From the NCBI RefSeq assembly GCF_000003815.2, contig NC_049991.1:6049372-6113371 (forward strand): DNA of 64,000 bases. The letters are read 5' to 3'. Shown in pieces: positions 1 through 64,000 of this stretch. Source of the DNA: Branchiostoma floridae. Lineage: Eukaryota > Chordata > Leptocardii > Amphioxiformes > Branchiostomatidae. Both the position numbers and the translations under genes were made by a program. The notes under the pieces are model-generated. The model saw nothing but the letters and a program-made list of their open reading frames with translations, did no database searches and had not been told where the DNA came from. Numbering within the stretch: the stretch's first letter is position 1; the number at the start of each line of letters is the position of its first letter.

Positions 1-104
1 CAGCAACCAGCAAGTCACTAATAATAAGCTATATAGCCAGTGTACAGGTACATGTATTATACATGTATAATAATTCTGCTTTAATCAAATCATTTACAAC
101 TTAC

Positions 105-780
<676 letters not shown>

Positions 781-840
781 CTAAGGAGTCAAATCTGTAA
801 CAGGAGCGAAGAAAAAAAATCAACTTTACTGCAGCATACA

Positions 841-1260
841 GGATGTCCCTGTAGCTCAAGCGGTAACAGCTTCACAGTTAACAATGAGCCCTCTCACAGT
901 CACAGAGATCAGAAAGAATGTGCAGCGACAGGAATTCATGGTATTATGAGTCAAAGTTGCATAACTACGTCAAGACTGGTTTTGTTTTCTTTTTCTGGGG
1001 CTTCAGCCGCTTCACCTTTGACCTAGAATTCCTGACGCCCCACATGTGTACTGATCTCTGTGGCTGACCTCTTATTCCAATAAATTGATGACTGGGAGGC
1101 CCTGGTTTGATTCCGGGGAAGAGTAACCTTGCTGGAGCTGCTCCGTCTTTTGGGGAGAGACATAAAATTGGAGGGAACTACTCAGTCAGATGGATACCCA
1201 TGCTTACATTTACAAAATGTGAAGCTTTCCAAAACCATATCCAGTTGCTTGAGTACCTAC
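841..1260 (+). repeat. tRNA-derived SINE split by a foldback insert
   Basis: The head at 850-870 looks like a tRNA A box (GTAGCTCAAGCGGTAACAGC). The matching B box, GGTTTGATTCC, is only at about 1103, much too far away for a tRNA. Between them, 898-1065 is an inverted repeat: 901-937 (CACAGAGATCAG...GGAATTC) pairs with 1026-1062. The simplest reading is a SINE into which a short foldback element inserted. A tail resembling 1130-1260 (AAACCATATCCAGTT, TTTTTGGTGT) recurs near 14600-14690. Confidence 0.6.
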
Positions 1261-1557
1261 TTTTTGGTGTACACTAGTATCTTATTACCTGGATGTCTAA
1301 CCTAGTACATCGACGTATCAAACTGCAATGTTGAGTGAATCTTCATATTCATAATGAAATTTTCTAAATACACATTACATGTCTTTAAATCAATAACTTA
1401 TAAATCAATTGCAGCTGTAACTAGCAATTACCTCAAAGCAACAACTTGTACAGCAATTGCTGAGCAAACAAGTATTAGATAAATATCACATACATGACAT
1501 AGGCCATAGGGTTTGTTTTACAGTGAGTCTGACACTAGAACGAACAGACTCTCTTCT

Positions 1558-1722
1558 AGTCTCTAAGCAGACCCTACGGTGCCTAAGAGATAGTACCAAA
1601 GCTGGCAATAGGACTATAGCCGGCTACGGTGCCTGTTTGACTCCCTTTGGCCGGCTATACTTCTTTGCCAGCTTTGATATCTCTAGTCTAAGGCACCGTA
1701 CCGTAGGGTCTCCTTGGAGACT
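1558..1722. repeat. Foldback (inverted-repeat) element
   Basis: The arms pair over about 70 bases. The left arm AGTCTCTAAGCAGACCCTAC running to TATAGCCGGC matches the reverse complement of the right arm, GCCGGCTATAC running to GGGTCTCCTTGGAGACT. A few mismatches and small indels separate the arms. Confidence 0.75.
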
Positions 1723-2182
1723 AACAACTCTATCTCATCCTTCTTTTCAACTTAGACACTAAATGCGTATATATATCTAAATTACCTGTAAATCAGCTAG
1801 ATCTTCGCTCACAGATATCACACACTTGTCAACCCAATAACATGTCCATTAGAAGAGTTCAATACGTGAAAATTCAGACAAAAATGACAACTTTTCATGA
1901 TGACTCCCTTCCTTGCCCCTCCCACCAATCTAGATCTGTTTCAACAATAGAGGGCGACAATACACATCTTTCTAAAAAATACTAAGAATGTTATAGATAT
2001 GGCATTTTCCTGGCTTCATTTTGAAAATTCCGATTGAAATGATAACAATACTTTACCTTTCATAACTTTTTTTCTTTGTAATTTTACCATAAATATGCTA
2101 CATTTTACCTTAAATTCGATATGTTTGATTGTTATGTCGCCCCCTAAATTTGTTCAACTTTGACCCAAACGTATTTCTGGTA

Positions 2183-2190
2183 TGACGTCA
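2183..2190 (+). promoter_or_regulatory. Candidate CRE palindrome upstream of cytohesin
   Basis: A perfect TGACGTCA lies about 190 bases upstream of the cytohesin start. This is the CREB/ATF consensus. However, TGACGTCA also occurs in repeats elsewhere in this window, so the functional call is weak. Confidence 0.3.
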
Positions 2191-2206
2191 TCCTCTTCAA
2201 ACAAAG

Positions 2207-2233
2207 ATGGCTGTCAGAACGAGGAGGAAGTGA
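2207..2233 (+). other. Short upstream ORF before cytohesin
   Basis: ATG in the favourable context AAAGATGG opens an eight-codon frame that ends in TGA, about 145 bases before the cytohesin ATG. If transcription starts upstream of 2207 this uORF could dampen translation. The transcription start is not visible from sequence. Confidence 0.3.
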
Positions 2234-2378
2234 ATGACAAAATTCAGCACAATTTTTTCTCAAAATCTCGGCATTCAGAGACCTTTGGACCCAATAGCAT
2301 CAGTCAATAGGGAGTTGAAGAGTCGGTGAACGTTTCTGTGGATTGTTTTTCCCCTGGATTGATCGCATGGTGGTAAAA

Positions 2379-5300
2379 ATGTCGACTGTTGTAGGTAAGT
2401 TTGTGCGTGTGCAACTGTGCGGAAAATGGCGAAGATATTTTTACTGTGAGTCATTCTGGTTTAAAAACCCCTCCCTTTGTTTCAAAAAGGTTAGGTGCAG
2501 AAATATTTGTGGATTAATATGATGTTGTATTTGTTTTGGCATCATATTTTAGGCTGAGATTACGTAAAAGTGAACGTTATTGTTTCTTTTTGTTATGGTT
2601 TGGGGACGAATCACTGAATTTTGTGTCCAGAGTATTGGGATGTCTCTTTGACTTGATATTTGTAGAGTCTGCAGACATTTATGAAATTTAAAAGAAACTG
2701 AATCATAACTAAAGGGCTTTCATGAATAATTTGACCTATGTAGATCGTTGATTTTAATGGTTTGTGAAGATTTTAAGTCTTCCTAGCATACCGCCCCCCC
2801 CCCCCCCCAACAAACCATCTGTGCCTGTACAGTCCCTAATATGGGACGTCCCATGGGGGAATACAACAGTCTCCTTCTGTTGACTTGTTGTAGTAGACTT
2901 GTTGTATGCGTTTGTAGGGCACAGGGCAACAAAGGAAATCTGTATGTTTTGAAGATGATAATTTGTAAAAAATAGGCAAGTTTGGGGTGTCATAATCTGG
3001 ACTTTTTGAAATATTTTATTTGAACAATTTCTTTATTGTACAAATGCACAAGGCATTAGGGCCAAAGTTTCAAAATGATCCGTCATTTCAAAGATGATTG
3101 TCATGCTAGGTATTGGGCATTTCAAACTATCAGAATTGTGGATGACCTCATTGGTTGTTTTAACTAGTGGGTTTTAGAATTAGATTGAAAGTCATGTATC
3201 TGAGTAGTAGGAACAAGTATTAACATAATGATAAGTAGTTATTTGACTTTGACTTTATTCAGTACTCAGTAGTTATTTTGTATGTACATGTTATTTTATA
3301 TATATTGTAGAATGGTACTGTATGTTTTACTTTGCTCTTGACATTGCATGCTCCTTGCACATACTGATACAGTATGTTATTGATCATATTAATAATTATT
3401 TGTACAAACATAGGTATCAAATCTGGTCATGCAATGATGTGCATTTGCTAATAAAGGCCTTGGTAAGAAGACTATTATTTTCTTCTTAGATTTGACACCA
3501 GAGGAAAAGGAGCTGCTAGCTGACATCCAGCGCAGGAAAAAGCAGCTCCTCCAGGAGATTCAGGTTGGTACTGCAGCAGAGTAGACTGAATGTATAATCC
3601 AGTGTTACAACTAACTCTCTTACATTCTTGAATAAAGCTAAAGCATTGCTTAATACCCCTTTTGTCAACAGAGTAATTTCAAAGGCAAAATTTAAAGGAA
3701 TGGCAACATTATCCAGAAAATGCTGGATATTTCCCTCTCAGAACTTTACATTTTAAGTTTTATGGAACCAGTACAGTTTTTTTCTATTGAAAACCTTTAG
3801 TTTACCAGTTACATATTTGCTATCATAAAATCTCAAACATGTAATTGTTCATATTTTTGCTGGAACAGCCAATTGCTGATGTCATTGGTAGGTCTAAATC
3901 CTAAGCACTGATTGGTTCAGGACAGCACAAGAAGAAGAGGAAGAAGAAGAAAAAGAACACATTAGCTAATACAATTTATTTCCCCTTTGGGAGAAAACAT
4001 GGAGGTAAAATGAATTGAATACTGAAATGAAATTAGCCTGAGTACCATCCTCACTGATTCCTCAGAAGTGACCGCTGGCTCAATACTTTCTCTTCCGTGG
4101 TTAGCAAGCAAAAGTATTGAGCCATCGTTCACTATGGAGGATGATACTCAGGCTAGGAAAGTATACCTTATTCAAGTTATTTTTATACTGACTAAACCCA
4201 TGTTTTCTATTTTTATAGCGGCTCAAAGATGAGATCGCAGATGTTACAGCAGAGATGGAACAGATGGACAACCCTGATGACAAGTAAGCGACCTCTAGCT
4301 CGTTCTCTTTTGTTTTGTAAACATTTTTCCCTGCGCGTGGCTTCCCAGTAACCCAGATATATGGCCATATAATCCTTTCATTGTTTACAACACAGCTGTT
4401 GTGGTAAAACTGTATTGAAGATGCACTTTGATGTCATGAATCCATAATCAAAAAACTAAACAGTTACAGTAGAACACCAAAATTTTCAGTCCTGTCTTGT
4501 CTATACCACTTAAGCAGATACAAATTACAATGTAACATATAACTCCTATTTTGAATTCCTTTTTGGTCTTGTTCAGAAATTATATGTCATGGTTCTATTG
4601 TGTGGCCATTAATATTTTGGTAACACCATGTTTTCTTTTTTATAATACAAATATTTTGGATGGAAAAAATTTGAATGGAGTACAGTACAGATTTAAAAAA
4701 TAGACGTTGTCTTATAAAAGGAAGGTGTATTTGGTTTCAATTGTTATGTAGCAATGGGCATTACAACAAGCAGTTCTAGTAGAAGAGGGCCTCATTCACG
4801 GACATACATGTATATGGATGTGAACACGTATGTTTTTATTATAACCATAAGGTTTTATTTGATGTAATTTTATGGTAGGAGAAAATGGTATGTTTGTAGT
4901 GGTTTTGTGTTAACGATAGTGCTATAGTCATATACAGTACAATATATGGCACCTATATGACAGACAGCCAATCTGAAACTACTTAGACTTACTAGATTCA
5001 ACAAGGAACTACAGATGTACAGAGCAGTTGCCTTCAAAACATATATACACCTTCATATATATATACCATGTACATGTAGCTCTTACTAGTCTTAGACAAG
5101 GGGGTGGGAGAGAAAGAATCAGAATGCAGTGGATTGGACTTCAGTCTTTCAGAGCAAAGAGGTCTTTGCAAAAACCCTGAATACATTTATTTACCACTGT
5201 GAACTTAAATGCATTAACAGTTATTAATATTATGATTTATTATTGACATGTGTCTCATCTTCTTTCCAGCTCTGCGGACTCGAAGAGTAAACAAATGAAC

Positions 5301-8300
5301 ATCGGCAGGAAGAAGTTCAACATGGATCCCAAGAAGGTTGGTGATATCATTGTCATTTCTTCAACCTCCTTTCTTCTAATAGTCATTTGTCAAAATATAG
5401 GCAAAATGATAATACCGCATACGTAAATAATTTCTTAAAGTCTTTGGTATGCCAAGGATCGAACTCATGACCTGCTGAATGCAAGGCGAACACTCTACCC
5501 ACTTGGCCATTGCACCAGTACCAGTTTACACTTACAGTACATTGCATGGTTCCTTTTCCATCTACAGGGTATACAGTACCTTCTAGAGAACGGTCTCCTC
5601 AAAGATGACCCAGAAGACATTGCCCAGTTCCTTCACCACTGGGAGGGGCTGAATAAGACGGCTATAGGAGAATACCTTGGTGAGAAGAATGAGCTGAACT
5701 TGAAGGTGCTCCAGGCCTTCGTGGGACTTCAGGAGTTCGAGGGGATGATCCTTGTACAGGCTCTGAGGTAAGAGGAACAAATGTGGTTTGTTACCTCTGG
5801 AAATGGAGTCAAATTGTTTTCGGTTTGTGTGTTTGTTTGTCCTAGTACAGTCAAACCTGCCCAATTGACCACTTCTTCCAGCCGACCACCTGGTCATTAC
5901 GACCGGTCTCGAAAACTTTCCCCATTGATGTACTAAACAGTACATGACCCTTTCAAGGCGACCACCTGACAATTGGGACTGCATCATCTTCAACATTGAG
6001 TTGTCATCGGTTTTCGACTTTAGGTTTTGACTGATATACAATTTTATGTTCAAAATAAAGATGGCAGCGGTTGCACGTGGGTGGGTCATTTGGGGTCCAT
6101 GGGGCTGATTCTAGCTACTGATGGGAGCAAATTTTGTTGTATGAAAATTAGAAACCACAAGAAATTTGGCTCCCTATAATAAAATCCTAGTAAAAGCCTG
6201 ATAGCCTGATTTATTATTATTAAAACGTTGATATTGTCGGACTATAGGCAGTTCCTGTGGAGTTTCCGCCTGCCCGGTGAGGCCCAGAAGATAGACCGTA
6301 TGATGGAGGCCTTCGCACAGAGGTACTGTCAGCAGAACCCGGGAGTCTTCAACACTACAGGTGAGGGAAATGTCACAAACCATACTGCAAATGTAGAACT
6401 TTCAGACGTAGTATGTTGTGTTGCATCAGGTTTAGCCACTCTACATGTGTGTGTTCCATTACCTCTTTTTAGTCTGGAACGGTTTGCAGCCTTTAAAGGG
6501 GAATTCTACTCCAGAGACCAGCGGGGAATGTTATTTTCTGATAATTATTAATTCTAGGAAATAATGGATCCGTACTTCTCCACATTATACAACCAAGTAC
6601 CCATTAGCCACATGCTCATCAATATATTAAGCATTGAGTCCTCTACAACTTCTTCTAAACTCCCCATGTGCCTGACAATGCCTGACTTGAGTTCAGTTAC
6701 GTTACAATACTAATTTCAGGAGTGCTAAGAAAGACACATCTTTTTTGTGTTCTTTGATATCATATGTCAACAATCGGCCTCCTGCTGTGCTTAGCGCTTG
6801 TCATTTATTCCGAATACTAAAGGAAGTGTCTACAGGTATGGATATACCGTATAGACAATGCATGGGTAGGGTCTGCATGAGTTTAGTGAGTGTCATATTG
6901 TCTTTGAAAGTTGGCAACCTTTTGGTAGTGATCAAATGTATCTGTAAGTTATGTAGCATAAGTGTGGCACTCACCCCCGGGGCATTTAGGACTGAACATA
7001 TGATAGTGCTGCACTGTCCATTAAAATTCAAATTCAAACCGTTAATTCTGATATTTTCTTTATCCAGACACGTGTTACGTTCTGTCGTTTGCGATCATCA
7101 TGTTGAACACGAGTCTGCACAACCCCAGCGTAAAGGACAAGCCCAGCGTGGAACGTTTCATCGCCATGAACCGTGGGATAAACGACGGTGGAGACCTGCC
7201 CGAACAACTGCTCACTGTAAGGATACCATTGGTTGTGCCTTCTGATTCAATTGGCAGCTTGTGGCAACTTCTAATTCTTTACACTTGCAAAGCTCAGTTC
7301 AATACTCGAAACTCGGGAAAGACTAGAGAAACAAACCCAGCAGAAGAAGATGTATATCAGGGTTGGACAAGTTTTCCAAAATTCACTTGTCCTACCGGGC
7401 AAGCACATATAAAATTCATTTGCCCGAACCAACTTTTCACTTGCCCAAAATTCAACTGACGGGCACTTTTATATGCTTTGTTACTTCCAGCAATGGAATT
7501 CTTATCATTGCCTTTATTTTTCAATGTTGACCATTTCTTGATGTCATGACTGTAGAAGGTAACAAGTATAAAATCTCACTCAATGGAAAAATCTTACCTG
7601 CCCGATCGGGCAAGTGAGGTAGGCCATGCACTTGCCAGAACAGCACTTTTACTTGCCCGGGACAATAGGGCTAGTGGACTTGTCCAACCCTGTATATTAT
7701 TTTTGTATTTTCCCCTTTTTCCCTAGTCAGAGGGTTCCTAATGTTTGCTTTGGAGCATAGCAGGCTAGCAGGTCCTTGTGTTTCTGTGGGTGTAGCAATT
7801 GGTCATGGATATAAGCTACGTTTTCCATTACTCTCATGTCCCTAATAAACATACCCTCCGGAATAAACATACCCCCCGGACAAATCGTCAATATTTAATA
7901 AACGTACCCCCCGGAATAAACATACCCCCCGGAAAATTACCAAATTGACATGTATTTAACTGTGACCATGCTACTTCTGTCCAAAGAAAAGGAGATGATA
8001 AGCAGGTAGGTCTTTTTATTCATTTATGCCTAAGAACCACATCAGTTAGTTCTATAAATGATGAGCTGAAGAACTATAGATAACGTTATCTTGTTTGAAT
8101 CATGAACATTGTTTTCTCAATTTTTAAATAAAAGGTAAGTTAAAATTCGCTGTGAAACCTGCCTTAGGGGTCACCTGAGTATAGGGGCCACGTAACTGGC
8201 CATGCGGTCAGTTTTCGTCGGTCCCTTGGATTTTTCCCGTTGACCTAAGCATTAAGAAATACTATAGCGGTCACCTGTCGAATGTGGTCGCGGCCAGACG

Positions 8301-11300
8301 ATTTTCAGTCCGGCCGCTATGCCATCACTGCCGTCACGGCCGCGTGGCCGGCCGCATTACGCTGCGCTAAATAGTAAATTATCCACGAGGGAATCCCTTT
8401 TTTTTCTGTACTACATCAGCAAAATGTCGGTTCAACTTGGAGTCTTTATGAAGGAGACATTGAAGAAAGGAAACATTATACAAAATTGTGATTTATGCGA
8501 AGTGTTGTTGAATTCACGTGGCGTTTTTTTCTCATCTCAGACTCTTTGCACTTCTACCCTTCTCTACATCGTCATTTCTGTGCAGACTGGAAGGCTACAT
8601 GAGCAGATTTTACAAATAGACCGTCCGTTCATGTATCTGATGTTTTAGGTTCTTGAAATGCATGTACGCTGTCCCAATTTTCGTATTCCGCTGGCCAAAA
8701 AATATGGAAATCTCCGTCTTTGCGTTATTCTCCAACATGGCGTCGCAGCAGCATAAACAAGGTCACTAGGGGTCAGTGGACGACTCCACTTTTACCAAGG
8801 TAAAATATCGCAACAAGATTTCTGATGTGTAGCATAAAATACAGTGATTACGGTATAAAAACGATTAAAATCTATTAAATGAAAGTTAGTTATGTGAAAA
8901 CTAGACTAAGGTTGATTTTTGTCAAAGAAATAAGCCTACGTAGAGAAAGTTTTATTTCGACGTGACCATCTCGGCATAATGGCACATGCATCTACAAAGG
9001 AAAGTTGTGATTATGAACTTGCTGTTTTAACCGACGAATTCCTGTCGTTTGGGAGAATTTGCGGCGTCAAAACTCATATCACAACGGAAACGAAGTTATA
9101 GTTGTTATTTTTACGTCCAGCATTTATTATGTGAACGAATCACTCTTCCGCCTCGCTGCCGAAAGCGCATGGAACCACAAGACCGGAAATTCCTCGTGCA
9201 AGGTGCTGGTTTACGATGTAAACAGAGACTATAAACAACTACTAAATTAAAACTAAAAGTTATTTATGTAAAAATTGTATTTCAAAACGTCAGTGTGGTG
9301 TTTTATTTTCCCCCAAGAACAACATTTACTTCGTAGCGCCATAGCGAGATCGACCGAAATCACCAAAGAGTACCGCGTACGCGTACACGTTCATGGAAAT
9401 CCGCGCCGTTTCGCCCGAAAAATAGGGAATTTTGAGCAAAAATACCGCGGAAATATGGGCAGAAACCCCCAAAAGTTCAATTCTTTGAGGGTCCTGGCTA
9501 AGCAAAGGAAAAAAAATAAACGTACCGTCCAAAATAAGAACGTACCGGGTGGATTGTGAGGCTGAAAAAAATAAACGTCCCGGTACGTTTATTAGGGACA
9601 TGAGAGTAGGTTTCACATGACTTGTGTATCCTTCAGTCATACATTGGAATCACAATAGAAAAGTGTCCAAGTATGTGTCTACTGTATGACTGAGCTTTGT
9701 GAGTTTATCAATAGTAGCTCTGTACCTTATAATCATATTTGTGATTGTCAAAAGTTTAACTTTCTTTGAACTGAAGTACCCTTTTGGAACTAAATGGCAT
9801 GGAAAATGGAAAAAAAAAATTCCATTCTTTCAATCTTTGAGAGTGAATGCCTTTGCCATATTTCACGGTTGTCAATTTTTGGAAACATTACGTGCATGTT
9901 ATTTGCAGTTTCAACTAAATCTGCAAGGGGGGTACCCTACTTAATGGTGGTAAAATGTTCATTTATGTTTGTGGTCTAAGATCCCACAAATTCTTTTATG
10001 ACCTTTTATTACCAAATTTTTAGTTTAAAGTTTAGTTATCTTAAGTTCTTATCACACTAGATGGTTTGGCACTTAGGGCTTTGCCCATCTCTGTTTCTAT
10101 AGCCCTGGGCCGCACAGCTTAGTGCAATTATTACAGCAGCTGGCTAGTCCCTTGGCAATGGCATGTGTTCAACTACCAAACTCTTTCCAAAATGCTGAGT
10201 GCTGAGCAGAGAAAGCAGCATGTACCATTTTTAAAGTCTATGACTCAACTGGGGATCAAACTCACAACCTATGGAATTCAAGTTGAACACTCTACATTGG
10301 CCACCAGAACTTAAAATCTTTCTTCTTCCAGGACTTGTATGAGAGTATTAAGAAGATGCCCTTCAAGATCCCAGATGATGATGGTAATGATCTTACCCAC
10401 ACCTTCTTTAATCCTGACAAGGAAGGGTGGCTCCTTAAACAAGGTGGGTTGTTTCTTAAAGTTTCGAAGTTTGTCTTATACCTGTGGCTTTGCTGAACTT
10501 TTGTTCTACAGAATATGCAAAACTTTGTTGTTACTTAACCTGTGTTGCTTTAGCTTTACTATGTGCCTTGTCTATCTGTACACCCCTCTCTGTAAAGTGG
10601 TCTGTTCCATATTGCAGGAAGGGGTGAAAGTTGACAGTTGAAACTGGAAGAAATTTAAGTTGTATTGACATTTACGGTAAATGAACAAAATTTTCTAAAA
10701 TGTTACACTTACAGCCCCCCAAAAATTCTGCTGTTTTCAGAAATGACAATGCCCAGAAGACTTACGTGTGGTAGATTTTTTTGTCCAACTCATGATCCTG
10801 AAAGTAAAAATTCCTTCAAATAAGGCCTGCAGTTTGCAAAAAAATGTTGAATTTCAGGTTACTCAATTGACCCTAGCAAAACCCTGACCACAAAGGGCAT
10901 AAAATTTTGCAATCTGAATGATGAAAACTTTGTAGAGTCGTTTTCCAAGACTTCGTTTTCAGTTGTTTTTTTTGCCAATGTCCATTTGGTAACTAGGAAG
11001 AGATCTTTTTCCAACCTAAACTGTTTCTGTTAGGTCACTTCAGCTGAAAGCTGGAAAAAAGGAAAAAGAAAGAATCCTTACCCACTGGCCCTATTTTTTT
11101 AGGAATCAAAATGCAAACACTATGTTTATTTTTCAAGACTTCATTGCACAAAAAGGAGGAAAATATTCCAAGTACAAAGTTTGAAATCTGCTCTGAAAAT
11201 TGTTGATGTTACAAATGTAATAGAATTCGAATGCACCAAACCCCCCTCCCTACCCAATCATCCCATTCCATAGCACGTTATGAACCATTTTAGAAAAAAC

Positions 11301-14300
11301 GCAGTCATATCACGTAGGGCGTACGACCAATATCTAGAAAGATGAGCTTGTTTGCTTGCTTAGTTATGTTGTAAGGCTTGTGTACATAGCTTACGCTGCA
11401 TGTCTGACAACCATGTACTGTAGAGTAGTATGTAGTGTAGCATTGTCCCTTCTATGCATTGTACATGTATATCTTGCTTTAGATCAGATGCTGTACATGG
11501 TGTGTTTGTTGTTAGTTTTTGTAGAAGCTGCATAGAAATATCAGTGTTTCCCCTTGGCATGGTGGTCACATTTTTAATAGAAATTGGATTTTTGGCAATC
11601 CCTCAGGGGTGGGGCCAAAAGTACCCCATCTATTTGGATTTTTATGCCAGATTGTATTGGTTTTCACCATGCCAATAAAGTGATTAATGATACTGTAACA
11701 ATAATCAGTGCATATTTTTGGGGGTGCAGATTTTCACATCAACCCCCAAAATGCAAAAAATGTTGGATTGCAGAAAATTTCCGCCTCTTTTTGGCAGCAC
11801 CTCAGAGGTGGATGCCATTAGGACATTGGAAGTAATAGAAGTTATAGTAAGGCCTCTTGTCTATATAGTTTTTCCAGTTGGAACCTTTTTTTTGAGGAGA
11901 GTGTTGAGGGCGCTTTGACTGAAATGTTTCTTCTCTTTACATGTGTGTTTTCATTGCATTCAAATAAAACGTTCTGTAATTTGGACGTAAAGCAAGTAAG
12001 TGAAATTCATCTTCAATACATGTTCCCGTGATTTAACCATTCATTCAGCCATCTCTCACTCATTACTTCCTGATTCCTACCTTCACTCCCTCTGGAAAGC
12101 TCGTTTTTTATTCTCTCTCTCCTCACTTTTTCCCCCTGTTCACTTAATATATGGGTGGTAGAGATTTTTTCTGGTCACTGTATAACATTGAAATAGGCTG
12201 GTTCACTGTTTAAACTGAGCATGCACAGTGTGTTGCATTGTGGGTAGTATGTCAAAGGTGAAGGCCCCTCAGCAGAACACATCTAGATCTAGACAAGGTG
12301 CGAAATGTGTCAAGCACAAGAACGGTTTGAGCATTAGGGGCCTTTATCTTTGACCTGCTACATGAGCAGTTCAAACTCTGAACTGGCTTATTGTTTTTAC
12401 TGTCCATGTAGGGATGGTCCATTATACATGTACCATGTGTAGTGGTGATAAGAACATCAGGGCTCAAAATGACTACAAATGCTACAATTATGACTTGTCC
12501 CTAACCTGAGCTTTGAAAAGATAACAAGAATAATGTTTAAAAAAAATGCTTTGGCTACAGTTGGTTATTGTCGAAAGTATACATACAGGACAAAGAGAGA
12601 TAGAAGCAAAACATCCCTTATTATAAGATTTAACTGTGCAGGTATCAAAGTGTTATTTTGAGCCCTGGTTTTTGTTCTGTAGTGATGACTTACATACATG
12701 TACTAATAGATGCACAGTGAATTGATGTGTATTTTTTCACTCAATAGATCTAAAAGTGTGGTTTACATTCTGAGGTACTAGTATGGCACTCAACAACCAT
12801 GTTGGAGCACAAACAACAGTTGAATTAAAAGGCTGTCCACAATAATGTAGCACAATTTTTTTTTTTTGCTTTTCCGACGTATGACTTTTTTTTTAGCAAA
12901 CTTGACAAAGCACTGACGATGAACATCAGTTTTGCACACCTTCACTACTTTTAGAGTCATCAAACATTTTGAAGCAGAAAAATATTCTCAAGCTTGTAAG
13001 ATTTTTATGTTTTATATGGTAAGAAATGTTACAGCAATATAAAAGATGATGACATGGGTATACAGTACCTGCATCGTAAACTTTACCGTGATTACGAAAG
13101 TTCAAAAACTAGTTTTTGGCTGTACTCTAGCATGGCTGTTGAGGCTTGGCATGGCAGCTTTTGTGGGACAGAGCTCTTCTGTGATTGGCTGTTTGTACTA
13201 ATTAGATTTAGAGTTTTGTGTACATACATAGACAGTCCATTGCAGTTTTTATTTATTCTGTCTGATGAGTTTTAGCTTGTCTTATAATGTACATTGTGTA
13301 CTTTGAAGACAAGTTGAAAAATCATGTCAGTCCGTTTACAATCTGTATGTTCAGAATGTACTGTCCTTCATTGTACAATAAGGTAGGTAGCAATGTCTTG
13401 GACAATTGGAACATAGCAATCAGAACTTCGAAAGTGATCGTTTGAACGTCTAGCATTTTTCTGCGACCCGATTAAACGTTAAAGTTCTGGTCTTTCCTGC
13501 TTTCCAAAATGCTCCCATTCTCCGTTTTGAGTCTATTTCCGTAGCTTAATGTTCCTTGGTTTTTCCAGTAGTTTTTTTGTTGTCTTTTTTTGAAGCAGCA
13601 CCTCCAAGAAAATCAAGTTTTATTAATAGTATGGTGAACTTGTGTGTTTTAGAAGAAATACGTGGACTGAACCCGACTGATCCATTTGTGGAAGTGTCCA
13701 AATAAAGTTTTACCATGTTCTTCCAATGCTCATGTTGATTGTTTTTAATTTTAGGTGGACGACACAAGACATGGAAGCGTCGTTGGTTCATCTTGACTGA
13801 CAACTGTCTCTACTACTTCGAGTACACTACGGTTAGTATTGTAGATTTATTTATTTTTGCGTGGATTAGATTCCTTGGTTAAAGGTTTTGGAGATTTTTT
13901 GCAGCGTTTTAAGGTACGGTTGAAACAATACTTAACTGTAGTGATATATTGGAGATGCATATTTGCATTGTCATTAATTTGTGGTGGAGAAATAACTTTG
14001 ACAATAAAACCGCTGCAAACATTTTCAAGTTTACGGTATTATTATCATGTTTATTGAATTTATTATTATCATATCAGATTGATTGATCTTTTTGAAAGAA
14101 TACTACAAACTTTAAGCCATTCTTTTCATTCATTCATCTTTCAAAATAAACATGATGACACATGCGTGTGAAAAATAAACATGACTGTATACGAATGCAC
14201 ATTGTATTGTTTATGTTAGATTTAGTGGATTAAGTGATCTGTTTTCTTGCAGGATAAGGAACCAAGAGGGATAATCCCACTGGAGAATCTCCAGGTTCGA

Positions 14301-15854
14301 CTTGTGGAGGACTCCAAGAAACCAGTAAGTTCCTCTCTCAACCTTGGCTATTTCTAAGATCGAGAGACACATTTTTTAGATCTCAAGACTTCAAAGCGGA
14401 GAACGTTATGTTTTGGGTAGCGTTTGTGTGTAGAAGACCAGCATAACTCACGAATGCCAGGATGGATTGTATTGATATTCAGTATGTGGGTAGGTCTTAA
14501 TGAGACCTGAAAACGATTAGATTTGGGCCCCCTAGCAGCCTGTTACTGTACTGCAGTGAAACTTCCTGGTTTGATATCTCAAGTTTTGAACATGCTGCGG
14601 CTATGGTTTTTGAGTGGTAAACAGCTCTTGACCATTTCCAAAATCATATCCAGTTTCTTTTATAAATGCTATTTGGTGTGATTCTTATACATGCTTTGTG
14701 TACTTAGTCTGTGTAATATAAACTCCGCTGTCCAGGGCTGTAACTGGCCCCTCCCCACGGAGGGGGCCGGCAGATGTTGGGCGGGCTGCTATAAGCGAGA
14801 TTTAATCAGGCTAATGTGTACTTGTCAAACATGGGACCTCCAGTATTACATGACATTATATGTCCCATCCAAAAGGATATCCCTAACTGCAGTTAGGCAC
14901 CCATTTTCAGTTGTGTCAAGTAAGGAACAATGTAGGTGATGATAAGTGCCTTTCCCAATGGCACTACATTTGGGCCTGCTGGGGATTGGAACCCAGTACC
15001 TTTAGGTTCTAAGTCAACTATGTACACTAACCACAAACTCACCTCTGCCTCCACAGAACTGTTTTGAGCTGTACCCATCTGAAGCCAACAGCAAGGCCGT
15101 CATCAAGGCTTGCAAGACTGACTCGGAAGGCAAAGTTGTGGAAGGTATGACAATATTTCTTCTTCTTTCAACTTAAGGACATTTCTGGTCTTGTATATTT
15201 GCTGTGTGTTGCAAACTTTAAGGTGGATGCTGAGTTTTGGTACAATATTTTTTCGCAGGACGCCATCTTACATACCGTCTGTCTGCTGCCACCCAAGATG
15301 AGAAGCAGGAATGGATAGAAGCAATAAAGTAAGCATGATGTCATGATTTATCATTCACCCATAGTTAGTAGTGAATATGCTTATAGTGTTAACCCTTAAA
15401 GGAACTTTTCGGTGTCTAAAATGGACAAAATGTTCTTGGGAATGACATGTGTAGTCACTTTTCAACACATTTGCATCATTATTTTGTATTTCTGGTCGCT
15501 GTGAACTGTAAAAAAACAAGTTTCACAAGGTTTGCTAAATTAGAAAAACCACCACAAATTAGACCATTCTGGTGTTAACAACATTACACTCACTGAATGC
15601 TGATAGGTAGCCAAGGGTGGGCTTATTAGTTACAAATACTACAAACTGACAAGATTATAACAACAGAAGGTCTCTTTCTGTGGAAAACGTCATATCTTTT
15701 CTCATTGGGGTAGAATACAATTTTTTTCTCCTATTGTTCATAAACTAGTATCACTCAAACTCTTTGTCTCTATGTTAGGAGGAGCATCAGCAAGGATCCC
15801 TTCTACGACATGCTGGCAGCCAGGAAGAAGAAAGCCACCCACCTACAGAACTGA
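2379..15854 (+). CDS. CYTH: Cytohesin (Sec7 + PH domain Arf guanine-nucleotide exchange factor)
   Basis: Thirteen exons join in frame to 392 aa: 2379-2394, 3490-3563, 4219-4283, 5270-5336, 5568-5767, 6248-6360, 7068-7216, 10332-10443, 13755-13831, 14253-14324, 15057-15144, 15259-15328, 15779-15854. All introns are GT-AG with matching phases. Residues 7-50 form the N-terminal coiled coil ([20 protein letters not shown]). About 60-245 is the Sec7 domain, with the catalytic glutamic finger at E152 in [17 protein letters not shown] and the [15 protein letters not shown] signature. About 250-370 is the PH domain, which binds phosphoinositides ([19 protein letters not shown]). The C-terminus is polybasic ([12 protein letters not shown]). 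Cytohesins load GTP on Arf1/Arf6 at the plasma membrane. Length matches vertebrate CYTH1-4 (about 400 aa); this is likely the single pro-orthologue. The PH loop has two glycines, the diglycine form that in vertebrates favours PIP3. Introns carry many repeats. Confidence 0.95.
4034..4155. repeat. Short palindromic foldback, copy 1
   Basis: TAGCCTGAGTACCATCCTC at the left pairs with GAGGATGATACTCAGGCTA at the right; the middle reads GTGACCGCTGGCTCAATACTTT then its near complement. It lies in cytohesin intron 2. A second, more perfect copy is at 49490-49596. Confidence 0.85.
5446..5516 (-). repeat. tRNA-like SINE head in cytohesin intron 4
   Basis: On the minus strand it reads GGTGCAATGGCCAAGTGGGT, then GAGTTCGATCCTTGGCA. 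The A box (TGGCCAAGTGG) and B box (GAGTTCGATCC) have tRNA spacing. Acceptor-stem pairing is poor and it is intronic, so I call it a SINE rather than a functional tRNA gene. Confidence 0.6.
5848..5983. repeat. Interspersed repeat of the 'CAGTCAAACCTG...GACCACC' type
   Basis: It begins ACAGTCAAACCTGCCCAATTGACCAC and ends GGCGACCACCTGACAATTGGGACTG, with related ends. A reversed relative is at 17563-17695 (ending GGTCACTTGTACAGGTTTGAC), and similar text lies inside the transposon at about 8148-8330. It is in cytohesin intron 5. Confidence 0.6.
7358..7692. mobile_element. MITE with CAGGGTTGGACAAGT ends and a TATAT target duplication
   Basis: The left end CAGGGTTGGACAAGT and right end ACTTGTCCAACCCTG are perfect 15-bp terminal inverted repeats. 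They are flanked by direct TATAT (7353-7357 and 7693-7697). The 335-bp interior repeats CTTGCCC/GGGCAAG motifs and has no coding capacity. It lies in cytohesin intron 7. Confidence 0.9.
7831..9606. mobile_element. 1.8-kb non-autonomous DNA transposon with perfect 20-bp inverted ends
   Basis: The left end CTCTCATGTCCCTAATAAAC is the exact reverse complement of the right end GTTTATTAGGGACATGAGAG. The element is flanked by TA on both sides, as for a TA-target insertion. The left end carries four tandem units of AATAAACATACCCCCCGG type and the right end carries degenerate inverted versions. The small open frames inside (for example 9275-9559 and 9326-9640) show no transposase motif I recognise. 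It lies in cytohesin intron 7, about 140 bp right of the MITE at 7358-7692. Confidence 0.85.
10080..10312 (-). repeat. tRNA-derived SINE just upstream of cytohesin exon 8
   Basis: On the minus strand 10310-10240 reads GTTCTGGTGGCCAATGTAGA and then GTGAGTTTGATCCCCAGTTG, so A-box-like and B-box-like motifs have tRNA spacing. The unrelated-looking body follows on the lower-coordinate side. The left boundary is approximate. Confidence 0.5.
12194..12390. repeat. Foldback element in cytohesin intron 8
   Basis: The left arm (AGGCTGGTTCACTGTTTAAA then GTCAAAGGTGAAGGCCCCT) pairs imperfectly with the right arm (AGGGGCCTTTATCTTTGAC then GAGCAGTTCAAACTCTGAAC). The centre is an AT-rich loop with CTAGATCTAG. 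Confidence 0.65.
14920..15045 (-). repeat. tRNA-derived SINE abutting cytohesin exon 11
   Basis: On the minus strand it reads GTGGTTAGTGTACATAGTTG and then GGTACTGGGTTCCAATCCCC, so the B box GGTTCCAATCC is clear and the A box plausible. Its 5' end lies about a dozen bases from the exon 11 acceptor (CTCCACAG at 15056). Its sequence therefore supplies much of the polypyrimidine context. Confidence 0.55.
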
Positions 15855-16045
15855 TGAGATGGAACAGTCTAGTTTTTAAGATGCTAACTCATGAATAGTC
15901 CATTGTAGAATAGGGGTGTACAAAGATAACAGAAAACATGTAAAGCATTTGGCACTTATTTTCAAACTGGCTATTACATTAGGCAGCTGCTGTTGCAATT
16001 TTGTGTGAAATAGAGAGATAATAAGACTAACATTTCAGTGTAGAA

Positions 16046-16051
16046 AATAAA
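16046..16051 (+). terminator. Candidate poly(A) signal of cytohesin
   Basis: This is the first AATAAA downstream of the cytohesin stop codon at 15854. No downstream cleavage element could be verified, and a later site is equally possible. Confidence 0.3.
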
Positions 16052-16979
16052 ATGTATACAGGAGAAATATTGTACGTTAAAAAATGTGGAAGCCCAATAT
16101 TGTATAATTTCTTCTGTATTTTCATGTAGATAATGACTAACTAAGTTTACTAAAAACTTATAACTGTAAAGCAGAGGGGAAGGTAACCTACTAACTGCAA
16201 ATTTGTGACACTTGCAAGTATGTCTCTCTTGTTTGGCTTCTATTGTATGAAATTCTTTCGGCTGCAAATTCAAAATGTCAGGAATTGGAAACAATAACAT
16301 AAAACCACTGCAAATGAATTAACAACTAATGTGTTATTAATTATGATGATGATGATGACATTACTACACTACTACAGTACTACACTATAAAAATATTTCT
16401 TTTAGAGTATTGCTGTTGTGTAGCCACCTTAGAAGAATTTAGATCTCTAGTGTTCAAATCAGGGCTGTCTTCAGCTTTAAATTTTTCACATAAAACTCTT
16501 TGCTTGGGAGCCCATTGATGTTTGTTATTGAATTCTCACATGTACTTTAAGCTTGAGAAACTACATTTAAGGACAGACGGGGTGAAAGTTTTGACTTCCT
16601 GTCCTGCAAATTTCCATATCAGATTGATAGGTCCTGGAGACAGCCCTGGTTCAGAATTGTGATAAGTTTGAAAGATATTTTAAATGATTGTATTCTTTGA
16701 GTTTTCAAAGCCATGTTGAGGAAAAATACATAATTTGTATGTGCAAGAAGGGAAAAGCAAATGTGTGACTTGATTGTTTGATGATTTGTTTGCACATTCC
16801 TTTTTCTTTTGGTAATATTGTGGAAGATATTTTATTACTTTTGTTCGGATTATGTTTAGCACTTGTTAATAATAGTTTTCTGATAGGTTGTTTATGATAA
16901 GTTGTACAGTGTTTATATACCATAGCACAACATATTGGTTTGATTTCTTTTTTCAAAGTTCAGCATTTTCTTTTTGATA

Positions 16980-17364
16980 AGGCCATTTTCATTCGACTAT
17001 ATAGATGATATCCTCTAAGAACCCCAAAACTGATGCAATTGTGCGAAAAAAAAGGTGAAAAAGTTACCCTTATTATGAAATCTATTAGTGGTAAGAAATG
17101 TTGAACAGTTGAATTTACACAAAGAATATGGCATACCGAACAATTGATTGCTTGTTTTTTCACATGTTCTTTGACTTTGAAATTAACTGACATTCTATGA
17201 CATTTATGTCATTGACATTTCTTTTTATTTTCTTGAATTTACGGCATGTATTTGCTCGTTTTGCAGCTGCTTTATATAACTTTAAATATGGTTGAAAACT
17301 TTTTTAACGGATGAAAATTGATGAAAACACAGATGTCATCCATATTATAGGTTCAAGTTGGCCA
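16980..17364. mobile_element. MITE of the 'TATATGGATGACATC' family, copy 1
   Basis: The left end GGCCATTTTCATTCGACTAT followed by ATAGATGATATCCTC and the right end GATGTCATCCATATTATAGG to GGCCA are inverted. Internal landmarks shared with the copy at 50882-51230 are CCCCAAAACTGATGCAATTG, TTTGACATTCTATGAC and TGCTCGTTTTGCAGCTG. Confidence 0.8.
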
Positions 17365-17562
17365 AACATGTATATTAATTTTGGCATTTAGTAAAATGTT
17401 TACAGTACTAAAACATCTCACTAAGAATGGCTTTCAGAGAAAATGCAGAATACACATGATGGATAGAACATATATTTCATTTATTTGTACTTTGTACAGC
17501 AAAGAAGACCACTCTAGGCCAATACATTTTTGTCTAAAAAGCATTTAGAATCCTTTCTGTTA

Positions 17563-17695
17563 TGACCACCTGTCCTCTATAGACTGGATTCTTAATGCTT
17601 TTTTTTCAATGGGAAGAATAAAATAGAGGACAACAGAAAAGTGACCACATTAGCCAGGTGGCCCTTTTATAGAGGTCACTTGTACAGGTTTGACA
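17563..17695. repeat. Interspersed repeat ending GGTCACTTGTACAGGTTTGAC
   Basis: It is a relative, in the opposite orientation, of 5848-5983. It starts TATGACCACCTGTCCTCTAT and ends TATAGAGGTCACTTGTACAG then GTTTGAC, giving imperfect inverted ends. Confidence 0.55.
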
Positions 17696-18661
17696 TTTAT
17701 GATGCTGAACTAATTTCTTGCAGGACTCCTTTAAAAACTCTTGATGACAGAATGATTTAGATTAATACTGAAATTATTGAATCTTTGTACATGCTTGAAT
17801 GCAAAAGCATGGCCATATGTTAGTTGCAGTATTTGTTGCATAATTGTTAAACTCATTAAAAGCATTAACAGTAAAGACAGTGTGATCTTTTACCAACTGA
17901 GTTTGTACAGTTGTCACCGTATTGTCGTAGTTGATTCCATTCCATGTTTCATATGTTGAATTTGGCTTTTTCTAGGACATTCATTATGATAGCTCGTCTG
18001 CAAAAAGAAAGCGGACTTGAACGAAGAGCTTGCCCCTGGATGTCTGTATTTTCGTAAAGCAAAAAGTAATTCTTTATAATCATATGTCGTTCAGTTGTTT
18101 TGGTAAGAAGATAGCAATGCATGGGTCCCATCGACAAAATGTGAACTGCCAACAATCATGAATGAAAATGTTGCATATCACCATTTGCATAATTATTCAT
18201 TTAGCTTTTGGTTCAAATCCGCTCTCCAACGTACAGTGTCACGGAAGGTTGTGGGTGTTATCTAAAATCGTATGACCGTTTCTAGAATCATAATATGCAT
18301 CTGTCTTGATATGTCAGAATGTGATTTTAGACAGCGTTAGTCTAAGCACGATATGAATAACCCTAGTATGAGTTCATATACACATAACGTTATCCATATA
18401 CTATCAGGACACATTCAGACACGCAAATCCTGGTGTAAACTGGGGTGCGTATTTAAGTCCGTATGAGTTGCTTATTGATAGTGTTAAGCTCACTGAGTCA
18501 GGTAAAGTTTGAGGCCGGCAAAGTAGTATATTCGGCGGCACAACGGTGGCTGAAAGAACATCCTCTTCCCTGCAAACTTAACTAAACCCAAAAAAATGCC
18601 AATACGCATCTCATAGTACTTGAATATGCGAACTCGGGTGATTTATCCCCTAAGGTAGTCT

Positions 18662-21600
18662 TTAGTTCCCGTTGTACTGGCAGACCCTACAGCGGCTGAT
18701 CGCAGACCCCCCGGAGTCTGACGCCTGGAGCCAGAGGGAGGACTGTCCGTCGGGCTCCTCACACCCCAGGCTGCTGTTACAGGTCACCACCGGCTTCTCC
18801 CGGTACACAGGCAGGCAGCTCCCCGGGCTACTGATGAACGTGCCACCGGCACCGCCATTGATGGAGTGCTGTGTAGATAATTTGAAATAGGGTCACCAAA
18901 ACCTGACGTTCTACTGCAGTACACTAAAATCCGCTAGGAGGCCCATTGTCAAAATCCACGTTTGCTTCCCATTCCCTACCAACCTGTTATACACTGTAAC
19001 ACAGCTTACACAGCAGACAACCATACCGAAACATAACCTTCTTTGCGAAGGTAGTAATTAATTTTAGTTGTTGCAGTTGTGACTGTCCATAAACGTTATG
19101 AGCCATTGCATTTTAGGTTCACTTTCTACACATCGAAATTGAAGACTTCGTACCTCCGTGAAAGTTTTCAAGTTTTTGAAAATTTCCTTTACAAAATATA
19201 ACACAACCATGTCCATTTCGCACATTACATGTTCAGCTTTTCTGCACTTTCGGACGTGCACCCTACGTGGCCCTATGGGACAGCATGCGGCTAAAGTGCT
19301 AGTTGTGGGTACGACTTAGCCCCTTGACCGTTTTTAAATTAGCAGTTAAAATCAACCCTGCAACAAATAGACACCATAAGGTACCCGTGAAAATATAAAA
19401 AAAGTTACACCGGTATTCCGCCGGGCTGCGGAACGAATTGTGGCTTTTGGGTCCGTCGACCTTGCGGGCACCGGTGCAAATGGAACTGTAGCATTCCCAT
19501 TGATAGCGCAGCGGTTCTGTACACGGCCATGTACTCACCATGACAAAACTGTACCCCGTCCACAGACTGGTCCACCCCGGGCTGCAGTCCGGTATGATGC
19601 CACTCTGACTGTGTATGGCCTGCTGTTCCACCGCCACGTGCGTCTGGCACACCACACACCGGCCCACCGCCCGGGCTCTGGCGTCATCACTCTGGTCTTC
19701 TCCCACCGCCGGCGGATGGATTCCTGTGGCAAAATGCTGGGGGTTTAGTAATTTTCTAACTACGCGTCTGGGAATGTCCCTGTATTTCGACTGGTAGCAT
19801 CCACTGTTTCCAGTTAGTAAGTGGACGACCCCGGTTCAAGTCAAGGAACACATTTTGGTTGTGATTTCACGCGCATTTCGGAAGTGCCGTAAAGCTAACG
19901 TCACATTTGCGAACCGTGGCCCGGCCGGGCTTTTTGTGGAAAACTAGAAATAGAAATGTATTCGCAAAATATACACAAATTATGCACACGACTATCCTCT
20001 TCACGTCTTGTGAAGGTTATTCTCTTTAGGTCTTGTGAAGTTTGGTGACTTTTATATCACACTTTTCTTTCTAGAAGGCTGCACGGTCAGACCCCGGTTT
20101 GGGCATGTGACGTAGGCTTAAATGTGGGTCCCCCGTTCGAGGCTAGGAGGTGCTTCGACCTCGTTAAAAGGTATGGGCTAGCAACACTTGTAAAACTATA
20201 TACCCTGCTACAGAAACAGGAAGCCTACTAGGTGCCATAAGGGTCTAAAGGAAGATATAGACTGTTGCAGATGCCAATGAACGGAAAAAAGAACAGCAAC
20301 TTTCGAGATACCGTACTTACCAGAGGACAGCCAAGATGTGCTAACTTTCACCGTGCTGTTCTCACAGACGTTACGAGCTGTGCAGGACATGACGGGAGAC
20401 GTGCTGAAGCGTATCAGGCACGACCCCAGGGAACCTGTTGGAAAAGGAAATTATAACAATACCGGATGAATTGATTCCACCCTTGAGGCGTCGCAAAAAA
20501 ATCTTTTTCAAAGACAGCCACACTGGTTACACGATGGAGAAAAATTCACTTCATTTATCAACGTTATGACAATACTTGTCTTGAAATCAGTCTACGTACC
20601 TGCAAACATTAGAGCATCAAATGATAAAGATCAGGACTAGAGAACTAAAATTACCGATGAGTGAAGCTATCTATTGTGCCATTTCACGTTTTACAATGCG
20701 AATGCACAGTAATGTACACTGTGGTTGATATACTAAAGGTAAAGGCTTTATACCATGCCTAAGACGTCGTTTTTTTTATGCCTCATGCCTTTGACTTTGA
20801 TATTTTAGCCACATTTTATCTCGCTGTGCATGCGCATCTGATAAGTTAAACCGTGAACCGGTGACAATAATGAACGGTCCCTAACCGAGGTCCTGGTTCC
20901 CGCTGACACCGTTTCCACCCAGTTGCACCAGGCTGAAGCCCTGGAACAGGGTAGTCTGGTGATCCAGGCATGCCGGGAGGGAGTCCGTCTGACTGTGGAT
21001 GGTGATGAGGACAACCGTCATGGACCGTGGAGGGAGATGCCCTGTAGTATAAAAACGAAAATTACGACGAACAGGCGAGAAACATCAAGCAAACTACGTC
21101 TAACCCACATACGTCGATTAAGACTTGTCATCCAGTTAAAAAGCTACGCAATGGGAGTTTTGGAGGAGCGTCATTTGCTGGCTAATACAACTCTATGTTG
21201 GACTTGCCTACGGCGTTTTCCATCAATGCCAGACACTATGGCCATTACGAGGATAGCGCGTTCGGGCACAGGGCCCGAAAATGTCCCGCACCCCTGGCTG
21301 CATTTGCCGGCGATTTCGTGATGGCATACATGAACGCTTCGCCCTAAAATAGGTGTTGGCATTTAAATAAAACGCCTGGATTCAGTTTGTTATGTTCCCT
21401 CTGTACTTTTCTGTATCTGCTGGTTATGTTATTTCTATATACTACTTCTATTTGTAACTGCTGGACTGATGGTACCAGAGGTTGGCTGGGTTCCAAATCC
21501 ACCGTCCAAACTCACTGGGAAGAGAATGATGACAGATCCTGCGCCTGTGAGGTGGAAACGTTTCTCGTATCAGTTTGAAAGATTGCAACAAGAAATGACA

Positions 21601-23253
21601 ACAATTCCGTTGTAATCATATGAAGGTTTGTGTAATATATAGTCCATTTTTTCTTGAGTTTTATGATCCTGGGCCGATTCGAACCCACTTAGGGTGAACA
21701 GAAATTTCACAGCTTTTAGAAATTCAAAAACTAGAATCGCTTATCTACAACATTTTACCTGGCTCTCCTTTTTGTCCGAGTGCTCCCTTTTGTCCGACAT
21801 CACCTTTCAGTCCATGACCAAGTTCCCCTTTCGGTCCTTTTGTATTATTATGCAAACAGAGAGAATGAAGCATCAGCAAACAGTTTAAGGAGACGCGCTT
21901 AATGGAGTAAATGGATAGGAGTTATTTCGTTCAACATATACCGCATAAAGCAAATAAATATATATAATATCATATGCATATTTGATTATCACCACATTCA
22001 GTTTATTAAGTAGGTAATTCTTACCTTGTGGTCCGGTTGGACCGATAGGACCCTGGTCACCTTTTAAACCCATCGGGCCAACCAGTCCAGGGGTTCCTAT
22101 CAAACATATTTTTTATAGTCTTTAGATAGTCGTTTAAAAGGTCCTCGTTGGAAATTGTAGGCTTCATTTGATTCACTGCTTTTAGTTACATGTCTACGAA
22201 ACGTGTCGCATGTGGTGGATCTTTCCTATCATGAAGAAAACTAAAGTTGCTTTTTACATGTTTAAATTTGAATTGCACTACATTTTTAGGATTCTGAAGT
22301 GGCGACAGAGTAGATAGCCTAATTGGGGGTGCAACATTGTACAAAATGGCCTCGTATCCTAATGAGTACGTACGTGGATTTGTCAGTATATTTTGACGGA
22401 TCCAGTCGCATATGAGAAAAAAACTGAAAATGTATCTACCAGGATACGAGTCCTTTTTTTTGCAATGAAAGCATTCCTATATGTAGTCTGTAACCAGTTA
22501 AGACATGGTAGTCTCGGTTAAATGAGGATGTTACGTCATATCACCTTTCAGTCCGATAGGGCCAATGATTCCCCCGTCACCTTTTGGGCCGACAGGTCCA
22601 AGATCCCCTGCAAGAAACAATTACCGGTATTTTCTCTCAATATCGCATTGTTTCCACGTGGAAAATTCAACGGTGAACCAATGGGCATAAAAAATGGTAT
22701 TTGAATTGCATGTTACATTCGGTTCAAATATTGCATTCGGGACAAATGTAAAATATTTCTACGTACCTTTAGTTCCCTTTTGCCCTTCAACTCCAGCGGA
22801 ACCGGCGAGTCCACTTGGTCCGCGGGGTCCCTGTGGTCCAGGAGAGCCTCTTAAGCCTGTTTGGCCACGGTACCCCTTGGTGCCCTTTTGGCCTGTCGGA
22901 CCAGGATATCCACGTGGTCCACGTGACCCGGTATAGCCTCTATAGCCCCTGGGACCGGGCGGGCCAGGTGGGCCAGAGGAACTTCGTCGCCTGCCTCTCC
23001 AACCATCTAAATGAGCAAAGACGTATCGGTGCATTCACCGTCACTTACTATTCATCATGCTCACCCAAACATATGTTGCCGACGTGGCACTTAAAACTTT
23101 CAGAATGCCATAAGAATAAGCCAAACAGTGCTAGGAATGAAATTGTTCAGACATTTGTTGACAGAAGTTTAAAAGTTAGAGCTATAAAAATCAAGACTCA
23201 CCACAAACGAAAAGAAGTGCCGAAATAATGAAGAGGTACAACAGGAGCTTCAT
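18662..23253 (-). CDS. Spongin-short-chain-type collagen with type IV collagen NC1 domain
   Basis: Nine exons join in frame to 388 aa: 23253-23202, 23006-22767, 22607-22545, 22096-22025, 21836-21759, 21041-20886, 20434-20321, 19723-19539, 18868-18662. Seven of the eight introns are phase 1, and the last is phase 0. Residues 1-17 are a signal peptide ([17 protein letters not shown]). About 28-168 is a Gly-X-Y helix of roughly 47 triplets with one break (GELGHGLKG). About 170-388 is two C4 repeats with all 12 NC1 cysteines: ITIHSQT...[26 protein letters not shown], then [38 protein letters not shown]. The type IV chains have over 1,400 residues; this short form matches the spongin short-chain collagen family, secreted matrix proteins of invertebrates. 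The 17-residue segment before the final ISRC is much shorter than in collagen IV, and no equivalents of the sulfilimine Met and Lys are seen. The donor after exon 6 is GTTAGG and after exon 3 GTGATA, both weak but frame-consistent. Confidence 0.92.
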
Positions 23254-26200
23254 GGTCGTTGTTCTTCCTCTGTGGTCTTCCTCAGCATACAGCTTGAATA
23301 ACCTAGACCTCACTGCAAATGATATATCAATATAGCGTGATAGTATATTGCTAATATCAGTACATCTACACACAAGCTACTACGATAGAGTAACTTGCAT
23401 AACTAGATTGGGGGCCACCTCACTAGTGTCACTTCTACAGCTACACTCATGGCTACCACACTTATGGCACTTCTACAACTACTATTAAGCTACCTCGCCA
23501 AGTGTCACTCTTACAGTGTTCCAGCCAATAACACTGTGTGTGTGTGGGGGGGGGGGGGGGGGGGGTAACTTTCTTGGTTTCAAAGTCAGGTGAAAACCAT
23601 CCATCAACTCAATGTGCTGCGGCAATGCTCTGTGCTAGATATGTTGTAAGACATAAGAAAATACTTAAGTAAGTTTTCATCAAACTAGCCTAAATCACCC
23701 CGTAGTTCTTAATCAATTAAAGAAAGTAAATATGTTGGGCTTAAAGTATACACAATAAGACTGTCTTTATTCAAGACTGCTACCTTTGATTTTCAACAAG
23801 AACGCAATATTAGAATTTCTACTGAGTAACTTTTTAAAATCCCCGCCAAACTGAAGCTGTGTCTTATTGCACTTTACTGGTAAAACGATATAGGAAACAC
23901 CATCAGGGTTATTGTCCCAGGGTAGTACAAAGTCTATATGACCGAACCCTTAAGCGAACTTGACAAGTGACACAGTGACTGTAGATGTGCAGAAAATTTT
24001 TATCTTGAGCTTCTTGTCGTACATTTTAGATAGCGTTATAAACCCAATATTTCATAAAACATTTTGATATAAAATCCTCATTTTACTCCATAGAAAACAA
24101 AGAAGCCTGACTTGTAGTCGTTGTTGTGCTCACTTACCAACTTGTGACCGATGCCGTCACGGCCATTGTTCAGTGTGTAGCCCAAATATTTACATAGGTG
24201 TCGTCTTACCGGGTGTCATTGCAACTTGCCCTCACAACCTTTTATGGGCAGAAAAACACGTTGAGGGGTGTTTATGTTCTAGGACGTACCCGAGCTACAC
24301 CAGTTCTACGTAAAGGAAGTAAAACTTGGTGAAAAACAGGGCGCGCCATTACAGCCACTTGCAAAAACGACTGCGCAACAACTTATAAACGTACTTTGCG
24401 TTCCCCTTTATCGTAGGTTTTGTACGATTTTGACGTGGTTTTAATTATAAGCGAGCTGTGACAGAACCATCCACAAACAAGGATACAATACAGCCTTTTA
24501 CGACGCAACACAGTTTTCTTTTCAGAACATTAGCACGACTATTACACGAATTACCTCAGATTGCGATCTTACGAGATGGAGATACCCCACGGAGGTTGGA
24601 AACAATTAACCAAGTGCAATATAGATCTATTCAATAAAACTGGTAGTAAACAGAAAAAATTAGCAAAGCCTACTGATGCGGCTATGATCAAAAGACGATC
24701 GTATGACGATCGTTACGACATTCGTGCGACGTATTTATCCGACTTGTTATCACCAAGCACAGTAGGGGCATCTTTTCTGGATAGTTTTAAAGAACGCTTG
24801 CAGATAGATGTGACGGATCGTGAAGAAGTTAGGTGTGACGGATCGTTCAGTGTAATATAACCAGCTGCTGCCACACCGCGTGCCTGCGAAGCTGGTGTGT
24901 TACGCCGAAGGGCGGTTATATCGGCTATATAGATACAGATACAGACTCTTATACAACACACAGTTAACCCTGACAACAGTGTCAATTTAATAGATTGACG
25001 ATACCCCTTCTGTAATATAAACCCCCAAAAGTATGTCCATCAAAGTAATGACAGTTTTGATATAATCGTGGAAATATAGATTTATGTACATAAGTAGGAA
25101 AGTCATCTGGTATTCGCATTGAATAAAGATTTTACACTTTTGATACACATATACTGTGCGCAGGGCCGAATGTCGGTCATAATGATTGGGAACACTCTTC
25201 AAATCAGTCACCAAATGCTTTAAGTGTAATGAATTATGAAATTTCATATCACATGCACTCTAAATAAGGCAGTAATAACAGGTTTATTTTCAATCTCGAG
25301 CTAGTGATTGACTTACCAATTTTTGGCTCTTATCTAATGTGCAAAAAGTAACATTCCAACAGTTTAATAGAGAAGGTGACTATCAGAAATAAACATTCCC
25401 ATTAATTCATGTATCAAAAGTCCATTTCCAAGCATGTGGCATGGACATTCTCAAAGTGTGCCTAAATTAAACTTTCTTTCCGAAGGAAAAAGAAAAAAAT
25501 CTATCTTAAGGTTTGTCACATGCAAATTAATATTCATTCTTTCTTGTAAGCATAATATTTAAAAAGTCGTAGTAAGCGTCTTACCTGTTTTGATTTTCTC
25601 TATCAAAAGGTCTTGCGGGTAAACATTATTTCCTTCAGTCTACCTTAAGTTTCCTTATAAAGACTGTTGGTTTCATGGGAGACTCGTTCCATTAACTCAA
25701 AGGGGTGTATATGCATTTAGAAAGTATATAAGAGACTGTTGTTACGCGTTTTTATAAATTTTGCAGCAAAGTCTAAAAATTACTAAGGTTCGGTTGATGA
25801 AAAGTAATTCTGTGTTCAGAACAAGGTATTTGGTGGTGATTTAGCATAAGAAAACCCTTCCTCCCCTACACATGAGAAAAATAAAAGGTAACTGACTTTT
25901 CCATATACATACTTCCTTATACGTCAGTTCTTCTTGGTACGGGGCTTCTCAGGTTCAAAAGGAATACATTTCAGGTGCTGGTGTTTGGTTACCAAAACAT
26001 GTTCAAGCACGCTTTTGGACTAGCTACGCAAGCACGCTTTTGTGTTCTAGAGTCACACATATATAACGTATTCTCGGTAGCAGACTGTGTGGTTTGGGGT
26101 CCGAGTACGAATTGCCTACACGCAAAATTAGTCTCGTTATTCAGCAAATTTTAATGAAAATCGACAATTCGCATGCAAATGAAGTCAAAACAAATTTTAG

Positions 26201-26451
26201 ACAAAGCTAAGAAAATATTGATGCTAATGATAGTCGACTTTATCAACTAAAATTCCAGTCATTAATTCCAAAGATTCTGTATGAAGGACGGTGACAATTG
26301 AACTTCAGTAATTTCGACCGTTCATACAGTTGGAGTCGTTCAAACGTGTTTTGTATGTGTTTGCACCCACCATCAGCTAAGCAGCTTCGGTTAGCCGTCT
26401 ACAGCATTGTCTGAAATTTCCAAAAATCTAAACCTAGAATCTAAACGTGTT
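23254..26451. other. Intergenic region between the collagen gene and FAS1 gene A
   Basis: This 3.2-kb stretch holds the collagen promoter side on the left. A 99-codon open frame at 24561-24860 lacks any motif I recognise. Text at 24410-24500 (TGTACGATTTTGACGTGG, GAGCTGTGACAGAACC) resembles 37000-37090, so part is a dispersed repeat. Nothing else is supported. Confidence 0.5.
23546..23565 (+). repeat. Poly(G) tract, 20 bases
   Basis: A (TG)n run leads into 20 consecutive G. Comparable homopolymers occur at 2793-2808 (C), 27604-27620 (C), 34802-34820 (G-rich) and 62047-62060 (G). These are weak points for the assembly. Confidence 0.9.
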
Positions 26452-29400
26452 TTAAACATTCCAGTTCGGAGGTAAGAGGACGGTGTCAATCATATGTACC
26501 GGTCCGTTCAGTGCTGGGATAACAAGCCCGGCGATCTTTCCGTTGTTTATCTCCACCTGCGTTCCTATCAACAAAATACAAATAAAACACAGTTATAACC
26601 AACAAAATCTAAAGAAGGCGGAAATATTGGATAATGATGAATGGCTTTAAGATATACAAGTTGTTACGATTACTAATAAAGCCCCCAATAGGATGAAAAT
26701 TTATGCATTTTGGTAATAGGAAAGTTGTTGTAGACCGTCATCGTAAAGACGGGTGGCCCTACCAACTTCCAAAGTAACTTAATGCACACGTTGTCTTTTA
26801 GGATCGATCATACTAATGAACGTACGAGCACCCTAGCATTCCAATGGATATTTTTTAGAATCATGCATGTATTATTTTGTGGCTTTGTGTGTGGTGTAAG
26901 TGGTATATGCAGTTTGGGGAATCTAGAGGTCCCCGGAGTTCGATACTCGCCGCTGTGACTCGCCCAGACGTTGTGCCCTTTAGAAATGTACTTTACACAA
27001 GTTACCTTTCTCGCTTCACCCAGGTGTAAATTGGGTATCTGATGACTTCGGTCGAAAAGGCAAAATACTACCTTTACCTTCTGTCTGTCCATGGTATTTT
27101 GCACTGTTAAAATAAGTTAGTAACTCTCAGTGCAGTGCCACATTGTCCTCGTCTGCCCCCCCCCCCCCTCCCCCACGAAAAAATGCATTCACATTCTATT
27201 CATCTAAGGCCAATAACTCACCCAGACCAGATGTACGATTTACATGACATTCAAGTATTCCTGACTGTAGGGTCACTAGCTGTTCCCCATCGCTCAAGCC
27301 TGCCTTGTAGTAGACTCCCCTGACGACGTGATAGGACAGAACGTTTGACAGTGCCGTCACGTTTTTCAAGAGGTTTTGTAGAGTAGCGTTGGGGAGCTTC
27401 TGGAAAGCGTCGTCGGTTGGAGCAAAGAAAGTGAGAGGTCCGTCATCTACAGGGAACGAAATGCACGTGTTTTGAAAAGGTCACTGTACGCCAGTTCACG
27501 GTTTGAAATGTGCATGAGCTGTGTGATTTACTGTGGTTATATTAGGCCACGTTGATTTGATTATATGGATGACATCCGCGCTCGCACCAATTTTCTGCCA
27601 TTCCCCCCCCCCCCCCCCCCCAAAAAAAGTTTTCGACCACACTATAAATTGTGCAAAGCAGCTGTAAAATGAGCACAAATATTCCTTAAATTGAAAAAAA
27701 AGTATCAGAAAACAGAAAACTAATGCCATAGAATGCCAAAATGAATCTTAAGTCAAAGAATAAGATGTGAAAGGACAGAAAGAAAAAAAAAAATCTATTG
27801 TTGGTTGGGGGAGGTACCAGTACAGAAAATTCAGGTCCAGAGGATCATTTCCAGGCCCGGACATGAACCTGGACCTGATTGTCTGTGGAAACTTGAGAAC
27901 TGGCAATACTCAAAACAATGGTAATTGGTCAATTTTGCTACAAAGGAATCTGTTTGGTGGATTATTGGACTCCCACTGCATTTTAAAATCCCATCTCCAT
28001 GTAATAAAGGCTAACTGTCTCTGTACCTTTGACTGTAGAAACTTGGTGCAGTTGACTATAAACTATACTTGACTTCGCTCTTGTTGTCTTCTTTGCCCCC
28101 CGGTTAGACCCCAAATGGCTGCCGACATAGTGTGTCCATTTTGTAATTGGCGAAATCTGTTCTTCTGTTGTTTTTTCAGGTCTGTTTTTTTTCGGATTGG
28201 TCCAAGAAGAAAAAAGAAATGTTTTGCACCCGTATGATGTACCGGTCCCTACACCTAACTGTTGGTATACCATACTATGTGTGTTTAGTCCTATGTTCAA
28301 CCTTCCTGGCCACTTTGATTTCATACTGAAGGCAACTTGTTTTTTTTGGCCAAACTTTTTTTTTATTCGCTCGCTCGCATCAGTTTTGGAGTTCCCAGAG
28401 GATGTCATCCATATAATCAAATCAACATGGCCTTACATCAAAAAGTGGACATCCCTCAATCTTCAGGAAAGACTAGTACTGACTGTAGCAAGAGACAGAC
28501 GGTCCTGACAACAACTCTACATCTTAATGTCTACATTGTCCCCTCCAACGACCAGGAGGTCTAGGTAAGTAGGTAGGTAAGTAAATTACAGGGCGATGAG
28601 AAAGCAACAAAACATGTCTTGTCTAAACAAGAACTGACACTGGGGCTATAGGGTAAAGGTCACCAATATAGGCATGTGCAATACGTTTCTAGGAATACTT
28701 TGTAAAACCTTAGTATAATGATACAGTATAAGGCGAGACCTTCAGATTTAATATATATGTACTCTGAAAAACAAGATTTTGGTCTTTTTTAAGCCCTGTA
28801 GGAAACACTAGTTTGAAATGGCCATGTTCCTAGTATGACGTCACAAATGACGCTATTATTTTGAACACACTGCCTGCGTCTACGTTTTGTGTGGGATAGA
28901 AATAGTTCGAATTGAAGTTGTGGCAATTAACCTGGAATGTTCACGGATGAGATTATGATACCTGGACATGGCTAATGTATTCTTTATTACTTGAGCTATG
29001 CATGCAACTCATTTCTTAGAGAAGAAAACTGTACTAAATCAAAATCAACATTTTACTAAAATAACCAAAATCTGATGAAGGATAGCTACCATTCAAGATT
29101 TTTCCAAAACCAGCCTTGGCGATGACTTCGCTCAACTGGTACAATTGCTCGACCATGCCTACTTCGTTGGCGATGCTATCGAAGGGTAGAGGGTACAGAA
29201 TCTGGTCGATCACGTGAACAACCCCGTTACTGGCCTTGTTGTCTGGTTTACTGACCAAGCCCCCGTTAGCTGTGGTTGCCTGGAGGGTGTAAAGATATAA
29301 GGTGGTTTAACGTTTCAGGGTAAAGGTCAGTAATACACTGCGCCTATGGTTTCATTTTCAGGCATAGTGGTTTGGCTTATTTCAAGACTCGTAGAAGTTC

Positions 29401-31509
29401 TTTTCTTGCTAAATTTTAAAAGAATTCTATATTCATGACTGCTATGTGTAGCGTGGTAAAAAAGAATGATTTTAGGCCTGTGCATACCCCTAATTTGAAA
29501 TCGTTAGTCCCTTGGTTGGCATCATCTTAGACTAACTTAATATTGCAAATATTATGATAAATGAATTGTGGTATTGTTTGAAATGGTCAAACCTTTCAGC
29601 TTGTAGAAATAGTTGTAGTTATCATATTCTGGACACTTGAGGTAGCGGGCTACTGTGAGGGTATTTTGTTATGACCTTGGATGTTTACTGATGACATTAT
29701 TACACCTTACGGGTGAGATTATTACACCTGGGCTTTGTCTAATTTTACATCTTTTCCAATACAGATTCTATTTGGTGTAAAATAGCATAAGAATTTTAAA
29801 GAAAAATGTTTTAGACTCGTATTATTCATGTCTTCACTTGGCATACTTACTTTAGTCGATGGGTACTTGTTGATTCGAATGTACAGGGTTTCCAGGAGAG
29901 TCATTACTAGCTTATTGTTCTTCCAGTCGTTCGACATGGTTGTATTGGGGCTTACATGGAACATTAGTACCTGTAACAATAAGAAATCGTTATATTAGAC
30001 GTCAGTGAAATATTTCCAGTTTTTATAGAATCTTTTATACATTATTTTGGATTTCTCGGAGTTCTTCTTTATGCAGTTTCATAAAGGCCCTTACAGGTCC
30101 ATAGGTATGTACAGGGCCGTAGGTAATTGGAAACAGGATATAAGATGCTCCATTCTGCGACCACTCTGGGATATTTGACCCAACTGCAGTGTCCTGTCGG
30201 GCAGTCATTCTTATGCATTCACATAACATCGAACACACACTAGTCAGACAAATGAAAAGACAAACACGCTGGAAAAAACAACAACTTTAGTATATGGAAA
30301 AGGATAACCTCAAGCCAACCGTTCAGACTTACGCAATATCTTCAGAAAAGACGCTGGAGCCGCATGTTCCCCGTTTAGGAACGTTTAGGAGCCCATAACA
30401 CTGAGGAAGCCACACGGCGAAACATATTTGTTGTGTGTCGGTTCGAGTAAAGTTCCTGAACGGCGAACATGCGGCTCCAGCGTATTTTCTAAAGATGTGG
30501 CGTAAGTGTGAACGGTTGGCTTGAGGTTATCCTTCTCCACATACTACACTGAAAAAAAAAAAAAAAAAAAACTTAAGTACACGGAGTAAATTATTTGGGC
30601 CAGTTAGATTCGATTTCTATGATTAACATTCAATAGAACAACATTTTCTTTTTTTTCATCCTTCTATTATTCGATCCTCTTTGGCTTTCGAATGCCTTTG
30701 ACATTCTACGACGATTTGTTGCAATGATTGCCCATCCAGCACGGTGGCGTTTTTACCATATCAAAGGAAATAAGAATAGTTGCTGACCTCTATTAGAAAC
30801 ATTTTGCTGGACAGTAAATGCTCCTTCAGATCAGTCGGGAGATTAGCAAACGCCTCATCCGTTGGTGCAAACACCGTGCACGACTCTATGGGTATAGTAG
30901 AAAGAATATCAAAAGATCTATGCATGAACACCATTCGCAGATACATGAGATTATTATGATATCATTCGTTTAAGTGGCATTCCACTCCATAAGGAAGTGA
31001 TATTTTCCAATAGATGATATATTCATGAATACATTACCAACAGACCTGTTGCAGAATCCTAATTGGAGTAGATTATGCAAATTATGTTTTGTAAAACAAA
31101 ATGACACAAACAAAAACAGTCCCTTTATCGTGAATATGTTTTGAATAAATGCACGTCAAGAAGGTCAATTTCTCATAAGATATCAAAGATGGGTTTTCAG
31201 GTCTTGATAAGAACGTAGGAGCATGTACTTACATTGCGCCATAAATATCTGGTATATATCACCATGATGCAGATTGTAGTTCTCTGTCTCTACATATAGT
31301 TTAGATCGTAGGTTTGGCTTGTTATAGCCTCGAAATCTCCAAGAGTGTTACATAAACGCCATACCTCTGTCTTGCAATGTTGAGATAAGGTCTGCCACCC
31401 CCAGTAGCTGCACCGCGGTCCTTAAACCGAGGTTATTCATAACATCAACTACATCGTTCTGTGCGCCAACCAAGCAGCAGAGAGGGAGAAGTAGAAGCAA
31501 AAACCTCAT
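26452..31509 (-). CDS. Secreted protein with two fasciclin (FAS1) domains, gene A
   Basis: Six exons join in frame to 296 aa: 31509-31365, 30885-30788, 29970-29851, 29279-29090, 27446-27222, 26564-26452 (145/98/120/190/225/113 nt; intron phases 1,0,0,1,1). A signal peptide (MRFLLLLLPLCCLVGA) precedes FAS1-1, with the H1-type motif CTVFAPTDEAFANLP, a VLMFHVSP strand and the H2-type motif NGVVHVIDQILYPLP. FAS1-2 has [28 protein letters not shown] and the closing motif NGPVHMIDTVLLPPNWNV. N-glycosylation sequons NAT, NVT and NRT are present. There is no EMI domain, transmembrane segment or GPI signal, so it is a small soluble relative of TGFBI/periostin, which have four FAS1 domains. FAS1 domains mediate cell adhesion and matrix binding. 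It is closest to gene B. Intron 4 holds a MITE and intron 2 a foldback. Confidence 0.9.
27544..28432. mobile_element. MITE of the 'TATATGGATGACATC' family, copy 2 (longer, inverted)
   Basis: The ends are 32-bp inverted repeats with one mismatch (AGGCCACGTTGATTTGATTA then TATGGATGACAT). Compared with the copies at 16980 and 50882 it is reversed and about 500 bp longer, because of extra internal sequence at roughly 27720-28210. It lies in intron 4 of FAS1 gene A. Reading frames here (for example 27983-28420) are transposon shadows. Confidence 0.85.
30288..30546. repeat. Foldback element in intron 2 of FAS1 gene A
   Basis: About 90-base arms pair: TAGTATATGGAAAAGGATAA, CTCAAGCCAACCGTTC and GACGCTGGAGCCGCATGTTC on the left match the reverse complement of GAACATGCGGCTCCAGCGT, GAACGGTTGGCTTGAGG and TTATCCTTCTCCACATACTA on the right. 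The loop is about 80 bases. Confidence 0.85.
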
Positions 31510-32541
31510 GGCGGTAGTTTGAATTATAACTCAGTATAGAAACCTTCACCTTTGACCCCTAGCATACACAATTTAAATCGCTAACTGGCTTATATTTTGG
31601 AATTATTTCTTTTCATGTCATCTTTGCAGCTAGAGTTCTGACCCAGTTGTAGCTGATTTCTGACCAATATCCACTTAGAGAACTGGTTTTTGTGACGTGG
31701 CTAGTAGTTCTTGAATAACGACGGAGACTATCAACACTCGGTAATGTGTAGTTTAGGATCAAAGGTTATTGGGTGAATATATTTGACAACTGAGATAATA
31801 AGATATTGAACAATGCAGGCCTGGGATTTATTTACCAGTTGATGATTAATCTAATAGATTCTCTTAACACGGTGAGAATTTAAAATTACTTAGTCTTTTG
31901 TTTGTGAAAACAGCTGACAAGTAAGTGCAAAGTTAGATATTATTTACATGAATAGCAAAATTCTTTTCCGCAACCGATTGTTTTATTCAACGGACGCTTC
32001 ACTATGATACAGCACATATAGGTGTCGCTACATATGGATGCGGTGTTTACGATGCGGTCCTAAACGTAAATGATGAGTGCATGGTATAAAAAGATGTTGT
32101 CAAGTAACAGATGGCAGTGAAAAATATCGTCTTCAGTTGTAAGCGGTGATGCATTGCAAGCAAGGTTTGAACAATTGATGTTACATAGAGTACGTAATCA
32201 ATCAAATAATGTTCCTGTTGGATCAGTTTACTCATGATATTTGTGCTAGTACAGTGTATATATATGTATCATTAAAATATAATGTTTAGAATACCAGTGT
32301 CATCATGCATTTCAGTTTTACATTGTTTAAATGTGTTTGTTTGATTACTTTGACATTTATAAAAATATATCATAACCTAACGCTGCCGCATTACAACAAT
32401 ATTTTTTCAGTACCGTCACAGTAAACACGACATTTTCTCAGGCGTAGTAATGAGCTCTTTACTACAAAAAATCTGCCCCTTTTCCACTTGTTTACATTTC
32501 AAAAGCAACCACCAGCTTTGAGGACATTTTCCAGAACCACA
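31510..32541. other. Intergenic region between FAS1 genes A and B
   Basis: This AT-rich kilobase holds the promoter side of gene A and the 3' flank of gene B. No coding exon, RNA gene or clear repeat is visible. Confidence 0.5.
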
Positions 32542-35500
32542 CTAGTTTGGAGGAATGAGGACGGTGTCAATCAATTGCACAACCCCGTTGACTGCTGGGA
32601 TTGGAAGTCCGACAGTCTTTGCGTTGTTTATCATCACCTGGGGGTCTGTAAACAAAAATAAAGATATCAGAAATGTTAGATACTATATGAATGACTAAAT
32701 GAAAAAGATGATATGTTAATATGATTAAAAGTAAATAAATTGCTTTCACGAGGAATATGAGCAATCAGAGCTTTGCAACCACCCTTCAACCAAGACGAGG
32801 GGCGCCATAGGCTTTCTGCAACTTACTAGTATTATCCATCTACACACGTGTTATATTTGCAAAAAAAAAGCATTGCATGAGCGCGATTGATTGCTCATTC
32901 ATTGACCAAATGCTATAGATTTGGTCAGCCTAAAAATTCAGTTTGTTCAATTTGATGTTTAGAAGTTCCAATTCGTCTCTGATTCATTGGAAACATATAG
33001 AAATACGCAACAACCAACTTAGATTTGGTAAACGGTAGTATGTCTTTCTTTATTTCTTTGATAACAAAGGCTTCACACACCTGACCCAGGTTTAGCGCTG
33101 ACGTGACACACAAGTTTTTCCTTTTGTAAGGTCGTAAGTTCCTCCCCATCGCCTAAGCCTGCCTTGTAGTAGACTCCACTGACGACGTGATAGGTCAGAA
33201 CTTCTGTCAGTGCCGTCACGTTCTTCAGAAGACTAGGCAGGGTTCCGTTCGGTAGCTTGTTGAAAGCATCGTCGGTTGGAGCGAAAAGGGTGAATGGTCC
33301 GTCACCTACCGGAGAAGAAAAATAACATTTTGTAAATCTTTACTACAGTAAAATATTGGTGAAACTACACCATTCACCCCCTTTGTGAGTCGACTATTCC
33401 AGTCTTGCCCAGCATGCTTTAAGCTCCCACCATTTTGTTTTTACCATCTTTGTTTGTTCTTCTATGACCTTTATACTGGCTTCCTGGAGCCTTTCTCGTC
33501 ACAAGTCACAGTTTTGTTAATCGCTTTGATACTATGATCATGATCAATTGTATCATTTCGTCGCTATGTTTGCGCAGACTACAAAGGGATTTTTGTTGAC
33601 TGACAACACTTGTCCTTGTGGGCTTTCGTGCGTTTAGTTACTTCATATAGTCTAGAAATTGATGATAAACATGATATACAATTCTTTTAAAACATTTACG
33701 GATCTTATTCAGTGTTTTAGAAATCAGCTATAAGCTTGTTTTCATTGTTTTTTTATTATTCTTAATTACAAAACATTAAAAAATATAAATATAGTCTTTA
33801 CTGTATTTCAGGGAAATGGCTGGAGATTCTTACCATCTAAAGCACTTCCAAGACCAGCTTTTTCGATGGCTTCCTTTAACACGGACAGGTTCTTGTTGTT
33901 GTTGATTTCTCCGTCCACGGTTAAGGACGGGAACGGGTACAAGACCTGGTCCACCACGTGCACCACCCCATTGCTGGCCTTGTTGTCTGGCTTACTCACT
34001 AGGGAACCGTCAGCTGTGATCGTCTAGAATTTGACATAAATTGTATGTATTGTTTTTGTCTAGGTCTATTGGCATCGCCATGTTGGATTTTGACGTCATG
34101 TCAGCGCCATATTGTTTCCGATTGACTTTTGATTCTCCGCCAAAAAGTGTAACATGCCACGCAAACCTTTCCAATTTTGCAAAAAACTGCTCTCTAGTTT
34201 AGCTTGAAAGATGATTGTCAAAACTAACATGATAAATAATATCATGAGGTGTAACATTTCTTCGTAGGATGCTATCACAACATATTCTATATCTTTTACA
34301 TCAGTTGTTAGACCTAAAGCGTTTGACCAAACTAAGAATGCACGTTATGAGTTGTTTTAATGTCTGATACGTAGAATTTGAATATATTTTACTGACTGTA
34401 TCAAAACAATAAATCGATATGAAAGATCAGTTAGCAATACTGATATACAAGAACTAAATTAATAAAAGATAACGATACAGAGTCAGATATTTTTTCACCG
34501 TTGGAATACTTACGTTTGTTGAAGGATAGATGTTGATTCGCATCATAAAACCTTTTAGAAGTGTATCTATAAGCTGGTTGTTCTTCAAGTCGGTCGACAT
34601 GTACTCTTTGTTGCTGGCATGGAACGCCAGTACCTGTAGCAATAATCAGATATGATATCGGTTTGTAAAATGGATTTAAAAAAACTTTTAAAGGTACTCA
34701 TCTTGAAGATATATAAAGGAGATTCATATTATCGGGCAAAACCAACCATTCCTTCCTGGAAGAACAAATTTGGAGCACAGTAACATTCCTTATGCTTTTT
34801 TTGGGGGGAGGGGGGGGGGGTGCTAGACCAAGCCAACATTCCCAACCTGGGGAGTAACTTTGGGCCTGGGCCAACAAAATTTCCCATCTTGCCAATTCTC
34901 TACTACTCCGTCTTCCACCTCACATTATGGCACTTTACAATATTGAAAAAAAAAAGGTTCTTAATAATACACAAACTAAGGTCTAGACAAGTACACATAA
35001 GCCGAAAAGAATGCCTCCGATCTCATGATGGCATCTTTTGTAAAGATCGTTCCTAAAAACGCTATTTTGTACCGAGGTGTTAAATCTTATCACTACGTGC
35101 ATAAACTGTTAAACATTTAGAGTTAAATATTTACAACTGACCTCTCTAAGAAAGAGTGGGTTACTCAATAGCTGTTGTTTGATACCAGCCGGGACCTTAG
35201 CAAAGGCAGCATCTGACGGTGCAAATACTGTACACGAATCTGCAAAGAAAACACACACAAAAAAGAATAAAATATACAGAATCAAAGCAGGTCTACCAAA
35301 TAGTCTACAAGCTTGTATTTTTTAGTTAAGTAATTGCACAATGCAAAATTATGAGGCTGTGAAAAAATAGTTTAGCTAGTTAACGGTATACCAGAGTTCT
35401 ATTAGTTTTAATCTCTAGAAAAAATTAGAAAAGAATACACTTCTACTTGTACCAGAATTTAAAAAAAATGTAACTAAAATAAAAACGCTTCATATGTCAC

Positions 35501-36146
35501 CTTTGCTTTAGAAGCCAATCGCAGTTATATAATGCAAATTCCACAAAAATTTCCAAACGCTTACCGACGAAAACAAAACTATAACGCTGTTAACGTCACA
35601 TAACCCACGCATCATAGAAAAAGTGGGACACTTCGTCTTCCACTGCTTCCAGAAAAGAAGTCAAACCCTAAATACGTAGATTGTAGCTCTCAGCAGTCCA
35701 TATCATTGATAGAATAGTCACTCGTTTACACTTGTCACCATTGTTATCTATACCAAAGTATTTCATTTTATACATGTTTATTATATTTTCTGTATGTTTC
35801 ATGTTGCAATTAGCCCTCGGGCAAGAACTTGCAAATAAACTTCTATAATATATTTAGGAACATCATTAAATGGGCTAGATATTTTCAACTCCCTAACTGT
35901 ATGCTACCTTGAAATTCGCATTAAAAAAAAATGAATATTCGTATTGTGCCATTTAGGCTACCATCCATACCCTCTGCCCAGTTGACACGTGAAACACATA
36001 CCTGCGTCTTCTAGGGTAGGGCTTAGATCAGATACCTCCAGCAGTTGTACCAAACTCCTCAGTTGAAGACTGCGCATAACGTCTAAGACATTCTCCTTGG
36101 CGCTCACCGTGCAAAGCAGCGGAAGAAGTACTACTAGGAACTTCAT
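32542..36146 (-). CDS. Secreted protein with two fasciclin (FAS1) domains, gene B
   Basis: Six exons join in frame to 293 aa: 36146-36002, 35239-35142, 34633-34514, 34023-33834, 33305-33081, 32645-32542 (145/98/120/190/225/104 nt; phases 1,0,0,1,1). The first five exon lengths equal those of gene A. The signal peptide is [19 protein letters not shown]1-1 has [23 protein letters not shown] and [18 protein letters not shown]1-2 has [35 protein letters not shown] and the closing motif [15 protein letters not shown]. It is a clear tandem duplicate of gene A: exons 4 and 5 share [13 protein letters not shown] and YYKAGL. The exon 5 donor is GTGTGT, weaker than in its sisters, but it preserves phase. 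It is expected to be an extracellular-matrix or mucus-type adhesion protein; the ligand is unknown. Confidence 0.9.
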
Positions 36147-36224
36147 AGTTAGAGGTATAGAATAGAGGAGGTTACTAGTTAGGTCTGCGTCCTTGGGACT
36201 GTTTACAGTACCTTGGGGTGGGCC

Positions 36225-36260
36225 GTGTTCCACTTTTCTGTAAGCACGTGTCTGATAAGT
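36225..36260. promoter_or_regulatory. E-box-containing motif upstream of FAS1 gene B, duplicated 390 bp away
   Basis: GTGTTCCACTTTTCTGTAAG then CACGTGTCTGATAA lies about 80-115 bases upstream of the gene B start. A near copy at 36612-36646 reads GTGTTCTACTTTTTTGTAAG then CACGTGGCTGATAA. Both contain the palindromic E-box CACGTG. Promoter function is inference from position and duplication. Confidence 0.35.
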
Positions 36261-38982
36261 TGATATCTATACGCAAACACTAATATCCCTGTGATGAAAT
36301 AATACAAAAATCTCATTACACTTTTTGACAAGATCTTAAAATATCTGAAGGTTTTGTACTATCTCAAGAATAGATATGTATCGATTTCGAAAAGATCTGG
36401 AGAGGTTTTAAACAAAAAGATCTTGAAACATTTTTTTTACAAAATCTCAGCAGAGTTTTTTTTTAAACTTAAAACAAGTGCTCTGGAGTAATCTTTAAAA
36501 AAAATTGTAATTTCTATGGTTATTGTAAGGAACTACGTCGTACGAGAATGGAAATTGTGTAGTTCTGCCAAAATTATGTTCTTAATACTGTCAATAGACC
36601 CGGGAGAGAGTGTGTTCTACTTTTTTGTAAGCACGTGGCTGATAACTATTTGTAAACAATGGTGTCCATTTCTTCACTGTGTATCCGATCAAAGGTTAGT
36701 CGTATGTTTACGCAAGCCAGATAATCTTTTGCTACAACCTTTGCATTCATAAGTTAATTATTGGACAGTTGCCTGATATATGCGATGAAAAGACCATTCT
36801 TCTTTGTGTAAATAGACGTATCATTATTGATTCTATCGTGTGCAAATGCATGAATGACAGCCTCTCCGATGGTAGCCAGGTACCGATATTTACACTTTAC
36901 TTGAGAGAGGATACTACATCCCTTACGGAGCACCGGTGACTAACGTATATATTAACCTTAATAAAGTATAAGAGCACGGTCACACAGACCGTTCGATCGT
37001 CGTACGATTTTGATGCGGTAGAATTTTCAAGCAGGCTGTGACAAAACAAACCACTGACGATTCTCCAAGACAGCATTTTGTGTTGTAAGATAGTTGTACC
37101 AAAGAAAAGATGCAGGGCTGTCCAATAAAAACACATAAAGATAGCAATTGCACGACGACAGCAAGGCCTTTGTGACTGTACCACTAGCAAGCTAAGGGGA
37201 GCAAGGCGCTGTATATTGAGTGAAAAGTTATGCCTGCTCCAAATGGGACGGTAGGTCTTTAACTGATATAGAGAATATACTTTGTTAACATCCATGTCTG
37301 AATATATTCAGGTCCATATTTTATCTGTGGACATCGTTAGAAGGCAGACAGATCATCGCGTGTAACGACTAGTTGCTTCATGGGACCTTGGGGTCTTGTG
37401 GATCAGGATATAACCACAGCGGGACAAGAGGCCTAAAGTTACATACACCTGCCTAAAATAGCCGCTTTGGTTTACCACACGGCCGATTTGCTTTGTATTG
37501 TTTGAAAACGAACAGCAAATCAATAAACCAACACTCTTTGGTGATTTATGAGAAACAGGCACGTCTAACTCATAGCACCAATAAAAAAACGATTGTTAGT
37601 AAATTTATCTCGTCGTCTTGTGTGCTGACATGGACAACGTCGAACGTGAAATATTTTTATACAGTTTAAAGTAACATAATATGGTCAAATCGATCTGGAC
37701 AGCGGTCAACATTAAAAGCAAACAATCTACATTAGAAAATGAACATCTTTGGCCTGTTTAAACTGAGCAAACAATGGAGCCGACGCAATGTTGAATCAAG
37801 AAACTGTCAAGCGTAAAACGGCATGATAAATTAATAAAGAAATTATTACTTAGTTTACTAACAAAAATGTCACGTTTGTATTCTTTCTAATACTTATTTA
37901 TCATCTGTGCAATTAAGTGCAGACCTCAGATCCCTTGCGGGGCCAGCTAGTGTGAAGAGCAGTGTTTGGCAAAATCTTCTTTGGCACAATCTTATTACGA
38001 GATAAGCAATTCCACCACATTAGTTTTTAGCTGCATGGTATTGCGTGGGCATTGCATTCTTTACAAGCTTACATGTAAAGAATGCTAAACGGTTAGACAT
38101 TTTATGCGAATATACAAATATTATTCAAGCTGTCTAAATCCGTCCAAAATATCCACAGAAAAGTTTTTAAAATGTATAACTTTACTGTTTAAAGGTATAA
38201 GGGCAATCAAAAGTAAGCTTTAGATTACAAACTTTATAATCAAAATATTAGAAATTGCTAACTGCTAGAGAAAAAGCATTTCTAGAGAGGAACCATGTTT
38301 GTGTTCTTTATGCTGGCATGCATAAAATCTAATTTTAGGTTGTTCTCAAGGGCTTCACGTTTGTGCGTGACTTACAATAAAAACGATAAAAAGTCCGGCG
38401 GCAAGATCACGGTTATTAAGGAGGACATTATTGCGCTCTCATTGGTCTGTCACTCGTATGCAAATGTGTCAAAGCCAATCAGAAAATTTAATTAAGATTG
38501 ACAGGTTTGTACAAACAACCCGTTCATCACGTCTAAAGTGGAAGTATGTCTGCCAACAACGTGCAGTAGCCCCGGTTACCCCGGGTACAGTTTGGTTACG
38601 TATGTATGCCCCTCTGCTTTGCAGGAAATAGACTAAATGTTTTTGCAGACCATTGCACATAGTTTTTAATGCTTGTCACTGATTTCCCCTGGTTCATTTG
38701 CGTCTTCAACACTCATGGCTTGCATTTAAGGTGTTCCGGGGTATATCAACAGTTTTGCAGTTAAGGTGTTCCGGAGTATATCAATAGTCGGCCACTAACT
38801 TAAAGGTAAGAAAAAAATAGTCATGATGTGAATAGCTTATTTATTCAAAATAGGTATGGCAACCCTATGGTGTAATAAGGTTACAAACGTACATGATGAA
38901 CAGTTTGTTCTGCTGTAGATCTGACACTTTAAAGTTCTAGTTCATTGTAGATTAAGTTATCCTAGAAAGTTTATGCATGGTC

Positions 38983-39715
38983 CAGTGGGGTCAAAACTGA
39001 CCCCAGCATTTTTTTAAACAAACTTTTGCGACCCACACCTAAACTACTTATTGTAGGATCATGAAATTTTCAGAGAATGATGTACTTGTAAGCCAAAATT
39101 ATTGCAACAACTTTTGTGCCATTATCATTTCATATAACGACATTATGACGTCATCTAGGTAATCTCGGCCGCCATCTTGGATTTTGGCTGATGACGTCAT
39201 CAAATTAGCATAAATTATGAATATTGAGTCATGAAATTTACGTTGAGTTTCATAAGATGTGATTAACAACTGTTATTTGCTAAGAAAACCTTAAAACTTA
39301 AATGTTTAATACAAAATTGGAAAATTTCGTATAAATATGTCTGTCAGAATTCCGTTGCCATGGCAACATGAGAAATGATGAACATACTTTGTTCACTGAA
39401 AATGTTTGCTTTTAACATTTTCTAAAAAGTTACCAAGTTTGGTGGCCCTAGCATAAGCCATTCAGGCGCTACACGGCATAGAAGTTGGTACAGGCATCAA
39501 AAACCTCCTTCCCGGTCTGAATAGCATTGGTGCAAAATGTGGTCCCAATGATCTTTTGCATAAATTATGATAATGAGCTAGAAGTATTCTCACCTAATCA
39601 TGTCAGACTGTCCCGCATAGATTAATGAAACTATACATATATACAAATCACAAAAAGAGTCATACAAAAGACTGTATTTGTACAAAACGTTTTGGGGTCA
39701 GTTTTGACCCCATAC
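38983..39715. mobile_element. Non-autonomous transposon with self-palindromic ends
   Basis: Both ends carry GGGGTCAAAACTGACCCC, itself an inverted repeat, and the two ends are inverted relative to each other (the left continues AGC, the right CAAAACG). The 733-bp interior is AT-rich with TGACGTCA motifs and CCGCCATCTTGGATTTTGGC. It has no coding capacity. Confidence 0.7.
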
Positions 39716-40839
39716 GGTAATCTACGTCACAAAAAAGCTACGGTGGTTTGAGGGTTAACTACATGCTTGATCTGCAATAAAAGGGTTTTATGATATCTCA
39801 GACAAATAACATTACATGCAAGGGATGGTTCAGAACGTGCAATATAATTAGACCTTTATCTCCGTGTTTTGGATACAAGTCTTTATGACTACATTTTGGC
39901 TACGTTCACATTGACATTGAAACTTTTGCTACTGTGGAACGCCGTTAAAGCTAATGTACCTGAGACTTTTTGGAGGTACATGTACTAGGTTAAGAACATT
40001 TCCGATCTGAGAGAGATGTCATTATTATCATTTACACATGTTTTCAAATCTTTAGGATTATATTTCTAGGAGATATGACACTTTCTAAATATTTCCCAAT
40101 CCGTGTACCTTTTTGAATACCTATGATATGAGTTTCTGAACTTTCAATAGTTTCTGAATAATGTCACCAGCATTGTAGAATTGTCTACTATTTTTGTAGC
40201 AGTTTGGCAATGGTTCTATAGTCTGAAAATAATCCACACATCGTTGAAAAAAAGGACTTTTTAGTGTTCAGTCAGCAAAATTCTACGTACGTAGAGGCAG
40301 ACGTACTTAAATGCGGACAATATTACACTTCACTACTGACCCAACTTGCGTGAGTAAATGTGCATTTGTTATCAACAAGCGCTGATAAATGATCTTGTTA
40401 TTGATGTTTAATCAACGTAGTCTCGTGACACAAGGCCACTTTGTGATCAAGATATACTGAGCAGACATAGAAAATTATTAGGCACGGGCCTTATGAGCTT
40501 TCAAAGAGTCATTGATTGACGGATGTTCTATTAACTTTGGTCTTAACTAAACAAACAGTTCGGTTTGGTGATTAATTGACATCGCCAGTTCATAAAAGGC
40601 CCAGTAACAAAGGGAGGCAACATTGCAAACATCCCTTGCCTTCACGAAGACTGGTATTTAGGCATGCGTAAACGTATACGTTAATAATTATTTCTGCAAC
40701 TAAACCACCCCTTTCCGTGTGCGTAAAGATTGCTTTAACCCTTTTCAGGCTCGGGTTCTTTTTGTAATTTCTTAAAGGGGGTGTGTGGGTGGGGTGGGGT
40801 GGTAGGCTCGCCCCTTCTAACACCTATAATTCTTTAACG

Positions 40840-41330
40840 ACTTATTATATGGCCACAAAATTTTCAGAAAATGATGTGGACGTAATATCTGGAGTTAAAG
40901 AAATTGTCTGTCATGACGTAAACTGACGTAATTATGACGTCACCAAGGTGGCTATATTGGCTAGACCCATTAAAAAAGGGTATGCTACAAAAATGTAGAA
41001 ATATAATGTTTAATACGACTTGTATGGCCAATAGCAACATCATTGACGTCGGAAAAAATACGTCATGCATATCTAAGATACCAGTTTGGCTCAGCCATCA
41101 TATATCCACTATCTTGAATTAAAAAAAAAAACTTATTTTTCAGCAAATAAGCGTAAAACACTGGAAATAGACTCAAAACGTTCATTAAGAAAATAACAGG
41201 TAGTTACAAATTTTATGGGATAATAAGCTAGTTATTCTTGATCTGGTCATTTGGTTCGCCATCTTAAATTTTGCCCGATTGTGTCATCAAATAAGCATAA
41301 TTTAATCATATTCGATTATGAAAGATAATC
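40840..41330. repeat. Degraded relative of the 38983-39715 element
   Basis: CACAAAATTTTCAGAAAATG parallels ATGAAATTTTCAGAGAATGA in the intact element. Both are followed by TTATGACGTCA and GGCTATATTGG or GCCATCTTGG-like text. The ends are not preserved. Confidence 0.45.
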
Positions 41331-41419
41331 TAGATAACATGAGACTTTATTTATTTATGTAAGAATATAGAAGTGATGTAGCAAATAAACTTGAAAAATG
41401 CATTGTTAGAACTGTAAGA

Positions 41420-41790
41420 ATTGCTACCGCTGGTACAACTTGTGCCACATCCCGTATCTGCATTTTCCTTCGCCCGTTTTAATATAGCTACTATCTGTAG
41501 CACTTGTACCACGCATACAAAAATACTGACTATTCTGTCGCCCATCCCAGTATATATACCTACCACTAGTATCACCTGCACCATACCCCATAGAAGATCG
41601 TTGTCTCTCTCCTTTGCCCGTTTCATGCATGGCTACTACTTGTACCAATCGTACCATACCATGTACGCATTTTCTTTGCCATTCACTTACTACTTGTACC
41701 TCGTCCCGTGGAAGATGGCTACCTTTCGCTTCGACCGTTTCGTACGGCTACCACTTGTACCACTTGTACTGCCACTTGTACCAGAGTACA
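41420..41790. repeat. Degenerate minisatellite
   Basis: Roughly four divergent units of about 85-110 bases recur. Each carries GCTACYACTTGTACCA-like text, then CCCGT and TTTGCCCGTTTC-like text. Open frames on both strands here are by-products of the repeat. Confidence 0.45.
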
Positions 41791-42034
41791 ACGTTCTGTC
41801 GTATGCATTGAATGTAACAAGCGAGAAACTCTTGCGTACAAGTACGAAAAATTCTGAGCCCTTTTGATTCAAGCGAAGTGTGCCTGGGTGCATTCTTCCG
41901 CGATTTTGCGATGATTCACGTGGAAAGTATACATGTGTTACCTGTATCATCAAACCGAATGTAAACTGTATAATCAAATTTTTCAGAGGAAATTAAAACC
42001 AGCACAAGACCAGTCAGTGACTGAATCAAGCAAG

Positions 42035-45000
42035 ATGGATCGGACCAAAAAAGGAATGGGAAAGCAACACAGAACAAAGGTATTGAAGCAAAAGACAGAC
42101 CATGCCGAAGAAGATAACTGGGCAGAAAAAAATCTGAAAGCCCTCATGAAGAAAACAAGCTCCTCAAAGGAACTCGACCTGTCAGATCACCATTTTGAAC
42201 AAATACCTCCTGAAGTATTTGGTATTAAGGACATTGAATTCCTGGATGTGTCAAACAACCCTCTGGGTTCCATACCGGTGAACATAGCGAGTCTTTCCAA
42301 TCTGAAAGAGTTGAGAGCGGCTGGCTGTGGTATCACTGAAGTTAGCGGGAACATTTCAAGATGTACCTACCTGAACAAAGTAGACTTGTCTCGGAATCCT
42401 GGCATTTCTTCACTTCCTGTAACAATGAAGGAAAATCGGTACTTGAAGATCTTGGCTTTGAGTGGCTGCGAGCTAAAATCGCTTCCCAAAAATCTGACAC
42501 TCCTTACCATGATCGAGACTCTTGACCTGTCAAACAACGAGCTGACAACTCTTCCATCTGACATTTCAGCTCTGCAGCGACTTAAAGTCCTTATTCTCAG
42601 TGATAATGCTTTGGAGGGAATCCCAGAATCGGTTGAGTCTCTTGGCCATCTTCACTTCTTAGAAATGAAACGGAACAAGATGAACAACAGCCGAGGTTTC
42701 CAGAAGCTCAGCGTGCCCCCGCACTTAAAGACCCTGGATATGGAGGGCAACCATTCCTTAAAGATGTTACCAGAGGGTCTTGAAAATCTTGAGAGTTTGG
42801 AGGAGCTGAACATCAGCTACTGTGGCATTGAGACACTTCCAGACTCTATCGGGAATGTGACCTCAATAAAGCGGCTTCACCTAGCTGGCAACAAGCTGCG
42901 CAAACTTCCCGAAAACTTCGGAAACCTCCTCAATCTGGAGACCCTCGATCTTGAGGGGAACCGCCGTCTTTCGGGTTTGCCGCGCTCACTGTATCACCTG
43001 AGGGAAAATCTCCGAGGTAAACAGAGAGGGACAAATATCGGTCTCATTCTGGACAACTGCCCGGCGCTTGCACTTACCGAGTCAGAAATCGCCCAGGGAA
43101 ACGTTGTCTCTGTTCTTGCAGAGCTCCTCTCTGAGGAAACCATAACGAAGAGTACCACAATCGTCACTGCGGAAGTTGTTGAAGACACGATCATGGAAGG
43201 TCTGACAGAGAACATGGTTGCTGTGACTGAAGAATGTGTTTGGAACGACCTCATGACGGATGCCGCAAACGTTGCAATCTCAGACAAAGAGTTATCAGAG
43301 AACACCTTCCAAAGCATGTTGGAAGAGGTCTTGCCAGACCTTGTGAAGGGAATAGCCACAGAATGTGTACAGGAAGAAAGGGCCATGATTATCATGACAG
43401 GTGAGTTGTTGGAAGAAACAACGAGATCAATGACAGAGGAAGTGGCCACAGAAGCTGTGTTGGTAGATGCTGTAACGCGGGAAGTGGTGGATGAAATTTT
43501 AGAGGAAGTACGCCATGCAGCGACAGAAGAACTGGCTCGAAACACAGTCAGTGCTGACGAAGTCTCATGGGGAATGATGGGGACAATGTTAAAAGAGGCG
43601 AAGGCAGCGTTAGTGAATGAAGTGGCTACAGATGCTGTCCTGGTAGATGACGTGGCACGGGAGGTGATGGATGATTTTTTGGAGGAAGTATCACAAGCAA
43701 TGGCAGAAGAGCTAGCTCGAACCTCAGTCCATGTAGATGAAGTATCATGGGAAACGATGGAGAATATGTTAGAGGAAGCGAAGACAGCGTTAGCTTATGA
43801 AGTGGCTACAGATGCTGTGACGCAGAAAGCAATGGATGAGCTTTTGGAGGAAGTATCAAAAGCAATGGCAGAGGAAATAGCTCAAACCACAGTCACTGTA
43901 GATGAACTATCATGGGAGATGATGGAGGAAATATTAGAAGAAGCGAAGACGCCGTTTTTAAATAAAGTGGCTACAGATGCTGTGCTGGTACATGATGCGA
44001 CTCGGAAAGTTATGGATGAACTTTTGGAGGAGGTATCACATCCAATGGCAGAAGAGCTGGCTCGTACCGCGGTTGAAGTAGATGAAGTCTCATGGGATCT
44101 GATGGAGGAATTGTTAGAGGAAGCTAAGACAGCTTTAGTAAATGAAGTGGCTACCACTACCGTGCTTGTCGATGAAGTGGCGTGGAAAGTGTTGCAAGAG
44201 CTCTTGAAAAGACAGACCAAGAAAATGATCAAGTCAATCGCTTTGAAGGAGGAGGAAGAATGCCGTCTAGCAACAGAAATGATGGACGATTTCGTGGACG
44301 AAATATCCAAGGCAACAGCTGAATCAGTCGCCATGGAAGTGGATGAAGAACTCCGTCTGGGCCAAACAGTTCCAAATGAGTACGACACACAGACTAGGTG
44401 AGTGTTAAAAAATGTAGCCGCTTTTGAAGCTTTGCAGTAAGATAATCACTGTAAAAAAACATTGATATGTTTCTTATGTCTTCACTTTACAAGACACTTT
44501 GCACAGAGCAGATATCTAAAATGATTTATTATTTCTCTGTCAACAGTCATAATATTTCAGCAGCCGCACACGGCGTGCAGTACGTGGACCTTCCGGCAGG
44601 TGGCAGGTTGAGCGTTCCACCAGGAGCTACTGATGAAGATATCTCCGTCATCACAGCAGTGCTGAACCCACACGGCTACGACATGACAATCTGTCTAGAA
44701 CATGACGAGCTCCTAGTCAGTGACATCCTAGAGATGAGGCCAGCGAGGATGGAATTCTCCAAACCTGTACAGCTGAAGATTCAGCACTCCTTACCAAAGT
44801 TCTACTGCGAAAAGGAGTTCATCGTTAAGACGACTGAAGATCTAGGATACTCATGGAGGACTCTGAAAACAACCAGACAACAAGAACAAGTACGTGATGA
44901 TTGTGCTTGCTTGCATATATTTTATCAACGAGTACAATTTCAAAGAAATATATGTTGCCTCTCTTCTCTGTTATGGAGGCTCATTATAGTTTGCAAATAT

Positions 45001-48000
45001 AGATTTTAGCTTAAAAAAATAATGCTATGTTCGGTTTCAAGCTATGTGTAAGATCTGTACAGGTTTGTGTGTACAAATCAAGCTATAATTAAATCATTTC
45101 GTTTATTGCAAACTTTCTAGGGGAGGTGGTTCGTCACGGTCAATGTGGACCATTTCTCGGAGTTCGTGGTCGTTGCAAGGCCACGAGAACACCTTCAGAG
45201 AGTGAAGACGGGGCAACTATCAACGTTAAGTTCATCCCAACAGACAGACGTCGAGATGTTCTTCCCTAGGGACTGTGTGCCGTCCAGCAAAAATGTATCA
45301 TTCAAGGTTAGCGTATTTCTGTACTTATTTTATTTGCTTCATTCGGCTATAAGAAGTACAGTGCGAGGTTACCCAACTAGCCGGAGGCTACTATCAAGGG
45401 CTAGCCCTTGTAAATGGACATTGATGTCAATTAAATTTAAAAACTATAAACACGCCTTGATGTAAGATAATATTAAATATAACTTTAACTTTGAATTTTC
45501 CTTGTAACGAAGGTTCTCCCCGTGGACGCCGACACCCTGACGTGCGCTGGTACGGGTGAGAATGCCATCAGGGGGATCGACAGTATGAGTCATATCGTCA
45601 AGTTCTGCCGTGGTAGCAACCTGCTCCTCAGCAGCCCTGCCACCATCGTGTTGCCGCTGTCACCAGGGGACGGAGACGGCCGAGTTCGCGTGCTGAGCTG
45701 CGATGAGAGAGGACGGTGGGAAGACGTCACTGGCTATGTTGACGACATCGTCCTGCAAGGGTCAAAGGTGGCTTTCACAACCGACCAACTCAAATCTGGG
45801 TACGTAAATAGAGTCGCTAGCATTCATTGATACGAGAAAAGAAAGAAAGAGAGATAGGATCTGGTACTGATATTGCTGGCATTCATCTACTAGAGATATT
45901 ATCAAGAATGGGTTTTACCTTTTGACAAAACAAATTATCTGAGAACGATTCGAGTACAGCGATTTGGAATATGCGGAATAAAACCAATGAATCACAATGT
46001 GTACCGATCATTTCATTTTGTCACACTAGTACTAGTAGTTATCAACATTGTTCTTCAAAGATTTGAACCTACGCACATGTCGCCAATTACCGAAGTGTCA
46101 GACATACTGAACTAAAACAGTGAAATCAGTTATGACTCTCGAAATTAAGAAACTAAACAGAAAGGAAGAATAGGAATAAAAGCTTATCACCACACTCATA
46201 GATTTGAAAGTATCACAAGGAAATGGGAGTTAGATATTATTGTACTAGGCTAAAGTTTTATCAAACGAAAAGAAGTTTTAGGCTTATGCTATGCTTATTA
46301 CCAATGCAGAGAGCTTCCATGATAATGTAAAGTAAGATTATGTATTTCTTTAAGATTCACCGTTCTTCGTTGCGACAACCTGAATGATCCTACAAGAATA
46401 GTCAAGATGGTGATCAAGAACATCCGGGCCAGACAAGTCAGAATCCTCATCTTTAAGAAGTGGAAGGAACCCCGAGAGGAGGGAGTGATGTCCGCCCGGA
46501 TAGAGTGCGTGCTTAGTCAAAGGGTAGAAGACCGCATCGTCTACGCTGAACAAGTAGAAGGATTCGAGCGCCAGGTAATGATGCCACCACTCTGCTAAAA
46601 TGATGTCATGAAATATTGATAACACTTTTTTCTGCACGGATGTATGCTCTGCAGATGGCCAGCTAAAGTGAAGGCCAGTATAGTCTCTAAAAATGCAGAA
46701 TAAAGAGACTCTTTTTACACAACCAATGCTTTATTTTGTCACCTTCTTCAGGGCAATTCTGACTGGTTCATATTGCACTGCAGGACAGGTGTCGCTGCTC
46801 ACAGTTCAGATGTGGTCACAAAACGTAAAGCATTTACATATTTACAGGCAGCTTTATGCAAAATATTGCCCTGAAGAAGGTGACAGTCACTGAAACTTCG
46901 GTGAGAATAAAGCATTGGCTGTGTAAAAAGAAACTCTTTATTCACTGACGTACAAACCTGATGAAACTATTCACGGAGCTCTGAAAATGCATGCATATAA
47001 GACAAATGATTACCTGAGGCTGAACACAGGAGTTATTCTTACCCAACTTAGAACTACATGGTGTTTATAAAAGATGCCCAAAATATTTTTCCAGGTAGGC
47101 ACACCCACCCCTCCTATCCGCATGATGGAAGGAGAACAGATCTGCGTCATATTCGAAGGCAGCATCCGTCCCGTTGAGAACGACTGCGGAGTCGACTACA
47201 CCTTTTACTGCGAGAGGCCGCGTGTGTTGGAGTTTGAAGTAAAGTTTGTGGACAAGGGCAAGGGTGCAACCTCCAGGGTTGAGCTGTATCCAGGGCGGTT
47301 GGAAAAGCTTTTTCCCGGGACAAAAAGAAGGAAAATACGGGGTCCAACGATTCAGAAGAAGCCACCGCCACCACCACCGCCTAGAAAGCAAACTACACCT
47401 CCTCCTCCTAAGATAGAAAAACTTAAGCCACCGAAACCAACGCCTTCACCTTCGCCAAAGCCTCCACCAACGCCTTCACCTCCATCTCCACCAAAGCCGT
47501 CACCTCCAGCTCCACCAAAGCCTTCACCTCCACCTCCACCAAAGCCTTCACCTCCACCTCCACCAAAGCCGTCACCTCCAGCTCCACCAAAGCCTTCACC
47601 TCCACCTCCACCAAAGCCTTCACCTCCACCTCCACCAAAGCCTTCACCTCCACCACCTCCGCGGCCCAAACCACTTATGACCAGGGGTGCCTAAGCATTT
47701 GCACGATCCCTATGAAATTCGTACGAATATTATGTGATACACACGAATCACTATGCGAAAACGCACGAATATTATGAAATTCGCACGAATCACTATGCGA
47801 AATCGTACGAATTTTATGAAATTCGCACGAATCACTATGTGACACACACGAGCCTTATGTGATTTGCACGATCCTTATGCGAAATTGCGCGACCACTGGC
47901 GGGGTCACGTGACAAACGGAGCGGGATTTTCAAGATGGCGGCTTCGCCGCTTCGGCGACTGAAAATACGATGTAACACGCCGAAATGAAGCTAAACAGTA

Positions 48001-50696
48001 GCTCACAGGCTATCAAATACATCTTTGCGACGGTAAATGTCCATTCCATGCCTTGAAATATAAATATCTCGGGTAGAAACGCTCAAAATCATGCCTCCTC
48101 CCGGCCGCCGTTTTTGCATAAGGATCGTGCAAATCACATAAGGCTCGTGTGTGTCACATAGTGATTCGTGCGAATTTCATAAAATTCGTACGATTTCGCA
48201 TAGTGATTCGTGCGAATTTCATAATATTCGTGCGTTTTCGCATAGTGATTCGTGTGTATCACATAATATTCGTACGAATTTCATAGGGTTCGTGCAAATG
48301 CTTAGGCACCCCTGATGACTGCGGAAATAACTCCACCTACGGTAAGCAAAATTACACATACTATGAAAGAAGTCTTTGAACTTCATCTGCCGACTAAGAC
48401 GATACAAGTCCAGGAACCAGTCTGATAGCTGACAATGGCCTAAGATGATGTTCTATCTTTATGTATAATTTCAATTAATAAGCCCGGCATAATAAGTCGA
48501 TATAGTCATACTTAAAGGACATTTTTTGGCGAGTCTATTTAAATGCAATGTGTCCTTAAGCAATGACGTAACTATCAGTTAGAACATTTAAACAATTCTC
48601 TAATTGTACGCATTCCTTAGGCAATCATATGTGACTACTGGTTAGCGTGCCAGCGATTCAAGAACACTTTGGGAATCGGAGGTGAGAAAATATGATTCGT
48701 TCAGTATCACCGTTCTTCTGAATGACACTTTGCTAACATCAACCAGAACGTAAAATGGTATTTGGCAACGCACTTACTTTTTTAGATTATAGATTGATTT
48801 TGGTAGCTCTGAGAAAAACCAACGACTTACGCACCTCGTATTTAGTGAATGAGGCCTTACTTACACTTGCGTCTGTTTCAGACAACTACTTTTCCCCTAC
48901 CCACGACAGATGTTACTGTCAGACATGTCATAAAGGCAGGGGGGACGACGATTCCTATTTCCGGGGAAACCCGGAGACAAACTATGCGAGGCCTGTTGGC
49001 TGGAGCAGGATTGGTCTTAGGTAAGAAGAATGTTGTCCTATATTCATTTTACGTTATTCGGATTTCTCTGAAGACATTTACCTTATAGTTACAAGTGAAA
49101 ACTATGATGCAATGTTATGACTCGCTATGGTCGTATTCACAAAATGCTTTTTTATGACAAGTCTACTGTATTTACTTTTAATGATAATACATGTCATAAC
49201 AAAATCTTGCAAATTTTACCATACAGGGTAAATGAAGCGTTCAAAGACGAACAGTTGAAAGTGTTCACAGACTGGCATCGCGCGTATCATGGGACCATGT
49301 CGAGTTCTGTGAAGCAAATCATGCAGACGAGCTCACAGCTGCTCATGCCAGGTAAACATACTTATCTTACTTTACTACGTTTGCCAAAGAACCACTCAGT
49401 TTTCAGCAATCGTCATAGAAATGTCACATTAAAGCTCTGCTCGGCTATATCATTGACTCGAATGCCGTTGGTGCAAGCAGAAGTTGTCATAGCCTCAGTA
49501 CCATCCTCCGTGGTGACCGCTGGCTCACTACTTTCGCTTGCTTAGCAAGCGAAAGTAGTGAGCCAGCGGTCACTTCGGAGGATGGTACTCAGGCTAAGGT
49601 TGTCATAGACTACATGTATGTGTTTTATTTTCATTTGGTTACATCCTCCGTTATATGTCGTGCTGTGTTGTGTTCTGCCATGTTGTTCTGTGTTAGGATA
49701 TTGTGCGTTGTTTGCGCTATGCTGCATGCGCGTGGTGTCAATAGAATAAAAATTTTGATATTTGCATGTTAATATTTATAAAATATTGCGTTCTACCTCA
49801 CAATGTTTAATGTTCAGGAGACGTGGCATCCGGGGGTTACGAGCTGGGACCAGGAAAAGGAAGGGGGTTTGACTCCGTACAGGTGTTTGTGTCCCCAAGC
49901 ATCAAATATGCAGGACTGGATCGTTACGCAGAACAGATCAGGTACGTAAGTATGTATAGAATCTTTAGTAAGAATGTATAGAATCTTTGTAAAAAAAGTA
50001 TTCAAAACGAAAAAATTGTTTGAACTGTACTAACAAATTTAGGTTTCTTCAAGTATGTACATCCCATATCATTGCACGAATATTTTCAAGTAAGTTGTAG
50101 TTGAGACGTCAAATAGCTAACTGAACATCAAATCATTTTCTAATAAAAGGATTTCTATTCCATTTTAAATTAGGTCTCTGATCACCATGTATGCAAGTTA
50201 CGATAAATGTTACTTCTAAAAACGCAAGATTTAGTTTAGTTGATTTAGTTTAAACCATTGTGATTTTTCACACTTCGGAGTAGCAAATATGTTATTTAGG
50301 GATAGACTGCTTAACTTCGGCTACTAAACGTATATCTTGTTTTGACAGTAAGTCTTCCTGATCCCTTTTGTGCCCTTTATTTTAAGAATGATATTTCTGA
50401 ATGCTATGGAGATACAATTTCTTTGAGGTATGAGATAAAAAGTGCAAACTCTCCTCTGTCTCACATTTTCCAACAGGTTCAACGACAAGCATGACGGAAA
50501 GACGTACACAGCACGTGTCGCCTTCCAGGTGTGTGTCCGACCGAGCAGCTACCAGGTCATGCAGGAGACGCTGGGCTTCACCCGCCGTGGTGAAACCGTC
50601 GACCCGCTGTTTAGCAACGAAGAGCTGGAGTGGTACACTAAGGAAAGAGGGGTGCACGCACTATACGGACTTTTGGTCAAGTTAGAGCCCTGTTAG
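42035..50696 (+). CDS. PIDD1-like LRR-ZU5-UPA protein with a NEURL4-type C-terminus; interrupted by a transposon
   Basis: Eleven exons: 42035-44397, 44547-44889, 45121-45306, 45513-45799, 46355-46574, 47095-48341 (contains a 633-bp transposon), 48621-48681, 48882-49020, 49227-49351, 49818-49941, 50477-50696. Phases agree throughout; without the insert the model is 1558 aa. Residues 46-327: about 12 LRRs (LDLSNNELTTLPSDISAL). 474-708: four 60-aa acidic helical repeats. 796-1060: two ZU5-like segments (LPAGGRLSVPPGATDEDI), with HFS at 913-915 as at the PIDD autocleavage site. 1060-1210: UPA-like region. 1222-1327: proline-rich. 1357-1558: Cys/His motif CYCQTCHKGRGD, then WHRAYHGT, SPSIKYAGLDRYAE and SNEELEWYTKERGVH, resembling NEURL4 C-termini from memory. 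No death domain is seen. PIDD1 scaffolds caspase-2 and NF-kB signalling; the role here is unknown. As assembled, translation stops at residue 1332. ATG 42035 has the context AAGATGG. Exon 7 is short and the least certain. Confidence 0.85.
43454..44158 (+). repeat. Four tandem 180-bp coding repeats
   Basis: The units start at 43454, 43634, 43814 and 43979 and encode 60, 60, 55 and 60 residues. Each contains VMDELLEEVS, MAEELART, VDEVSW, LEEAKTAL and EVATD-type segments. The third unit lacks 15 bp (five codons). They are predicted acidic amphipathic helices. Weaker relatives lie upstream (43130-43450) and downstream (44159-44370). Confidence 0.9.
46698..46943. repeat. Foldback element in intron 5 of the PIDD1-like gene
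   Basis: The arms pair: GAATAAAGAGACTCTTTTTA, CCAATGCTTTATT and GTCACCTTCTTCAGGGCAAT on the left match ATTGCCCTGAAGAAGGTGAC, AATAAAGCATTGG and TAAAAAGAAACTCTTTATTC on the right. The loop is about 100 bases. Confidence 0.85.
47358..47670 (+). repeat. Proline-rich coding minisatellite (24-bp units)
   Basis: The exon encodes repeats of PPKPSPPP or PPKPSPPA, eight residues per 24-bp unit, about seven copies between 47485 and 47660. They are preceded by looser proline-rich sequence. It forms the linker between the UPA-like region and the C-terminal domain. The glycine-rich frame on the opposite strand is its shadow. Confidence 0.9.
47682..48314. mobile_element. Inverted-repeat MITE inserted in a coding exon of the PIDD1-like gene
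   Basis: The 633-bp element starts CAGGGGTGCCTAAGCATTTG and ends with the exact reverse complement. The arms extend about 200 bp and are built of short alternating units (GAAATTCGTACGAAT, GAATCACTATGCGAA, TTATGTGAT). The target duplication ATGAC flanks it (47677-47681 and 48315-48319). The centre carries CAAGATGGCGG. The frame across the two flanks is continuous once one target copy and the element are ignored. In the assembled sequence the element introduces TAA at 47692-47694. Confidence 0.93.
49490..49596. repeat. Short palindromic foldback, copy 2
   Basis: A nearly perfect hairpin of about 107 bases. TAGCCTCAGTACCATCCTCC, GTGACCGCTGGCTCACTACT and TTCGCTTGCTTAGCAAGCGAA at the tip are mirrored on the right arm. 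It is the same family as 4034-4155. It lies in intron 9 of the PIDD1-like gene. Confidence 0.9.
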
Positions 50697-52364
50697 CCCT
50701 ATTCAGACTGGGCTTGTTTGGAATTATAAAATTTGCTGTCACTAGCCAAGGGCATAAATTCCTATTGACAGCAGTTGCGACCCCCCCCCCCTTTACTTTC
50801 AAGATGAGGTTTTACATTACTTACTATACAAATAGCTACGGTGAAAAAAAAGTCAAGCAGGTTACCGACACAACCATCATTAGCCAATGATGATTTGACT
50901 ATATGGATGACATCATCTGGAAGCCCCAAAACTTCTGCGAGCGTGCGAATAAAAAATCATAAAACCACTTCAATCCTGAAATGTAAGTGGTCAGGAAGGT
51001 TCAACAATGACTTCACCAGAGAGTTTGGAATAACGAACAATAGATTCGTAATTGGTCAAATCTTCTTCTTTGACCTTGGAACAGACTTTGACATTCTATG
51101 ACGTCAGTATATGTTTTACGTTTGTATGTAATCTATGCATTTGCTCCTTTTGCAGCTGTTTTTTTAAATAAAAACGGCGGAAAATTGATGAGCACGAGGA
51201 TGTCATCCATATAATCAAGACAATATGGCCTAACCTGTCTAAACCTAAAGTACATGACAAATACATAATGCACAAATAAAGCACACAATGAATCTACTAA
51301 TGCTCAAAAGGTACTTGAAAGTAACGTACCTATGACTGCCAAATGTAAAACACAACACTGTACACAAAAGCAACAAAATGGGCATGTCAATTTCCATGGC
51401 AACTGTTTATCATACATACATATAGTTCCCGGATAGTTGTTATTTCAATCTACACACAGTTTTCGTAAGTTTTAGTTCAATGTTCAGTCGACAAAAGTTT
51501 GAGTTCTGAAATCAAAAGATTGTTCTTCACATGCGCTTTACGTGATGATGATTTCACAGCTTTATTATCAGTATATTAGGTACTCCGTTTAACGTGTCAC
51601 ACATGTGTGTAAAACAAGGACATTGCCATAGTCCATTGGCGTGGCAACTATCGAGTACCATTCTGTATCTGTATGTGTTTAGCCGATTCTGCCGCCAGTC
51701 GGGGTAACGCATTCGCTGCAGCAGCTGGTTATATTACACGCAACTTTCTGTCACACCTGACACGAGCAGTTGGTAAAACAACATCGGCCCCACCCCTGAG
51801 GTATCGCCAAAATTGATCCAACTATTCTCATGGTTTAGTTCAAACGAACATCGCTGATAAAGAAGTCCATATGTTGTTCTGTTTTCTTGTTGTCATTGAA
51901 ATATCTTTGCGTCAAGCAACATATTAAATTCATAAAGTTAACAGTCATACAGATCCAAGTTTGGTCATTCGACGTCGACAATGACGCCATTGGATGGAAA
52001 TGGGGCCCAGACACACACTAAAGAATGGCTACCTCTTAGGACGATGACCCATTGTTCAAATAAGCGAAGACTGTTCCTCCGTCAACTAACCTTTGAATGT
52101 ATGCCAGAGGGGAGTGGGAGGGAAAGGGTAACAAATGTTTTAGAGTTGATTAAAATGCGACACGGTTTCAAAAAGTCAAATGTCAATAGATAAGAAGAAC
52201 TATATAATCGTTTCTTTTTTAATACACTTTCGGTAACTGATAGACAAAACGTAAAAAGAATATCGTACTCAGCTTTTGACAAATAGGTGCGGAATAGAAA
52301 AACCCAATCAATGAATGGACTTTGTCTCTTTATATTACAACAAGCAAAGGCGTCAGCCACAAGA
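50697..52364. other. Intergenic region between the PIDD1-like gene and FAS1 gene C
   Basis: Apart from the MITE at 50882-51230 and a short C-run near 50781, nothing recognisable is present. It contains the 3' flank of the PIDD1-like gene and the promoter side of gene C. Confidence 0.5.
50882..51230. mobile_element. MITE of the 'TATATGGATGACATC' family, copy 3
   Basis: The left end GATTTGACTATATGGATGAC and right end GTCATCCATATAATCAAGAC then AATATGGCC are inverted. The interior matches copy 1 (TTTGACATTCTATGACGTC, TTTGCTCCTTTTGCAGCTG). It lies about 190 bp after the stop codon of the PIDD1-like gene. Confidence 0.85.
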
Positions 52365-55300
52365 ATGGCGTACAAGATTTTGTTTCTGGTCCTGAGTCTT
52401 TTTTCTACAATTTGTGTCGTAAGATCCCAGAACGACATTATAGACGTCCTACGAGACTTTCAAGAGTTTAAGACTCTGTTGCAGTTGATACAGGAAGCCA
52501 ACCTTACTGACACTCTACGAGGAAAAGGTAACGTGTACTGCTCAGTGTCCGCCATTTTGTATTAGTAGTGGCCACCATTTTGGACAAAAAACAACATTAG
52601 AGAAGATGTTTTGGATTTTATGTTTTTAAAAACGTGAACAAATGAGACTAAAGTGCACATATCATGTGTTCGTATTCTTTTAATAGAAACCTACAAATTG
52701 TTATGTATAAATCTGATAGGGAAAAGAAGAGTGGCAATTTCGATAGGTGGGAGGGGGGTTGTTACGAATCAATATTTAGTACGTTACACAGTTATCTGTA
52801 ATGCAGTATTGTTGAAGTACTGAAACGATAAAAAGCCTAAGCAGATCAAGGTGATGTAACTCTTCTTTTTGTTCTATATCATGTTTGTGCGTTGAAATAA
52901 AATATTCATATCCATTTTCTCTCTGACGTTTTGCAATTAATTAATTTTCTTGACATTGCTTTACTTCATGGTGTATTGGATTGGTGTATTTGATGATTGA
53001 ACAAATGTTAATGAACCTGCTATGAAATTTCTATGATTAAGACCAAGCAGACAAAATGAGAATCATTTTAAGCCAGTAACGATACGTGATCGTTATCTAT
53101 TTAGGTCCCTTCACTGTCTTCGCTCCCGTGGACAAAGCTTTTGTTGAACTGCCAAAAGAGGCATGGAAGTCATTTCAAGACGTCAACATTCTTAGACAGG
53201 TGGGTAAATTCATTGAGTTTTTTTAAGCAAAGGGCACGTGGAAGTAGCAAGATCCAATAAGTTTCTCAATTTAAACGTAAATCGCACTTATTACTTTATT
53301 ATTAAGTTCCATTTCCACTATAAAATTCTTCACCTAAATGTCGGCAGCTTTTTATCAATGTGTCAAGAATTATGCTGCTTACTACCGCATGGTGGCGCTG
53401 TCGCAAAAATAAGACCGTTTTAAATGTAACAAAGTCTATACCCCTTCGAGACAGATTCTGTTCATGACTTGTTATTTTCTTTCAAAATTAGGGCGGTAGA
53501 AAAAATTCAAAACATAACTTAGGCAAATATATTGACAGACACGCTGCCATTGGTTGAACTCAGATCATTTTGGATTTGGCAATGTCTTTGCTGCTAATAT
53601 TTCAGGTGATGTCGCTGCATGTGGTACCAGGGAACGTCATGTCGTCTGAACTGAGGAACAACGTTCTACTGTCGTCTGCAGAAGGACAGAACATTCGCAT
53701 CAATGTGTATCAAAACGCAACTGGTGGCAAGGTACGTGTCTCTCTTAAACAATAACCGGTATACAGGCTTTTTGTTGACGTACGATGATGATGATTATAA
53801 TCTGAATCACATATGTCCATATTGGTGGGTATTAAGCAATGGCATCTTCGTTTGACTTACAGGCTTGCACTGTAATCCAACATGGCACAGATGACGCAAA
53901 AAAGGCCTGTATAATAGGATCAATGTTTTCAAAATAAGTTTTGGGCTACCTGACTGTGGTACATCTATATATTTGCTGGTGTATAATTGATAGTTATACT
54001 ACCAGTAATGTTATGCATCATGTCTTTTGCAACGAAACATTCCATTCTATTCTATTCTTCTAGAAATATTCCTTAAACACATCATGAAAATGTGAGCTCT
54101 ATGTGACATAAGGGTGAAGTTTGTCAGTTGTTTGCTGATATATTTTGAAAAATATTCAATCATTGAATTCAATTCATAAAGACGAAAAATGTATCATAGG
54201 GTAATGGGGGACCCTATCTATTCAAGATTTTCATTTCGGCATTAATTTTCATAATTATATCAGGCAATATTTGTCAAGTCTAACAATAACTATCATGTCA
54301 CGTGAAAGCTGATTAATGCTACGATAATAACGTAAACTGTTACAGGTTTTGACTGCGGACGGTTGTCCAATAACAAGGACCGACGCAAAGGCCAGCAACG
54401 GAGTGATACACGTGATGTCAGAGGTCATGTTTCCGCTTCCGGGGCCAAGCATCACGGAAACTCTCAGCCACATGCAGAACTTCTCATTTCTATTGACGGC
54501 TCTGCAAAAATCAGACCTTGCTGGGACACTGTCTGGTACGTACACAAATACAAAATTTATAGATGCCCTATTCTATCATATCTAAGGTGCGTGTCAGTGA
54601 AACATGATGTACTTTACTCATTCTATATAGTTTATTGCAAATTATTGCCCGAGGGCTGATTGCAGGTACAATGTAACATCAAAAGGGCAAACATACAAAT
54701 AGCGTAGAACGGTATAGAGTATGTGTACTTGTCTAAAAGCTAGGTCTAAAGTATAACTTGTTGGATTCAACTTCTTTTCATGAGACAGTAGAAGACAAAG
54801 TATCCTACCATTTTCTAAAATGTGTGGGTTCTGTAATGTTAGGAGGAAGGTAGTTTTCTTTTTGTATTTAACACGGGGAAATTTTGGAGGAATTTACTGG
54901 CCTTTTTAAATATGTCACAGTTTAGACTAGAATCTACATGACAATATTTCCAATTTCAAGAGCAGAGACCTTTTCAGGTTGATAGCAATGTGTTGTCATT
55001 CATTCTTAGGTTTGTTTAGTGACTATTTGACAATGCTTATGATCCTACGTGCTTGACCAATCAGGGGATGACACGTACACATTCTTTGCACCAACCAACG
55101 AGGCGTTCGACAAGCTCCCTCCGGCGTATCTAGAAATGCTTCTGACAACCAAGATGGCGCTGTCGGACCTGTTAGAGTTTCACATGTTCTACGATGTATC
55201 CTTCCGCCCTGCGTTCTACGACGGACTAAGGATAAGATCGCTACAGGGACCTTTTCTTACATTCAGAGTTGAAGGACCTCCAGGGCCAAGTGAGTATCGT

Positions 55301-55958
55301 CATTGGTATCTTATATTTCGTATTGATAATACTATTTTTTTCATTGTTTCTTCTTCCACACAGAAAATACATTAGAATGAATAAATGTTTCTTTTTTTAG
55401 TTTCTCTACAAATAATTATTTCTATAGGTTTTCTTTCTGAAGGATGTTTTTTCGTAGATTCTTAATGCGGAAAATGGAATAAGTTTCTGTACTATCATAC
55501 CTTTTTTCTTATCTCATGTCCAATATTATACTTATACTGTGTATGACAAGCAGATACATGACCTACATTGTATAGCACACATCACATGCACTAATAACGT
55601 GATAACAAAAAATGGAAAACTTAGTTTTCCATTTTCTCACTTGTCATCACTTCATTAGGGCAGGTGATCTGTGCTATAGGTCATGTATCTAAATGCTATA
55701 CCATTACCATTTTATGACATTTAGACATTCTTCTATCTTAAATTTATGCCAATGCCACATACGATGACGAATACATACAGTCTTGGACCATATATGCAAA
55801 GACTTGATAATAAATTCATCATGATGGCTAATAGCCTTCTACTTTCCACAGCTGCGAAATATATGGTAAACAACGCCACCTTCCTAGGACTCCAGCAACC
55901 TGCCGCTAACGGGGTCATCCATGTCATCGACCGAGTTATGATATCTCCTGAACCTTGA
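52365..55958 (+). CDS. Secreted protein with two fasciclin (FAS1) domains, gene C
   Basis: Six exons join in frame to 301 aa: 52365-52527, 53105-53199, 53606-53731, 54346-54535, 55065-55289, 55852-55958 (163/95/126/190/225/107 nt; phases 1,0,0,1,1). ATG 52365 is chosen because a signal peptide follows directly (MAYKILFLVLSLFSTICVV). FAS1-1 has PFTVFAPVDKAFVELP, MSLHVVPGNVMSSEL and NGVIHVMSEVMFPLPG. FAS1-2 has YTFFAPTNEAFDKLP and closes with NGVIHVIDRVMISPEP. The Tyr-His usually found in the domain (YHV) is replaced by FHMF in FAS1-2. Exons 4 and 5 have exactly the family lengths. It is the only plus-strand member and lies just after the PIDD1-like gene. It has no membrane anchor. Expected role is extracellular adhesion; ligand unknown. 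Confidence 0.9.
55552..55690. repeat. Foldback element in intron 5 of FAS1 gene C
   Basis: AGATACATGACCTAC and ATAGCACACATCACATGCA on the left mirror GGTGATCTGTGCTATAGG and TCATGTATCT on the right. The tip is AAAATGGAAAACTTAGTTTT then CCATTTT. Confidence 0.85.
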
Positions 55959-57643
55959 CCTTTGAACCCTGCCTTGTCTGCGACAACTACAGTATAATTA
56001 AACTCTTACCTGGTTACTACTATTGGTACAATGCAAAATATCATTCATACTATTTAGATTAAGGTTTCACTTGTCTAGATTTTTTTTGATTCCAGGGATC
56101 ATATTTAAGATATTGCATGCAGAATTCATTAAACCTGTTTATTGAAATAATTGAATGATAGAATATGATGATTAAACTATGCTTCATGCATTTGCAGTGC
56201 AGTTAGTAATGTGTTTATTTATTTGTGCCGTTACAAATAATATTATGTCTCGATGTCGAACACACACACACAAGGGGATATCTGACACCATAGGTGTTTG
56301 TAAAGGTGGTATCTCACTGCACTTGGCGCACCGGTGAGGCACTGCGGGGTTCGTAGATGACTCAACGAATTCCAGAGATAAAGAACGAAATTTCTTACGT
56401 TTTGTGCATTATTTAGTCTGCTAAGTTGTTCTTTTACGTATTACGCAATATATAAATTATAAGAAAATCGGCAAAAATAACAAAACAGTGCCACAGTGAA
56501 CGAACCCCGCAGTGCCGCACCGGGTCCCAAGTGCAGTGAGAGAACCTTTAGCCAAGTCCGAAACGAGAAGAAGTTTTTGCTAAGGAATTTCGCCATTAAT
56601 AACACGTAGGAGCAAGGGTGACTATACTGTCTGCCTTCCATGCCTTCTCCATCTCTGCCACTGGAATAGGTCTGCAAATGTGCAAACTTTAGGTAGTTGT
56701 TGTTGCTTTTGTTGTTTTTACCTAATTCTATCGTAATCCTTCTCAATCGTAAATCCAAACCAGCTCTCTTCACCAGGGTTATCAGAGTGGTCTCGTTCCC
56801 AAGCTTTTCAAAGCATGTCCACAACCGGTAGTGTCGGCCATTGTGCTTTTGTCACAAGCCAAATACAAATCAGCTACTATTACAAAGCTAGATAGTTATA
56901 TTCTGTTGGACAAGGTAGAATGTATGTAAAGCAAATTTTTTGTACTTTGGCTTAAAAGATAGAATTGGACCGTGCTTTGGCATACGAATGGTCTGTGCTG
57001 ACCTACATGTGATTGTAACACTGTGTATTTAAAGTCATACCATAAGTCACCAAATACACAACTAAACTATGCCCAAACATATATACGAACTTGGACCTGA
57101 AAATCTAGGACAAATTGCTAAACATATGTGGGAAACACGTGAGGATACAAGACTCGTATGTGTTCTTTATCAGGTATTCTAAAACTATTATAATAGTGGG
57201 AGGAATTACTATGACAATCATTATTGACACAATAAAAGTACAACAACTTTCACAAAGTCTTCTACCAATATTCGTGGAATGACTTACGTATGATAATATT
57301 TATTGACATAACAAAGGTAAAGTGATAAAAAGATTTGATATAATAATTAAGTAGTTTTGTTAGGTATTCTACAACTATAATAGGAGTTTTTAATATGATA
57401 ATCTTTTGTGACACAAAAGTACAGCACCTTTCTACAAATGTTGAGAGAATGACTTACGTCTGATAAAATTTATTGACACAACAAAGGTACAGCGATTTTG
57501 TCAGTTTTTCTATAACTATTAGTAAGATGAGTTGTATGTATAATCTTTGTTAACATGACAAAAGTACAGAGGATTTCGTCTGGTCTGCTTTATCTACATG
57601 ACATTGTACATACAAATCAGATCATACTCATGAATTAACATAT
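55959..57643. other. Intergenic region between FAS1 genes C and D
   Basis: Genes C and D converge here. The region holds the exon 1 relic at 56722-56890. Two GCAGTG/CACTGC-flanked segments at about 56310-56350 and 56490-56540 (CACTGCGGGGTTCGTAG and GAACCCCGCAGTGCC) form an inverted pair. The rest is AT-rich, with recurring TTATTGACACAACAAAGGTA-like stretches at 57220-57560. Confidence 0.5.
56722..56890 (-). pseudogene. Relic of a FAS1 gene exon 1
   Basis: The minus strand aligns with exon 1 of gene D. AQWP then VVDML, and after a one-base frameshift EKLGNETTLITLVKRAGL, parallel AQWPLTIVDVL and EKVGNETTLISLAKQAGL. A GTAAAA donor-like site follows at 56721. The start codon is missing, small indels disrupt the signal-peptide region, and no downstream FAS1 exon is found between 55960 and 56720. 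Confidence 0.8.
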
Positions 57644-60600
57644 TTATTTGTCCTTCTTGTTTTGGACCAACTCAAAGTGCGTATTCGGAGGGATGAGGAC
57701 GGTGTCAACGACCTGTAGCACGCCGTTGGTCTTTGTCATTTCCTTCAGAACGGAAGCGTTGTTCACCATAATGGATTCTGAAAACAAGACACGCGCAAGG
57801 GTTTCAACACAAGTGAAGAAAAATCACAATGAAATTTTTGGAAACTCAATATCTAAATTGGAAAAAGACATCAAAACGTTAAACAAAATAAGTTAGCATA
57901 CTTTCCCTACTCTGAAAAAACACTGTAACATGTTCTCTGCATCATCAGTTTAGAACGCTAATATTTTGGATAATGACTCCCTGGAATTAGAATCGTAACT
58001 TTTGTTGACAACAGTTGATAATGTTTTTCCGGTACTGGTCCTGAAAGTAAATTATGTTATCGTTTTTAGCTTCACAATAATAATAAAAACTACTGCCCAC
58101 CACGTGATGAAGCTTTGATGGTCACGTTTTTCCCCTGAACGGTTCTCAGTTCACGTGAGTAGTACAGACCGACGTTGTTGTAGACGTTAGAGAGAACGTG
58201 GTACGTCAGGACGTTAGTCAGAGCCGTCACGTTCTTCAGCAGACCGTCCAGAACTCCTGCCGGCAGCTTGAAGAAAGCCTCGTTGGTGGGTGCGAACAAG
58301 GTGAAGTTTCCGTTACTCGCTGGAAAAAAAAAAAGAGATAAAACTCGATGGAAAGTTCAACTGACTCACTCAGTCTTCTTCACCTATCAGACCGATTCAC
58401 AGTGCACACCTGACTTTATCTCAATGTGACGTCACTTATTGGTCTTGTGTGACGTCAGCAATTGGTCCCTGGTGTTGATTGCCCTTTTTTCATTATTCTC
58501 TCAAATATGTCCTGTTTGGTGTCCTGAATATCAACTCTCTTCAACGAAACAGGGACAAGGGTGATATTGACGTCCAACAACTTTTGACTCATTAATGACG
58601 TCATGGGTTAAGATAAAAGTCACGTGCTCACAGCTATTGGATCAGACAACGTAAGGTTTAGAGAGTATGTTGAAAATTCCAGATAGTTTTTTTTTTAGCT
58701 TGGCAGCACTTTATTTCGTCGGCAAATCCCTTCGGCCATTACGCAATCACAATGATGGACGACACCAACTTTCAAACTTTTTGAAAATTGTTTATTACGT
58801 CTGCGAAAGTTGGTCAGTCGGCATAATAAAGACTTCAGATGATCACTTACCTGATAGAGTTGCAATTAGACCTGCCTTGGAGACGGCTGTTGCCAGGGTG
58901 GACAGATTCGAATTGGTAGTTATCTCCGTTACTATTGTTCCGTTTGGTAACGGGTACATCACAGTGTCGATGATTTGAGCGAAGCCGGCAATGGCGTGAC
59001 AGTCCGGATTGACGACACCAGCTCCGTTAGCTGTTAAAGTCTGATAAAATAAAGGACAAAAGAAAACAAACCTTAACAAGTTGAAGCCCTTGAACTTACT
59101 TTCAAAGTGTCACTGATTAAAAAAAGTATTAAGCCCTAGCTTCATATATCGTCCGAAGTGGAATTTGTTTAGAACTAATATGAAGGACGTTTGGTCAGTT
59201 TCAGATGTTATACTACAACAGTTCTAAAAGTCCTTAACAAGATATCAATGTATTTGAAGCTTCAAACCTAAAAAAGTAAAATTCACATGTATTTTGCCGA
59301 GACATGTCTATGTGACTAGTACGTATTCTTCACTATTTTTTGTGTGCGTAATTTAAAACCTCGATGATTGAGTCCACTCCAAGACACCGTGCGGGTGTTT
59401 GTTGCCAATGTTTAGAATTGATTTTAAAGTTTTGTAATTATATGTCTAGGACATTTGATACTTCAGAAATATTTTAACACTGTTTCAACTTTATAAATAT
59501 TTCCCTGGTCCTGTAAAAATTTGGAAATATTCATGGTGTGGAATTGGATACTTCTAATGGTTTCTAAATAGTGATAACAGCATTCTACCATTATTTACCA
59601 TTTTCTACCATATTTTGTAAATGGTTCAGTGGGCTGGGAAGATAGCAATTCACACATCCTTGCAAAGTATGGTTGGGTGACATGCAAAAATGGCCCACCA
59701 CAAAGGATCCACCAGTGCATAACAGTGAAATCTAAAAATATACAGATGCAACAATAGGGCTTACTTTTATGGGGGCAATAAACTAATTTTACCATTTGGC
59801 AAAGTTTACAAATATTTGTAAATATTTGTAAATGTGAAATAATCACAGAGGTTTCACAATTATTCTAAATAAAGATATTTTTGTACAGTTACTTTCAAAA
59901 TGTTTCTAAAATATTCAAAGGAATTCAAATAGATGAGTATTTTCCTAGTCAATTTTTTTAAAAGAATTTAATTATTGTGGCTCAGATATTCTTTTATTCA
60001 AAATAATAATAACTAATTATAAATATCGCCTAAAAACCCTCATGGTGTCTTGGAATGGACTCTGCTTTCATTTACTGAAAATGATTATTTTGACAACATC
60101 CATCATCTGTTTATCGATATTTTCTCTTTCTGTTGCTAAATGTACCAATATATTGAATTAAATGTAAATGCAGAAATGTTAGTGTTGGTTTTAGGTTCGC
60201 GGTTTTTGGCGGTGGCCACTTTACCACGAATTTAAAACCACCGCGAACATTTCTCCGTCACAGTAAGAGACTGCAGTGCATGGTGCTACCACGAACTTAA
60301 AACCACCGTGAAAAGTCCTTTTTCCCGCTACCGCGAAATAAAATTCCCGCAAACTTATATGCATTTACAGTACTTACGATCGCTATTGGTGATACGTCAT
60401 AGACGTTGATCCGGATGTTTGTTCCGCCCATGGTTGGAATCAGCTTGTTGTTTAAGAACATCAATATTTCTATCTTACCAGTAACCATGTGGGCCTCCAA
60501 TACCTGTACAAATGTTTGGTACCAATATATGCACGTCAGGTAAATGGAATGTTTATTACATAAAATTTGAATGTTAAAAACGTTGTCAACATTTACAGGG

Positions 60601-61491
60601 GCTTCTACAAATGAAGTTTATCTATAAACAACGTTATAATATTCTTTAAGCAGTAACACTTTGAGTCTCGCGAGAGCACGAGGCTATGTCCGTGACTTGC
60701 GTGGATGAATGCAGTTTGATACATTAGCGGTTTACTTACATATGATTGAAGATGAACTTAATGGGAATTTTCTTACTGGTTGGCCAGTGAATTGTAGTCA
60801 AAGATAACCACAATTGATGTCACCATTTGTGCCATTTGTTAAAACCATTGCCACAATACTGCATGTAGACTTATAGACGAACTTGTGTTCCACGTATTGT
60901 TGTTAGAAAATACCTCTTTTAACAGAGTTTTGTTGGATTGAAGCTTGTTCATCACGTCATTTGGGAGGCGTTCAAAGGCCGCGTCCGTTGGAGCAAATAC
61001 AGTGAGGGGACCTGTTGGTAAACACAGTCAGTTGGTATAAGCATCCACTCCTGAGGTGTCGCCCAAAATATACAATTTTTCGTAGCTCTATTCGTTGTAT
61101 AATGAGGTAAACTATTAGCACAAATGTCAACATTTTGCTATCAAACTGCATGGTGGCAAACATGCTCGTGGCAGGGGGTGGGGTGTAATTACTAAAAATA
61201 GTTATGTATCTATGAGTAACGTATACCAAAAGAAAGATAAAAAAAGACCGTAGTTATGTATTTATGACTTACGTATACCAAAAGAAAGATTAAAAAGACA
61301 GTAAGGAAATATAAAAATGTTTAAAATGTTGCCTTACCTAAACTATTCAGTCTGTTATACAGACCAGCTTGCTTCGCTAGTGAGATCAGTGTAGTCTCGT
61401 TGCCCACTTTTTCCAGCACGTCTACGATAGTTAACGGCCACTGTGCGTTAACCATACAAACCGACGACAGCACAGCTACCACAAGCTTCAT
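57644..61491 (-). CDS. Secreted protein with two fasciclin (FAS1) domains, gene D
   Basis: Six exons join in frame to 306 aa: 61491-61338, 61011-60914, 60503-60378, 59040-58851, 58319-58101, 57777-57644 (154/98/126/190/219/134 nt; phases 1,0,0,1,1). The signal peptide is MKLVVAVLSSVCMVNA. FAS1-1 has LTVFAPTDAAFERLP, VLEAHMVTG, and IAGFAQIIDTVMYPLPNG. FAS1-2 has FTLFAPTNEAFFKLP, NVLTYHVLSNVYNNVGLYYS and [19 protein letters not shown]. The tail FELVQNKKDK is longer than in A-C and resembles that of gene E, so D and E form a subgroup. Sequons include NET, NKT, NGT and NVT. The first FAS1 has Ala-His in place of the usual Tyr-His. It is expected to be secreted and adhesive; no anchor is seen. Confidence 0.9.
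60187..60350. repeat. Dispersed repeat of the 'CGCGAAxTTAAAACCACCGCGAA' type
   Basis: The unit ACCACGAATTTAAAACCACC then GCGAACATTT recurs as ACCACGAACTTAAAACCACC then GTGAAAAG about 60 bases later. Inverted GCGGTTTTTGGCGGTGG-like text stands at the left. It lies in intron 3 of FAS1 gene D, directly beside exon 3. Confidence 0.6.
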
Positions 61492-63211
61492 GTTTTAAGA
61501 TTCGCAAGAATTCTACGAGCTTCTAAAACAGGACCTCGGATTCGATACTGTTGAACTCGGTTCAGACTTTAGTGAGAATGGACTTTGACCGACCTATAGT
61601 ATAGAACAATTTGGGATTGCCCTACATAGCTAGCCAGGTAAAGCTAACAGGGCAGTACGTACGTGGATTTAGTAAACAAAGCTTTAATCTATCAAATATT
61701 AAACATGGAGGGAGGGGTAATTGACTTCTTCCCAACCTAACCCATATCTATGTACCAAATATCATGATTACAATCGATCCAGGGGCTCTAACCGTATGCT
61801 GACCACAAATATTCGAACACACACACTCACGCACACATGAGCACACGCACATACAAAACATTTTCGGACGTTAACATGGTCGGTCGTAATGTCATAGGTG
61901 TACGTGCCCAGCGTACGTCCCGAAACACATGTGATTCTGTTTACTAGCTACTTCATAATATAAGCCGCAATATGGCCAATTAGACGTCAAGTCTTATACA
62001 AAACATTTATGGAGAGTATCTTAAATTAAACACATATTAGGACTGTTGGGGGGGGGGGGGGCTACCTGTGAACTCTTGCATGCGAATTCTGACCTTAAAT
62101 CTGCTTATATACGGATAGAAATCTATGAAATGACATTGAAATGCCATTGTTACCCTGACCCCATCCCCCTGCGTTCGATATATATACGAGTAGCTTGCCA
62201 CCTAAATAGTCGGACACGTTCCAATTTGGTCAACAGTACAAAGTACATTCACGACGCGTAAAGGTGGGGTCACACATGCACATGCGTATATATTCAAGTC
62301 CGTTTGAGGTGCGTATGGCGCTTAAATTAGTATCTACCAGGCTCCACAGGTCGCGGGAAAAATAGTACAAATTGGACAAACATAGATACATAACATGCCA
62401 GATGAGTTAGCTGACCGGGAAGTATGGTTAGCGACCCAGCTAACTCGTCTGACATGTTACCTGTTTACGTTTGTCCAATTTCTATTATTTTTACAACGAC
62501 CTATGGGGCCTGGTGGAGGTAAATACTCCCATGCGCGCCTCATACGGACTTAAATATATACGCAGGTGTGACCCCACCTTAACGTGGAACCCAAGAAAAC
62601 AAGGCGATTTTCGTAAAACTTTATTATTCTTGAAACGGAATAAGAGGTAAGATAACAAATCATAATTAAAGAAATAACAAAGCAGGACATATTTCCGTAC
62701 TTTTCCCAAACATTATCATTTTGTACATTGTAGTTCATCACCAGAAGACGATTACACAAAGGAAATAGTTAGATTTGATATGTACACCTTATATGTTAAC
62801 GATGTATCTAAACAATACCTAAAAATTATGCACGCTTTTAGCAGACTAGTTATACTGCATGGGAAATATTACTTTTGGGAGTGAGGTACTGCTTTTATTT
62901 GTGTTATTTTAGTGATGGTGCTACCACCTAAAAATCAAGATCATTTCGATTGATCTATATAATACTGGTATGTGGGTATTTCATGTATCTAAAAAACATG
63001 GTGATTGCCCCTATTTTCCTAAAAGTAGTATGGTATGGCCCTTGGGGGGGGGGGTACCTAGCATTGAAGACTAAAAGCGAAGCGGAGGATTTCTAACATC
63101 TGTGCTGGTTAGGGTTTAATAATAACATCAAGAAATTTATAAAAAGGCTTGATATGCCACAGAGTTAAAAGGTCTTCAATATCTTGTTAGAAATTTAAGA
63201 AACACTTTTGT
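61492..63211. other. Intergenic region between FAS1 genes D and E
   Basis: This is the promoter side of gene D and the 3' flank of gene E. It contains a foldback element (62259-62581) and a G-run at 62047-62060. No coding exon is visible. Confidence 0.5.
62259..62581. repeat. Foldback MITE with TAAGGTGGGGTCACAC ends
   Basis: The left end TAAAGGTGGGGTCACACATG pairs with the right end CAGGTGTGACCCCACCTTA. Pairing continues through TATATATTCAAGTCCGTTTG / CATACGGACTTAAATATATA and through GGACAAAC...AACATG / CATGTTAC...GTTTGTCC near the centre. Confidence 0.85.
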
Positions 63212-64000
63212 TTACTTTCTTTCGTAGACTAACTCATAGTGCATGGATGGCGGCATGAGGACGGTGTCAATGAGCAGTATGACGCCGTTACTTTCTGCTA
63301 TCTGTGCGATGATGGTTGCGTTGTTAACCATAACCGGCGCTGTGAACGCATGGAAAAACACATTAGGTGACCAAACTATATAGAATTGAACATATGAAAC
63401 GCAAAGATAAGCTGTAACTACATGAAAACAAAGACAAAAGAGACAAAACATCATATCATGGCCCAGCTAATGCAAGGGCTCGTCAAGAACATGTCAAGAA
63501 GACCTTTGCTATGAAACCATATATGATATATTTTCGGATAAATTGTATTACTACCGATGGAGAAAAAATTTCACCTCAAACAGAGGAACTATTTCTGGTT
63601 GGTTTTGTGTTTTCCACCTAAAACTCAACATCCTTTAGATAGATTTGTTTCAATTGTGGCATATGCGTAGTTATTAAGATTCTGACGATACAGTTGGAGC
63701 AGGTTTTTTTTTGGCTAGTTAATGTAGCGTTTCTCCCATTTTGAATGTAGTAAGTAGTGTGGTTTCATTTCATTTTTCAAATTCGGTACATCATTTTACA
63801 AAGGATTGAGTTCCACGAACTTTAGTGGTGCTGTAATTGGTTGCAATGTACTTTTCTACCCTTTAACAAATAAAACGTACGAAATAGTGTTTTTGGATTC
63901 AATGTAGCTATAACGTTAACGGGATTTTTCTTGGCATTCTGAAAAGTGACCTACCGTCCCTGGAATTCTTTATAGTCACAAATTTTCCTTCCAAGGTCTT
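63212..64000 (-). CDS. Fasciclin (FAS1) protein, gene E, last two exons only (runs off the right edge)
   Basis: The last exon is 63339-63212: after a CACAG acceptor it encodes PVMVNNATIIAQIAESNGVI and LLIDTVLMPPSMHYELVYER then K, stop. The preceding exon ends at 63955 with a GTAGGT donor in phase 1, and its visible part (to 64000) encodes KTLEGKFVTIKNSRD, matching RTVQGKNVTIKASSR in gene D. Both belong to the second FAS1 domain, and the tail matches gene D (FELVQNKK / YELVYERK). The N-terminal exons must lie to the right of the window. Confidence 0.85.

Follow-up and report, generated by a model that had tools for sequence, protein, structure and literature searches.

The window, a stretch of 64,000 nucleotides on contig C13 (6049372-6113371) of a genome of 513,431,437 bases in 431 contigs that was searched as a whole, carries a receptor gene at 42035-50696 on the forward strand. 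The gene consists of 11 coding exons whose introns are GT-AG and in phase (Table 1), and its domains follow one another in the order LRRs, helical repeat array, ZU5, ZU5, UPA, proline-rich linker and NEURL4-type domain. The exon chain of the original prediction held for exons 1-6 and 8-11, and the four C-terminal peptides quoted with it are encoded in the gene; exon 7 was absent from it, as were the transposon that interrupts exon 6 and the paralogues described below. Fasciclin-type exons lie on both sides of the receptor, at 27199-36266 (reverse strand), 52287-56000 (forward strand) and 58093-63466 (reverse strand), an assignment based on a match to PF02469 (5.2e-19) for 33076-33339 and made by eye for the others, with 52287-52562 having no Pfam match. 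A collagen triple-helix exon (PF01391, 1.1e-17) is present at 22762-23034 on the reverse strand. No Rfam family reached its gathering score in the window.

Table 1. Coding exons of the receptor gene and the element inserted in it (positions in the window).
Feature	Position	Strand	Content
Exon 1	42035-44397	+	Start codon, LRRs, then helical repeats (60-residue unit)
Exon 2	44547-44889	+	First ZU5
Exon 3	45121-45306	+	End of first ZU5 with HF/S motif VNVDHFSEFVVVARP; start of second ZU5
Exon 4	45513-45799	+	Second ZU5, without HF/S (ankyrin ZU5-ZU5-UPA alignment, motif scan)
Exon 5	46355-46574	+	First part of UPA (ankyrin alignment)
Exon 6	47095-48341, interrupted	+	Second part of UPA, proline-rich linker to 47681; resumes after transposon; donor 48342
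MITE-like element	47682-48314 (633 bp)		203-nt inverted arms, 99% complementary; inside coding exon 6
Exon 7	48621-48681	+	AIICDYWLACQRFKNTLGIG; intron phases 0 before and 1 after; opens NEURL4-type domain
Exon 8	48882-49020	+	CYCQTCHKGRG segment; possible metal-binding CxCxxCH
Exon 9	49227-49351	+	WHRAYHGT; ART-like motif 1 (His)
Exon 10	49818-49941	+	VFVSPSIKYAG; ART-like motif 2
Exon 11	50477-50696	+	NEELEWYTKERG; ART-like motif 3 (Glu); stop codon 50694-50696

The LRRs occupy about residues 40-340 of exon 1 (limits set by eye) and match Pfam LRR families with E values down to 5.3e-28. N-terminal leucine-rich repeats of this kind, which are a feature of PIDD1, are recognized by Pfam both in the window gene and in C194, one of two full-length paralogues; the other, C13b, lies on the same contig as the window (C13:6.92 Mb). 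Tandem repeats had been claimed for this part of the protein and were recovered as a 180-bp (60-residue) DNA array at 43439-44154 with 4.1 copies, for which the predicted structure is helical, with low scores (mean pLDDT 42.3, pTM 0.20). Both the LRRs and the helical repeats of exon 1 are kept in C13b and C194.

The ZU5-ZU5-UPA core follows the PIDD1 arrangement. The first ZU5 is recognized by Pfam (2.2e-11, exon 2), and exon 2 is 87-88% identical to that of the window gene in C13b and C194 and 62% identical in a third paralogue, C19b; the corresponding values for exon 5 are 89% in C13b and 69% in C194. The second ZU5 and the UPA each lack a Pfam match of their own. The second ZU5 is identified only by alignment of the 429-residue ZU5-ZU5-UPA segment with ankyrin-3 (whole-sequence E 1.5e-8), and the UPA by the extension of that alignment to segment residue 408, the better stretch (residues 129-408) reaching E 4.8e-5 alone. 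PIDD is cleaved at two HF/S sites, one following each ZU5, and the parts of such proteins remain associated (PMC3210808). In all four genes in which exon 3 was read (the window gene, C13b, C194 and C19b), HFS occurs once per protein, at the same site after the first ZU5, and HF/S is absent after the second. The PIDD-type autocleavage proposed originally is therefore half PIDD-like, having its motif at the first site and not at the second. C19b has an NFT in the UPA region. Pfam gives a weak Peptidase_S68 match in the window gene (E 0.15) and does not list this family at E<=1 for full-length C194.

The C-terminal domain comprises 222 residues encoded by exons 7-11 and, judged by sequence comparison, shares homology with the NEURL4 C terminus. 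A NEURL4-like gene on contig C14, which has 15 Neuralized exon matches, ends in five exons that are homologous to and collinear with exons 7-11. Four exons match between the two genes at E 2e-20, 3e-12, 9e-8 and 2e-5, exon 8 being 51% identical, and exon 7 matches over 16 residues with 56% identity (E 0.047). The introns within the domain agree with those of the NEURL4-like gene, whose positions were read by eye, in both position and phase at all four sites (phases 1, 2, 1, 2), indicating that a NEURL4-type gene supplied the domain as an exon cassette. Upstream of the domain, Neuralized repeats had no match at E<=1 in the pieces of the window that were scanned or in full-length C194. Elsewhere in the genome, a gene with six Neuralized matches in a row (C10:10935668-10955435) was considered as NEURL4 and rejected, as the 19 kb fetched downstream (from 10955000 on) had no NEURL4-type domain whereas the C14 gene carries one.

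The concern that an exon encoding a death domain had been overlooked between 48342 and 48881 was correct as to the exon and mistaken as to its content. Exon 7, which had the top splice score among 10 phase-filtered candidates in this interval, encodes the start of the NEURL4-type domain, and its residues recur in C13b, C194 and the four contig C19 copies, six paralogues in all. Pfam scans for Death domains gave no match at E<=1 in three pieces of the window, all outside the proline-rich linker, or in the intact full-length C194, and none of the Death candidates falls in the window among the 150 scored of 588 in the genome. A death domain in an overlooked exon was rejected on these grounds.

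The MITE-like element in exon 6 is flanked by ATGAC at 47677-47681 and 48315-48319 and brings a stop codon (47692-47694) into the exon. In C13b, exon 6 runs through RPKPLMTAEITAPT to GTAAGC with no insert, the linker ending in PLMTAEITAPT immediately before the donor, and the exon is likewise uninterrupted in C194 and C19b. The range scanned holds a single internal GT-AG pair that would bring back an open frame in the window gene; its donor scores 5 of 9, versus 6-8 for native sites, and its use skips exon 7. Because of the stop codon and this weak splice rescue, the protein of the assembled allele probably stops past the proline-rich linker, without the C-terminal effector domain. The chances appear about even that the family member at the window locus is dead or truncated, or that the insertion is present in the assembled haplotype only. 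The stop codon and the weak, exon-skipping rescue both argue for such a loss, and the 99% complementarity of the arms makes the insertion look recent; the remaining exons, however, are intact and their dN/dS against the paralogues is low (see below), so any loss would itself be recent. Either outcome is compatible with the explanation of the family given below. Intron 9 contains another short inverted-repeat element, at 49490-49596, a 93% palindrome that is 82% like window positions 4059-4155.

A genome-wide search with the C-terminal domain returned 42 exon-level matches, which were grouped into 12 genes including that of the window; one of the 12 is the NEURL4-like gene. Fusion of the domain to the ZU5-UPA core is found in five of these genes and is accompanied by LRRs in three, the interrupted window copy among them. 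C13b and C194 have the full order LRR-repeats-ZU5-ZU5-UPA-linker-ART and each have 11 exons with an uninterrupted frame between ATG and stop (1337 and 1269 residues, respectively). C19b encodes ZU5-ZU5-UPA-ART with no LRR match, and C19a has UPA exons and the ART-like domain; a long tandem satellite with N gaps lies upstream of the C19a UPA exons (C19:3780400-3787000). Splice sites in the paralogues were placed nearest to homology-based estimates with the phase of the window gene imposed, so the agreement in phase among paralogues is partly by construction, which is not true of the open frames.

These paralogues bear on whether the window holds one gene. Given that the frame of exon 6 is broken there and that the gene models were drawn from genomic DNA alone, a death-domain-less PIDD-like gene and an adjacent NEURL4-like fragment might have been wrongly joined. 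Such an error is highly improbable, since C13b, C194 and C19b repeat the domain order and end their linkers in TA[EQ]ITxPT, with frames open across the joins, and C19a carries MAEITAPT. The central claim of the original prediction, a PIDD1-like order that lacks a death domain and ends in a NEURL4-type domain within one gene, is borne out in complete form at two further loci and in part at two (C19b and C19a), and for this reason two separate transcripts appear very unlikely.

Comparisons of the window gene with C13b, C194 or C19b, module by module, gave dN/dS values of 0.15-0.45 in 14 of 14 cases; these are Nei-Gojobori estimates without a significance test, dS exceeds 1 and is near saturation for C19b, and the beginning of C13b exon 8 may include some intron codons, which would raise dN there. 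In a midpoint-rooted tree of nine of the 12 genes, in which NEURL4 forms a long branch, the domains of C13a, C13b, C194 and C19a-d split from those of NEURL4 and C15 with support of 98/97.

The C-terminal domain of human NEURL4 is tabled as ART-like, with the motifs HGS, LLS and ELE and its activity given as "not determined" (PMC7955679, Table 1). The window domain has HGT, FVS and ELE, with His 88, Phe 132 and the last Glu 201 in domain numbering, and the HG[ST] ... x[LI]E triad positions of the NEURL4-type ART-like domain are present. The ordered motif pattern with E[LI]E occurred in 7 of 200,000 shuffles, and a looser pattern with any xxE in 846 of 200,000. HGT was found in 11 of the 12 genes (the C5 exon was not recovered) and x[LI]E also in 11 (the C13c letters were not seen). 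The first position of motif 2 is aromatic in all 12, being Phe in 11, the genome's own NEURL4-like gene included, and Tyr in C19b. Glu 201 and the exon 8 residues C31, C33, C36 and H37 are invariant in all nine domains of an alignment that omits the incomplete C5, C18 and C13c and in which the rows of C19a, C19c, C19d, NEURL4 and C15 were assembled by hand from exon matches, their junction residues being approximate.

As a single sequence or as a profile, the C-terminal domain has no match in Pfam, PHROG or PDB, and the Pfam PARP family (PF00644) matches none of the nine aligned domains at E<=5; assignment of the ART fold thus rests on the homology to NEURL4 and on published work. Scans of IMG/VR and GTDB genome contigs, of a kind that finds close relatives only, gave no convincing relative of the domain, and the single plasmid match (E 0.9, 24% coverage), which coincides with no annotated gene, was likewise unconvincing. 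The literature describes the NEURL4 domain as ART-like and reports ADP-ribosylation for NEURL4 (PMC7955679, PMC9149570, PMC10450202); one source gives the role in ADP-ribosylation as proposed (PMC8003356), and another calls it PARP-like, yet outside the PARP family (PMC10450202). The window domain had been described as linked with ubiquitin regulation. Given what these papers say of NEURL4, and with HGT, FVS and ELE present, a predicted ART-like domain fits better.

We consider it probable, at roughly 0.65, that the window gene is one of a few related genes for PIDD1-like receptors, probably self-cleaving, that have a predicted NEURL4-type ART-like effector in place of the death domain. The observations comprise the architecture, the homology to NEURL4, the conserved HF/S and triad positions, the low dN/dS, the recurrence at several loci and the transposon in the window copy. 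With the death domain swapped for an ART-like domain, such a sensor might bring an enzyme of its own rather than call a caspase. The main rival accepts the same architecture and takes the ART-like domain to be a pseudoenzyme that acts as an adaptor by binding NAD+, ADP-ribose or a protein partner. Motif 2 argues against an enzyme and for such an adaptor, as its first residue is Phe and not the Tyr of PARPs (Tyr occurs in C19b only), and Table 1 of PMC7955679, besides its entry for NEURL4, lists the ART-like domains of PARP13 and TASOR as inactive. We regard the adaptor as the less likely reading, however, because the His and Glu positions are kept wherever they were read (11 of 12 genes each), dN/dS is low, and, according to a review, mitochondria make almost no PAR once NEURL4 is lost (PMC9149570).

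If the family does consist of receptors with an ART-like effector, the LRR/helical N terminus would sense a signal or bind a partner, and the first ZU5 would cut itself at HF/S, with both parts staying associated. Activation would then free the C-terminal part, consisting of the second ZU5, UPA, proline-rich linker and ART-like domain, which may cluster through the UPA. The clustered ART-like domains could use NAD+ to modify targets, or could drain NAD+, in place of the recruitment of RAIDD and caspase-2. More tentatively, and at somewhat below even odds, such self-contained, autocleaving innate sensors with a UPA-clustered ART enzyme instead of caspase recruitment might constitute a "PIDDosome" acting through ADP-ribosylation or NAD+ loss, whether to signal or to kill, that arose when a NEURL4 exon cassette moved behind ZU5-UPA and then expanded, the N-terminal sensors being exchangeable (three loci have LRRs, and C19b has no LRR match). 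The family may have an immune role.

The closest known system is PIDD1 (LRR-ZU5-ZU5-UPA-death domain), the core of the PIDDosome, which shares with the window family the LRR N terminus, the tandem ZU5, the UPA and the HF/S after the first ZU5. The family differs in having no detected death domain and no HF/S after the second ZU5, and adds the helical repeats, the proline-rich linker and the NEURL4-type ART-like domain. Ankyrins (ZU5-ZU5-UPA-death domain) share the ZU5-ZU5-UPA tandem and are the top PDB sequence matches, but they have ankyrin repeats in place of LRRs and retain a death domain. We know of no HF/S autocleavage in ankyrins. NEURL4 shares homology across the C-terminal domain, the same four introns, and HG[ST] and E[LI]E; it carries the domain behind Neuralized repeats, whereas the window family has it behind ZU5-UPA, and human NEURL4 has Leu in motif 2 where the window domain has Phe. 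NLRP1 and CARD8, in which a FIIND (ZU5-UPA) is followed by a CARD, also combine ZU5 autocleavage upstream of a UPA with a C-terminal module (PMC3210808), cleavage being predicted in the window family; they differ in that the module is a CARD, while the family has two ZU5s and an enzyme-like domain. TRADD-N proteins of oysters and cnidarians with macro and PARP/ART domains are likewise invertebrate immune-type scaffolds with a C-terminal ART, and UPA-ZU5 fusions to TRADD-N are also described; their ARTs, however, are classed as PARP or PARP14-like and are preceded by death-fold/TRADD-N domains (PMC8195603).

Within the parts of the open-licence PMC literature covered, ZU5-UPA joined to a NEURL4-type ART was not found, nor was any open-licence PMC full text that has NEURL4 together with Branchiostoma; the sections consulted of a paper on amphioxus domain shuffling describe other hybrids, with no ZU5 or PIDD among them (PMC2575513). 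If the proposed reading is true, the autocleavage switch formed by ZU5-UPA, which in PIDD1, NLRP1 and CARD8 is known to release death-fold modules, would in an animal also be joined directly to an enzyme-like effector, and NEURL4-type ART-like domains would gain a second, possibly immune, context. C13b and C194, as uninterrupted genes, are suited to direct tests of cleavage and NAD+ use.

The other copies of the domain, C19c, C19d, C15, C5, C18 and C13c, had no ZU5 or UPA match in the upstream DNA examined, and some have other neighbors. An SH2 open frame (4e-9) lies upstream of the C15 copy (C15:14662800-14667800, reverse strand), and a frame with a Mind bomb SH3 repeat (2.9e-7), at positions 2-223 of the stretch C13:9364000-9369000, lies upstream of the C13c copy. 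The copies at C5:12577099-12583177 and C18:17384328-17386101 are nearly identical to each other and are on different contigs, possibly reflecting a recent or transposon-aided duplication. A retroelement-like frame, recognized by eye, is located upstream of the C18 copy.
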